From assembly GCA_963965975.1 (NCBI GenBank), contig OZ014417.1, forward strand, positions 4,321,821-4,385,820: a stretch of 64,000 bases of DNA, in the 5' to 3' direction. This document shows positions 1-64,000 of this stretch, in pieces. Under the pieces are notes generated by a model. The model saw only the letters and a list, made by a program, of their open reading frames with translations. It did no database searches and was not told where the DNA came from. The position numbers and the translations under genes were made by a program. Position 1 is the stretch's first letter; every line of letters starts with the position of its first letter. This DNA is from Xestospongia bergquistia (lineage: Eukaryota; Porifera; Demospongiae; Haplosclerida; Petrosiidae).

Positions 1-3000
1 TCTTACAAGTTTTTTGAGATATTTGGAGATGATAACAATGAAGAATATGAAGACTTTGAAGGATTTGATATTGAAGATGTGTAAGTTAGATTATATCAGT
101 ATTGCTGATGTTTTTATCTTAATACAGTGGCGATGTACCTCAGTGTCCAGTTAGTGAACGATATCCTAAAAGATTAATTCAACAAAAAGAATACAGAGAA
201 GATGAACTATCTGATGAAGATGAATATCTCTTAAGTTCAGTATCAATATGGTTACTTCCACAACTTTTGTTACTAGTTTGTGACAACTGTGAGGAAATTC
301 ATCATGGTGACTGTCCTGTTCATGGACCCTTACTAACTCTAGATCCTTCTAGTGGTCATGATGAAGCATCTCTACAATACACTACCGTGTTTGTTCTATC
401 TGAATTAACTGTTAAACCTTCTAAGATAGCCAATGCTGGTTTGGGTGTTTTTGCTACACAGTTTATACCTCGTGGAGTTAGGTTTGGTCCTTATGAAGGA
501 AAGAGAGTGTTAAAAGAAGAGCTCACTAAAGGAGAAGATATTAGCTACATGTGGGAGGTACTGTAATCAAATAATAAAAAAAGTATTATTTATTTTAATT
601 TATTCAGGTGAAGCATGTTGGAGAGAGGTCATATTATATTGATGGTCAATCAGATAAGCAAAGTAATTGGTTACAATTTATTAACTGTGCTCGCAATGTA
701 GATGAACAGAATTTAATAGCTTTTCAGTATCATGGTAACATCTATTATCGCTCATTCAAACATATCTATCCTGGTAATGAACTCTACGTATGGTATGGTG
801 AACAATATGCAAGAGAACTTGGGATTATAGTTAGTTTTGAAGAAGGTAAAGTAATTCTTTTGGCAGAAATAAAATTTATTATCTACTTTTAGATGATTTT
901 CAACGTTTTAAGTGCAAAAACTGTGGAAGTAGTTTTGTTTTGAAAGCCAATTTTGATTTGCATCTTCGACATAATCCTGATTGTCTTGGTGCTAATCCTT
1001 AATGTTTTACTTGTCAAAAATGTCAAGAAAGCTTTTGTGAATTGCATCAGTTACAAGACCACATTCGTAAACATGAGCAACTTGATGTAAAAGAAAGGAA
1101 TCATAAGAAAGAACTCATTTCTAATGATAAACTGGTGGTTGGAAATCTAGATAATATGTGTGATTATTGTGGAAAGAAATTTATTTGTCAGTCATCATTG
1201 AGGACTCATCTTCATATACACACTGGTGTTAAACCTTATCAATGTCAGTACTGTGGAAAAGGATTTAGTCAGAATGGTAATCTTCAAACTCATCTTCGTA
1301 TACACACTGGTGATAAACCTTACCAATGTCAGTATTGTGGAAAAGGATTTAGTAAGAATAGTGATCTCCAAAGACACCTTTGTATACACACTGGTGATAA
1401 ACCTTACCAATGTCAGTATTGTGGAAAAGGATTTATTCAGAATAGTGATCTCCAAAAACATCTTAATATACACACTGGTGATAAACCTTACCAATGTCAG
1501 TACTGTGGAAAAGGATTTAGTCGGAATGATAGTCTCCAAAGTCATCTTCGTATACACACTGGTGATAAACCTTACCAATGTCAGTACTGTGAAAAAGGAT
1601 TTATTCAGAATAGTGATCTCCAAAGACATATTCGTATACACACTGGTGTTAAACCTTACCAATGTCAGTACTGTGGAAAAGGATTTAGTCGTAATGATAA
1701 TCTCCAAAGTCATCTTCGTATACACACTGGTGATAAACCTTACAAATGTCAGTACTGTGAAAAAGGATTTAGTCAGAATAGTGATCTCCAAACTCATCTT
1801 TGTATACACACTGGTGTTAAACCTTACCAATGTCAGTATTGTGTAAAAGGATTTAGTCAGAATAGTAATCTTCAAACTCATCTTCGTATACACACTGGTG
1901 ATAAACCTCACCAATGTCAGTATTGTGGAAAAGGATTTAGTAAGAATAGTGATCTCGAAAGACACCTTTGTATACACACTGGTGATAAACCTTACCAATG
2001 TCAGTATTGTGGAAAAGGATTTATTCAGAATAGTGATCTCCAAAAACATCTTAATATACACACTGGTGATAAACCTTACCAATGTCAGTACTGTGGAAAA
2101 GGATTTAGTCGGAATGATAGTCTCCAAAGTCATCTTCGTATACACACTGGTGATAAACCTTACCAATGTCAGTACTGTGAAAAAGGATTTATTCAGAATA
2201 GTGATCTCCAAAGACATATTCGTATACACACTGGTGTTAAACCTTACCAATGTCAGTACTGTGGAAAAGGATTTAGTCGTAATGATAATCTCCAAAGTCA
2301 TCTTCGTATACACACTGGTGATAAACCTTACAAATGTCAGTATTGTGAAAAAGGATTTAGTCAGAATAGTGATCTCCAAACTCATCTTTGTATACACACT
2401 GGTGTTAAACCTTACCAATGTCAGTATTGTGTAAAAGGATTTAGTCAGAATAGTAATCTTCAAACTCATATTCGTATACACACTGGTGATAAACCTCACC
2501 AATGTCAGTATTGTGGAAAAGGATTTAGTAAGAATAGTTATCTCCAAAGACACCTTCGTACACACACTGGTGATAAACCTAACCAATGTCAGTATTGTGG
2601 AAAAGGATTTATTCAGAACAGTGATCTCCAAAGACATCTTAATATACACATTGGTGATAAACCTTACCAATGTCAGTACTGTGGAAAAGGATTTAGTCGT
2701 AATGATAGTCTCCAAAGTCATCTTCGTATACACACTGGTGATAAACCTTACCAATGTCAGTACTGTGGAAAAGGATTTAGTTAGAATAGTGATCTCCAAA
2801 GACATATTCGTATACACACTGGTGATAATCCTTACCAATGCCAGTACTGTGGAAAAGCATTTAGCTGTAATAGCAATCTCAAGAAATATATTTGTATACA
2901 CACTGGTGATAAATTTTAACCTCACCAATGTCAGTATTGTGGAAAGGATTTATTCGTAATAGTGATCTCCAAAGACATCTTTATATACACACTGGTGATA

Positions 3001-3125
3001 AACCTTAGTACTATTGAAAAGCTCCAAAGAGATCTTCGTATACACACTGGTGATAAACCTTACCAACGTTGGAAAAAGATTTAATTATAATGCTAATCTC
3101 TAAAGATATCTTCGTATTCATCTAA
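1..3125 (+). pseudogene. PRDM9-like gene copy A (5' part outside window; broken)
   Basis: Exons read as 1-80 (acidic exon end), 128-557 (SSXRD-like motif plus first SET half), 608-845 (second SET half) and 893 onward (zinc fingers). Introns 81-127, 558-607 and 846-892 are GT-AG. SET hallmarks FGPYEG, NCAR, IYYR and VWYG match vertebrate PRDM7/9. The last exon has an in-frame TAA at 1000-1002 where copies B and D have CAA and copy C has CGA, just before the first array fingers. A second stop, TAG at 2782-2784, falls where the repeat consensus has CAG. Between them is an open stretch of about 580 codons with 19 complete C2H2 fingers; beyond 2784 fingers continue but decay with frameshifts. The 46-nt intron that splits the SET region in B-D has lost its donor G here (about 231) and reads through in frame. 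As written, the gene would give a SET protein without an array. Sequencing error at 1000 is possible but two stops make a pseudogene more likely. Confidence 0.85.
1156..3090 (+). repeat. 84-bp zinc-finger minisatellite with 588-bp higher-order repeat
   Basis: Each 84-bp unit codes for one 28-residue C2H2 finger with linker HTGDKPYQ or HTGVKPYQ. Seven consecutive fingers starting at 1321 recur at 1909 and in part at 2497, an exact 588-bp spacing. By eye the first two 588-bp copies differ at about four bases. Finger changes sit mainly at helix positions -1, 2, 3 and 6. The residues at -1/3/6 run K-D-R, Q-D-K, R-S-S, Q-D-R, R-N-S, Q-D-T, Q-N-T within one higher-order unit. This is the pattern expected of a PRDM9-type array growing by unequal exchange. 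Confidence 0.92.
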
Positions 3126-3384
3126 AATAGTTAGTGACCATTTTTGATAATCATTTATATATACATTAGACTTTATTAAGTTTCCATAGTAATAACACTA
3201 CACAAACAATAGACAATACAGATCTAGAGAAGTTAAAATAGTTCCAGGACGACTAGTCCCAAAGATCCTGAGCACAGTAACAGAATATAGTGTCATATAG
3301 TGTCATTGTAGCTAGTGGAGTAGTGAAGTCTAACAAACCTGTGACAGTAGTGTTTCTTGTACAATTTATGTATAATTTTTTTGC

Positions 3385-3452
3385 TTAGCAGTTTATACCT
3401 CATGGAGTTAGGTTTGGTCCTTATGAAGGAAGGAGAGTGTTAAAACTACTGT
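3385..3452 (+). pseudogene. Stray SET-exon fragment downstream of copy A
   Basis: About 60 bp after a TTGCTTAG acceptor-like end repeats the SET exon part that encodes FIPHGVRFGPYEGRR (compare 460-512). It is followed by stops and no second SET half. The same fragment sits after copy B at 8812-8880, so it is part of the duplicated unit. It is probably a leftover of a partial gene duplication. Confidence 0.75.
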
Positions 3453-3682
3453 ACATACTTAAATACATACAATCTTAAAGTGAACAATTAAGGATTGTGA
3501 AACACATCATAGTAATCCAACCATAGGGACATATTGGGTTTAAAAAGCAATAAAACGAATCAGGGAACTATATATGTGGAAAGGTATATGGAATGATGTC
3601 AAAGAAATGGCAAGTTTGTTTACGAGTTTGCATTGTTTTATATCAACACATGTAGGTTGCTACCTGTAATGAATGTCATAGG

Positions 3683-4112
3683 ATGAACAAAAAACCAATT
3701 GTCATTAACAGAGAGCTTCATCCAATACCAGTACATTCTCCATCGTACCATGTAACAATTGACTTCGTCAGTCCAATATCTTCAACATCCAGAAATAGGA
3801 ATCATTATCTCACTATGTTATATTATTTTACAATATGGGTAGAGGCTGTTCCCTTGCCTAGTAAATCTGCCCATAGTGTCACTGAAAATTTATTCAAGGT
3901 AATGATCATTATTAAAAGTAAATATTCATATTGTTATTATTATTCAATATTCATATAATTCGTATGCATATTTGTCACAGGTTTTTATAAGAATGGGTCT
4001 TCTTAAACTGTTGACAAGTGGTCAAGGCAGAGTTTAGATGCCAACTTGACAAAGATCTTATAAAACTTCCTGGCATAAAGTGACACTATACCACACTCCA
4101 CAGGTATATGTA
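3683..4112 (+). mobile_element. Ty3/gypsy-type integrase remnant
   Basis: The open stretch 3683-3900 reads as the start of a retroviral-type integrase core: PIPVHSPSYHVTIDFVSPIS followed by YFTIWVEAVPLPSK, where the first catalytic Asp is in the IDFV motif. It continues after an intron-like gap (3898-3980) with frame breaks. Only the N-terminal half of the core is recognisable. A second, more decayed copy lies at 9097-9520, so the insertion predates duplication of the A/B unit. No LTRs were found. Confidence 0.7.
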
Positions 4113-4378
4113 ATCATTTGCTTATGGCATACTATTATTATGTGTGAAATTGAATAGACAAATGTATTAGATGAAAGGTGGAATCTAATACTTAAATGTT
4201 GGTAAAATTCACTCATGACAAGAGATATGAATGTGATTTATTTTAAGAGATATATATGTTTGTATATATATAATATATCCAAGAATAAACCCTCTCATCA
4301 TATACTGTTTGAATTCATATTTAGTAGAATCTGCCAATGGTGTCATATTAATTGATGTTGAAACAGAGAATTTTTCAG
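4113..4378. other. No gene seen
   Basis: AT-rich sequence between the integrase remnant and the GA repeat; similar sequence follows the second integrase copy (9521-9780). Nothing coding recognised. Confidence 0.5.
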
Positions 4379-4380
4379 CT

Positions 4381-4383
<3 letters not shown>

Positions 4384-4433
<50 letters not shown>

Positions 4434-4440
4434 CAGAGAC
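4384..4440. repeat. (GA)n microsatellite
   Basis: GA dinucleotide run with a few interruptions; the equivalent tract in the next unit is 9788-9820. Confidence 0.9.
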
Positions 4441-4591
4441 AGATTAGTTCTGCATCAAATAAACTTACATAATCTTTAAATTCTGTTCTCTCAGGTATAC
4501 TAGGAAGCTTAAGGGAAGCATATATACTTTGTGGTCCAACAGGAGCTGGTTTCTTTTCTGGCTTCTTGTCATGATCTTTGAAATGTTGCAT
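4441..4591 (-). pseudogene. Unrecognised exon-like fragment (minus strand)
   Basis: On the minus strand an open stretch from an ATG reads MQHFKDHDKKPEKKPAPVGP and goes on to EFKDY, then a GTAAGT donor-like site, then the GA/CT tract. It recurs at 9822-9960 with the reading frame kept, although one copy lost codons in the middle. Frame conservation between copies suggests a former coding exon. The family is not recognised and no partner exons were identified. Confidence 0.4.
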
Positions 4592-5080
4592 AAAATTTGG
4601 ATGATATCATTCTTTAGTTTCTTTATCGGTGCTAGCTAGCAGGGAATCCTAGTGAGTCGGTAGGATCATATGGGCAACATGATAGGACATTACCTCTCTG
4701 CCTAATTAAGCCTTTTCAATAAAGAAAATATGGACAAAGGGTACATGAAATGGACGAATACTTACTAAACACATTCTTTGCAGATATATTCTTTTTTCAG
4801 GACTTGCAAAAAATATCTATATTGTAATATCTACATTGTATAAACAACAATAGTATTAATAATGTATAAAATTATATCACAATAATGTTACAATTATAGT
4901 AATAACATATAATATATCATGTATATATCTGACACCATATTGTTCTTTTTATTTCTACTGTACTACTTCTATATTTTTCTCACATTCTCAAGCAAGGATT
5001 TTCTTTGAGTAGTTAGAGTATCATAAGTGACTATAACATCCTCCGGTATAAAATAATGATAATTAATGGAAGGCTGTTAG
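4592..5080. other. No gene seen
   Basis: AT-rich intergenic sequence, with part repeated after copy B (9961-10180) and near 15420-15540. Nothing coding recognised. Confidence 0.5.
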
Positions 5081-5172
5081 TTATAAATGACGTCTATCAC
5101 CCAGTGATGCTTCGCTATCTCAACTTAGTCAACTAGATGCGTATCAACTTGGTTTTCTCCAAAGAAAGTTAG
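5081..5172 (+). pseudogene. Short fragment upstream of the acidic exon (copy B side)
   Basis: In one frame this reads SPSDASLSQLSQLDAYQLGF and ends near a splice-like site. It matches the tail of the fragments at 10217-10380 and 15172-15300, where the preceding cadherin-like beta-sandwich part is still present. Here that domain part is missing. Assignment is by similarity between units only. Confidence 0.35.
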
Positions 5173-5317
5173 TTACGTATACAATGATTGTTAATTTAGT
5201 TATAATAATTGTTAAGTTAGTTACAATGATTGTTAAATATAATTATGTTAATCTTACAATAGAGTTGAATGATGTCACTAAACAAAATGATTGAAGTCAA
5301 TTTTATTGAACTATACT

Positions 5318-5666
5318 TGATAAGAAGAGCAATAGTAAAACTGAAATAAAAGTAAAAACAAAAGAGGACAAACAAAGTATAAAGACAATAGAATTATCTC
5401 AAGATGTAGAGGATGATACTCAAAATGATGTTATAGATAATGTAGTAGATAATGAAGAATCTAGAGAACTGTCATCAGATTTATCACCTGAACATGATGA
5501 CAAACAACGTAAGATGGATCATAGTGATAATCTTCGTGAAAGTGTAGTCAGTGTTGTTGAGGAGAGTCAAGAGAAGAAAAGACAACGTTTGTTTGCTAAA
5601 AGAACAAATGAAAATACTGCTATGTCTGCAAAGCTATCACAACCTACAATATCAACAGATGATTAA
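5318..5666 (+). pseudogene. Acidic C-terminal exon of an unidentified gene (copy 1)
   Basis: About 115 codons are open from a splice-like AG near 5320 to TAA at 5664-5666, with no obvious start codon, as expected for a last exon. The product is rich in D, E, S and K (ELSSDLSPEHDDKQ; LFAKRTNENTA) and ends QPTISTDD. Copies lie before PRDM copies C (10495-10858) and D (15700-16095). This copy has lost a stretch reading KERYLACKRAK that the second copy keeps. It is 557 bp before exon 1 of copy B, on the same strand, so it is probably the end of the neighbouring gene. Whether the full gene exists is unknown, so pseudogene is a tentative label. Function not recognised. Confidence 0.45.
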
Positions 5667-5825
5667 ACCTTCTTAATTTTTATCTAAATAATAATAATTA
5701 TTAAATTAATTTATTTATGATTAGAGCCAAAAACGTTTTAGTGGAAGGAGCTAGTATTTTTAACAACAATATTATAATGGTCTCTTATCTTGTTTACCAG
5801 CTATAGTCCGAGTTGTTCAAAATGG

Positions 5826-5886
5826 TAGATGTAACATAAGAATTATGCGACTATGAAAAGAGGAGACTAGTAAAGAATATATACAA
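5826..5886 (+). pseudogene. Decayed extra exon 1 of the PRDM9-like gene (before copy B)
   Basis: ATGGTAGATG followed by the CDYEKRRL-coding stretch matches exon 1 of copies B-D, but a TAA follows after five codons and the end is lost. A matching ghost lies at 11029-11095 before copy C. Copy D has only one exon 1, in this position relative to the shared upstream sequence, so B and C seem to have gained a second first exon. Confidence 0.7.
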
Positions 5887-6059
5887 TGACTATCATTGTT
5901 ATAAATTAATTATTAAAGTAAGAACAAATAAATAAATAAATACAAATACATCTAAAGACTGCTGTAAATAAAATGACTACAACTTTCTCCTCTCAAATGC
6001 CTTTTTGTTCGCAGACTCAAACTAGACAGAGTAACATCTCGAGTGTAGGAGCGTTAAAA

Positions 6060-6222
6060 CAAAGTACCACGAGGTGTCACGTGTAGCAGGAAGTCTTGTG
6101 ATCTTCAATTATAATAACATTCATAGTTGCCCAGTTTGAATGCGAGTTTGTTCAGACGTTTCCTCCCCTTGCAGAACGTCTGGCTTCGAGACTAGTTTAC
6201 CAGCTAGTCTGAGGTGTTCGAA
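6060..6222 (+). promoter_or_regulatory. Conserved upstream block of copy B with CACGTG E-box
   Basis: A 27-nt stretch containing CACGTG (6078-6083) is identical upstream of copy C (E-box 11238-11243), within a longer block conserved between the two units and ending at exon 1. Flanking noncoding sequence is more diverged. A promoter role is inferred from position and conservation only. Confidence 0.4.
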
Positions 6223-8525
6223 ATGGCAGATGTAATGAAGGAATTATGTGACTATGAAAAGAGAAGACTAGAAAATGTTGAAAAGAATACTGAAGTCATG
6301 AAAACTTTAGGTATAATACTATTGCATGTTCAATAAAAGTCATAATAATTGTGTGTAGGTTTAGATGTTAAGTCCCAAAAGAAGAGTAGAGTTAGAAAAA
6401 GGAGAAGGATACGATATAGTAATTGTAGTAATAGTAGCAGTGATAGTGGAGATGAATGGATACCTGCTCTAGAGACTTGTGTGATGAAGAAAAAAACAAA
6501 TGTCATAAGAGGTAATAAACTTGTCAATAAAATATGGACATCATTCTTTTGTGTTTAGATAACTAAGTTACAAGAGCCTTAAAGCGGAAAAAACCACAGC
6601 AGAAGAAATATTACCAACCTGTAGAGGGGGAGGAGCCTTCATTTGAGAGCCTTGATTACAAGTTTTCTAATATATTTTCTGAGTTATTTGGAGATAATGA
6701 TAATGAAGAATATGAACACTTTGAAGGATTTGATATTGAAGATGTGTAAGTTAGATTATATCAGTTTTGCTGATGTTTTTTTTTTAATACAGTGGTGATG
6801 TATCTCAGAGTCCAGTTAGTGAACGATATCCTAAGAAATTATTTCACCAAAAAGAATACAGAGAAGATGAACTATCTGATGAAGATGAATATCTCTGTAA
6901 GTTTAGTATCAATATGGTTACTTTTAAAACTTGTATTATTAGTTTGTGACAACTGTGAGGAAATTCATCATGGTGACTGTCCTGTTCATGGACCTTTATT
7001 AACACTAGATCTTTCTAGTGGTCATGATGAAGCATCTCTACAATATACTAGTATATTTGTTCCAGCTGAATTAACTGTTAAACCTTCTAAGATGCTACAC
7101 AGTTTATACCTCGTAGAGTTAGGTTTGGTCCTTATGAAGGAAGGAGTGTTAAAGAAGAGCTCACTGAAGGAGAAGATACTAGCTACATGTGGGAGGTACT
7201 GTAATAAATACAAAATTATTAATTAGTTATATTTATTCAGGTAAGGCATTTTGGAGAGGGGTCATATTATATTGATGGTCATATTATATTGATGGTCAAT
7301 CAGGTAAGCAAAGTAACTGGTTACGATTTATTAACTATGCTCACAATGTAGATGAACAGAATTTAGTAGCTTTTCAGTATCATGGTAACATCTATTATCA
7401 CTCATTCAAGCATATCTATCCTGGTAATGAACTCTATGTATGGTAATGAACTCTACGTATGGTATGGTGAACAATATGCAAGAGAACTTGGGATCACAAC
7501 TAGCTTTGAAGAAGATAGGGTAATTCTTTTGGCAGAAATAAAGTTTACTATTTATTTTTAGATGATTGTCAACTTTATAATTGCAAAAATTGTAGAAGTA
7601 GTTTTGTTTTGAAAGGTAATTTTAATTTGCACCTTTGACGTAATCCTAAATGTCTTGCTGCTAATCCTCAATGTTTTTTACTTGTCAAAAATGTCAATAA
7701 AGTTTTGTGAATTGTATCAGTTACAAGACCACATTCGTAAACATGAGCAACTTGATGTAAAAGAAATAAATAAAAAAGCATTCATTTCCAATGATAAACT
7801 GCTAGTTGAGAATGCAGATAATATTTGTGATTATTGTGGAAAGAAATTTTCTCATCAGTCATCGTTGAGGACTCATCTTCGTATACACACTGGTGATAAT
7901 CCTTACCAATGTCAGTATTGTAGAAAAGGATTTAGTCATAATGGTAGTCTCCGAAACATCTTCCTATACACATGGGTGATAAATCTTACCAATGTCAGTA
8001 CTGTGGAAAAAGATGTAGTGATAAGAGTAATCTCAGAAAACATCATATACACACTGGTGATAAACATTACCAATGTCAGTACTGTGGAAAAGATTTTTAT
8101 CAGAATATTGATCTCCAAAGACATCTTTGTACACACACTGGTGATAAACCTTACCAATGTGAGTACTATGGAAAACGATTTAGTCAGAATGCTAGTCTCC
8201 AAAGACATCATCATATACACACTGGTAATAGACCTTACCAATGTCAGTACTGCGGAAAAGATTTAGTCAGAATGGTAGTCTCCAAACTCATCTTTGTATA
8301 CACACTAGTGATAAACCTTACCAATGCCAGTACTGTGGAAAAAGAATTTATTCAGAATAGTAATCTTAAAAAACATCTTCGTAGCCACACTGGTGATAAA
8401 CCTTACCAATGTCAGTACTGTGGAAAAGGATATAAACAAAGCTTTAATCTCCAAACTCATGTTCGTATACACACTGGTGATAAACCTTACCAATGTTGGA
8501 AAAAGATTTCATTATAATGCTAATC
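6223..8525 (+). pseudogene. PRDM9-like gene copy B (broken)
   Basis: Exons: 6223-6310 (MADVMKELCDYEKRRLENVE), 6359-6511 (basic/serine-rich), 6559-6745 (acidic), 6793-6896, 6943-7195, 7241 to about 7514, and 7562 onward. The breaks are many. Exon 3 has TAA at 6564-6566. About 25 bp coding for the ANAGLGVF part of SET are missing near 7094, shifting the frame. Short direct duplications occur near 7265-7300 and 7435-7465. The donor after exon 6 has changed GT to AT. The zinc-finger exon starts with a TGA near 7636 and the array (about 8 fingers, 7830-8500) has repeated frameshifts. The original start codon is kept here although copy C lost it. Confidence 0.88.
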
Positions 8526-9096
8526 TCTAAAGATATCTTTGTATTCATCTAAAATAATTAGTGACCATTTTTGATAATTATTTACATATACATTAGACTT
8601 TATTAAGTTTCCATAGTAATAACACTACACAAACAATAGACAATACAGATCTAGAGAAGTTAAAGTAGTTCCAGGACAAATAGTCCCAAAGATCCTGAGC
8701 ACAGTAACAGAATGTAGTGTCATGTAGTGCCATTGTAGCTAGTGGAGTAGTGAAGTGTAACTAACCTGTGACAGTAGTGTTTCTTGTACAATTTATGTAT
8801 AATTTTTTTTGCTTAGCAATTTATACCTCATGGAGTTAGGTTTGGTCCTTATGAAGGAAGGAGAGTATTAAAAATATTGTAAATAGTTAAATACATATGA
8901 TCTTAAAGTGAACAATTAAGGATTGTGAAACACATTACAGTAATCCAAACAGGTACATATTGGGTAAAACAATATAACAAATCAGGGAATTATTTATGTG
9001 GAAAGGTATATAAAATGATGTCAAAGAAATTTGTTTAAGAGTTAGCATTGTTTTATATCAACACATGTAGGTTGCTACCTGTAATGAATGTCATAA
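8526..9096. other. 3' flank of copy B with stray SET fragment
   Basis: Closely similar to the flank after copy A (3126-3682). The stray SET fragment lies at 8812-8880 and reads as in the A unit with one changed base at the first codon. No other gene seen. Confidence 0.7.
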
Positions 9097-9520
9097 GATG
9101 AACAAAAAACCAATTGTCATTAACAGAGAGCTTCATCCAATACCAGTACATTCTCCATGATACCATGTAGCAATTTACTTCGTCAGTCCAATATCTTCAA
9201 CATCCAGAAATAGGAATCATTTTATCTCACTATGTTATATTATTTTACAATATGAAGGCTGTTCCCTTGCCTAGTAAATCTGCCCATAGTGTCACTGAAA
9301 ATTTATTCAAGGTAATGATTATTATTAAAAGTAAATATTCATATTATTATTATTCAATATTCATATAATTCATATGCATATTTGTCACAGGTTTTTATAA
9401 CAATGGGTCTTCTTAAACTGTTGACAAGTGACCAAGGCAGAGTTTAGATGCCAACTTGACAAAGATCTTATAAAACTTCCTGGCATAAAGTGACACTATA
9501 ACACACCCTATCATCCACAG
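9097..9520 (+). mobile_element. Ty3/gypsy-type integrase remnant (second copy)
   Basis: Same fragment as 3683-4112, with extra substitutions and a short deletion where the other copy encodes the WVEA motif. Duplicated together with the PRDM9-like unit. Confidence 0.65.
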
Positions 9521-9732
9521 GTATATGTAATCAGTTGCTTATGGCATACTATTTTGTGTGAAATTGAATAAACAAATGTATTAGATGAAAGGTGGAATCT
9601 AATACTTAAACAATGTTGGTGAAGTTCACTCATGACAAGAAACATGAATGTGATTTATTTTAGAGACATATATGTTTGCATATAATACACCCAAGAATTA
9701 GTCCTTTCTTCATACTTCATATGAACTCATCT

Positions 9733-9787
9733 TTAGTAGAAAAGAGTTGTCATATCAATTGATGTTGAAACAGAGAATTTTTCAGCT

Positions 9788-9821
<34 letters not shown>

Positions 9822-9960
9822 GTTCTGCATCAAATAAACTTACATAATCTTTAAATTCTGTTCCCTCAGGTATACTAGGAAAATAAGCATATATACTTTG
9901 TGGTCCAACAGGAGCTGGTTTCTTTCCTGGCTTCTTGCCATGATCTTTGAAATGTTGCAT
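9733..9960 (-). pseudogene. Unrecognised exon-like fragment (minus strand), second copy, with (GA)n tract
   Basis: The minus-strand frame from 9960 reads MQHFKDHGKKPGKKPAPVGP to EFKDY, as at 4441-4591, then enters the GA/CT tract at 9788-9820. Four codons in the middle are absent compared with the first copy, without loss of frame. Family not recognised. Confidence 0.4.
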
Positions 9961-10216
9961 AAAATTTGGATGATATCATTCTTTAGTTTCTTTATCCCTA
10001 TCATTACCTAACAAGTATAATAATTATTAGTTATTATACTTCTTTATTTTTTTCACATTCTCAAGCAAGGATTTTCTTGAGCTGTTAGAGTGTCAATTAT
10101 AGTGACTATAACATCCTCCTTTATAAAATAATGATGATTAATGGAAGGCTGAGATAACAGTAATTATACAATTAATCATAACGTTTATTATCTTTCTCCC
10201 TTCTCTCAATTTTCAG

Positions 10217-10380
10217 TTCAGTTAACTGAAGGTACTACATCAGTGATAGAGATTGTTGTCATTGCTGGCCACTCAACTAAAACTTACGCAATATCTATAT
10301 ATGATGTCTATCACCCAGTGATGCTTGCCTTTCTCAACTAGATGTATCAACTTGGTTCTCTCCAAAGAAAGTAAGTCACA
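10217..10380 (+). pseudogene. Cadherin-like beta-sandwich domain fragment
   Basis: After a TTTTCAG acceptor-like site one frame reads VQLTEGTTSVIEIVVIAGHS then TKTYAISIY. The pattern (hydrophobic strand, EGTT, IEIVV, TKTY.I.I) is the C-terminal strands of the bacterial/animal cadherin-like beta-sandwich repeat (Pfam PF12733 type). A better-preserved copy is at 15172-15300. It lies before the acidic exon in the same orientation, so both may come from one gene. Only one partial domain is visible. Confidence 0.45.
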
Positions 10381-10494
10381 ATGATTGTTAAGTTAGTTAC
10401 AATGATTGTTAAATATAATTATGTTAATCTTACAATAGAGTTGAATGATGTCACTAAACAAAATGATTTGAGTCAATTTTATTGAACTATACTT

Positions 10495-10858
10495 GATAAG
10501 AAGAGCAATAGTAAAACTGAAATAAAAGGAAAACAAAAGAGGACAAAGAAAGTATAAAGGCAATAGAATTATCTCAATATGTAGAGGATAATACTCAAAA
10601 TGATGTTATAGATAATGTAGTAGATAATGAAGAATCTAGAGAACTGTCATCAGATTTATCACCTGAACATGATGACAAACAACTCAAGGTGGATCATAGT
10701 GATAATCTTCGTGAAAGTGTAGTCAGTGTTGTTGAGGAGAGTCATGAGGAGAAAAGACAACGTTTGTTTGCTAAAAGAACAAATGAAGATACTGCTATGT
10801 CTGCTAAAGAAAGATATTTAGCTTGTAAGAGAGCAAAACTATCACAACCTACAATTTA
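10495..10858 (+). pseudogene. Acidic C-terminal exon of unidentified gene (copy 2)
   Basis: Same exon as 5318-5666. A one-base loss near its start (about 10528) breaks the frame relative to copy 1, and the end reads QPTI then TAA. From about 10560 it is open and keeps the segment AKERYLACKRAK that copy 1 lacks. It lies upstream of copy C on the same strand. Confidence 0.45.
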
Positions 10859-11028
10859 ACAGATGATGAATAAACCTTCTTAATATTTTTCTAAATAATA
10901 GTAATTATTAAATTAATTTATTTTTGATAAGAGCCAATAAATTTTTAGTGGAAGGAGCTAGTATTTTTAACAACAATATTATAATGGTCTGTTATCTTGT
11001 TTACCAGTTATAGTCTGAGTTGTTCAAA

Positions 11029-11095
11029 ATGGTAGATGTAACACCAAGAATTATGTGACTATGAAAAGAGGAGACTAATAAATATTAAAAAGAAC
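11029..11095 (+). pseudogene. Decayed extra exon 1 (before copy C)
   Basis: ATGGTAGATG with CDYEKRR-coding sequence, frameshifted after five codons. Counterpart of 5826-5886. Confidence 0.65.
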
Positions 11096-11221
11096 ATATA
11101 TGATGACTATCATTGTTAAAACAATAAATAAATAAATACAAATACATCCAGAGACTGTTATAAAGGAAATAACTACAACACTCTTCTTTTTTTTGATCGC
11201 ACACTCAAACTGATTGAAGTG

Positions 11222-11391
11222 AAGTACCACGAGGTGTCACGTGTAGCAGGATGTCTTGTGATCTTCAATTATAATAACATTCATAGTTGCCTAGATTTGA
11301 ATGCGAGACTGCGAGTTTCCTCCCCTTGTCCAGAAATTCTGGCTAAGTTTACCAGCTAGTCTGAGCTGAGGTGTTCAAAACGGCAGATGTA
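11222..11391 (+). promoter_or_regulatory. Conserved upstream block of copy C with CACGTG E-box
   Basis: Carries the same 27-nt identical stretch around CACGTG (11238-11243) as upstream of copy B and runs to exon 1. As the only open copy has this block, it is the best candidate for the promoter or 5' leader; function inferred. Confidence 0.4.
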
Positions 11392-13745
11392 ATGCAAGAA
11401 TTATGTGACTATGAGAAAAGAAGATTAAGGAACGTTGAAAAGAATATTGAACTCATGAAAACTTTAGGTATAATACTATTGCATGTTCAATAAAAAGTCA
11501 TAATAATTGTGTGTAGGTTTAGATGTTAAGTCCCAAAAGAAGAGTAGAGTTAGAAAAAGGAGAAGGATACGATATAGTAATTGTAGTAATAGTAGCAGTG
11601 ATAGTGGAGATGAATGGACACCTGCTCTAGAGGCTTGTGTGATGAAGAAAAAGCCAAATGATGTTATGAGAGGTAATGAACTTGTCAATAAAATATGGAC
11701 ATCATTCTTTGTGTTTAGATAACCAACTTACAAAAGTCTTGAAGCTGAAAAAACCACAGAAGAAGAAATATTACAAACCTATATATGGGAAGGAGCCTTC
11801 ATTTGAGAGCCTTGATTGCAAGTTGTCTAATAAATTTTCTGAGTTATTTGGAGATGATGACAATGAAGAATATGAAAACTTTGAAGGATTTAATATTGAA
11901 GATGTGTAAGTTAGATTATATCAGTATTGATGATGCTTTTTCTTAATTATAGTGGTGATATACCTCAGTGTGCAGTTAGTGAACGATATCCTAAGAGATT
12001 AAGTCACCAAAAAGAATACAGAGAAGATGAACTATCTGATGAAGATGAATATCTCTGTAAGTTTAGTATCAATATGGTTACTTTTAAAACTTGTATTATT
12101 AGTTTGTGACAACTGTGAGGAAATTCATCATGGTGACTGTCCTGTTCATGGACCTTTATTAACTCTAGATCTTTCTAGTGGTCATGATGAAGCATCTCTA
12201 CAATACACTACTGTATTTGTTCCATTTGAATTAACTGTTAAACCTTCTAAGATACCCAATGCTGGTCTGGGTGTTTTTGCTACAAGGTTTATACCTCGTG
12301 GAGTTAGGTTTGGTCCTTATGAAGGAAGGAGAGTGTTAAAAGAAGAGCTCACTAAAGGAGAAGATACTAGCTACATGTGGGAGGTATTGTAAGAAAATAA
12401 TAAAAAAGTATTAATTAGTTGTATTTATTCAGGTAAAGCATTTTGGAGAGAAGTCATATTATATTGATGGTCGATCAGATAAGCAAAGTAATTGGTTACG
12501 ATTTATTAACTGTGCTCGCAATGTAGATGAACAGAATTTAATAGCTTTTCAGTATCATGGTAACATCTATTATCGCTCATTCAAGCATATCTATCCTGGT
12601 AATGAACTCTATGTATGGTATGGTGAACAATATGCAAGAGAACTTGGGATTACAACTAGCTTTGAAGAAGGTAGGGTAATTCTTTTGGCAGAAATAAAAT
12701 TCACTATTTATTTTTAGATGATTGTCAACTTTATAATTGCAAAAATTGTGGAAGTAATTTTGTTATGAAAGCCAATTTTGATTTGCATCTTCGACATAAT
12801 TCTAATTGTCTTGCTGCTAATCCTCGATGTTTTACTTGTCAAAAATGTCAAGAAAGTTTTTGTGAATTGTATCAGTTACAAGACCACATTCGTAAACACG
12901 AGCAACTTCATTTAAAAGAAATAAATAAAAAAAGGCTCATTTCCAATGATAAACTGCTAGTTGAGAATGTAGATAATATGTGTGATTATTGTGGAAAGAA
13001 ATTTTCTTGTCAATCATCATTGAGGACTCATCTTCGTATACACACTGGTGATAATCCTTACCAATGTCAGTATTGTGGAAAAGGATTTAGTCATAATGGT
13101 AGTCTCCGAAAACATCTTCTTATACACATGGGTGATAAATCTTACCAATGTCAGTACTGTAGAAAAGCATTTAATCGGAATGGTGATCTCCAAAAACATC
13201 TTCGTATACACACTGGTGATAAAACTTGCCAGTGTCAGTACTGTGGAAAAAGATGTAGTAATAAGGGTAATCTCCGCAAACATCTTCGTATACACACTGG
13301 TGATAAACGTTACCAATGTGAGTACTGTGGAAAAGATTTTTATCAGAATATTGATCTCCAAAGACATCTTTGTACACACACTGGTGATAAACCTTACCAA
13401 TGTCAGTACTGTCGAAAACGATTTAGTCGGAATGGTAGTCTCCAAAGACATCTTCGTATACACACTGGTAATAGACCTTACAGATGTCAGTACTGTGGAA
13501 AAGCATTTAGTCAGAATGGTAGTCTCCAAACTCATCTTTGTATTCACACTGGTGATAAACCTTACCAATGTGAGTACTGTGGAAAAGGATTTATTCAGAA
13601 TAGTAATTTTAAAAACCATCTTCGTATCCATACTGGTGATAAACCTTACCAATGTGAGTACTGTGGAAAAGGATTTATTCAGAATAGTAATCTTAAAAAA
13701 CATCTTCGTATCCACACTGGTGATAAACCTTACCAATGTCAGTAG
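11392..13745 (+). CDS. PRDM9-like histone methyltransferase with zinc-finger array, copy C (intact)
   Basis: Seven exons: 11392-11467, 11517-11672, 11719-11905, 11953-12056, 12103-12383, 12433-12670, 12718-13745. All introns are 45-50 nt GT-AG and phases agree, giving 689 codons. Order: N-terminal CDYEKRRLRNVEKN helix; basic KKSRVRKRRR and serine stretch; acidic segment; SSXRD-like YPKRLSHQKEYREDE; EYLFCDNC zinc knuckle; SET with FGPYEGRR, INCARNVDEQN, IYYRSF and VWYGEQY. Tyr276, Tyr341 and Tyr357 of human PRDM9 all have counterparts. Then two divergent fingers and nine array fingers, ended by TAG where the repeat has TAC. Family members trimethylate H3K4/K36 at DNA sites chosen by the array, placing meiotic recombination hotspots; here that role is inference. 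No KRAB box is seen. The ATG of copies B and D is ACG here, so the next in-frame ATG (11392) is used. Only open copy of the cluster. Confidence 0.88.
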
Positions 13746-13800
13746 TGTGGAAAAGGATATAGTGGGAATCTTAGTCTCTAAAGTCATGTTCATGTTCATC
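12960..13800 (+). repeat. 84-bp zinc-finger repeat of copy C
   Basis: Nine fingers plus one decayed finger after the stop. Residues at -1/3/6 run C-S-T, H-S-K, R-D-K, N-N-K, Q-D-R, R-S-R, Q-S-T, Q-N-N, Q-N-K. Unlike copy A, no higher-order repeat is seen; only the last two fingers are near-identical. Confidence 0.88.
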
Positions 13801-14068
13801 TTAAAAATAATTAACTATTTTTTCTAATGACTATTTATTAACACTTCATTAAGTTACTATAGTAACAACACTATGCAAACAATGGACAATACAGATCTAG
13901 AGAAGTCAAAAGTAGTTCCTTGAAAACTAGTTCCAAAATTCCAGAGCACAGTAACAGAATATAGTGTTACTGTAGCTAGTGAAGTAAGTGAAGTCAAGTT
14001 AACACCTTTAACAAGTGGTAGTGGTGTTGTCATGACAACTATTATCATATCTAAAATTTGTTCCACCA

Positions 14069-14208
14069 GATAAAATCTTGCAAACCATTTTTTATCCTAG
14101 GATATAATATTGCTGCAGGATTTTGTCACAAATTTATCTAAAGACAAAAAAAATTTTGACTTGCAATATTTTATCCTAGTATAAAAAATGGTTTGGAATA
14201 CTTTATCC
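14069..14208. repeat. Foldback (inverted) repeat
   Basis: Arms 14069-14113 and 14162-14208 are inverted copies of each other, sharing AAACCATTTTTTAT and TCCTAGGATA-like motifs around a short loop. The counterpart after copy D is 19025-19160. Possibly a small MITE. Confidence 0.7.
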
Positions 14209-14359
14209 CAGGACAATAAATGTCTTGCTATATTTAAGGATATTATGATTATCATTTTGTCTATGTTAGAGGGCTGATAATGCTAGCATATTTTAAAAAA
14301 TGTAATAAACTTTTGAAATTATCTAGAACATTGTACAGAATTTTATTACAGTACTAGTT

Positions 14360-14790
14360 GTCACAAAACCAAAAGGATGATCTTTTTTAATGACTGGTAC
14401 CTCTTCCAAGACTTCCATGAAGGCATCATTATATTACAATTCAGAACATGTACTGTGCTGAATCATCTTTAAATCTTTGATCTCTGGCATCTGACATTTG
14501 CAGTATATTAGTATTTTTACAATGTTGGTGATTTATGGACTTTTGACCTACATGCCAAGAATTTCTTGATTTAAGCAGCTGTACATGTGTAAGTAGTCTA
14601 TCATCATTCGTTGATCAAATGTATATCTACCTGCATCATCTCCCATAGCAATCACTGACACAGAGCAAAGAGACCATAATCAGATGAGCCAACTTGTGAC
14701 TGGCAATATCTATATCCATAAAAATAAAATGAAACTTAGTGAATAAAAACAGATAAGATATATATACCTGAAATTGATTTCTCTATGAGT
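14360..14790 (-). pseudogene. Ulp1/C48-type protease remnant (minus strand)
   Basis: Diverged copy of the remnant at 19375-20030. The minus-strand SSDCGLF-type active-site segment is no longer clean, and the exon with the catalytic His is missing: sequence goes from the shared intron straight to a later part of the unit near 14790. Coding capacity is lost. Confidence 0.6.
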
Positions 14791-14799
14791 GGAATAATA

Positions 14800-15171
14800 A
14801 AGTCACAGGTTGTGATAATGAAGAAGATTGTTATAAAAAACTTTAGATACAGAAACAAGAGGTTGAGATGATACTAAAGGTTGTAATGATAAAGTGATGG
14901 GTGAAGAATTTAGAGATGGAGATAGTAAAGAAGGTGGTAATATAGGAGAAATGACAGGGGATGGTGATATAATAATAGGAAAGTAAATAGATGTGGATGA
15001 ATGAAAGTTATAACTTACTGTGAAAGTATCATTTTGATGAAACTCTAAAGATAAAAGAGAGTCTTCAACATCAGAATCCAGGCCTAATGTGATTTAGAAG
15101 AATTGTCACAGTCAAGTGACATTGAAGCAACAGAATGATTTACCAATTCTAGGGAGATGCTACAAATAAAA
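14800..15171. other. No gene seen
   Basis: Purine-rich sequence partly matching 20165-20300 of the D unit. No recognisable coding content. Confidence 0.5.
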
Positions 15172-15300
15172 CAGTTCAGTTAACTGAAGGTACTACATCA
15201 TTGATAGAGATTGTTGTCACTGCTCAAGATGGTGACTCAACTAAAATTTACACAGTGTCTATACAATGTTTATCATCCAGTGATGTTGGCCTCTCTTAAC
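15172..15300 (+). pseudogene. Cadherin-like beta-sandwich domain fragment (second copy)
   Basis: One frame reads VQLTEGTTSLIEIVVTAQDG then STKIYTVSI, closer to the family pattern (V.A.DG...TYTISV) than the copy at 10217. It ends in a TAA soon after. In this unit the sequence is followed by a partly deleted spacer before the acidic exon. Confidence 0.5.
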
Positions 15301-15699
15301 AAACTGAAATAAAAGAGGACAAAGTCTAAAGACAATAGAATTATTTCAACATGTAGAGGATGACACTCTAAATGAATAAATAAATAAATAAATATCACAA
15401 TAAATGTTACAATGTTACAATTGTATGTAGTCAAAAACATGTAATATATCATGTATATATCTGACACCATATTGTTCTTTTTATTTCTACTTCTATATTT
15501 TTCTCACATTCTCAATAAAGGATTTTCTTTGAGTTGTTAGAGTAAGAAAGTTAGTTACGTATACAATGATTATTAATTTAGTTACAATAATTGTTAAGTT
15601 AGTTACAATAATTGCTAAATATAATAATTATGTTAATCTTACAATAGAGTTGAATGATGTCACTAAACAAAAAATGATTGAAGTCAATTTTATCAAAAT

Positions 15700-16096
15700 A
15701 TTCTTGACAAGAAGAGCAATAGTAAAACTGAAATAAAAGTAAAAACAAAAGAGGACAAACAAAGTATAAAGACAATAGAATTATTCCAAGACATAGAACA
15801 TGAAACTGAAAATGATATTATAAATAATGTAGTGGATAATGAAGAATCTAGAGAATTGTAACCAGATTTATCACCTGAACATGATAACAAACAAACTCAA
15901 GGTGGATCATAGTGATCGTGGTGATCTTCCTAAAAGTGTAGTCAGTGTTGTTGAGGTGAGTCAAGAGGAGAAAAGACGACGTTTGTTTGCTAAAAGAACA
16001 AAATGAAGATACTGCTATGTCTGCTAAAGAAAGATGTCTAGTTCGTAAGAGAGTAAAACTATCACAACCTACCATTTCAACAGATGATCCTCTTAA
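15700..16096 (+). pseudogene. Acidic C-terminal exon of unidentified gene (copy 3, broken)
   Basis: Matches 5318-5666 and 10495-10858, but a TAA interrupts near 15858 and base losses and gains shift the frame after 15890. Confidence 0.55.
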
Positions 16097-16214
16097 CTTG
16101 TAATTAAAAATAATTATTATTACTTTTTTGGTAAGACCAATAAAATTTTAGTGGGCGGGGCTAGTATTTTTAACGGAAATAGTCATGTTCATCAGCTAGC
16201 CTGAGATGTTCAAA

Positions 16215-18790
16215 ATGGCATATGAAACGCAACAATTATGCGAGTATGAGATGAGAAGACTAGAGAGGGTTGAAAAGAATATTGAACTCATGAAAACTAT
16301 AGGTAAAATACTGTATTGCATGGTAAATAAAAAGTCATAAAGATTCTATAGGTTTAGATGTCAAGTCCCAAAAGAAGAGTAGAGTTAGAAAAAAGAGAAG
16401 AAGACAATATAGTAATTGTAGTAATAGTAAAATTGATAGTGGAGATGAATGGATACCTGCTCTAGAGACTTGTGTGACAAAGAAAAAAGCAAAAGACATG
16501 AGAGGTAATAATATATATAAAAATATGGATTTAATTCTTTATGTTTTGTGCCAGTAGTAATACAGTGTAATATAGGAAAACATGTGGTACGTATTTGATG
16601 CAGCTGTAATGTTAGACTATCTCTCTCAATGTTAAGATCACCAAGTCATGAGAGTCTTGAAAAAGCAAAAACAACAGCAGAAGAAATATTACAAACCTTT
16701 AAATTTAAAAGGGAAGGAGGCTTCATTTGAGAGCCTTGATTACAAGTTGTCTAATGAGTTGTTTGAGTTATTTGGAGATGATAATAATGAAGAATATGAA
16801 GACTTTGAAGGGTTTGATATTGAAGATGTGTAAGTTAGATTATATCAGTATTGATGATGTATTTATCTTAATATAGTGGTGATGTACCTCAGTGTCCAGT
16901 TAGTGAACGATATCCAAAGAGATTAATTCACCAAAATGAATACAGAGAAGATGAACTATCTGATGAAGATGAATATCTCTGTAAGTTTAGTATCAATACG
17001 GTTACTTTTAAAACTTGTATATTAGTTTGTGACAACTGTGAGGAATTTCATCATGGTGATTGTCCTGTTCATGGACCCTTACTAACTCTAGATCCTTCTA
17101 GTGGTCATGATGAAGCATCTCTACAATATACTACTGTATTTGTTCCAGCTGAATTAACTGTTAAACCTTCTAAGATAGCCAATGCTGGTCTGGGTGTTTT
17201 TGTTACACAGTTTATACCTCGTGGAGTTAGGTTTGGTCCTTATGAAGGAAGGAGAGTGTTAAGAGAAGAGCTCACTGAAGGAGAAGATACTAGCTACATG
17301 TGGGAGGTACTGTAATAAAATAATAAGAAAGGATTAATTTTTTAAATTATTTAGGTGAAGCATAATAGAGAGAGGTCATATTATATTGATGGTCAATCAG
17401 ATAAGCAATGTAATTGGTTACGATTTATTAACTGTGCTTGCAATGTAGATGAATAAAATTTAATAGCTTTTCATTATCATGGTAACATCTATTATCACTC
17501 ATTCAAGCATATCTATCCTGGTAATGAACTCGTATGTATGGTATGGTAAATAATATGCAAGAGAACTTGGGATCACAACTAGCTTTGAAGAAAGTAGGGT
17601 AATTCTTTTGGCAGAATAAAATTTACTATTTATTGTTAGATGATTGTCAACTTTATAATTGCAAAAATTGTGGAAGTAGTTTTCTTTTGAAAGCCAATTT
17701 TAATTTACATCTTCGACATAATCCTAATTGTCTTGCTGCTAATCCTCAATGTTTTACTTGTCAAAAATGTCAAGAAAATTTTTGTGAATTGTATCAGTTA
17801 CAAGACCACATTCGAAAAAACAAGCAACTTGATGTAAAAGAAATAAATAAAAAAGGGTCATTTCCAATCTAGTTGAGAATGCAGATAACATGTGTGATTA
17901 TTGTGGGAAGAAACTTTCTTGTAAGTCATCATTGAGGACACATCTTCGTATACACACTGATGATAATCCTTACCAATGTCAGTATTGTGGAAAAGTATTT
18001 AGTCATAATGGTAGTCTCCGAAAACATCTTCCTATACACATGGATGATAAATCTTACCAATGTCATTACTGTAGATAAGGATTTAAAAGAAAACATCTTC
18101 ATGTACACACTTGTGATAAAACTTGCCAGTGTCAGTATTGTTGAAAAACATGTAGTAATAAGAGTAATCTCCACAAACATCTTCGTATACACTCTATTGA
18201 TAAACGTTACCAATGTGAGTACTGTGGAAAAGATTTTTATCAAAATATTGATCTTCAAAGACATCTTCGTACACACACTAGTGATAAACCTTACCAATGT
18301 CAGTACTGTGGAAAAGGATTTAGTCAAAGCTGTAATCTACAAACTCACGTTCCTATACACACTGGTGATAAACCTTACCAATGTCACTACTGTGGAAAAA
18401 GATTTAGTCGTAATGATTATCTCCAAGCTCATGTTCATATACACACTGGTGATAAAACTTACCAATGTCAGTACTGTGAAAAAGGATTTAATCAAAGCAG
18501 TAAGCTCCAGAATAATCTTTGTATACACACTGGTGATAAACCTTAGTTACCTTACCAATGTCAGTACTGTGGAAAATGATTTAGTTGTAATGGTAGTCTC
18601 CAAACTCATGTTTTATACACACTGGTGATAGACCTTACCAATGTCAGCACTGTGGAAGTAGATTTTAGTCTCCAAACTCATCTTCATATACACACTGGTG
18701 ATAAACTTTACTAATGTCAGTACTGTGGAAAAGGATTTCATCATAATGGTGGTCTCCAAAGTCCTGTTCGTGTTCATCTTAAAAATAATT
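16215..18790 (+). pseudogene. PRDM9-like gene copy D (broken)
   Basis: Exons 16215-16302 (ATG kept), 16352-16504, 16637-16829, 16877-16980, 17026-17306, 17355-17593 and 17640 onward; intron 2 is 132 nt instead of about 46. The first five exons are open, and the SET N-half reads as in copy C. In the second SET half NCAR has become NCAC and a TAA (17454-17456) follows in DEQN. An extra G near 17531 shifts frame in the VWYG region. The finger exon has a deletion near 17870 and stops at about 18076, 18140, 18545 and 18580. About ten finger units are traceable to 18770. The early exons would still allow a truncated product lacking SET C-half and fingers. Confidence 0.87.
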
Positions 18791-19024
18791 AATTATTTTT
18801 CCTAATCATTAGTCATTATTACTTGATTAAGTTACCATAGCAACAACACTAAACAAAGAATTGAAATGAAAAGTAGTTCCAGGATGACTAGTCTCCAAGT
18901 TCCAGAGCACAGTAACAGAAGACAATGACAATGTAGCTAGTGGAGTGAGTGAAGTCAAGTAACAACTCTAACTAGTGATAGCAGTGTTGACATGACAACT
19001 ATTATCCTAAAATTTGTTCCACCA

Positions 19025-19160
19025 GATAAAATATTGCACACTATTTTTTATCCTAGGATAAAATATTGTGCAGGATTTTGTCACAAAATTTATCAAAAAA
19101 ATTGACTTGCAATATTTATCCTAGTATATAAAAAATGGTTTGCAATATTTTATCCCAGGA
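19025..19160. repeat. Foldback (inverted) repeat, second copy
   Basis: Same element as 14069-14208, with arms carrying TTTTTTATCCTAGGATA and its near complement. Confidence 0.65.
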
Positions 19161-19374
19161 CAATAAATGTTTTGCTATATATATTTCACTCTATAAAAAA
19201 TATAACTTGTTATATATTTCATTCTATAATGATAATATTCTAGGATATCATGATTATCATTTTGTCTAAGTTATAATTAGAGGACTGATAATGCTAGTAT
19301 ATTTTAAAAACTATAATACACTTTTGAAATTAACTAGAACATTGTACAGAAAGTTTAACACACAGTACTAGCTG

Positions 19375-20030
19375 TCACAAACAAAACATATGATCTTCTT
19401 TGATGATCTCTTCCGAGACTTGTATGCAGGTATCATCAATATAGTACCACTCAGAACATGTACTGCGCTGAATAATCTTTAAACCTTTGATCTCTATCAT
19501 CAGACTTTTGCAGTATACGTATATAGGTAATGTTGGTGATTTTATAGATTTTTCGACCAACATACCTTGTAGGAAAATTTAAAAAGTTTCTTTATTTAAG
19601 CAGCTCTGTAAGTAGTCTATCATCATGTTGCTTGAACGTATATCTGCCTGGATCATCTCCCATAGCAATCACTGACACAAACGTCAGAGCAAAGAGACCA
19701 CAATCAGAAGAGCCAACTTGTGACTGGCAATATCTATATCTATAAAGATAAAATGAAACTTAGTGAATAAAAACAGATAAGACATATATACCTGAAATTG
19801 ATTTCTCTATGAGTGGATGGCAAACAAACAATTCAAGAATTTCTCTCTGAAGTGATGAACTCATTGTTGGTGGTAAAGCTGTTGTAAATATCAACAAATC
19901 CAAGGTCACATCCATATGTGGAGATAGTCACCCAATGATTACATCCTGTATGTAACACTTGAACAAATGGAAACCTTTGATTATCTAATACTACAGTTTG
20001 TCCAAGATTGGTATCTTGTAACCATTGCAA
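19375..20030 (-). pseudogene. Ulp1/C48-like cysteine protease with PHD-like tail (broken)
   Basis: Minus strand, exons in order. 20030 to about 19810: FVQVLHTGCNHWVTISTYGC and FVDIYNS, giving the catalytic His and Asp regions. About 19740-19630: CQSQVGSSDCGLFALTF, giving the catalytic Cys. 19563-19375: PIYVYCKS to STCSEWYYIDDTC, a PHD-like zinc-binding tail missing some ligands. This layout is known from transposon-associated Ulp1-like proteins of marine invertebrates. An extra T near 19883 shifts the frame between YNS and the SSSLQREILELF segment, so this copy is broken. No transposase partner was found nearby. Confidence 0.7.
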
Positions 20031-20369
20031 AGAGGAAAAGATATTGCTATAAGTCTTTTTGTGATGAATTCACAATGCTATCATTCAACCACTCCTCAGA
20101 TAATAGAAAATGTTCATTAGCCTTTGATAGTTTCTGCACCCACATAGACACTACTTTTACTGTGTCACAGGTTGTGATAATGAAGAAGGTTGAAAAAAAG
20201 TAGCTAAAGGTACAGAAACTAGAGGTTGAGATGATACTAAAGGTTACAATGATAAAGTGACAGGTGAAGAATTTATTGATGGAAGTGGTAAAGAAGGTGA
20301 TGTTTGCCTCTGTCAACAACTGAAATAAAAGTAAAAAAAAGGAAAGACAAGGTATAAAAAGAATAGACT

Positions 20370-21640
20370 TATAGTACTACATAAACCTGGAAATTATGCT
20401 ACATTATATCACACTTACCACCTATTATATTTTAAGTGACATATGAACATAAAAAGTATTCATAGCACGGTAAATGCATAAAAAACAACAATGTAGTAAA
20501 TGAAATGACAACATTATACTACATAAACTTAGAAATTATACTACATTATATCATACTTACCACCTATTATATTTTAAAGGACACATCAAGATGACAAGTA
20601 TTCATAGCACAGTAAATACATAGAAAAACAACAATTTAGTAAATAAAAAGACAACATTGTACTACATAAACTTAGAAATTATACAACATTATAACACACA
20701 TACCCACTATTATAGTTTAAAGGACACATCAAGATGACAAGTATTCACAGCACAGTAAATGCATAGAAAAATAACAATGTAGTAAATAAAATGACAACAT
20801 TGTACTACATGATCTTAGAAATTATACTACATTATATCACACTTACCACCTATTATATTTTAAAGGATACATCAAGATGACAAGTATTCATAGCACAGTA
20901 AATGCATACAAAAACAACAATGTAGTAAGTAAAATGACAATATTGTACTACATAAACTTAGAAATTGTACTACATCATACCACACTTACCTCCTGTAATA
21001 TTTTAAAGGACACATCAAGATGACAAGTATTCATAGCACAGTAAATGCATACAAAAACAATATTGTAGCAAATAAAATGACAACATTGTACTACATAAAC
21101 TTCGAAATTATACTACATTATATCTCACTTACCAACTATTACATTTCAAAGGACACATCAAGATGACAAGTATTCATAGCAGAGTAAATGCATACGAAAT
21201 GTACAGAAAACAACAATATAGTAAATAAAATGACAACATTGTACTACATTTAACAGGTATTATATTTTAAAGGACACATGAAGATGACAAGTATTCGTAG
21301 TATTGTAAATGTAAAGAAAAACAACAATGTAGTAAATAAAATGACAACATTATACTACATTAACTTAGATATTATACTACATTATATCACACTTAACGTC
21401 TATTTATATTTTAAAGGACACATCAAGATGACAAGTATTTATAGTACCATAAATGTATAGAAAAACAACAATGTAGTAAATAAAATGACAACGTGTAGTA
21501 AATAAACTTAGAAATTATATTACATTATATCACGCTTACCACCTATTATATTTTAAAGAAGACATCAAGGTGACAAATAATTATAATGCCGTAAATGTAT
21601 AGAAAAATAAACCATAAATTAAAGTAGAATAGATAAATTT
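20370..21640. repeat. Satellite array, about 143-bp unit
   Basis: About nine units. Each starts near TACTACATAAACTTAGAAAT and contains CACATCAAGATGACAAGTAT, GTAAATGCATAGAAAAACAA and TAAAATGACAACATTGTACT. Unit starts fall near 20377, 20516, 20659, 20802, 20943, 21089, 21240, 21353 and 21491. Later units have small deletions. No coding content. Confidence 0.88.
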
Positions 21641-22300
21641 AATACATTAAGAGAGTATTGTACTACATTATATCTAGGAATGGGACCAAACAGTCAAGAG
21701 TTCAACTGTTAAGCTAACTAAACGTCTTTTTTTAATTCTTTAAAGAACTGTAAACATTATGATAAAAAGAGCTCAGTGCTTGTGTTTAAACACTAAAAAT
21801 ATGCTAAAAGATGGAAGTTATTATCATTTGAGTAGTGAAAATATGCCTGTTTTTGTTTTCTTTCTTTTAGTTTATTGCATTATTGAACATCGAGTAAACC
21901 TTTTACTTGTGAACATAACTGATCACATGTTTTTACATTAATATGGTCCTGGGTATCAGTAAGGTAATTATTGTATTCCTTAGCCTGATTGCATCATATA
22001 TATATATATATATATATATAAACTAAGGTGCGATCTTGTTGCACTATTCCAATTAGCTGCTTTGAAGTGAGGCACTTGGCAGTATTACTGAATATACTTT
22101 TTCTTGACCTACATATGTGCTAACATTTGACAATGTTAATGTACAAATAAATCATATAAGAAAATCTAGTTATAAACTCATTATAAATGTAGTAATATTA
22201 CAGTATATAAACTGGTTAATTTTAAGTACAATAGTTTGTATGAATATGATGTTTATGATTTGTATTCTCAAAGTTACCATTCATTCATGAAGCTTTAAAA
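21641..22300. other. No gene seen; (TA)n tract at 21993-22020
   Basis: AT-rich sequence with one perfect TA dinucleotide run of about 14 units. Open frames here are short and unconvincing. Confidence 0.5.
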
Positions 22301-23291
22301 TTACAAAGTATACAATTCACCCAAGGTAAACAAACCATTTGCAATGAGTTGTGAAAGTAAAAGTTTAATCTCCAAAGGTGCTATCCCTTCAAGAATATCA
22401 TGCATAGTATCATGAGGTAAACCACCATCAAACATGTTGAAATACTTAACATCAAGTAGAGACAACTGTCTATTGATGCCATATGTTTTTGAATAATAAT
22501 TACTTACATCACTATCCAGCATTTCAATATGCCTCAAATGACTACTTCAGTTCTGACATCAAATGATTCTGATACAAAACTAGTTGAAAGAGTGTCACAT
22601 GTTACTCGGCATGTTCGACAGCAACAATATGAAAATGAAAAAGACTTCTTAAAACCACTGAGATCATTGCTTGGCTTGGTAAATTAATGCCCCTTTGAAT
22701 GTTCATGTTCTTTCTTCAACAGAAACAGTAATTCAAGTTGTTGCAAGAGTGTTTAAATCATCAACAAAGGGATGTAAAATCTTGTCAAGGCCATGTGCTT
22801 CAATAACAGAGACAGTGGCAACAATTGCTAAGTTAATTACCCTGAGTTGAGATCAGTATTTTGGGTCAATGTTTCCTAATGTATAGAACACTATTCCAAC
22901 TTTATGCTACTTAACATGTGATCCCAAAGGGTTACATAACTCTATCTTGTCAAAATATCAGGATAGTACCTATAAATAAAAAAGGATGCTTATATAAATT
23001 GGAGTCTGCAACCCAAATACAAGTGATATTATTTACACTAACTGTATGTTCTACTATTTCATTTCTTTTTTGAATAATGTGTGAATGGCGACGATAAATA
23101 TGAGAATATAGAGCAGAGAAACTTTTCAACGTTGTTGAGCATCCATCAATACCACAGCAAACTAAAAACCTAGGATCACTGGAGTGCACAGTACGAAGGT
23201 GACTCAAAATATCAGGAACATTAGTTGCTTCAAACGTACAAAGAGGACATATTTTCTCGCTGACAATCATAGTACAGTACACCAGCACCAC
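22301..23291 (-). mobile_element. C2H2-exon / MHDILEG-type transposon protein remnant
   Basis: Minus strand. 23291-22950 encodes a 113-residue C2H2-like segment (CPLCTFEATNVPDILSHLR, then CCGIDGCSTTLKSFSALYSH), with a start ATG or GTG near 23270-23291. Further along, 22537-22301 encodes YFNMFDGGLPHDTMHDILEG, then a leucine-rich stretch. Both parts are typical of one group of large transposon-derived proteins in invertebrates and fish. Sequence between them does not read cleanly, so the element is decayed or spliced. The family name is not certain. Confidence 0.6.
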
Positions 23292-23497
23292 AAAGAAACA
23301 GAGGAGCCACGCCCTTATTGAATCATGTGACGAACACGTTGTATGATCTTGTCAAACATTATGCGTACGTTTACCAACACCTTAATTTAATATAATTTAG
23401 TATAATTAATGTTGTTGTTGTTCACATGTACTTTATTATATTGGAATTGCGTTGTTTACATGTACTTAAGTTTTACTAATATCTTTTAACAGATGAC
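22757..23497. repeat. Large inverted repeat, left arm
   Basis: About 741 bp, inverted match to 25177-25917 (paired positions sum to about 48674). By eye the arms differ at only a few sites, for example two residue changes in the 113-residue C2H2 frame. The left arm continues into the MHDILEG part; the right arm does not. Confidence 0.88.
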
Positions 23498-25176
23498 TTT
23501 TAACAAAGGTAACTCATAAATATTAATAATATATTAATTTAAATCATAATTTATAAATTACTAGTATAGATAGTCTTTAATATAAAGTACACTTTTCTAA
23601 TGACTAATGCAATTTAAATAAAGTAACTGAACTGTACTTCCCGGGAAGTACAGTTCAGTTACTTTATTTAAAGTGTATTAGTCATTAGAAAAGTGACTTA
23701 TATCATGGGTCCTATTTCCATATATGGAGTTTAGTACACATACATATATGTTATATACACACATATATGTAGTATAATACAATATTTATTAGCGTAACAT
23801 ATGTAAAAAGTGTAATTTCCAAAGTTTACAATTGTAAGTGTAATACAATTACTATTCTTTTTATAAATTTGTGATAAATGTATTATTAATATTCACGAGT
23901 TACCTTTACAGGACTCTGAAAACAAGTGAACTAACTGTACTAGTGTTATAGGCTTCAGTCCCATAATATAAGTACACTTTTCTAATGACTAATACACTTT
24001 AAATAAAGTAACTGAAATGTACTTCCCGAGAAGTACAGTTCAGTTACTTTATTTAAAGTGCATTAGTCATTAGAAAAGTGTACTTTATATTAAAGTCTAT
24101 CTATACTACACTTTTACTTTTTTTTTACACTTTTACATATGTTAAGCTAATAAATATTGTATTATACTACATATATGTGTGTATATAACATATATGTATG
24201 TGTACATATATATGTGTACTAAACTCCATATATGGAAATAGGACCCATGATATAAGTAACTTTTCTAATGACTAATACACTTTAAACAAAGTAACTGAAC
24301 TGTACTTCCCGGGAAGTACAGTTCAGTTACTTTATTTAAAGTGTATTAGTCATTAGAAAAGTGTAATTATATCATGGGACTGAAGCCTGTAGCACTAGTA
24401 CAGTTAGTTCACTTGTTTTCAGAGTCCTGTAAAGGTAACTCATGAATATTAATAATTGATTTATCACAAATGTATAAAAAGAATACTAATTGTATTACAT
24501 TTATAATTGTAAACTTTGGAAATTACACTTTTTACATATGTTACACTAATAAATATTATATTATACTACATATATATGTGTATATAACATATATGTATGT
24601 GTACACATATATGTGTACTGAACTCCATATATGGAAATAGGACCCATGATATAAGTACACTTTTCTAATGACTAATACACTTTAAATAAAGTAACTGAAC
24701 TGTACTTCCCGGGAAGTACATATATCATGTACACTTTTCTAATGACTAATTATATAATTCTTATATCATGGGACTGAAGCCTGCAACACTAGTATTATAT
24801 CATGGGTCCTATTTCAATATATGGAGTTCAGTACACATATATGTGTACACATACATATATGTCATATGCACACATATATGTAGTATAATACAATATTTAT
24901 TAGTGTAGCATATGTAAAAAGTGTAATCTTACATAGTATTTTCTCCTCACAAACGAGTAAGTACTGAGTATCACTTTCCCCAGTAAATGCAACAATTCTT
25001 GGCTTTGTTCATTTAGGCAGTGTTTTACAAACCAAATGAATGTTCTTCATGGCCTATTATATATAAAAATAACAAAATTGACATTTACATATTATCTTAC
25101 TATGTGTTCGTCATATAAGTAGCAGAGTTTTTGTTTTGTTAAACACTCTACAAGCACTTTAAGTCCTATCAGATAC
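23498..25176. repeat. Nested palindrome cluster in the inverted-repeat spacer
   Basis: A near-perfect palindrome with arms of about 50-60 bp, centred on TACTTCCCGGGAAGTA, occurs centred at 23642, 24027 (CCCGAG) and 24310; a fourth at 24710 has lost its right arm. Between them a second module (ATGGGTCCTATTTCCATATA with ACATATATG runs) alternates in orientation: plus at 23702-23965 and 24785-24935, minus at 24115-24255 and 24366-24660. No protein frame of note. Confidence 0.85.
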
Positions 25177-25917
25177 GTCATCTGTTAAAAGATATTAGTA
25201 AAACTTAAGTACATGTAAACAACGCAATTCCAATATAAAAAAGTACATGTGAACAACAACAACATTAATTATACTAAATTATATTAAATTAAGGTGTTGG
25301 TAAACGTACGCATAATATTTGACAAGATCATACAACGTGTTCGTCACATGATTCAATAAGGGCGTGGCTCCTCTGTTTCTTTGTGGTGCTGGTGTACTGT
25401 ACTATGATTGTCAGCGAGAAAATATGTCCTCTTTGTACGTTTGAAGCAACTAATGTTCCTGATATTTTGAGTCACCTTCGTTCTGTGCACTCCAGTGATC
25501 CTAGGTTTTTAGTTTGCTGTGGTATTGATGGATGCTCAACAACGTTGAAAAGTTTCTCTGCTCTATATTCTCATATTTATCGTCGCCATTCACACATTAT
25601 TCAAAAAAAAAATGAAATAGTAGAACATACAGTTAGTGTAAATAATATCACTTGTATTTGGGTTGCAGACTCCAATTTATATAAGCATCCTTTTTTATTT
25701 ATTGGTACTATCCTGATATTTTGACAAGATAGAGTTATGTAACCCTTTGGGATCACATGTTAAGTAGCATAAAGTTGGAATAGTGTTCTATACATTAGGA
25801 AACATTGACCCAAAATACCGATCTCAACTGAGGGTAATTAGCTTAGCAATTGTTAGCACTGTCTCTGTTATTGAAGCACATGGCCTTGACAAGATTTTAC
25901 ATCCCTTTGTTGATCAT
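25177..25917 (+). repeat. Large inverted repeat, right arm, carrying the second C2H2 exon
   Basis: Inverted copy of 22757-23497. It carries the open frame 25383-25724 on the plus strand (CPLCTFEATNVPDILSHLRS), nearly identical to the minus-strand frame at 23291-22950. Nothing of the MHDILEG part follows. Confidence 0.88.
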
Positions 25918-25929
25918 TTTACTTTTTGT

Positions 25930-26235
25930 TAGTACTGCATTGACAATACATTGTAGTTGGTAGTCTAGTGCTTTCTTAATTACTTTTACAGTTTCTATGA
26001 CTAAGTTTGTTATGAAGAGAACTCCAGTATCTCTGCTGTTAATAGTATCAAAATCTCTTTAATGTTAGTCCTGATAAGGATAGTGAATGGATCATCTTAC
26101 ATTTATTGTACTACATGGACAATACATTATAGTTTATAGTCAGTTTAGTGCTTTCCCAATTAATTTATTAGTACTACATCCACGATACATTATAGTTGGT
26201 AATTTAGTGCTTTCCCAATTATATGAATACTGACA
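25930..26235. repeat. Three copies of a 55-bp repeat
   Basis: TAGTACTACAT, ACAATACATTATAGTT and TTTAGTGCTTTCCCAATT recur at about 25930, 26107 and 26168. Confidence 0.65.
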
Positions 26236-27850
26236 AGCTCCCAGTCTAGACATTGGCACCAACCTTGCTTTGTAGGAGCTTCTACATTTGATATATCCAG
26301 AGAAATATGTGCATCCTCATCATCCAACTTCTCAAAGTATTACACTACCAACTTTAATATATTTTTGATGTAGTACTAATAAATTATTAGGCAAATGAAG
26401 GCTTTATATCTGTGAATATCTGTCACTGTTGAATCATTTTGTTGATTGAAATTGTTTCGTGATGTCAACTGTATGCAAAATCAGATTCATTTTACATCTC
26501 CATAAATACAGCCATACACTCTAATGTTGAATGTACATAATACTAACAAATCTATTGTTACTTATCTGCTTTAACTACCAGTAGCTTCATTTTTAATTGT
26601 TTTAATAAAACTACAATTTTATAATCACGGTCACATGCATACAATCTTGCGATAGAACACTAAAATTGTCCACCTTTGTGTGGGAATCTGAATTGTATTT
26701 AAAATATATAACATATTTTGTGGCATGAAACAGCATTGTCTATGTAACATGACCTCAAATAAAGGACATCTATTTACAGTTTAAAAATCTATTGTATTCC
26801 ATTTATCATAGATCCTCTGATCTGCATTTGTGTCAATATGTCAATAGTTAAGTTGACTTTTAAATGTTGAATGTTGCATGCAAATCACATTTGTTAATAA
26901 TTAGTTGTGTGTGAGACATATGATGATTACATGCAAGCTTCTATGATGACAGAAAACTTGATATATTGTGATTGCTCATACATCTTATTAGTTTTTACTT
27001 AGCACATATATAGGTCAGTGAAGTAACTACTACAATGACAAGAAATGTAGTTGATTGTCAGAGTTTTAAGAATCTTTCTAATATCTCATTAGTTGGGTAA
27101 TATATACAATATACACAACAGATAGCCTATTTTCTACTTGAATTTAAATTATAAAAAGGTGCTCTTAATTAACTACTATATTATGTATTATGTGTACTAA
27201 AAAAGACCATGGATTGGTTAAATCAACCTTTCTTTTGTGATATACTAATACAACACCCTTTAGTAAAATACATAAGAATACTCATAATCTCTGTGACATA
27301 AACTTTGACATTATATTTGAAATATAGAGAATATTCTCATTTTGGTGTTATTGCGAAAAGAAAAAAAGTGTCATGCCTTCTCATATCTACCATTCATCAC
27401 AGACTTAATGATATATTGTTAACTAGCCTATAGTTGTAGACTACCAGTGTCACAACATGTTTGTCTGAAGTCTCAAATACATGTAACTACATATACAAAC
27501 AGTTTGACAGAAGTGGTTCATTACAAAACAAGTTATATATTATACATTATTACATAATTATGTACCAAAATTGTAAAAATGGATTAATCCCAAATTGATT
27601 AATCAATAATATACAAGTTATGAAAAATGCAAACATAATACTATTAATTACTAATGTGTTATGAAATTGAAGGTGATGTAGCTACACAAACAGTAGTACA
27701 ATTCTAGTAATATGATCAGATTTTCCAATATAACAACTACTATTATTAAAACAATAACCAGGTATTGTCTTTTGCGATTTGAGGCAGCTATAAGGCCATC
27801 ATGGTTTTGAAAAAAAACTTTTGACAAAGAAGGAAGACTGAGAATGCCTA
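26236..27850. other. No gene seen
   Basis: About 1.6 kb of AT-rich unique sequence. No frame over 60 codons and no convincing splice-linked exons. Confidence 0.6.
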
Positions 27851-27853
27851 GAA

Positions 27854-29520
27854 CTAATCGTCATCAGAATTATCAGATTGATCTGAATCATCAGACTCAT
27901 CCAATTCATCTCCAACTCGAATGATGAACTCATCCACTAACTCTTCATAGAGGCCATCATTAGACCAATAGTGGTCTTCAAAGTGGATCTTAACATGTTG
28001 AATGAGACTCTTTCAACGGTCAGGTGTCACAACATCAAAATTCTCTCATGCAAGCTGCTCAACCTCACGGAGATTAAATGCACGAGTGTTGGGCTTGATG
28101 TGACCTTTAACCTGTGCCCATGCCAACTCAATAGGATTGAGAGTACATTGAGCAAAAGGGAGTCAGACCACCTCATGCCCTGTATGATTTACATAGCAAT
28201 AAATGCAAAGGCTATCTTGACTAAGTTCTTACCTGCAGCAATACCCACGTCATCAACAATGTAGCGAGGGGTAAGTTTCAATCTTTGTATGATTCTATAC
28301 AATTCAGCTTTCAAGGCATTTGTTAGGAATTCAACTCCCTTTGACTGAAGCCAATCTTGCAGCTTTTGCTTTGTACAACATTTCACTGGAACAGGGTCAC
28401 TACGACGACTATGATATGAGCAGTTATCCATGACAATAAGACTGTTAGGTGGAACATTTGGTAGCAAACCACTCCTCAAAATGATCAGTACTCATCATGG
28501 TAATCACAAGTATTTTTTGGGATCTGAATATGAGATTGGTATTGGGAATCCAACCAATCTCACACACAAGCTCCAAGAATAATAAGCTATGCAACCGTTC
28601 CCAGGAGGCCTTTTTATACCACCAAAGTTCTGCCAGTCACCTCATCCCTCTCCACCCAATCATACTGTAAGGGTACAAATTTTCGAGGGTTTAAATTTTC
28701 GTGTTTTTAAAATTTTGCTTTATTATTTAAATTTCGTAGGTATTAACTTTCGTTTTTAGTGGGTGTGAAGTATTAATTAATGGGTGTGATATCAGACATG
28801 TGTTATAAACACAATTCGAGGAGTATGGCTAGCTGCTATTTACATGAATCCATGGTGAGAGGGTGCCTTCTGGGAGGCAGTTGACAGAGAAGTACTTCAG
28901 TGTAAAAGAGAAAGAAATAACTGACAATATCCCTTTGCAGTAGCCGTTAATCAAGGATAGCACTGTAATAAGTTTCTTGAAACCCACGTGTTTACACGTT
29001 GTTATGGAGATCACATGATTATGTGTGGGCGGAATAAAAGTTAAATTTCATAATAAAACAACAGCGCACGGATACAGCAAAATTAAATCCCCCACAAAAA
29101 TTTATACCCTTACGGTAATACTTACCATCATGAGCATTGCCCCAGGTTTCATCAAGGTAAACAACTGGCCTATTCTCTTGGCAGTTCTTCACCATTCGAC
29201 GAAGGTAAGTGTGCCTCTGTTCAATAATGCAAGGTTGTTCGTAGTAGTGGCATGTTTCATCCACTCTCTTATGTCTATAAAGTGCAATATTAATGGGCAT
29301 CATAAGAAAAGTTATGATGACTCAATTGAAACCCATTTCCCTTAGCAAGATGTTGAGGGTTGACCACTGACTGTGAAAGAGGTTATCCTCTTTTAAGACA
29401 ACAAGCAACTTGGAAATTGTCACATGCTCTTTGTTCTGATAGAGGTGGTATATTTTTCATCTGATGGCTTTACAATCAAAATCATCAACTAACAGGTGTC
29501 TGGAGACTTTGTATCTCAGA
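27854..29520 (-). pseudogene. IS630/Tc1-like DDE transposase, decayed copy
   Basis: Minus strand. From about 29520: AIR, a TGA, KIYHLY; then PVVYLDETWGNAHDG near 29150 (first catalytic Asp). After a MITE insertion comes VMDNCSYHSRR near 28430 (second Asp); after an intron, LNPIELAWAQVKGH near 28110 (Glu). The acidic tail DDSDQSDNSDDD ends at TAG 27854. Breaks: the MITE at 28663-29117, TGA in the catalytic C-terminal part (near 28045) and later, loss of the GT donor in the first intron, and a missing N-terminus. The better copy lies at 62798-64000. Confidence 0.85.
28663..29117. mobile_element. TA-flanked MITE inside the transposase
   Basis: Terminal inverted repeats begin TACTGTAAGGGTACAAATTT (left) and TACCGTAAGGGTATAAATTT (right, reverse complement). 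Removing the element and one TA restores a transposase sequence that aligns without gaps to the uninterrupted copy near 63400, which shows the insertion point and a TA target duplication as in Tc1/mariner MITEs. No coding content. Confidence 0.88.
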
Positions 29521-29712
29521 TATCTCATTGAATTAGTCTAAATGAATAAAGGAGCAAGTCACATATAACTACTTAATGTACTGTGAATTTTAAAGTTATT
29601 GAGATACACTTTCATATTGATTGTCTCTAATTATCAATCTTTAAATGAAGGAGGTTACCTATTACTGAATTTTGTGACAATGACCGAACCAGAAGTCAGA
29701 CTCCACATAGCC

Positions 29713-29761
29713 TCATACCCAGACCTACAAACATCAGGAAACATTGTAGGTCTGGGTATGA
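29713..29761. repeat. Perfect 18-bp hairpin
   Basis: TCATACCCAGACCTACAA (29713-29730) and its exact reverse complement (29744-29761) flank a 13-nt loop. No T run follows; function unknown. Confidence 0.85.
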
Positions 29762-31050
29762 TGCTGTACATAGCTCAACGTTGACCAATTTCATGTTAGA
29801 TATGATGCATGTAATATATCCAGCCTTATGTTAAGAGATATATGTACAGCATTAAGTAATTACTGAATGTTACATAATTAATTTCCAATACTTCTTTTAT
29901 CTATATACTTACTAAATGGTTGACTCTGACCCAGCTAAGTGCTCTCCAGGCAGCCATGGTTCTTTATGCTTGGTGCAGCAGGTCTCGTGATACTCATGTG
30001 GTGTACAAGTAGTGGAAGGAAGGTGTGGCTAGTGCTTCTGTTGACACGCCCATAACAAAATGGCTACTAAGACAGAGAGAGATTACTGTCTTATACCCTC
30101 CATTTATTACATGAAATATAAGTGAGAATAGTTGTTAAAATATAACTGTATTATTTCTTAATTAACTCCATTAGATAACGAAAGTATTTGTACAAATTGA
30201 AACACAGTAGTAATATTATCAGCTTAAAATGGAGGTATATGATGTCTGACATTCTTGTCCCTGATCCTGTGACTTTATTGGAACTACTGCTCAACAGTTG
30301 TTATGAATTGGTCATCCTCTTATTATAATTCTAGATGGTGTAGTTTAAAGAATGTCAACTTCATAGACTTACCATATCTTGGTCATTGACTACTGCACAC
30401 TCTACAAAGATAACTGTAAAATATAGACATTACAGATGTATACATTAATGAAACTGATTTATAATGTTTTGATTTTTTTTTATGTTAATATTAATATCTT
30501 GTTATATTAATATGATTTTATATTTATACTGTTTCAACTATTCTTCATTGTGAAGCATACTTAATACATCATATAGTTTGCTGGCTTATGTTCCTCAATT
30601 GGTCCGAATGCTAGATAAAAGATATAGGGAGTTAAATTGAGCAACTCCACCCTAGGTGATGATGTACTGCAACACAATGGCAGGGTTTCATATATTTTTG
30701 ATTAATAAACTTATATTCAGACAGACAATGTTCATTGTGTACTAGATAAGATTGTTGTTACTATCACAGCGCAATATCCATGATCAACTGAGCATGCTCA
30801 GTTCGATTAGTCACACTAGTGGCGCCAAATTTGTACTAGAAATTAATAAACTTGGACGGCATTACTTCATTTTAGCAACCAGTCTGTCAGGAGTTTACTT
30901 CTGCAGGGCTGTTTAGCAAGACAGGAGAAGGAACTGGATTCCATGCAGCCACGTCATTTGACAATGTTCTCTGGAGTAAATCTGAGACAATGATGTTCCT
31001 AGCTACAACAAAAGAGAAAGACAGTAGTAACAAATACGGTCAGAGTAGCA
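29762..31050. other. No gene seen
   Basis: Unique sequence without recognised exons. An 18-bp perfect palindrome AACTGAGCATGCTCAGTT lies at 30786-30803. Confidence 0.5.
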
Positions 31051-31820
31051 GTACTCCATGTGTGTTAGTACATCTGGCCTGCCCAACTTATTTTTTATAT
31101 TCAATGAGCTTTAGCCCTTAGTTTTAGTGCATCTGTTATCTGAACTAAGCCTGTTATAAGTCATTTTTAAACATAATATCACACTAGTCATTTTCTCTGT
31201 AATATATAGACTTTAGTAACCAGTATATTTAGTACAATGTAGCAAGTCTGAATAAAATTAGTAAAGTGTATTTATTTAGTACAAGCCTGTTTACCCCCAT
31301 TGTATCTACTTTTGTATCCATATTAGCTTGTAATGGTCAGACAATTCCTCTTGTCTTGCACTTGTTGTGTAGGGCATTACAGCATTCAGATATCTCTATT
31401 ATTTGATAGCCTATTATCCTTTCATTATAGTAAATTGTTAGTACTCCATGTGTGTTAGTATATCTACCTTGCCCAACTTAACTTATAAATTCAGTGAGCT
31501 TTAACCCTTAGTTTTAGTGCATCTGTTATCTGAACTAAGCCTATCACATGTCATTTTTAAACATAATATCTCACTAGTCCTTTTCTCTTGAATTATAGTA
31601 ATGAGTATATTTAGTACGATGTAGCAAGTTTGAATAGAATTAGTCAAGTGTTTTTATTTAGTACAAGCCTATTTACACCTTTTGTGTCTACTGTTTTGTC
31701 AGTATTAGCTTGTTATGGTCAGACAATTCCTCTTGTCTTGCACTTGTTGTGTAGTGCATTACAGCATATAGATATCTCTATTATTGATAGCCTATTATCC
31801 TTTCACTATAGTAAATTGTT
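31051..31820. repeat. 390-bp tandem duplication
   Basis: 31051-31440 repeats as 31441-31818, both starting GTACTCCATGTGTGTTAGTA. The copies differ by scattered substitutions and a few small indels. An open frame of 105 codons in the second copy has no counterpart frame in the first and is probably not coding. Confidence 0.85.
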
Positions 31821-32049
31821 TTCACAGTATATTATATTCCCTACAAACCTGCTATATGATCAATATAAATGTAGATACTACAACCAATTAAATTTATTTA
31901 TTGTCCTATATTTGCACTGTTTTAATATATATTTATATATAATATAACCATATCATCAAATATTAAACATCTGTTAATTGTTCCCTAACTTCTTTTTATC
32001 ATATGGACAGTCTAAACTTAATTGTATTTCACTCAGTCCTCCTAATATA

Positions 32050-35010
32050 ACACACTAACGCTGTCTTTTTATTTTTTTACATTGTCCTTTACTTGTCCTG
32101 TCAATTGTGTCTAATGTAACTATGCAACCTACAGTGTCCTAGTATAATTTTCCCATCTACTGTGTCATTACGTAATTGTTCCAATGTAAGCATGAGGTGT
32201 ACTGTGTCATAATGTAACTAACTGTCTTGTCTACTGTGTCCTGTTGTAACTCTCTCATCTACTGTGTCCCGATATAATTGTCCCATCTACTATGTCCTAA
32301 TGCAACTGTCCCATTTACTGTGCCCTAATGTAACGTCCTGTCTACTGTGTTGTAATGTAATTGTCTTATCTACTGTGTCTTAATTTAATTGTCCTATCAA
32401 TTGTGTCTAATGTTACTATGCAACCTACAGTGTCCTGGTATAATTTCGCCATCAACTGTGTCCTAATGTAATTGTTCTAACTACTGTGTCCCAATGTAAA
32501 TAAATATCTTGTCTACTATGTCGTAATGTAATGTTCTGTCTATTGTGTTCTAACGTAATTATCAGGTCTACAATGTCATAATGTAACTAACTGTCTTGTC
32601 TACTGTGTCCTATCATAACAATCCCATCTACTGTGTCCCAATATAATTGCCCCATCTACTATGTCCTAACGTAACTGTCCCATTTACTGTGCCCTAATGT
32701 AACATCCTGTCTACTGTGTTGTAATGTAATTGTCCCATCTACTGTGTCCTAATTTAATTGTCTTGTCAATTGTGTCTAATGTAACTATGCAACCTACAGT
32801 GTCCTGGTATAATTTTCCCATCTACTGTGTCCTAATGTAATGGTTCCAATATAACCATCAGGTCTACTGTGTCATAATGTAACTAACTGTCTTGTCTACT
32901 GTGTCCTGTTGTAACTGTCCCATCAACTGTGTCCTAGTATAATTGTCTCGTCTACTGTGTCCTAATGTAACTGTTCCATTTACTGTGTCCTAATGTAATG
33001 TCCTGTCCACTGTGTTATAATGTAATTCCCTATATCTACTGTGTCTTAATTTAATTGTCCTGTCAATTTTGTATAATGTTATTATGCAACCTACAATGTC
33101 CTGGTATAATTTTCCCATCTACTGTGTCCTAACATAATTGTTCTAACTACTGTGTCCCAACGTAAACATATGGTGTACTGTGTCGTAAGGTAATGTTCTG
33201 TCTAGTGTGTTGTAACGTAATTATCAGGTCTACTGTGTCATAATGTAACTAACTGTCTTGTCTACTGTGTGCTGTTGTAACTGTCCCATCTACTGTGTCC
33301 TAGTATAATTTTCCCATCTACTTTGTCCTAATGTAACTGTTCCATTTACTGTGTTCTATTGTAACGTCATGTCTACTGTGTTGTAATGTAATTGTCCCAT
33401 CTACTGTGTCCTAATTTAATTGTCCTGTCAATTGTGTCTAAATTTACTATGCAACCTACAGTGTCCTGTTATAACATTCCCATCTACTGTGTCCTAACAT
33501 AATTGTTCTAACTACTGTGTCCCAATGTAACCATCTGGTCTACTGTGTCATAATGTAAGGGTCTTGTCAGGTGTGTCCTAACATAATTATCAGGTCTACT
33601 TGTTCATAATGTAACTGACTGTCTTATCTACTGTGTCCTATTGTAACTATTTCATCTACTGTGTCATGTTGTCCCATCTACTGTGTCCTAACGTAACCAT
33701 CTTGTCTACTGTATCATAACATAACTGTCTTGTCTAGCGTGTCTTAACATAATTATCAGGTCTACTGTGTCATAATTTAACTAACTGTCTCTCTTCTGTG
33801 TCCTATTGTAACTGTCCCATTTACTGTGTCCTATTGTAACATCCTGTCTACTCTGCTGTAATGTAATTGTCCTAACTTCTGTGTCCAAACGTAGCTGTCC
33901 CATCTAGTATGTCTTAACATAATTGTCCCATCTGCTCTTTCCTGATGTAAGCTTCCCTTCTACTGTGTCCTAGCATAATTGTCTTTCACTACTGTGTGAT
34001 GATGTAATTGTCTTGTCATTTCTGTCCAATGTACTGTGTCTTAGTATAACTGTCCAGTCTTCTGTTTCCTAATGTAATTGTGCTGTCAGCTGCTAATGTA
34101 ATTGTGCTGTCTACTGTGTCTTAATATAACTGTCCTGTCTACTTTTTTTAATGTGACTGCCTCATGTCCTAAAGTAATTGTGCTGTCTACTCCTAATATA
34201 ACTGCTTGCCTACTATGTCCTAAGGTAATTCCCCATCTACTGTGTCCTAATGTGATTTTTTTGTCTACTGTGTCCTAATCCATTTGTCTTATCTATTGTA
34301 ATTGTCCCTTCTACTCTCTTCTATAATTGTCAACATACTGTATGCCAATATAAATGTCTTGTCTACTGTATCCAAATGTAAATGTCCCTTCTACTGTGTT
34401 CTAATATACTTGTCTCGTCTGCTGTGTTCATATGTAATTGTTTCCTCTATTGTGTACTAATGTAATTCTCTCATGTCTTAATATAATTGACCTGTCTGCT
34501 GTGTCCTAATGTAACTGCTCCTCTATTGTCTCTTAATGTATTTGTATCATCTCCTGTGACCTAATATCATTTTTCCATTTAGTGTGTCCTAATGTATTTG
34601 TCCTTTCTACTGTGTATTAAAGTAATTTTCCTATCTACTGTATTCCTATGTAATAGTCCCGTCTGCTATGTCCTAATATGAGCCTCTCTACTGCGTTGTA
34701 GTGTACTTGTCTCATCTGCTCTATCCTAATGTAATCGTCCCTTCTGTTCTGTCCTAACATAATTGTCTCATCTACCTGTCAGTCTTGTCTAACGTGTCCT
34801 AATGTAATTGTTCCATCTGCTGTGACCTAATGTAACTTTATTATCTATGGTATGTTCATTTAACTGTCCCATCTAGTTGTCCTAATGTAATTGTTCCTTC
34901 TAAATTGTCCTAATGTAATTTTCTAGTCTAGTTTGTCCTAATATGACTGTCCTGTCTGTTGCTTTCTAATGTAACTGTCTTCTTTACTGTGTGCTTATGT
35001 AACCATCCTG
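32050..35010. repeat. Minisatellite with about 30-bp unit
   Basis: About 90-100 degenerate units of the type CTACTGTGTCCTAATGTAAC followed by TGTCCCATC or TGTCCTGT. Groups of 8-12 units recur in the same order (for example the series with CAACCTACAGTGTCCTGGTA at about 32125, 32425, 32790 and 33090), so a higher-order period of roughly 300-370 bp is superimposed. The right end decays. No gene. Confidence 0.9.
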
Positions 35011-35542
35011 TCTTTTCAAACTTGTTATATTGCATTAAATCTACTGGTTACTTATTGTTAGCTAGAATTGTTAATGTCCTGATATTGTTTTTTTATTATG
35101 CATGAATAGTTAGCCTTTTTTGATTGTAATTTATGAGCCTCAATTCATTTTTCTAAGCATGATGTTATTAACTGTTTACTTATTAAGTACATGATCATTG
35201 TTTGTTACTGTGCTTTCATTTAATGTTCTATACCTAGTCACACTAAACTGGTTGTGAGTTGTATATGTAACATTCTAACCAATGTTAGCCAACATTATAT
35301 ATTCCGTTATGTAGTTAAATTTTTATCTTCTAAGGTGATCTGGTCATTTTCTTTCAACTGTTACTTTGTAAGTTTGATATATTGTACATGCAATAATTTT
35401 TTATAATTATTATATTACTGGTAATCTCTTAGCTACATAATTTAATATATACAGTCACAACAATATAATGGTGAGTTATATATAAATTTTTAACAAAATA
35501 AAGTTTGTTGTTTTTACATATATGCACATATACAGGAAGAAA

Positions 35543-35760
35543 AAATGGCTACTGGTAAGTTATACCTGATAACAGATATTAGTATATAATAAATTTATAA
35601 TCATTTAGGAACATATATTGAAGATGATGTTCCTATTAATGGTGAGTTAGGACAAATAATATATTTGTTTCTTTTCTATGGTTGCTGCTCTATATCACGG
35701 ATTATCTATCTCCTGGAATCTCTCAGTCTCATCAACATCTTGTAAGCTATATCTATCATT
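35543..35760 (+). other. Exon-like pieces of an unrecognised gene
   Basis: ATGGCTACTG is followed by a GTAAGT donor. A 33-nt piece with good splice sites (near 35610-35640) reads TYIEDDVPIN, and a third piece reads DYLSPGISQSHQHL before GTAAGC, though its acceptor is ACG rather than AG. In sum this looks like the start of a gene with very small exons. Nothing downstream was securely joined. Confidence 0.3.
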
Positions 35761-35811
35761 TAATGATATTGGATGTTATTAATATTAAGTAAATTTTACT
35801 TATTTTGAGAA

Positions 35812-35975
35812 TAATAGGCCATTAAATGATGTATTTTGATCATATTAGGCCATTAAATGATGTATTTTGAGCATATTAGGCTATTAAAAGATGGATATTG
35901 AGCATATTAGGCTATTAAAAGATGAATTTTGAGCATATTAGGCCATTAAAAGATGGATTTTGAGCATAATTGGCC
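35812..35975. repeat. Short tandem repeat, about 30-bp unit
   Basis: Five to six units of CATATTAGGCCATTAAAAGATGGATTTTGAG with small changes. Confidence 0.85.
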
Positions 35976-37680
35976 AAAAAGGAAGAATGAGAGGTGGAAG
36001 GGTGGGCGGACAGCAATACAGTACCGCCTCCACGTGGTGTCGTCTGGAGCATCATAGGTATCCTAACTATGATGTACCAAGAGTACTGTCAATCCTCAGC
36101 TCATTCTTTTTTAAACTGTATAAAATATAGTAGCTCTGTAGTTTGACTAGTAGACTCTGAAGTTTGAAATTGTTATGCAAAAGGTAGCATCAATAACATA
36201 GCATACGTGGCCAGCCTCATGATTTTAATGTTTTTTTACAGTTATAGTAACGCCTCTTTATTTAATTGGTTTGCTTTATTCTTTGTTTGTTTGTTCCTTT
36301 TTTAACAATTTGTACAATTTTTTGTTATAGTTGGAGGATCCATTTCCAAACTTGATAACACTGGAATGCAAAGAGCCTCTTTTAGATATTGCCTGACCTT
36401 TGTATATTTTAAACACTATTAGAATGTCTGTTAAATAATCCAAGCCATTTCTCCCTAACATACTTTTTTATGAAAAGTATATCATATGTTAGGTTCAACT
36501 TGAATGAGGTATATATATTGTATATATATAAATGTAATTGCTTACATTTTCCGTAGAACCTTCCTAATTTGATTATGTCTAAAAGCTTGTGCCAGTGGGC
36601 TATTACAGTTGTGCAGTATATCAGCATGCTTTGCTACATGAAAGGTACAATAATTCATAGATTAGTGTGTTAATTTATTTCTTTCCTTGTTAGAATTTAA
36701 CAAAATTTTACCATCCATTTTACTTCCCTATAACCCTATATTGGTGTATTGGTACAGAAGGGAACTTCCTTGCTGATCCACTGGTTTTATGACTACTAAA
36801 ATTAATTGGTTGTTTTAACTGATTCATAATCATTTTGATTCCTTTTTACCAAAAATTGTTAATTACTCTGGAACTTTGCTGCAGTTTGTGTACTTTAACA
36901 AAGGACTTCTGAGAAAAAGGACATATTATGTGTGGTGTCTATTATAAACTATATAGTACAGTGCTTCCATTTATACAATGATGAAGATACTCTTTTCAGT
37001 AGCAATCATTATGTTACTGTTTGTGCTGTCAAGATAGTAGGATGTACCATCAAATACATACTACAAGAACTTATAAACTGCCCATCATAACTACTTTTTG
37101 ATTTATTCAATTTATTTGATCTAAATGTGTCATTTTGTTACATTCTCCTCATAAAATTTGCCATGAGTAAACTAAGTCTGTATTTTAGTTTCTGTTGTTA
37201 GAAGTCTTTTAAAACAAATGGTAATTGCTTACAGAAATAAGACAGAGGAACATGATGGATATGCAGAATCTTATTAATTTGTCTTTAAAAATAGATCATT
37301 TCAAAATAACATCTACAGTATTGCAGTGGTCCATTGTATACAGCTATAACTGATTACATAGTAACAGCTGTTGTAGACACAGGAGAGTATTTATAAAAAT
37401 TTTGTCTTTAACAATTAAGATAATTAAACAGTGGTCATTTTTTATAGTAGTGAGACTACGCGACTGTATCTACATCAGTAATATATATATATATGACTAT
37501 GGTTTCTAATCTAATGATTATCTGCAATCAGCATCTTGTTTTCATACAAAATGGGAAGTTGCTTCAGGCAAATTCATCAAAATTATTATTATTATTATTA
37601 TCATTATTATGATTGTATACAAAATAATAACAGTTATATAGTTTATGAATTTTGTTTTGTGTAGAGTAGTAGAAAACTTA
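35976..37680. other. Mostly no gene seen; possible exon near 36330
   Basis: After a TTATAG acceptor-like site at about 36330 a frame reads EDPFPNLITLECKEPLLDIA before TGA, protein-like but without a donor. There is an (ATT)n tract near 37577-37610. Otherwise AT-rich sequence without recognised content. Confidence 0.3.
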
Positions 37681-37719
37681 ATAGAAATGTAGGCACTAGA
37701 GAGATTCAAAATGTTAAAC

Positions 37720-38369
37720 AGAAATTTGAAGGTTGGAAAGAGAGGACAGATCAGTTGTCTGGTAAAACTTGAGTGCATTCAGGTTCTCTTAGAACAGACG
37801 CAAAGAGACAAACAGTTTATGGAACAATCACTAAACCATCATCTTGAGGTTAGATTCTCTAAGTATGATCATATGAATTTAATAACTTAATATTTATTAG
37901 TTGGTTAACTTGGAAAGTAACGCTAACATCTTTAAATAGAGGAAGGTTGGAAGAAGTTAAAAAGATCTACAAAATTTGACAGTTGAAATGGATGTCAGGT
38001 CTGAGAGAGGACACAGGCATTGGAAAGTAATGATCAATTTACTTCCTATCTTTGTCTTTCTTCCTCTATTGTTTGTTAGACAATTTGTACATACAATAGG
38101 TAAAACGTCTCTTCAAATTACTTGAATCTTTTAGATGGTTTTGCCATTAATAGCTGTACTGATGTTTATGTAATACAAGATTCATTAGGTAGACGTGAAG
38201 AGGCTATCTTTTATCTCAAGTGTGACCCAAATTGGACAGTTCAGTTATTAATACTTGTATTACAGGGTTTGAGTCAATATGTCAGGTTGAAGGAGTTTGA
38301 TGTACCTGGTGATGATTATGATGGAAATATTGTATTAAAATGTGAAAGAAGTCACTGTAGAAGCTGATA
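37720..38369 (+). other. Exon-like pieces of an unrecognised gene
   Basis: A piece near 37770-37850 reads LECIQVLLEQTQRDKQFMEQ then SLNHHLE and ends at GAG|GTTAGA, a coiled-coil-like helix. The next piece, after TTTTAG at about 38133, runs DGFAINSCTDVYVIQDSLGR, EAIFYLK, LLILVLQGL to TGA at 38365-38367. It may belong with the pieces at 35.5-36.4 kb. Protein family not recognised. Confidence 0.35.
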
Positions 38370-38945
38370 CTATTAGTGTACTCTCTAGAAGTTCTCTCTC
38401 TCTCTAGCCTCATTTAATTTGCAACTCAGTACTCAACTCATCAAATCAATGGTTAGCATGAAAAGTGATAACAAAGCTCAAGAAAGCATTGCATTATGAA
38501 ATTTCAGAATCTTGTTAGCATGGATGGATGGAGAAATGGATGGATAGATGGACAATGGATGGATGGATGGATGAAATCAACAATGAAGAGTGATATATTT
38601 TTCCTTTTTATCTGACACACTTAAGAGTCATCTTCAAAGAGTAATTTAATTAAAATTAGATGTTGCTCTGGACATGATGTTTTCCCTTCTATACAAGAAA
38701 TCAACAACTTAGACTCTCTTCAGCTTAATTCAAGTTCTTACAACCATCACCAGATCAACAATCAGAAATGATACAATTAACTAGTATTGTTTTAGCAAGT
38801 AAGTACAGCTTTAGTTTTAGTTATAGGAATTTCACTAAATTGATCATGATTTTAGTTGAACTTTTATTAAATTTATAAAATGTAAATGAATTTTAGTCAT
38901 AGTTAGCATAATTGTTTTAGTTTTAGTTTTAGTTATAGTTTAATT
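38370..38945. repeat. (GGAT)n tract and TTAGTTTTAG-like repeats
   Basis: A TGGA-type microsatellite lies at 38521-38575. Short TTTTAG repeats occur at 38806-38830 and 38915-38940, directly before the satellite. Nothing coding recognised. Confidence 0.6.
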
Positions 38946-41900
38946 GTGAATGTGTAGATTAGAAATCAACAGTAAATCAGATCTCAGTGTTAAATCGGGA
39001 ATCAGTGTTAGAAATCAGAAGAATCATAATAATGTCAGTGTGTAGTAGATTATATATCAACATGAGTAAATCAGATCTGTGTTAGATCAGATATCAGTTT
39101 GTGCTAAATCAGATGTTAGTGTTAAGAATCCTTTTGATGTCTGTTTACACTAGATAAGATATCAACATGAGTAAATCAAATCTCAGTTTGAGATCAGATA
39201 TCATAGTCAGTGTCAGGTAAGACATTAGTATTAAGAATCATGTTCGTGTCAGAGTCTAGTAGATCAGATATAAACATGTGTTTGATCAGGTATCAATGTT
39301 AACAATCATGTTGATTCAGTGTGAAGATCAGAAATCAACCGTAAATCAGATCTCAGTGTTAAATCATGTATCAGTGTTAGGAATCACAAGAATCATGTTA
39401 ATGTCAGTATGTAGTAGATAATATATCAACATGTGTAAATCAGATCTCAGTGTTAGATCAGATAACAGTTTGTGCTAAATCAGATGTTAGTGTTAAGAGT
39501 CATGTTGATGTGTTTTCAGTAAATAAGATAACAACAAGAGTAAATCAGATCTCGGTGTTAGATCATGTTTCAGCATTAAGAGTCATGTTCATATCAGTAT
39601 GTAGTAGATCAGACATAAACATGTATTAGATCAGGTATCAGTGTTAACGATCGTGTAGATCAAAAATCAACAAGAGTAAGTCAGATCTCAGTGTTAGATT
39701 AGGTAACAGTGTTAAGAATAATGTTAATGTCAGTGTGTAGTAGATCATATGTCAACATGAATAAATCAAATCTCAGTGTTAGATCAGATATCATAGTCAG
39801 TATCAAATGAGATATCAGTATTAAGAATCGTGTTGATGTCACTGTGTAGTAGATCAGATATCAACATGAGTAAATCAGATCTCAGTGTTACATTAGATAT
39901 CAGTGTTAAGAATGATGTTAATGTCAGTGTGTAGAAGATTATATATCAACATGAGTAAATCAGATTGGTGTTAGATCAGGTGTTACTTTGCGTTAAATCA
40001 TGTTATTGTTAAGAATCATGTTGATGTCTGTTTACAGTAGATCAGATATAAACTTCAGTAAATCAGATCTCAGTTTGAGATCAGATATCACAGTCAGTGT
40101 CAGATAAGATCAGTGTTAAGAATCATGTTCATATCTGTATGTAGTAGATCAGATATAAACATGTGTTTGATCAGGTATCAGTGTTAAAAATCATGTTGAT
40201 CCCAATGCGGAGATCAGAAATCAACTGTAAATCAGATTTTGGTGTTAAATCAGGTATCAGTGTTAGGAATTACAAGACTCATGTTAATGTCAGTGTGCAG
40301 TAGCTGTTATATCAACATGAGTAAATCAGATCTGTGTTAGATCAGATATCAATTTGTGTTAAATCAGATGTTTGAGTTAAGAGTCATGTTGATGTCTGTT
40401 TGCAGTAGATCAAATATCAACATGAGTAAATCAAATCTCAGTGTTAGATCAGATATCATAGTTAGTGTCAGATGAGTAATCAGTGATAAGAATTATGTTG
40501 ATGTAAGTGTGTGGTATCATCAAATATCAACAGACGTTAGATCAGGTATCAGTATTAAGAATCATTTTGATGTCAGTGTGTAGTAGATCAGATAACAAAA
40601 AGTAAATCAGATTTCGGTGTTAGATCGGGTGTCACCATTAAGAATCATGTTCATATCAGTGTGTAATAGATCAGATATAGATGTATTGGATCAGGTATCA
40701 GTACTAACAATCGTGTTGATGCCAATGTGTAGATCAGAAATCAACAAAAGTAAGTCAGATCTCGGTTAGATTAGGTATCAGTGTTAAGGTTAATGTTAAT
40801 ATCAGTGTGTATTAGATCATATGTCAACATGAGTAAATCAAATCTCAGTATTAAATCAGATGTTAGTATTAAAAATCATGTTGATGTAGATTTTCATTAG
40901 ATCACATATAAACAAGAGTAAATCAGATCTCACAGTTAGATTATATATCATAGTCAGTATCAGATGAGATATCAGTGTTAACATCATGTTGACATCACTG
41001 TGTAGTAGATCAGATATCAACATAAGTAAATGAGATCTCAGTGTTAGATCAAATATCATAGTCAGTGTCAGATGAGATGTGTGTTAAGAATCATGGTGAT
41101 ATCAGTGTGAGTAGATCAGATATAAACATGACAAAATCAGATTTTGGTGTTAGATCTTGTATCAGTTTTATGAATCATGTTAATGTCAGAGTGTAGAAGA
41201 TCATATATCAACATTAGTAAATCAGATGTCAGTGTTTGATTAGATATCAGTTTGTGTTAAATCAGATGATAGTGTTAAAAATCATGCTTGCAGTAGATCA
41301 GATATCATCATGAGTAAACTAAATCTCAGTGTTAGATTAGATATCATAGTCAGTATTATAGTCTGAGTGTAATAGTCAGATATCAGCAGATCTGGTATCA
41401 GCTTTATGAATCATGTTAATGTCAGAGTGTAGAAAATCATATATCAACATTAGTAAATCAGATCTGTGTTAGATCAGATATCAGTTTGTGTTAAATCAGA
41501 TGTTATTGTTAAGAATCATGCTTGCAGTAGATAAGATATCAACATGTGCAAATCAGATCTCATTTTGAGAAGAAATATAATAGTCAGTGTCAGATATCTG
41601 TGTTAAGAATCATGTTCATATCAGTGCTTTGTAGATCAGATATAAACATGTGTTAGATCAGGTATCAGTGTTAACAATCGTGTAAATCAGATCTCGGTGG
41701 TAAATCGGGTATCAGTGTTAGGAATTCAAGAATCATGTTAATGTCAATGTGTAGATGATATATCAAAATGAGTAAAGCAGATCAGATGAGATATCAGTGA
41801 TAAGAATTATGTTGATGTGTGTGTACAGCATTAGTAAATCAGATGTCAGTGTTAGATCAGATATCAGCTTGTGTTAAATCAGATGTTAGTGTTAAGAATC

Positions 41901-42205
41901 ATGCTTGCAGTAGATCAGATATCAACATGAATAAATCAGATATCAGTTTGTGATAAATGAGATGTTAGTGTTAAGGGTCATGTTAATGTCAGTGTGTAGT
42001 AGATCATATATCAACATGAGTAAATCAGATCTGTGTTAGATCAGATATGATAGTCAGTGTCAAATGAGATATCAGTTGATATCTATCTGTAGTAGATCAG
42101 ATAACAACAAGAGTAAATCAGATCTCATTGTTAGATTAGGTGTTAGTGTTAGACTATTATAGTTAATGTCAAATGAGATATCAATGTTAAGAATCATGAT
42201 GATCT
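38946..42205. repeat. GATC-rich satellite, block 1
   Basis: Tandem array built from the modules AGTAGATCAGATATCAACAT, GAGTAAATCAGATCTCAGTG, TTAGATCAGATATCA and TTAAGAATCATGTTGATGTC. Units come as a short form (about 80-85 bp) and a long form (about 105-110 bp) that adds GTTTGTGTTAAATCAGATGT. The same array resumes at 52905. Open frames inside it are by-products of the repeat. Confidence 0.92.
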
Positions 42206-42588
42206 CAGTGTGTTGTTCCATTTACTGTGTCCTAATGTAACGTCCTGTCCACTGTGTTATAATGTAATTGTCTATATCTACTGTGTCTTAATTTAATTGT
42301 CCTGTCAATTGTGTATAATGTTACTATGCAACCTACAGTGTCCTGGTATAATTTCACCATCTACTGTGTCCTAATGTAATTGTTCTAACTACTGTGTCCC
42401 AATGTAAACATCTGGTGTACTGTGTCGTAATGTAATGTTCTGTCTAGTGTGTTCTAACGTAATTATCAGGTCTACTGTGTCATAATGTAACTAACTGTCT
42501 TGTCTACTGTGTCCTGTTGTAACTGTCCCATCTACTGTGTCCTAGTATAATTTTACCGTCTACTTTGTCCTAATGTAACTGTTGACAT
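42206..42588. repeat. Displaced patch of the 30-bp minisatellite
   Basis: These 380 bp match 32968-33345 unit by unit, including the rare unit order (TCCACTGTGTTATAATGTAA, then CAACCTACAGTGTCCTGGTA, then ATCAGGTCTACTGTGTCATA). It abuts the GATC satellite on the left and the BEL/Pao element on the right. Confidence 0.88.
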
Positions 42589-45500
42589 TTATCAGGCTTC
42601 AATTTTATTTTAAATTTTATGGTATATGTATAATTAGATTTATAATAAAAAAAACTTGGTTGCCTTAAGTTACCTGGAGTGGCTCTTACTCTAATAATCT
42701 CTCATCTGCCCTAGCTCATATTCATTTTGGTCCACCGAACCGGATAACTCTTTAGTATCTGGTAGAAAACAGGTTAGTTGGCAGATTTAAGAGTGTACGG
42801 TTCTTGTCGGTCTTTTCATATAGTCCTCACCACATTTTCTAATTAACTCCCACAACTGTCACCTATTGGCCTATGGATGAAGCTAGAGCCCTCTCCAATC
42901 TACACAAGAAGCAAGGAGTTCCTAGGAGCACCGTCACTCGTCTAGGCAACCGATTGAGAGAACTCGAATCCGATCCTGAGGTGGCTGGCGTCTCTGATCA
43001 TGCAAAGCAGCTATTAGTGAAGCTTGATGAAGCTGATTCATATTTCAAGTCGTTACACTATCAGGTACTGGATCTCATGGATGAGAGTAATGATGAAGCT
43101 CTTAAGAAGGAACAAGATATATTAGATCAACATGAAGATGCTGTTGCTGCACTTATATTACGTATTCAAAGCACATGCACTCACACCACCTATTGAGTTA
43201 TCTACACCTGATCCTCACAAGATGACAGCCCATCGATTATCAAGACTGGAGCTTGGTCTTAGGAATACAGAGAGTGGCCTCAGTGACCTATCAGAAGGTC
43301 ATGATGACTCCTCCCTATTGGAGCAATTTATGGAACAACTTGCTGATCATAAGCGTGAGTTTTCCACCATACATGAAGACCTCATATCACTAGATCTTGA
43401 GAATGATCATGAGCTGGTCACTCAACATGTTGATCTTGAGAGATTGCAGTTTGAAAGCTCCCATAAAGTAAAGAAATTAATGAGCACCATATCTAAAACC
43501 AATGCACCTGTTGCAGATGGTAAGGGAGTCAGGCTGCCTAAGCTTGATGTGCCCCTTTTGATGGTGATGTACTACACTGGTCCCAGTTTTGGGAACAGTT
43601 CAAAATATCAGTACATGACCGGCCTCATCTGTCAGACTCTGAAAATCTTGCCTATTTGCAGCAAGCAGTTAAAAATGGCTCTGCTAAATCTGTCATCGAG
43701 GGACTCTCACGCTCAGGTGAGAATTACAATGAAGCCATTGACTGTCTCAAGTCGCGTTTCAATCATCCTCGTCTTTTACATCGTGCTCATGTGTGTAAGA
43801 TTGTCGAAGCTCCCTCCCTGAAGGATGGCAGTGGCAAGGAGTTGAGGCGACTACATGATACAGTACAGCAACACCTAAGAGCATTAAAGGCCATGGGTTC
43901 TGAGCCTGATGAGTCATTCATCATGTCAGTCATCAAGCTCAAGCTTGATGTTGACACCATGTTTGAGTGGTAGCGGCACAGTCAGGATAAAACAGAGGTA
44001 CCATCATACTCAGAGTTTCTTAAGTTCCTTGACCTCAGAGTTCAAGCATCCGAGACATCATTGTCTTCTTCTAGCAAGAAGCCACCAACCAAGAAACCAT
44101 TCACTCCTGTCACCACTTTCACTGCTAACTCCGAATCTATGGGCAATTGCATTCTCTGCAATGCTGAACGGCATCCTCTATACATCTGTCCTAAATTCAA
44201 AGTCATGTCTCATAGTGATAACATGTCAACTCTACGGAAATCCAATTTCTGTATTAACTGCCTCAATGGTCGACACACTGTGAAGGATTGTAAGTCCTCA
44301 CATAGATGTAAGAGATGTCAATGCCCACATCATACTCTCCTACACATTGGCTCAAAGCACTCGAGTCCTTCTGCTCCTGCTCTTCCCACCTCTCTTCAGG
44401 TGTCGGCTAACTCAGCCATTAAAATACGATCAAGTTCACTTCTAATGACATGTCGTGTTTTAATCAAAGCCAGGGATGAGTCATTCGTGGAGCGAAGACC
44501 TTTACTTGACAACGCATCTTCAGCATCCTTTATCTCTGAGCGCCTAGCTCAAAATCTTCAGCTCCCTCGCTCTTCTCAGACTATCCACATTTTTGGTATT
44601 GCAGAGTCATCCCCCAGATCACTAATTCAGTCCGTTGCCAGTCTTCAAATCATACCTCTTTGTAGTGATAACAGTAAACAGATTGATCTCACTGCTATAG
44701 TTCTGCCTAAGGTCACATGTGATCTCCCTGTCTCTCCTGTCCCCTTTGATTCTTCCTAGAGTCATATCTCAGATGTGCCTCTTGCAGATCCAGCATTTGG
44801 ATTACCTGGTTGTATTGATCTCCTCCTTGGGGTTGACGTTTTTGTCAGTGAATTATGTCAGGACCGGTGGATGGGACCTCCTGGAGCACCTGTTGCTCTG
44901 GAAACTGAATTTGGTTGGGTTCTCAGAGGCAGAACAAGTCAACCTCTATGTGACTACGTTTCACTCCTTCATGTCATCATGTGATGACATCCTGAAGAAG
45001 TTTTGGGAAATTGAGGAATCACCCTTAGCTAAACCTGCTCTCACACTCAAGGAGTGTACTGTGGTGAAACATTTTGATACTCATCATTATCGTGCTGACG
45101 ACCGTTCTTTTGTGGTTCCCCTTCCTAAAAGGTCTGGCTGTAAATCATATGGAGAATCCAGGTCTCAAGCCATAAGACATTTCCTCTCCTTAGAGCGTTC
45201 TCTAACCCAAAGGAATAAATTTCACGAATTCCAAACTGTCATGAAGGATTACTTGGAACTGGGACATGCAGAACCTGTGCCCAGTAAAGACATGGACAAA
45301 CCCCCTGCAGAAGAATCCAGTACTACCACTAAGGTGAGAGCTGTATTTGATGCCTCGGCCAAGTCCTCTACAGGAGTGTCCCTAAATGATACTCTTATCA
45401 TTGGACCCACTATACATCCTCCATTGATTGATGTTCTACTCAGGTTTAGGTCTCATTGTATTGCCCTCACTGCTGATGTCAGTAAGATGTACCGAGCTAT

Positions 45501-46480
45501 CAAACTCATTGAGGAAGATCGAAATCTACATTGTTTTGTCTGGAGATCATCACCCAATGACAAGATCCAAGATTATCGTATGACAAGAGTCATGTTTGGA
45601 GTTGCTGCCTCATCTTTCACTTCCAACATGGCAGTCAAGCAAAATGCACTGGATTTCTCCCATGAGTACCCAATGGCAGCCAAGACAGTTGAGACCTCAT
45701 TTTATGTAGATGATTTTTTAACAAGTGCTGATGACATGGACACAACCATCATTCTCCAAAGGGAGTTATGTGACTTGTTTATTTGTGGAGGATTTCTCCT
45801 GAGAAAATGGAATTCAAGTGATGACCAGGTACTACAACACATACCACCTAATTTGCTAGAGAGCACTAATGTGCATGCTATATCTGATATTAATACCTAC
45901 ACTAAGACACTAGGTTTGGAACGGAATACTGTTACCGACACTTTCTGACGCACTGTTCCTGAGCTCTCCTCCTGTGTGCAAATCACAAAGAGAGTTCTTG
46001 TCTCGAACGTAGCTAGAATATTTGATGTACTTGGCTGGTTCTCTCCTACTATAATTAGCATGAAGATTCTACTGCAACGAGTATGGGAATTGCGTATCGA
46101 CTGGGATGATTTCGTACCTGAAGAGATTCAAAGTGCCTGGACCCGGTGGAGATCAGAGCTCTCTCCTCTCTATGACAAATATATCTCTCGCTGTTACTTT
46201 CCTAAGAATGTACAAATCATATCTGTCCAACTACATGGTTTTAGTGACAATCATGTACACGTGTCTCTGGTAATGTCTAAGACAAAGGTATCACCAATGA
46301 AGAGACACTCAATCCCTCGTCTTGAGCTCTGTGGTGCTCAAATCCTCGCTCGTCTCCACATTCATGTAAAGGATGTATTACAATTACCTATGTCCCATGT
46401 CTTTGCATGGACTGATAGTACAATCATGCTCAATTGGCTCTCTGGAAATTCTAGTACTCTGTAGGTATCATTTTGGTATA
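42589..46480 (+). mobile_element. BEL/Pao LTR retrotransposon, decayed and 3'-truncated
   Basis: Markedly more GC-rich than its surroundings. A possible LTR/leader with TTTGGTCCACCGAACCGGAT lies at about 42733-42752. Gag-like coiled region from ATG 42873; zinc knuckles CINCLNGRHTVKDC and CKRCQCPHHTLLH near 44250-44340; retropepsin-like LLDNASSASF near 44500; Pao-type reverse transcriptase at 45300-45750 with VRAVFDAS, ALTADVSKMY and YVDD; RNase H region ending near 46464. Several frame breaks (near 43190, 43555, 44940, 45950) and stops (43970, 44757, 45946) interrupt it. The integrase and 3' LTR are missing. It cannot be autonomous. Confidence 0.9.
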
Positions 46481-46859
46481 AATTTACATTGTCAAGAAGC
46501 TCTTCACTTTTTTAGTACACACTTAGTAATGGGTTACAGGTGTAGCACTGGGTAATAAATAGCATCAAGGTGATAGGAATAGTTAAGAATTTGGTTACAC
46601 ATCCCCATATTCATGATTGAGGACAAAATTGATCTTCCTATAATAGCTACCTGGGTGGAGTTTAGGATCTAGATACATAATTGATTGGTTGGATATCCCT
46701 AAACACCCAAGAACAGTCATGTATGACTCGGTACTGAAGATTATTTTGTCTGTATCAAAATGATGCCATTGTCGTATCATTTCAGTGGTGTATACAATGT
46801 GGTACACATCAGATTTACACAATGATTCAGTTGTTTGTATACAGTCAACAGAACTGGGT
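46481..46859. other. No gene seen
   Basis: Sequence between the truncated retrotransposon and the first recognised INTS2-like exon. No clear element end was found. Confidence 0.5.
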
Positions 46860-49285
46860 ATACAAACAATTATGTTGTGTTACTGAGCCCGGTGAGCCAC
46901 TCCATCCCATTTTGCCACCACTTATTGAAGAGTATGTTCAGGCTGTTCTTCTTGGCTGTCTCTCTTCATCTCGTACTCCAAAAGACACTGCCACCATGAC
47001 TGTTTTTCAGGTATGAATCTAACTTGTTTTAAAGTAAGTGGAAAATAATTTAATGTTTTCCTATCCAGATTCCTTTTACAATTGAAGAGGTACTCAATGT
47101 TTTTGATAATAATGCCACACCCACTGGGCAAAACTTGTCATCTCAAATATTAATTTTAAATTATGTATTATTCTATCAGGACACATATCTCGGAAATTTG
47201 ATACAACTTTGTAAGTAGATGGATGCATGAATGAATGGATGATGGACATGTAGACAGAAGGATGAATTAATAGAAGTGACAAAACACATGTATAAAAATC
47301 CATATAATTTGTATTTTGTTCTAGTGATGTTCTCAACTGTTAATGGTACAGCTTGTGGTACGCTCTCTGCCAAGGCTTATAGTCCTAATATATTGTTACA
47401 ATTACCAGTGAAAAGATTGTTACAACATGTATCAACTCACCAAGTCAGTATGGTTGCTATGACAACACTATATTGCCTCCAAGCATGGAATGACTTGCTA
47501 TTATCTTTCTCTCAAACACACACTCACAATCAGGAAGCTTATCAGACTATATATTCTTGTTTACTTCATTTAATTATCTCCCATTTTCCATACCTTTGTC
47601 TTCCAGAGGACTGGATAAAACAAGACACACTTCATTAAGGTACCTAAATTATTTACCGGTTTATAGCCATTTCGTCTAATCCCATTTCGTCTAACAAAAT
47701 GCACAATTGTCCCATTTCGTCTAAAAACTTTTAAATGATGCAAATAATGATTTAAATAACAGTAATTACAAAGATACCCAGTGGCTATACGCCCTAAGAA
47801 GTTCTTGTAATGTATAATCTCCTGTGTTTTTCTTTAATAATTTAAAGTGGGAGTGATTCTCATTGCAGGAGACAGCAGATCATGAACATCCGTGACTGCT
47901 CTTCCAGGACAACTTCTGTCTGCACATCTCCAATATATCTGCCCATCTGCTGTTCTTCGATTGAGTGTGTACATATAACCTTGATGTATAAGTGATCTAA
48001 CTCCTGTTGTTGTAACAAAATCCGTTGATTCAATATGTTGTATGTATGAAATAGCTCCTCTTAAGTATTCTACCAATCAAGACATCAAAGCCTTTACACT
48101 ATTAGTTCTTTGAAATTAGAATTCTATCACCTTTACTGACCTTTATTCAGTTATCTTAGACCTTTTACACTATTAGACATTATTAGACGAAATAGGACAA
48201 TTATACACTTGGTTAGACGAAATGGGATTAGACAAAATGGCATGACACCTATTTACCACACCCATAATATCTGTCCATTTTTGTCATTAGTATAAACATG
48301 TATTTGCATATGTTCATGTATTTTGTACATGTATAGGTCCTATACCACCCATTCTTAATTTTCATACTATGTTAGCCTCACTCCCATACCATCCAGTCTC
48401 AGTCCCATAACATTTATTCCAATCCCATACCATTTCCTTGTTTCAAAACAATCCAGTCTTACTCATTCTTATACTACCATTACTTTTCAGTGTATTCATT
48501 CTAATCCCCAATAATTCATCTCATGTTACTCTAGGTCAACAATCAATAGGCAAGAGAGGGAGGAGCTCAGAATTGCACTAATAGCTGTTGAAGAGAGTAG
48601 CATGATACAGTTATTATTAGAAATAATTATGTCTACCTAATGAACAAGACAAAAAAGGAGGAGATCAATAAATTGAAATGTTAATGATGAGTTTGTCTGT
48701 CAAATAGGATCCAGCTGTTTTTGGTCCTCTATTAACATCACTTCGAGAAATTCATTGTTTAGTTTGTTCATATCTTCATCAGGTTTGGAGAGAGAGAGAG
48801 TGATAATATTGTCATTATGACCACAGGTTTTTATTTCTGAACCCAGTTTGGCCAAATCTAATCCATTTTCAAGGCTATTCTCCACAGTTGTTACCATTAA
48901 TGGTGTCTGGTGTTCCATCAATGCATATTGTGATGGACTTTATATCTGAACTCCTGGCTCAACCTCAGCTAGAAAAACAGGTTAGACAAGTGAATTAGTC
49001 TAAAATAGTTTATCTCCTCTCTTAGGTGTTTGCAGTTCAATTAGTAGCCTATGTCACAAACCAATACCCACTTCCTGAATCCCTGGTGTGATCAGAGATA
49101 TCTTCAAACGTCTCCATCGATTTACAGAAGAGATTCCATCTGAGAAACATCATGAAGTTTTCATACCTCTTTTACCCTTTGTCGTCCTCTTCTGTGAAAC
49201 GTTTCCTCCATTGAGTGTGGAAGCAACTGACTTTCTTCTTCACTTATGCAGGATTTCTCTCTCTTTTTACAGATGCATTCATTAA
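46860..49285 (+). pseudogene. INTS2: Integrator complex subunit 2, C-terminal part (broken)
   Basis: Exon-like pieces: about 46860-47010 (VTEPGEPLHPILPPLIEEYV), 47069-47210 (IPFTIEEVLNVFDNN), 47335 to about 47620 (AYSPNILLQLPVKRLLQ; PYLCLPEDW), about 48535-48655 (IAVEESSMIQLLLEI), 48708-48782 (LREIHCLVCSYLHQ), 48827-48980 (SPQLLPLMVSGVPSMHIVMD), 49026-49285 (FAVQLVAYV; FCETFPPL). These match animal INTS2 in order; INTS2 is a scaffold of the Integrator complex that processes snRNA 3' ends and terminates pausing polymerase II. Frame breaks occur near 48625, 48858 and 49086, and exon 3 runs into TAA (47636-47638) without a donor. The N-terminal two thirds are absent: upstream is a retrotransposon. 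Assembly indels could mimic some breaks, but not the missing N-terminus. Confidence 0.75.
47658..48249 (-). mobile_element. Non-autonomous MULE with FLYWCH exon
   Basis: 592 bp flanked by the 8-bp direct repeat TATTTACC (47650-47657 and 48250-48257). The inverted ends share GCCATTTCGTCTAATCCCAT, and CCCATTTCGTCTAA recurs inside the left end. On the minus strand 48076-47834 encodes a FLYWCH-type zinc finger (GYMYTLNRRTADGQIYWRCA, then CPGRAVTDVH). There is no transposase core. It sits in an intron-like gap of the INTS2 remnant. Confidence 0.85.
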
Positions 49286-49525
49286 ATTGTTCTGAGTTTC
49301 AAGAATTATTCAAATTAGTTACACACTATATTCATTTGATGTTATTGATCCTTAACTATTAGCATTACAAAAACAAACTAATAATGGTATCACACTTTAT
49401 TACAATAAATGGAGGTTGTTAACCAACAGCTGTTGTCTCTGTCTCTTTATATAAAGCAATGGAGGATAGATTTCAAAGTAATTTTTAACTTGCAGAAGAT
49501 AATACTAATAAATATGAAATAAGAA
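49286..49525. other. No gene seen
   Basis: AT-rich sequence after the last INTS2-like frame; no further INTS2 exon recognised. Confidence 0.5.
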
Positions 49526-49895
49526 GTGTTCCATTATCATTCCTTCATTCATCTATTCATCCTTCCATCTATCCATTCATCTATGTATCCATTTGTCTAC
49601 CCATTCATCTATCCATCCATCCATCAATTCATTCATCTATCCATCCATCCATCTATTCATTCATCTATCCATCCATTCATCTATTTTTCTACCTATCCAT
49701 ATTCATCTGTTCAAAATCCATCTATTCACATATTTATCTGTTCATTAATCCATCTATCATTTCAATCATCCATCCATCCAACCATTCATTTAACAATCCA
49801 TTGCTCCATCATTCATCTATTCTTCCTATCCATATTTGTCCAATTTATTATGCATTTATCCAACTACCCTGTCATTCAGCCATCCATTATTCATC
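49526..49895. repeat. (ATCC)n / ATTC-rich microsatellite
   Basis: Imperfect CATCCATCTATTCATC repeats of about 360 bp. The 156-codon frame through it is a by-product. Confidence 0.92.
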
Positions 49896-50545
49896 ACCAG
49901 GGGCATATGCCCCCCTCTCCAAAAAAAATTACAACATGCTCATTGTTCCCCCCAAAAATGTTTACACTAAAGTATGCAATATGTAGAGAACAATGAAATC
50001 CCTCATTGCAATTATAACATAATTGTGGCAATTGGATATTACAAATGAATGACAAAGTGATGGACATATCAATGAAACCAATCGACGGATGAATAGAAAG
50101 ACTAATGGAAAGACAGGTGGATTCACAAACAGATAAATCGATTTACTAATAAATGTTTATTTGTTAGCTTGTCTATCAGCTATGAATGATGCTGGGTCTC
50201 CTACTATTTTTTATCATAACTGGTCCCCCTATACCTGCCAACTACACATTTGATGTGCTCTCTCTATCACCCTCTCTTTTCTCTTAAGTCTATATTAACA
50301 GGAACGAAATTACTATTTTCAATAAACAAACTAATACAACATCTATTCTTTCTTACCTGCTGATAGACTCTCACCTAGAACTACTGACAACACCTTTCAT
50401 TTGTAGTTATTGATAGGGTGTGGCCACACCCAATATGTGAGAGCCAAGACCCAGATGATCGCACTAAACATTCACCCCAGACTTAGTCGCAGACACTTCT
50501 CCATCTACCACTAACTTCATGGAAAGAATCCAAAGAGAGGGGTGG
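49896..50545. other. No gene seen
   Basis: Unique sequence without recognised coding content. Confidence 0.5.
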
Positions 50546-50718
50546 TTTTTGGTGTAACTTCACTCTGATGACATCATTATTAAATGACACCTAGTGATGT
50601 CATCATATATGATGACATCATCTAAATCCATCACCTAAACCCTAAACCAAACCTTATGACACATAGTGATGTCATCATTGTAGTACAAGTTACATCATTA
50701 TAGAAATTACACCAAGAA
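50546..50718. mobile_element. Small MITE-like foldback element
   Basis: Ends TTTTTGGTGTAACTT (left) and TTCTTGGTGTAATTT (right, reverse complement). Inside are four GATGACATCA/TGATGTCATC motifs, two of which form a perfect 24-bp palindrome at 50596-50619. No clear target duplication. Confidence 0.75.
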
Positions 50719-51280
50719 GGACCCAAAGGGAGTGCAATAGATGAAGAGGGTGTGGTTCTGTTATTCATTTGTTCAATTTTTAATAGGATTGATTGAGCGT
50801 AGCAAGGTAAGAGAGTTAACAAAGAACATTTAAACATAGTAGCTAGCTGTCACTGGGAAGTTACTCCATTTTGTATAATTGATATTATTGGGAGGGGCCA
50901 GGGATCATTATTGCTATACACAATAAACTATTACACTTTGTATTCCAGTTTGAATTATGGATATATAACATTTCAGAAGCTAGAGAAAGACATTTTAAAA
51001 ACAGACTAAACGAGATAGTGGAATGGCAAAAACTCAAGCTGATTTTCTACAGCATATGCTGACTCAGAAAAGTGGGTGTGTTCCATCATATAACTGGAAA
51101 AGATGTGACATCTTTGGCACAGGCTGCTGTAAAATACTGTAATAATTTAGAGAATGCTTCCATTTTAATAAATGAGAGTGCTCCTGCATCAAATGGTGTA
51201 ATGATGAGGAAGATGGATTAAATGGAGGGATAGGTGGATCAATGGATGGATTGACTTTAACTCTATTTTTCTTGTATTAG
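50719..51280. other. No gene seen
   Basis: Unique sequence without recognised coding content. Confidence 0.5.
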
Positions 51281-51575
51281 TTGAAATCATCTCATCCTTT
51301 GCTCCAACAACCCTGAGTAACTACTCAAGTTGGCAAGTTGACTTGGAATCTTTCTATAAGAGTCTCTCTCCTGCATTTCCCAAATCACCCGATCCTATTA
51401 TACATCACGGAAAACAGTTTGAAGATATGTTAATAAATCAGAGAGAGAGAGAGTTATATATTGATCTTTAAATGATTACTTTTTCACATGGATCTCTCTC
51501 TCTCTAGGTCTTAGAGTCACAGGAGAAGCACAAGATTAATGACTTAGGACCAATAAATTCTGAAACTATATGAAT
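51281..51575 (+). other. Exon-like pieces of an unrecognised gene
   Basis: After TTGTATTAG one frame reads IISSFAPTTLSNYSSWQVDL and FPKSPDPIIHHGKQFEDM to TAA at 51469. After a CTCTCTCTAG acceptor near 51508 another piece reads VLESQEKHKINDLGPINSET and ends TGA. Together they look like the last two exons of a gene; the donor between them is unclear. Family not recognised. Confidence 0.3.
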
Positions 51576-52439
51576 ACTAAAGAGAACATGTTGATTATTT
51601 TATGACTGTTTATCACTTCTCCTACTACCTGACTTAAATGATTAGCATTAAGATCAAGTGAGCTATTAGTCTCTTGTAGCAACAATAATACAAACTATTT
51701 TTAATATACAATTAGCCAGTACCACATCTATTGCAAGCTAGTGATTAGGTCAAATAAGTTAAAAATCTTGTGCATGCTAGCCACCACCTCCTAGTATAAT
51801 AGTCATATATGTATAGTGGTGACTGTTAGAAAGCAAACCTAATCATAAAATGTATGAAAAGGCTTCATTTAACTTGTGTAGTCATTGTTTAGAAAGCAGA
51901 TCTAATCATAATAGATATCATAGTGAATTATCTTATTGGATATATTTACTGATTAGTTTACTATTACAATTACAGACTATCCATCCATTGTCCTTTATCA
52001 TTTATCCAATCATTTTATTATCCATCCATTTAGATCTCAGAAGAAGATAAGATAGGGCAAAGTATAATTAATGAGAACGTCCTCATTAGTTACCTTGAAT
52101 ACTAGAAAACCCTTCATTTTCTATTGAATGCTTGAGACTACCTCTTCCTAGTTATGAGGTAGGTGGAGTCATATAATATTGCATGTATGTTGTCTTTATT
52201 CATTCATTAATTAAATAATATACTAATTACAAATAACAATAAAACAGTGAACATACTACATACGTTTTTGTTTGTTATAAATATTTACATTGTACTATAC
52301 AAATTGAAATAATTGTCACATTACAATACAAGTTTCAACACTCCTCTACTTTACATTTGTATATATATTTATATATCATCTAACTTATATCTGTCATAGT
52401 TGTTAAATTATCTTATCGTTAGGTATCTAATCTCTTTTC
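51576..52439. other. No gene seen
   Basis: AT-rich unique sequence. Confidence 0.5.
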
Positions 52440-52810
52440 CAGGAGTGTTATTGTACATGTCCACTGATTTAGATATATTTTCATACCAAAATGGTTTTGA
52501 ATATTATATGAGGGAGCACAAAACTTCATGGAAATCTAACCTGTGTGACTTGTTAGACAGTTTTGGCAACATTATAAACATCCTCCTAATTTATAAGAAA
52601 TGGAATTGGTAAAGGTATTTTAGATGAATGCACGACAAATAAATGGACAGACAGACAACACAAAAAACAAACAAACAAACAGATATCTATCTCTTTCCAT
52701 TTACAGATGTTACTACTATCTTTATATCAGTGACAATGCAGTCATTTTAGTGAGACAATGTCACAGAGTCAACTACATGTGTCTGTTAGAAATCATCAAA
52801 GAAAACTAGG
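52440..52810 (+). other. Exon-like pieces of an unrecognised gene
   Basis: After a TTCCAG acceptor at about 52443 a frame reads YMSTDLDIFSYQNGFEYYMR and LCDLLDSFGNIINILL to TAA at 52610-52612. A second piece after TTTACAG near 52707 runs to TAG at 52807-52809. No family recognised; could be a remnant. Confidence 0.25.
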
Positions 52811-52904
52811 ATATGATAGTTAAAATTTACCGTCATCAGTATTGGAAGTAGCTATTAATCCCAGTGTAATGGCTGAAGAATGGATGGAGTAAACGTGCAT
52901 ATCA

Positions 52905-55900
52905 TTTTAATATAATATTACTAAATTAGATATCAATGTTAGTAGATATGATATCAGCGTTGATAGGTTTGATATCAGCATTTCTAAATCAGATATCAAC
53001 ATGAGTAAAACAGATGTTGGTATCACTGTATGATCAGATATCAGTGTTAAAAATCATGTTGACGCCTGTTTGTAGTATATCAGATATCAACATGAGTAAA
53101 TCAAATCTCAGTGTTAGATCAGATATCATAGTCAGTGTCAGATGAGATATCAGTGTTAAGAATCATGCTAATGTGAGTGTGTAGACATATATCAACATGA
53201 GTAAATCAGATCTCAGTGTTAGATCAGATATCAGTTTGTGCTAAGTGAGATGTTAGTGTTAAGAGTCAGGTTGATGTCAGTGTGTAAATCAGATATCAAC
53301 AGGTGTTAGATCAGGTATCAGTGTTAAGAATCGTCTTGATGTCAGTGTGTAGATCAGATATCAACAGATGCTGGATCAGATATCAGTGTTAGATCAGGTA
53401 TCAGTGTTAAGACTCTTGTTAATGTCAGTGTGTAGTAGATCATATTTCAACATGAGTAAATGAGATCTCGTGTTAAATCATGGTAGTGTTAAGAATCATG
53501 TTGATGTCTGTTTGCAGTAGATCAGATAGCATAGTCAGGGTCAGATGAGATATCAGTGTTAAGAATCATGTTGATGTCAGTGTGTAGATCATATGTCAAC
53601 AGATGTTAGATCAGGTATCAGTGTTAAGAATCATGTTAATGTCAGTGTGTAGTAGATCTTATATCAACATGAGTAAATCAGATCTCCGTGTTAGATCAGA
53701 TATCAATATGTGTTAAATCAGATGTTAGTGTTAAGGAACATGTTGATGTCTGTTTGCAGTAGATCATTTATCAACATGAGTAAATCAGATCTCAGTGTTA
53801 GATCAAATATCAGTGTGTTAAATCGTATGTTAGTGTGAAGAATCATGATGTCTGTTTGCAGTAGATCAGATATCATAGTCAGGCTCAGATGAGATGTCAG
53901 TGTTAAGAATCATCTTGATGTCAGTTTGTAGTAGATCAGATATCAACATTTCAGTATGTGTTAAATCAGAAGTTATTGTTAAGAATCATGTTAATGTCTG
54001 GTTGCAGTAGATCAGATATCAACATGAGTAAATCAGATCTCAGTGTTACATCAGATATCATAGTCAGTGTCAGATAAGATATCAGTTTTAAGAAACATGC
54101 TGATGACAGTGTGTAGTAGATCATATGTCAATGTGAGTAAATCAGATCTCAGTGTTAGATCAGATATCAGTTTGTGTTAAATCAGATGTTAGTGTTAAGA
54201 ATCATGTTGATGTCCGGTTGCAGTAGATCAGATATCAACATAAGTAAATCAGATCTCAGTGTTACATCAGATATCAGTGTCATATGAGATATCAGTATCA
54301 AGTATCATGTTAACTTCAGTGTGTAATAGATCATATATCAACATGAGTAAAGCAGATCTCAGTGTTAAATCAGATATCAGTTTGTGTTAAATCAGATGTT
54401 AATGTTAAGAATCATGTTAATGTCTGTTTGTAGTAGATCATATATAAACATGAGTAAATCAGATGTTAGTGTTAGATGAAATATCATAGTCTGTGTCATA
54501 TGAGATATAAATGTCAAGAATCATCTTAATGTCAGTGCATCGTAGATCAGATATCAACAGGTGTTAAAGCTGTTATCACTGTTAAGAATCGTGTTGATGT
54601 CAGTGTGTGGTAGATCAGATACCAACAAGAGCAAATCAGATCTCGGTGTTAGATCAGGTAAAAGTGTTAAGAATTATGTTAATATCAGTGTGTAATAGAT
54701 CATATATCAGCATGTGTAAATGAGATATGTGTTAGATCAGATATCAGTTTGTGTTAAATGAGACATTACTGCTAAGAATGATGTTGACGTAAGTTTTGAG
54801 TAGATCAGATATCAACATGAGTAAAGGATCTCAGCATTAAATCAGATATAGTCAGAGTCAAAGAGATATCATTATTAAGAATAGTGTTGATGTCAGTGTG
54901 TAGTAGATCAGATATCAACAAAAGTAAATCAGATGTCGGTGTTAGATAAGGTATCAGTGTTAAGAATCATGTCAATGTCAGTATGTAATAGATCATATAT
55001 CAACATGAGTAAATCATATCTCAGTGTTAGATCAGATATCAGTTTGTGTTAAGTGAGATGTTATTGTTAAGAATCATGTTGATGTATGCTTGCAGTAGAT
55101 CAGATATGAACATGACAAAATCAGATATAATAGTCAGTGTCATATGAGATATTAGTGTCAAAAATCATGTTAATATCAGTGTAGTAGCCATATATCAATG
55201 TGAGTAAATCAGATTTCTGTGTTACATCAGACATCAGTTTGTTTTAAATCAGATGCTTGTGTTAAAAATCATGTTGACGTAAGTTTGCAGTAGATCAGAT
55301 ATCAACATGAGTGAAACAGATCTTAGCATTAGATTAGACATAGACAGTATCAGATGAGATATCAGTGTTAAGAATCATGTTGATGTTAGTGTGTAGTAGA
55401 TGAGATATCAATAAAAGTAAATCAGATCTTGGTGTTAGATCAGGCAGGTATCAGTGTTAAGAATCATATTAATGCCTGTGTGTAGTAGATCATATATCAA
55501 TGTGAGTAAAACAGATCTCAGTGCTAGTTCAGATATCAGTTTGTGTTAAATCAGATGTTTGTGTTAAGAATCATGTTGATGTATGTTTGCAGTAGATCAG
55601 ATATAAACATGAGTAAATCAGATCTCAGTGTTAGATGAGATATAGTCAATGTCAGATAAAGTATCTGTGTTAAAAGTTATGTTGATCTAAGTGTGTAGTA
55701 GATCAGATATCAACAGATATTAGATTAGGTATCAGTGTTAAGAATCATGTTGATGTTAGTGTGTAGATGAGATATCAATAGGTGTTAGATCATGTGTCAG
55801 TGTTAAGAATCGTGTTGATGTCAGTGTGTAGTAAACTAGATATCAACAATAGTAAATCAGATCTCAGCGTTAGATTAGGTATCAGTATTAAGAATTGTGT

Positions 55901-58900
55901 TGATGTCAGTGTGTAGTAAACTAGATATCAACATGAATAAATCACATCTCAGTGTTAGATCAGATATCAGTTTGTTAAATCGAATATTATTTTTAAGAAT
56001 CATGTTGATGTCTGTTTGCAGTAGATCTGATACCAACATGAGTAAATCAGATCTGTGTTAGCTCAGATATCAGTCAGTGTCAGATGAGATACCAGTGTTA
56101 AGAATGATGTTGATGTCAGTGTGTAGTAGATTAGATATCAACATGTGTTAGATCAGTATCAATATTAAGAAGTATGTTAATGTTAGTGTGTAGTAGATCG
56201 GATATAAACAAGAGTAAATCAATTCTTGGTGTTAGATCAGGTATCAGTGTTAAGCATCATGTTAATGTCAGTGTGTAATAGATCATATGTATGAGCACGA
56301 GTAAATCAGATCTCAGTGTTAAATCAGATATCAGCTTCTGTTAAATCAGTTGTTAGTGATAATCATAATGTCTGTTTCCAGTAGATCAGATATCAACATG
56401 AGTAAATCTGATCTCGGTGTTAGATCAGATATGATAGTCTGTGTGAGATGAGATATCAGTCTTAAGAATGATATTGATGTCAGTGTGTAGTAGATTAGAC
56501 GTCAACATGTGTTAGATCAAGTATCAGTATTAAGAATCGTGTTGATGTCAGTGTGTAGATCAGATATCAACAAAAGTAAATCAGATCTCAGTGTTAGATC
56601 AAGTATCAGTATTAAGAATCGTGTTGATGTCAGTGTGTAGATCAGATATCAACAAAAGTAAATCAGATCTCAGTGTTAGATCAAGTATCAGTGTTAAGAA
56701 ATGTGTTAATGTCAGTGCGTGGATCAAGTATCAACATGAGTAAATCAGATCTCAGTTTATGTTAAATCCGATGTTACTCTAAACAATCATGTTGACGTCT
56801 CTTTGCAGTAGCTCAGATATCAACATGAGTAAATCGTATATTAGTGTTAGATCAGATATCATTGTCAGTGTCAGATAAAGTATCAGTGATAAGGATCATG
56901 TTGATGTCAGTGTGTAGTGGATCAGACATCAACAAATGCTAGATTAGGTACCAGTGTTAAGAATCATGTTGATGTTAGTGTGTAGAGCAGATATCAACAT
57001 GTGTTAGATCAGGTATCAGTGTTAAGAATTGTGGGGATGTCAACAGGTGTTAGATCAAGTAATAGTTAAGGATCATGTAGATGTCAATATGTAGTAGATC
57101 AGATATCAACAAGAGTAAATCAGATCTTGGTGTTAAATCAGGTATCAGTGTTAAGAATCATGTTAATATCAGTGTGTAGTAGATCGTATATCAGCATGAG
57201 TAAATCAGATCTCAGTGTTAGATCAGATTTGAGTTTGTGTTAAATCAGAAGTTATTGTTAAGAATCATGTTGATGTCTGGCTGCAGTAGATCAGATATCA
57301 ACATGAGTAAATCAGATCTCAGTGTTACATCAGATATCATAGTCAGTGTCATAAGAGATATCAGTGTCAAGAATTATGTTAATGTCAGTGTGTAGTAAAT
57401 CATATATCAAAGTGAGTAAATCAGATCTCAGTGTTAGATCAGATATCAGTTTGTGTTAAGTCAGATGTTGGTGTTGAAAAACATGTTGATGTATGTTTAC
57501 AGATCAGATATCAACATGAGTAAATCAGATCTCAGTCTGATATCAGGTATCATAGTCAGTGTCAGATAAGATAACAGTGTTAAGAATCATGTTGGTGACA
57601 GTGTGTAGTAAGATCAGATATCAACAAGAGTAAATCAGATCTCAGTGTTAGATCAGGTATCAGTGTTAAGAATTGTGTTAATGTCAGTGTGTAGTAGATC
57701 ATATATCATCATGAGTAAATCAGATCTCAGTGTTAGATCAGATATCAGTTTGTGTTAAATCAGATGTTGGTGTTAAGAATCTTGTTAATGTCTGTTTGCA
57801 GTAGATCAGACAACAACATGAGTAAATCAGATCTCAGTGTTAGATCAGATATCAGTTTGTGTTAAATCAGATGTTAATGTTAAGAATCATGTTGATATTA
57901 ACATGAGTAAATCAGATAAAATATCATAGTCTGTGTCACATGAGATATTAGTATCAAGAATCATATTAATGTCAGTGTGTAGTAGATCATATATCAACAT
58001 GAGTTAACTAGATCTCAGTATTAGATGAGATATCAGTTTGTCTTAAGAATCATGTTGATGTCTCTTTGCAGTAGATCAGATATACACATGAGTAAATCAG
58101 ATTTCAGTGTTAGATCAGATATCATAGTCAGTGTCAGATGAGATATTAGTGTTATGAATCATGTTGATGTCAGTTTGTCAGATCAGATATCAACAGGTGT
58201 TAGATAAGGTGTCAGTGTTAAGAATTGTGTTGATTTCATTGTGTACTAAATCAGAGATAAACAAGTGTAATGATATCTCTGTGTTAGATCAGGTATCAGT
58301 GTTAAGAATCATGTTAATGTCAGTGCGTAAATTAGATCTGTGTTAGATAAGATATCAATGTTAAGAATCGTGTTGATGTCATTGTGTACTAAATCATTTA
58401 TAAACATGAGTAAATCAGATCTCAGTGTTAGATCAGATATCAGTTTGTGTTAAATCAGATGTTAGTGTAAAGAATCATGTTGACTTCAGATTCCAGTAGA
58501 TCAGATATCAACATGAGTAAATGAGATCGCAGTGTTAGTTCAAATATCAGTGTTAGCGTCAGATCAGATATCAGTATTAAGAATCATGTTGATTTCGGTG
58601 TATAGTAGATCAGATATCAACAGGTGTTATATCAGGTTCAATGTTAAGGTTCGTGTTGATGTCAGTGTGTAGTAGATTAGATATCAAATAGAGCAAATCA
58701 GATCACAGTGTTAGATCAGGTATCGGTGTTAAGAATCATGTTAATGTCAGTGTGTAATAGATCATATATCAGCATGAGTAAATAAGGTCTCAGTGTGAGA
58801 TCAGATTTGAGTTTGTGTTAAATCAGATGTTATTGTTAAGAATCATGTTGATGTCTGGTTGCAGTAGATCAGATATCAACATGAGTAAATCAGATCTCAG

Positions 58901-61900
58901 TGTTACATTAGATATCATAGTCAGTGTCATATGAGATATCAGTGTCAAGAATCATGTTAATGTCAGTGTGTAATACATCATATATCAAAGTGAGTAAATC
59001 AGATCTCAGTGTTAGATCAGATATCAGTTTGTGTTAAATCAGACTTTTGTGTTCAGAATGACGTTGATGTCTTTTTGCAGTAGATTGGATATAAACATGT
59101 GTAAATCAGATCTCAGTGTTAAATGAGTTATCGTAGTGTGAGATGATATGTTAGTGTTAAGAATCACGTTGATGTCAGGTTTCAGTACATCAGATATGAA
59201 CATGAGAAAATCAGATCTTAGTGTTAGATCAGATATCAGTTTGTGTTAAGTCAAACGTTGGTGTTTAAAATCATGTTGATGTATGTTTGCAGTAGATCAG
59301 ATACCAACATGAGTAAATCAGATCACAGTGTCACATCAGATATCATAGTCAGCATCTGATATCAGTGTTAAGAGACATGTTGATGACAGTGTGTAGTAGA
59401 TCAGATATCAACAAGAGTAAATCAGATCTCTGTGTTAGATGAGGTATCAGTGTTAAGAATTGTGAAGATGTCAACGTGTAGTAGATCATATATCAACATG
59501 AGTAAATCACATCTCAGTGTTAGATCAGATATCAGTTTGTGTTAAATCAGATGTTAGTGTAAAGAATCATGTTGACTTCTGTTTGCAGTAGATCAGATAT
59601 CAACATGAGTAAATGAGATCGCAGTGTTAGATCAAATATCAGTGTTAGTGTCAGATCAGATATCAGTATTAAGAATCATGTTGATTTTGGTGTGTAGTAG
59701 ATCAGATATCAACTGGTGTTAGATCAGGTTCAATGTTAAGATTCGTGTTGATGTCAGTGTGTAGTAGATCAGATATCAACTAGAGCAAGTCAGATCTCAG
59801 TGTTAGATCAGGTATCAGTGTTAAGAATCATGTTAATGTCAGTGTGTAGTAGAACATATATCAGCATGAGTAAATCAGGTCTCAGTGTGAGATCAGATTT
59901 GAGTTTGTGTTAAATCAGATTTTATTGTTAAGAATCATGTTGATGTCTAGTTGCAGTAGATCAGATATCAACATGAGTAAATCAGATCTCAGTTTTAAAT
60001 GAGATATCATAGTGTGAGATGAGATGTTAGTGTTAAGAATCACGTTGCTGTCAGGTTTCGGTACATCAGATATGAACATGAGAAAATCAGATCTTAGTGT
60101 TAGATCAGATATCAGTTTGTGTTAAGTCAAATGTTGGTGTTTAAAATCATGTTGATGTATGTTTGCAGTATATCAGATATCAACATGTGTAAACCAGATC
60201 ACAGTGTTACATCAGATATCAGTCAGTGTCAGATATCAGTGTTAAGAAACATGTTGATGACAGTGTGTAGTAGATCAGATATTAACAAGAGTAAATCAGA
60301 ACTCGGTGTTAGATGAAGTATCATTGTTAAGAATTGTGAAGACGTCAACATATAGTAGATCATATATCAACATGAGTAAATCACATCTTAGTGTTAAATC
60401 AGATATCAGCTTGTGTTAAATCAGATGTTAGTGTTAAGAATCATGTTGTTGCTGTTTGCGGTAGATCAGATATCAACATGAGTAAATCAGATCTTAGTTT
60501 TAGATCAGATATCATAGTCAGTGTCATATGAGATATCAGTATCAAGAATCATGTTAATGTCAGTGTGTAGTAGATCATATATCAACATAAGTAAAGGAGA
60601 TCTCAGTGTTAGATCAGATATCAGTTTGTGTTAAATCAGACATTAGTGTTAAGAATCATGTTGATGTCGGTTTGTAGATCATATATAAACATGAGTAAAT
60701 CAGATCTCTGAGTTAGATCAGATATCATAGTGTCTAATGAGATATCAGTGTTAAGAATCATCTTGATATCAGTGCATCGTAGATCAGATATATTAACAGG
60801 TGTTAGATCATTTTTCACTGTTAAGAATCGTGTTGATGTTATATCAGATATCAAAAAAACTAAATGAGATCTCAGTGTTAGATCAGATATCAGTGTTAAT
60901 AGTAGATCATATATCAACATGAGTAAATCAGATCTCAGTGTTAGATCAGATATCAGTGTTAAGAATCATGTTAAGTTCAGTGTGTAGTAGATAATATATC
61001 AACATGAGTAAACCAGATCTGTGCTAAATCAAATATCAGAGTTAACGTCAGATGAGATATCAGTGTTAAGAATTGTGTTGATGTCAATATGTAGTAGATC
61101 AGATATCAAAAACAGTAAATCAGATCTCGTTAGATTAGGTATCAGTGTTAAGAATCATGTGAATATCAGTGTGTGGATCATATATCATTATGAGCAAATT
61201 AGATCTCAGTGTTAGATCAGATATCAGTTTGTGTTAAATCAGATCTTAGTGTTGAGAGTCATGTTGACCTCTGTTTGCAGATCAGATATCTACATGAGTA
61301 AATCGGACTTAGTGTTAGATCAGATATCATAGTCAGTGTCAGATGAGATATCAGTGTCAAGAATCATGTTAATGCCAGTGTGTACTAAACTAGATATCAA
61401 CAAGAGTAAATAAGATCTCATTGTTAGATCAGGTATCAGTGTTAAGAATTGTGAAGATGTCAACGTGTAGTAGATTATATATCAACATGAGAATTAGAAC
61501 TTAGTGTTAGATCAGTTATCAGATTGTGTTAAATCAGATGTTAGTGTTAAGAATGATGTTTATGTCTGTTTGCAGTATATCAGATATAAACATGATTAAG
61601 TCAGATCTCAGTGTTAGGTGAGATATCGTAGTGTCAGATGAGATGTCAGTGTTAGGAAACACATTGCTGTCAGGTTGCAGTACATCAGATATGAACATGA
61701 GAAAATCAGATCTTGTGTTAGATCAGATATTAGTTTGTGTTAAGTCAGATATTGGTAATAAAAATCATGATGTATGTTTGCATTATATCAGATATCAACA
61801 TGAGTAAATCAGATCTCAGTGTTAGATCAGATGTCATAGTCATTGTCAGATAAGTGTTAAGAATCATGTTGATCACAGTTTGTAGTAGATCAGATATCAA

Positions 61901-62055
61901 TAAGTGTAAATCAGATCTCAGTGTTAGATTAGGTATCAGTTTGTTAAATGAGATGTTAGTGTTAAGAATCTTGTTGATGTCTGTTTGCAGTAGATCAAAC
62001 ATCAACATGAGTAAATCAGATCTCAGTGTTAGATAAGATATCAGTTTGTGTTAAC
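52905..62055. repeat. GATC-rich satellite, block 2
   Basis: About 9.1 kb of the same units as 38946-42205, in the same orientation, with long and short unit forms alternating. Near-identical stretches recur over several hundred bp (for example around 58500-59050 and 59570-60150), indicating higher-order duplication of roughly 1.07 kb. Short open frames on both strands are repeat by-products. Confidence 0.93.
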
Positions 62056-62797
62056 CCTTCAACTGCGTTATTCAATTATTGCTCGTTAGGGACGTGGTGC
62101 GCGATAAAAATTGCTTGAATCAAGTATTATCCTGTCTTACCATTTCAAGGCGTTTTGCGGTTTCTATTTATAGTAAAAGTCTAAAAATAACTTTGTGATT
62201 AGCCACGAGGTTCTGTGGGAGGAAGTGAGTTAGCAAGGGAGTTGTAATCTATTGATGCTCGTACCTTTGTCTACATATAAACAGTAACTTTATAACTGAC
62301 TGGTTCGTTAGAATTAGTCTTCCTTTGGCCTATATTCCTCTTTCATAGGCTATTGTTGGTATCAGATTACTGTTGAAAGAAATGGACTCGTCGAAGCTAC
62401 TTTCAACCTCGCTGTACATGACTAAATATACCAGAAGAAGACAAAGTTGTAGTAACATTACTATACCTTGGTCTCACTCTCTATATATCTTTCTCTCTGT
62501 CTCATGTTCTCTTTATCTCTTCCTTTTTTAACCGATTATGCGTAAACTTCTATTGTACCATAAACCACACCCTCTACCTCATTTTCTAATTAATTGTTAT
62601 GAAGAAATCTACTATACCATGTCCAAGTTGAGAAGAGCCCTTCATTAAAAAAAAGGTGTTTTATGCATGGAATGTAAGGTGAGGAATTTCCTTCCCTATT
62701 ATGCACAATTAGCGCTGAAGCACATTTTAATTATATTCATTATTTGTTCACGTGAATGTCATGAGAACACACCACGTTTTCTCTTGTGTTTGTGAAC
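62056..62797. other. Unique sequence before the transposase
   Basis: The satellite stops sharply at about 62055. What follows is more GC-rich, with no recognised gene; it may contain the 5' end of the transposon, but no terminal inverted repeat could be paired because the 3' end lies outside the window. Confidence 0.5.
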
Positions 62798-64000
62798 ATG
62801 CCAACTGGAAAGAGATTGAGAGCACAAACAAAGGAGGTTGTTGCGAATGTCTATGAATATTTTAAGCAACTTGGCAGGCGTAAACAGACTGAAGGATCTT
62901 TGAAACGAACCTCTGATCCTACAAAACTTTCACGTACCAGCATCAAGAGGTTACGGAAGGAAAAACTTAGCACAGGAGGAGCTGCCTTTTCAACTCCAAC
63001 GAAGAGGTACAGCTTCTCCAGACGCCTGTTATTTGATGATTTTGATCGTGAAGCCATCAGATGAAAAATATACCACCTCTATCGGTGCAAAGAGCACGTG
63101 TCACTATCTAAGTTGTTTGTTGTGTTGAAAGAGGATAACCTCTTTCACGGTCAGAGGTCAACCCTCCACACCTTGCTAAGGGAAATGGGTTTCAAGTGAG
63201 TTGGCATAACTTTTGTTATGATGCCCATTAATATTGTACTTTATAGAAATAAGAGAGTGGATGACAGACACCACTACTATGAACAACCACGCATTATGGA
63301 ACAGAGGCACTATTACCTTCGTCGAATGATGACGAACCACCAAGAAAATAGGCCAGTTGTTTACCTTGATGAAACCTGGGCCAATGCTCATGATGGCAGG
63401 GATTGTGCTTGGGTGGAGAGGGATGATGTGACTGGTGGAACCATTGGTGGTATAAAAAGGCCTCCTGGGAAGGGTGCACGGCTTATTATTCTTGGAGCTG
63501 GTGGTGAGAATGGTTGGATTCCCATTACCACTCTCATATTCAGATCCAAAATAAATACCGGTGATTACCATGATGAGATGACTGCTGATCATTTTGAGGA
63601 GTGGTTTGGTACCAAACTTCTCCCAAATGTTCCACCTAACAGTCTAATTGTCATGGATAATGCCTCATATCATAGCCGTCGTAGTGACCCTGTTCCAGTC
63701 AAAAGTTGGACAAACCAAAAGATGCAAGATTGGCTTCAGACAAAGGGAGTTGAATTCCCAACAAATGCCTTGAAAGCTGAATTGTATAGCATCATACAAA
63801 GAATGAAACCTACCCCTCGCTATGTTGTTGATGACATGGCTGCTGCTGCAGGTAAGAACTTAGTCAAGATAGCCTTTGTATTTATTGATATGTACATCAT
63901 ACAGGGCATGAGGTGGTCCAACTCCCTGTTGCTCACTGCACTCTCAATCCTATTGAGTTGGCATGGGCACAGGTTAAAGGTCACATCAAGGCCAACACTC
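62798..64000 (+). mobile_element. IS630/Tc1-like DDE transposase, better copy, runs off the right edge
   Basis: Exons 62798-63195, 63247-63851 and 63905 to beyond 64000, with GT-AG introns of 51 and 53 nt. The N-terminus (ATG 62798) has a basic helix-turn-helix-like region (KRLRAQTKEVVANVYEYF; TSIKRLRKEK). The catalytic core has YLDETWANAHDG (Asp), VMDNASYHSRR (Asp) and, after the second intron, LNPIELAWAQVKGH (Glu), so the DDE triad is complete. One in-frame TGA at 63062-63064 in AIR-stop-KIYHLY separates the two domains; the decayed copy at 27854-29520 has the same TGA. By comparison with relatives this is most simply an Arg CGA to TGA change. The enzyme would cut and paste its own element. 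Confidence 0.85.

What the first reader, a model, noticed from the sequence alone, without database searches (positions are those of the whole stretch)
1..18790. Four-copy tandem cluster of a PRDM9-like gene with a single survivor
Four units, with spacings of about 6.66, 5.16 and 4.92 kb between matching exon positions, each carry SSXRD-like, SET and C2H2-array parts in PRDM9 order. Only copy C is open, and it keeps the three catalytic tyrosines. A lone active PRDM9-type gene beside decaying tandem sisters resembles the birth-and-death history of PRDM7/PRDM9 in mammals, but in what looks like a sponge-grade genome. This raises the question of hotspot-type recombination control outside vertebrates.
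Basis: partly seen in the sequence, partly recalled or inferred. Interest (0 to 1): 0.9.

Follow-up and report, generated by a model that had tools for sequence, protein, structure and literature searches.

The report
Sponge genome with dozens of PRDM9s
A sponge genome carries dozens of mostly tandem copies of PRDM9, the gene that in mammals decides where chromosomes recombine, and many look intact with different DNA-binding arrays, so the four copies with one survivor seen in this window are only a corner of a much larger gene family.

Summary
Confirmed: four PRDM9-like units at 1-18.8 kb with the stated spacings; only copy C is open in the window. Not supported: 'single survivor'. The window holds one outlying cluster of about 69 PRDM9-like loci in a 146-Mb genome, mostly tandem on contigs C7 and C1. 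I modelled 43; 39 miss no exon, and 23 of these are open from the KRAB-like exon (unread in one) through SSXRD-like, SET and C2H2 exons with usable splice sites; 18 of 23 keep Y276/Y341/Y357. Copy C is atypical: no conserved start Met, cut array. Between sister copies finger contact residues diversify (dN/dS 1.6 against 0.6 elsewhere) while SET is weakly constrained (0.64). A CW-PWWP (ZCWPW1/2-type) gene is present. PRDM9 in sponges is already in print; an expansion of this size I did not find in seven searches. Best reading: demosponge PRDM9 orthologues in birth-and-death expansion, many plausibly active; a recombination role is inferred. Against: Pfam KRAB/SSXRD models find nothing here, the SET tree is unresolved, no expression data, 26 loci unmodelled.

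The parts
1..80 (+). Copy A, end of linker exon x3; its KRAB-like exon and exon x2 lie about 450-155 bp before the window (locus L023)
128..231 (+). Copy A SSXRD-like exon; donor GT lost
277..557 (+). Copy A zinc knuckle and SET exon 1, open
608..845 (+). Copy A SET exon 2, open
893..3007 (+). Copy A zinc-finger exon: stop at 1000-1002, then an array open for 593 codons (20 Pfam C2H2 stretches), with a 588-bp (7-finger) block repeated at up to 99-100% identity
6212..6310 (+). Copy B KRAB-like exon
6359..6502 (+). Copy B exon x2
6577..6745 (+). Copy B exon x3
6793..6896 (+). Copy B SSXRD-like exon
6943..7514 (+). Copy B SET exons, broken (28-bp shorter exon 1; 17- and 19-bp tandem duplications in exon 2)
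7562..8530 (+). Copy B zinc-finger exon, frameshifted
11369..11467 (+). Copy C KRAB-like exon, probably the first coding exon; conserved start Met replaced by Thr (ACG), next in-frame ATG four codons on
11517..11672 (+). Copy C exon x2, basic stretch and acidic DSGDEWTP block shared with invertebrate PRDM9
11737..11905 (+). Copy C linker exon x3, close to neutral between copies
11953..12056 (+). Copy C SSXRD-like exon (RYPKR..YREDELSDEDEYLF)
12103..12383 (+). Copy C zinc knuckle and SET exon 1 (holds the residue matched to Y276)
12433..12670 (+). Copy C SET exon 2 (residues matched to Y341, Y357)
12718..13745 (+). Copy C zinc-finger exon: post-SET finger and C2H2 array; TAG at 13743-13745 cuts the following finger
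16204..16302 (+). Copy D KRAB-like exon
16352..16496 (+). Copy D exon x2
16655..16829 (+). Copy D exon x3
16877..16980 (+). Copy D SSXRD-like exon
17026..17593 (+). Copy D SET exons; exon 2 has a stop and one extra base
17640..18770 (+). Copy D zinc-finger exon, broken

Best explanation
The units are demosponge PRDM9 orthologues: a KRAB-related block, an SSXRD-like block, a zinc knuckle, a PR/SET domain with its catalytic tyrosines and a C2H2 array on one exon. By tandem (and partly inverted) duplication the gene has grown to about 69 loci; copies arise and die, and at least 23 still look translatable. Each open copy probably makes a histone H3 K4/K36 methyltransferase aimed by its own array. 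Most likely those expressed in germ cells mark many motif sets for meiotic double-strand breaks, and the CW-PWWP (ZCWPW1/2-type) protein of the same genome reads the marks. Shown here: architecture, copy number, open frames, conserved tyrosines, contact-residue diversification, presence of a CW-PWWP gene. Inferred: methylation, DNA binding, germline expression, control of recombination.
For: About 69 loci in 4 clusters on C7, one on C1 and 2 singletons. Seven exons in conserved order; 23 of 39 models with no missing exon open with usable splice sites, one with its first exon unread. PDB: PRDM9 first at 155.6 bits, PRDM14 103.7, PRDM12 94.8, PRDM11 85.5. Homologues of the KRAB-like-to-SET stretch at up to 96% coverage in animals, many named PRDM9 or PRDM7. 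KRAB-like plus x2 against 12 invertebrate PRDM9 N-termini: hhalign probability 98.3; linker-exon control 0.3 and 8 column shuffles 0.1-0.5. 18 of 23 open copies keep all three tyrosines. Contacts -1, 2, 3, 6: amino-acid diversity 0.73 against 0.23 (208 fingers, 25 copies with ORF of 600 aa or more); in 10 sister pairs dN/dS 1.61 against 0.60, Fisher p 4.5e-5; 25 of 25 arrays distinct. zf-CW 45.9 bits plus PWWP 41.7 bits in one C9 gene.
Against: Pfam KRAB and SSXRD find nothing at these loci, though neither is listed for five proteins named PRDM9/PRDM7 from Hydra, Limulus, Lineus, Haliotis and Mytilus or for the Ephydatia homologue (Lineus list cut at 25 of 30 rows). The free SET tree mixes other long-branch PRDMs among the PRDM9s; one clade is not rejected but not shown (p-AU 0.27). 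SET constraint is weak: 0.50 all pairs, 0.64 independent pairs, 0.59 among 9 broken copies; the closest pair differs by 3 nonsynonymous and 0 synonymous changes. Four open copies have Y276F and one Y357F. No within-array homogenisation (0.853 within, 0.849 between) and little sign of finger exchange, unlike classical PRDM9. No ordinary C2H2 gene was used as a control for contact diversity. No expression, histone or recombination data.
Confidence: 0.62

Rival explanations
1. The expanded copies are sequence-specific chromatin regulators that chase transposons or tune somatic genes, as KRAB zinc-finger genes do, and steer recombination little or not at all.
For: Large clustered arrays with diversified contacts resemble KRAB-ZFP clusters (recalled). 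Dozens of motif sets at once would be unusual for hotspot choice. Weak SET constraint and tyrosine changes in 5 of 23.
Against: Full PRDM9 order is kept and the KRAB-like exon is the most constrained measured (0.46); a CW-PWWP gene is present.
Confidence: 0.24
2. Mostly relics and assembly duplicates: one or two copies work and the rest are recently dead or uncollapsed haplotypes.
For: 16 of 39 models without a missing exon fail the strict test. Inverted near-copies are 97.5-97.8% identical. Salmonids show 6-14 paralogs with one, sometimes two, full-length (PMC11703093, passages).
Against: 12 same-strand copies in 56 kb of C7 cannot be alleles of one locus; median pairwise dS of the SET stretch is 0.10; 23 open frames of 605-813 aa would not all survive long without selection.
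Confidence: 0.1
3. One reading: one lone active PRDM9 beside dead sisters, as in PRDM7/PRDM9.
For: True inside the window.
Against: At least 22 other open copies elsewhere, and copy C lacks the conserved start Met and part of its array.
Confidence: 0.02
4. A different PRDM (PRDM11- or PRDM14-type) that converged on PRDM9 order.
For: The deep SET tree is unresolved and groups PRDM12/14/4 with cnidarian and sponge rows.
Against: Best PDB hit PRDM9 by 50 bits over PRDM14; KRAB-like, SSXRD-like and knuckle parts together with invertebrate PRDM9; a separate PRDM12/14-type gene on C11.
Confidence: 0.02

Closest known systems
Vertebrate PRDM9 (mouse, human)
   Same: KRAB-related, SSXRD-like, zinc knuckle, PR/SET and one-exon 84-bp C2H2 minisatellite; matched catalytic tyrosines; contact-residue diversification
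   Different: About 69 loci and at least 23 open copies instead of one; KRAB-like block shortened at its N-terminus; fingers no more alike within an array than between arrays
Salmonid PRDM9 alpha/beta paralogs (PMC11703093; passages read)
   Same: Multi-copy PRDM9 with tandem duplicates, pseudogenes and full-length copies
   Different: There 6-14 paralogs per genome, usually one full-length; here several-fold more loci and many full-length
Invertebrate PRDM9 (Nematostella, Lottia, Capitella in PMC2779102, passages; Hydra, Mytilus, Lineus and others)
   Same: Full-length architecture; contact positions under selection in Nematostella
   Different: No comparable expansion seen in the passages read
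Sponge PRDM9-like proteins in databases: Amphimedon A0A1X7ULJ8, Ephydatia Em0017g774a, Dysidea avara (9 rows, 8 on one 65-Mb contig, some of them isoforms)
   Same: Nearest relatives; Dysidea is also multi-copy; in the trees they join the window copies
   Different: The Dysidea rows read show no KRAB-like start and mostly bear other names (ZNF431-like, PRDM14-like, set-17-like)

Membership tests
PRDM9 (PRDM7/9) | PR/SET domain closest to PRDM9 | tested here: met
   PDB best hit 4c1q, 155.6 bits against 103.7 for the next family
PRDM9 (PRDM7/9) | SET phylogeny inside PRDM7/9/11 | tested here: inconclusive
   Free trees interleave other PRDMs; one clade not rejected, p-AU 0.26 and 0.265
PRDM9 (PRDM7/9) | KRAB-related domain | tested here: met
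   hhalign 98.3 with controls at 0.5 or less. Pfam KRAB: no hit at the loci, nor listed for invertebrate PRDM9s
PRDM9 (PRDM7/9) | SSXRD | tested here: inconclusive
   Collinear alignment with named invertebrate PRDM9 by reading; Pfam SSXRD not found; no separate profile test made
PRDM9 (PRDM7/9) | Catalytic tyrosines Y276, Y341, Y357 | tested here: met
   Copy C and 18 of 23 open copies; mapping by my count on the 4c1q alignment
PRDM9 (PRDM7/9) | One-exon C2H2 array with fast-evolving contact residues | tested here: met
PRDM9 (PRDM7/9) | Concerted evolution of fingers within an array | tested here: not met
   Within 0.853, between 0.849; 8 identical pairs within and 31 between copies, the latter mostly between near-identical copies. 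A frequent trait of PRDM9 rather than a defining one; copy A does hold a recent 7-finger duplication
PRDM9 (PRDM7/9) | Meiotic expression, H3K4/K36 methylation, hotspot control | not testable with these tools
   No transcriptome, ChIP or genetic map
ZCWPW1/ZCWPW2 (partner) | CW and PWWP domains in one protein | tested here: met
   Pfam on a stretch of L011 joined by eye; which paralog, and the exact exon borders, not tested

The most novel reading that the evidence does not exclude
A polygenic PRDM9 system: in this sponge dozens of PRDM9 genes with different finger arrays act together, or serve as a reservoir from which arrays are recruited, so that hotspot motifs are renewed by gene turnover between loci rather than by allele turnover at one locus.
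Probability: 0.33. Interest if true: 0.92.

Novelty: new variant of a known kind. Interest (0 to 1): 0.74.

Why it matters
PRDM9 is usually treated as one fast-evolving gene per genome. A genome with about 69 loci and at least 23 open full-length copies is a natural test of Red Queen models of hotspots: does a repertoire of binding specificities buffer hotspot erosion, and how do many PRDM9 proteins share the meiotic machinery? It also provides an early-branching animal in which PRDM9-guided recombination could be tested directly, and a warning that sponge copies lie in databases under other names.

Tried and rejected
'Single survivor' was rejected after the genome-wide search. Pfam KRAB and SSXRD were searched genome-wide and gave one KRAB match on C12 (21.0 bits, E 0.047) and no SSXRD over the cut-off. 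Finger exchange between copies was tested: among pairs from copies with SET identity under 0.95, 7 of 16346 finger pairs (any position) and 4 of 1470 same-place SET blocks were identical, so no claim is made. Within-array concerted evolution was not found. Tree 1 had badly cut rows. Trees 2 and 3 used 15 of the 49 homologues; Saccoglossus was dropped for lack of the anchor motif and P0004, P0009, P0017, P0037, P0042, P0046, P0049 of tree 1 were left out. Counts: one search used 25 copies with ORF of 600 aa or more and left out the first two finger types; one search's strict set of 23 differs (drops C7_899429, C7_3643021 and C7_3680209, adds C7_3533752). SET statistics used 34 of the 43 models, those with unchanged SET exon lengths. 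Paper searches for a PRDM9 expansion or sponge PRDM work; three returned nothing and one search listed 12 of 239. The library lacks most subscription papers.
Full report
Observation. The four units are real. Lifting the exons of copy C onto the other copies finds the same series in each: KRAB-like exon, x2, x3, SSXRD-like exon, knuckle plus SET exon 1, SET exon 2, zinc-finger exon (copy A's first exons lie before the window, in L023). SSXRD-like exon starts at 128, 6793, 11953 and 16877 give 6.665, 5.160 and 4.924 kb.

First, the exon at 11369-11467 reads VFKTADVMQELCDYEKRRLRNVEKNIELMKTLG and, with the next exon (..DSGDEWTP..), matches the N-terminus of invertebrate PRDM9 (hhalign probability 98.3; linker-exon control 0.3, eight column shuffles 0.1-0.5). 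Resemblance to the C-terminal half of the human KRAB-related domain is from memory. Ephydatia's homologue starts with the same block, MEFATEDELCEYEKKRLENIQRN, which suggests that the sponge protein begins here. Of the 23 open models 21 have the Met of FKM-ADVM (or a close variant); copy C has Thr; in the other exception the exon was not read.

Second, the scale. The window is C7:4321821-4385820 of a 146-Mb, 21-contig genome. SET exon 2 of copy C has 82 matches, which merge into 70 loci, one of them a different PRDM on C11 (its best PDB hits are PRDM14 and PRDM12). The remaining 69 (three of them fragments under 200 bp) lie at C7 0.84-0.90 Mb (12, all +), C7 3.43-3.74 Mb (33, 31 of them -), C7 3.87-4.00 Mb (10, all +), C7 4.32-4.34 Mb (4, the window), C1 1.67-1.75 Mb (8, five - then three +), C4 (1) and C14 (1). 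The tool calls such counts lower bounds. I could fetch and model 43; 39 miss no exon (in two the first exon fell off the fetched stretch), and 23 of these have a frame of 605-813 aa with usable splice sites. By my regular expression they carry 3-14 fingers, median 11. 18 of 23 keep all three catalytic tyrosines, four have Y276F and one Y357F. Y357 is stated as essential in PMC6116924 (passage); I mapped the residues by counting on the 4c1q alignment.

Identity. The knuckle-SET stretch hits PRDM9 in the PDB at 155.6 bits, then PRDM14 103.7, PRDM12 94.8, PRDM11 85.5. Among 49 homologues the first are Amphimedon (59% over 60% of the query), Ephydatia (41% over 94%) and Dysidea, then Clytia, Hydra, Limulus, Lineus, Mytilus and others, many named PRDM9 or PRDM7. 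Against this: Pfam KRAB and SSXRD are silent at these loci, though neither is listed for five named invertebrate PRDM9/PRDM7 proteins and the Ephydatia homologue (the Lineus list was cut at 25 of 30). The SET tree puts the window copies with other sponges (100/97, 87/94) but places PRDM2 among bilaterian PRDM9s and PRDM4/12/14 beside the cnidarian-sponge group; holding all PRDM9s and PRDM11 together is not rejected (p-AU 0.265). I therefore rest the family call on architecture plus similarity, not on the tree.

Selection. SET: mean pairwise dN 0.050, dS 0.100, ratio 0.50 in 25 copies with ORF of 600 aa or more; 0.59 in 9 broken ones. On 12 independent pairs the ratio is 0.64 (p 0.003). By exon: KRAB-like 0.46 (p 0.023), x2 0.65 (p 0.17), x3 0.95 (p 0.71), SSXRD-like 0.68 (p 0.15), SET1 0.65 (p 0.042), SET2 0.62 (p 0.026). 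Constraint is thus real but weak, and some very recent pairs show only nonsynonymous changes in SET. Fingers: over 208 fingers, amino-acid diversity at -1, 2, 3 and 6 is 0.73 against 0.23 elsewhere, dN/dS 1.81 against 0.89; between 10 sister pairs 131 nonsynonymous and 20 synonymous changes at contacts (1.61) against 243 and 105 elsewhere (0.60), Fisher p 4.5e-5, with similar synonymous rates. That test treats changes as independent and fingers as rightly paired, and I ran no ordinary C2H2 gene as a control.

Partner. One C9 gene joins a CW (45.9 bits) and a PWWP domain (41.7 bits) (joined by eye from L011). ZCWPW1 and ZCWPW2 are coupled to PRDM9 in vertebrate losses (PMC8892340: search listing with the start of the abstract, and a reference passage).

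Mechanism. From the parts, each open copy most likely makes a histone methyltransferase guided by its own array; with a CW-PWWP reader in the genome, marking of meiotic break sites is the most economical role. Expression, enzymology and recombination are not shown.

Comparison and novelty. PRDM9 in sponges and cnidarians is in print (PMC13186367, passage) and contact-site selection in Nematostella since 2009 (PMC2779102, passages). Salmonids have 6-14 paralogs, usually one full-length (PMC11703093, passages). I found no report of an expansion of this size (open-licence papers only). Dysidea avara also shows several paralogs, mostly under other names, so multi-copy PRDM9 may be common in demosponges.

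Limits. 26 of about 69 loci are not modelled. Inverted near-copies (97.5-97.8% identical) on C7 and C1 could be young palindromes or assembly duplicates; twelve same-strand copies in 56 kb cannot be alleles of one locus.

Noticed in passing
G000 C7:3.43-3.74 Mb (mostly -) against C7:3.87-4.00 Mb (+); C1:1.67-1.70 Mb (-) against 1.74-1.75 Mb (+): Clusters face each other in opposite orientation. L020 (+) and L021 (-) of C7 match at 97.8% over 5.7 kb, as large palindromes or assembly duplicates would; of C1 only same-strand copies were compared (L033/L034, 97.5% over 4.7 kb).
   Followed up: partly
window 10521-10859 and the same place upstream of other copies: A 112-codon ORF ending ..SAKERYLACKRAKLSQPTI travels with the PRDM9 units (7-9 of 11 copies); no Pfam hit; 30 homologues, all on ENA contigs without names, up to 89% identity.
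   Followed up: partly
window 3378-3445 and 8806-8873: A 68-bp scrap of SET exon 1 sits downstream of the arrays of copies A and B and of several other copies, a relic of an older duplication.
   Followed up: no
window 1207-3007 (copy A array): The longest array (21.4 units of 84 bp) has a 588-bp, 7-finger block repeated at up to 99-100% identity, yet lies behind a stop codon, so growth of the array or death of the gene is recent.
   Followed up: no
G000 C9:911 kb (L011): CW plus PWWP domain gene, ZCWPW1/2-type.
   Followed up: partly
G000 C11:5.644 Mb (L046): Another PRDM gene with three C2H2 fingers; best PDB hits PRDM14 and PRDM12.
   Followed up: partly
window 43126-46464: BEL/Pao-type retrotransposon ORFs: Pao peptidase 134.7 bits, reverse transcriptase match below cut-off.
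   Followed up: partly
window 22755-23497 and 25177-25919: A 743-bp inverted repeat at 98.5%, each arm with a 133-codon ORF weakly matching C2H2 models.
   Followed up: no
window 20374-21607: Tandem repeat of about 143 bp.
   Followed up: no
window 10153-10338: Weak match to a cadherin-like beta-sandwich domain (20.7 bits, below cut-off 24.2) just upstream of copy C; similar letters recur near 15.2 kb (by eye).
   Followed up: no
window 63200-64000: DDE_3 transposase-like ORF running off the window, below cut-off.
   Followed up: no
Dysidea avara proteins P0003-P0006, P0010, P0015, P0017, P0019, P0034: Several PRDM9-like paralogs, eight of nine rows on one 65-Mb contig, most named ZNF431-like, PRDM14-like, set-17-like and so on; some rows are isoforms.
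   Followed up: no
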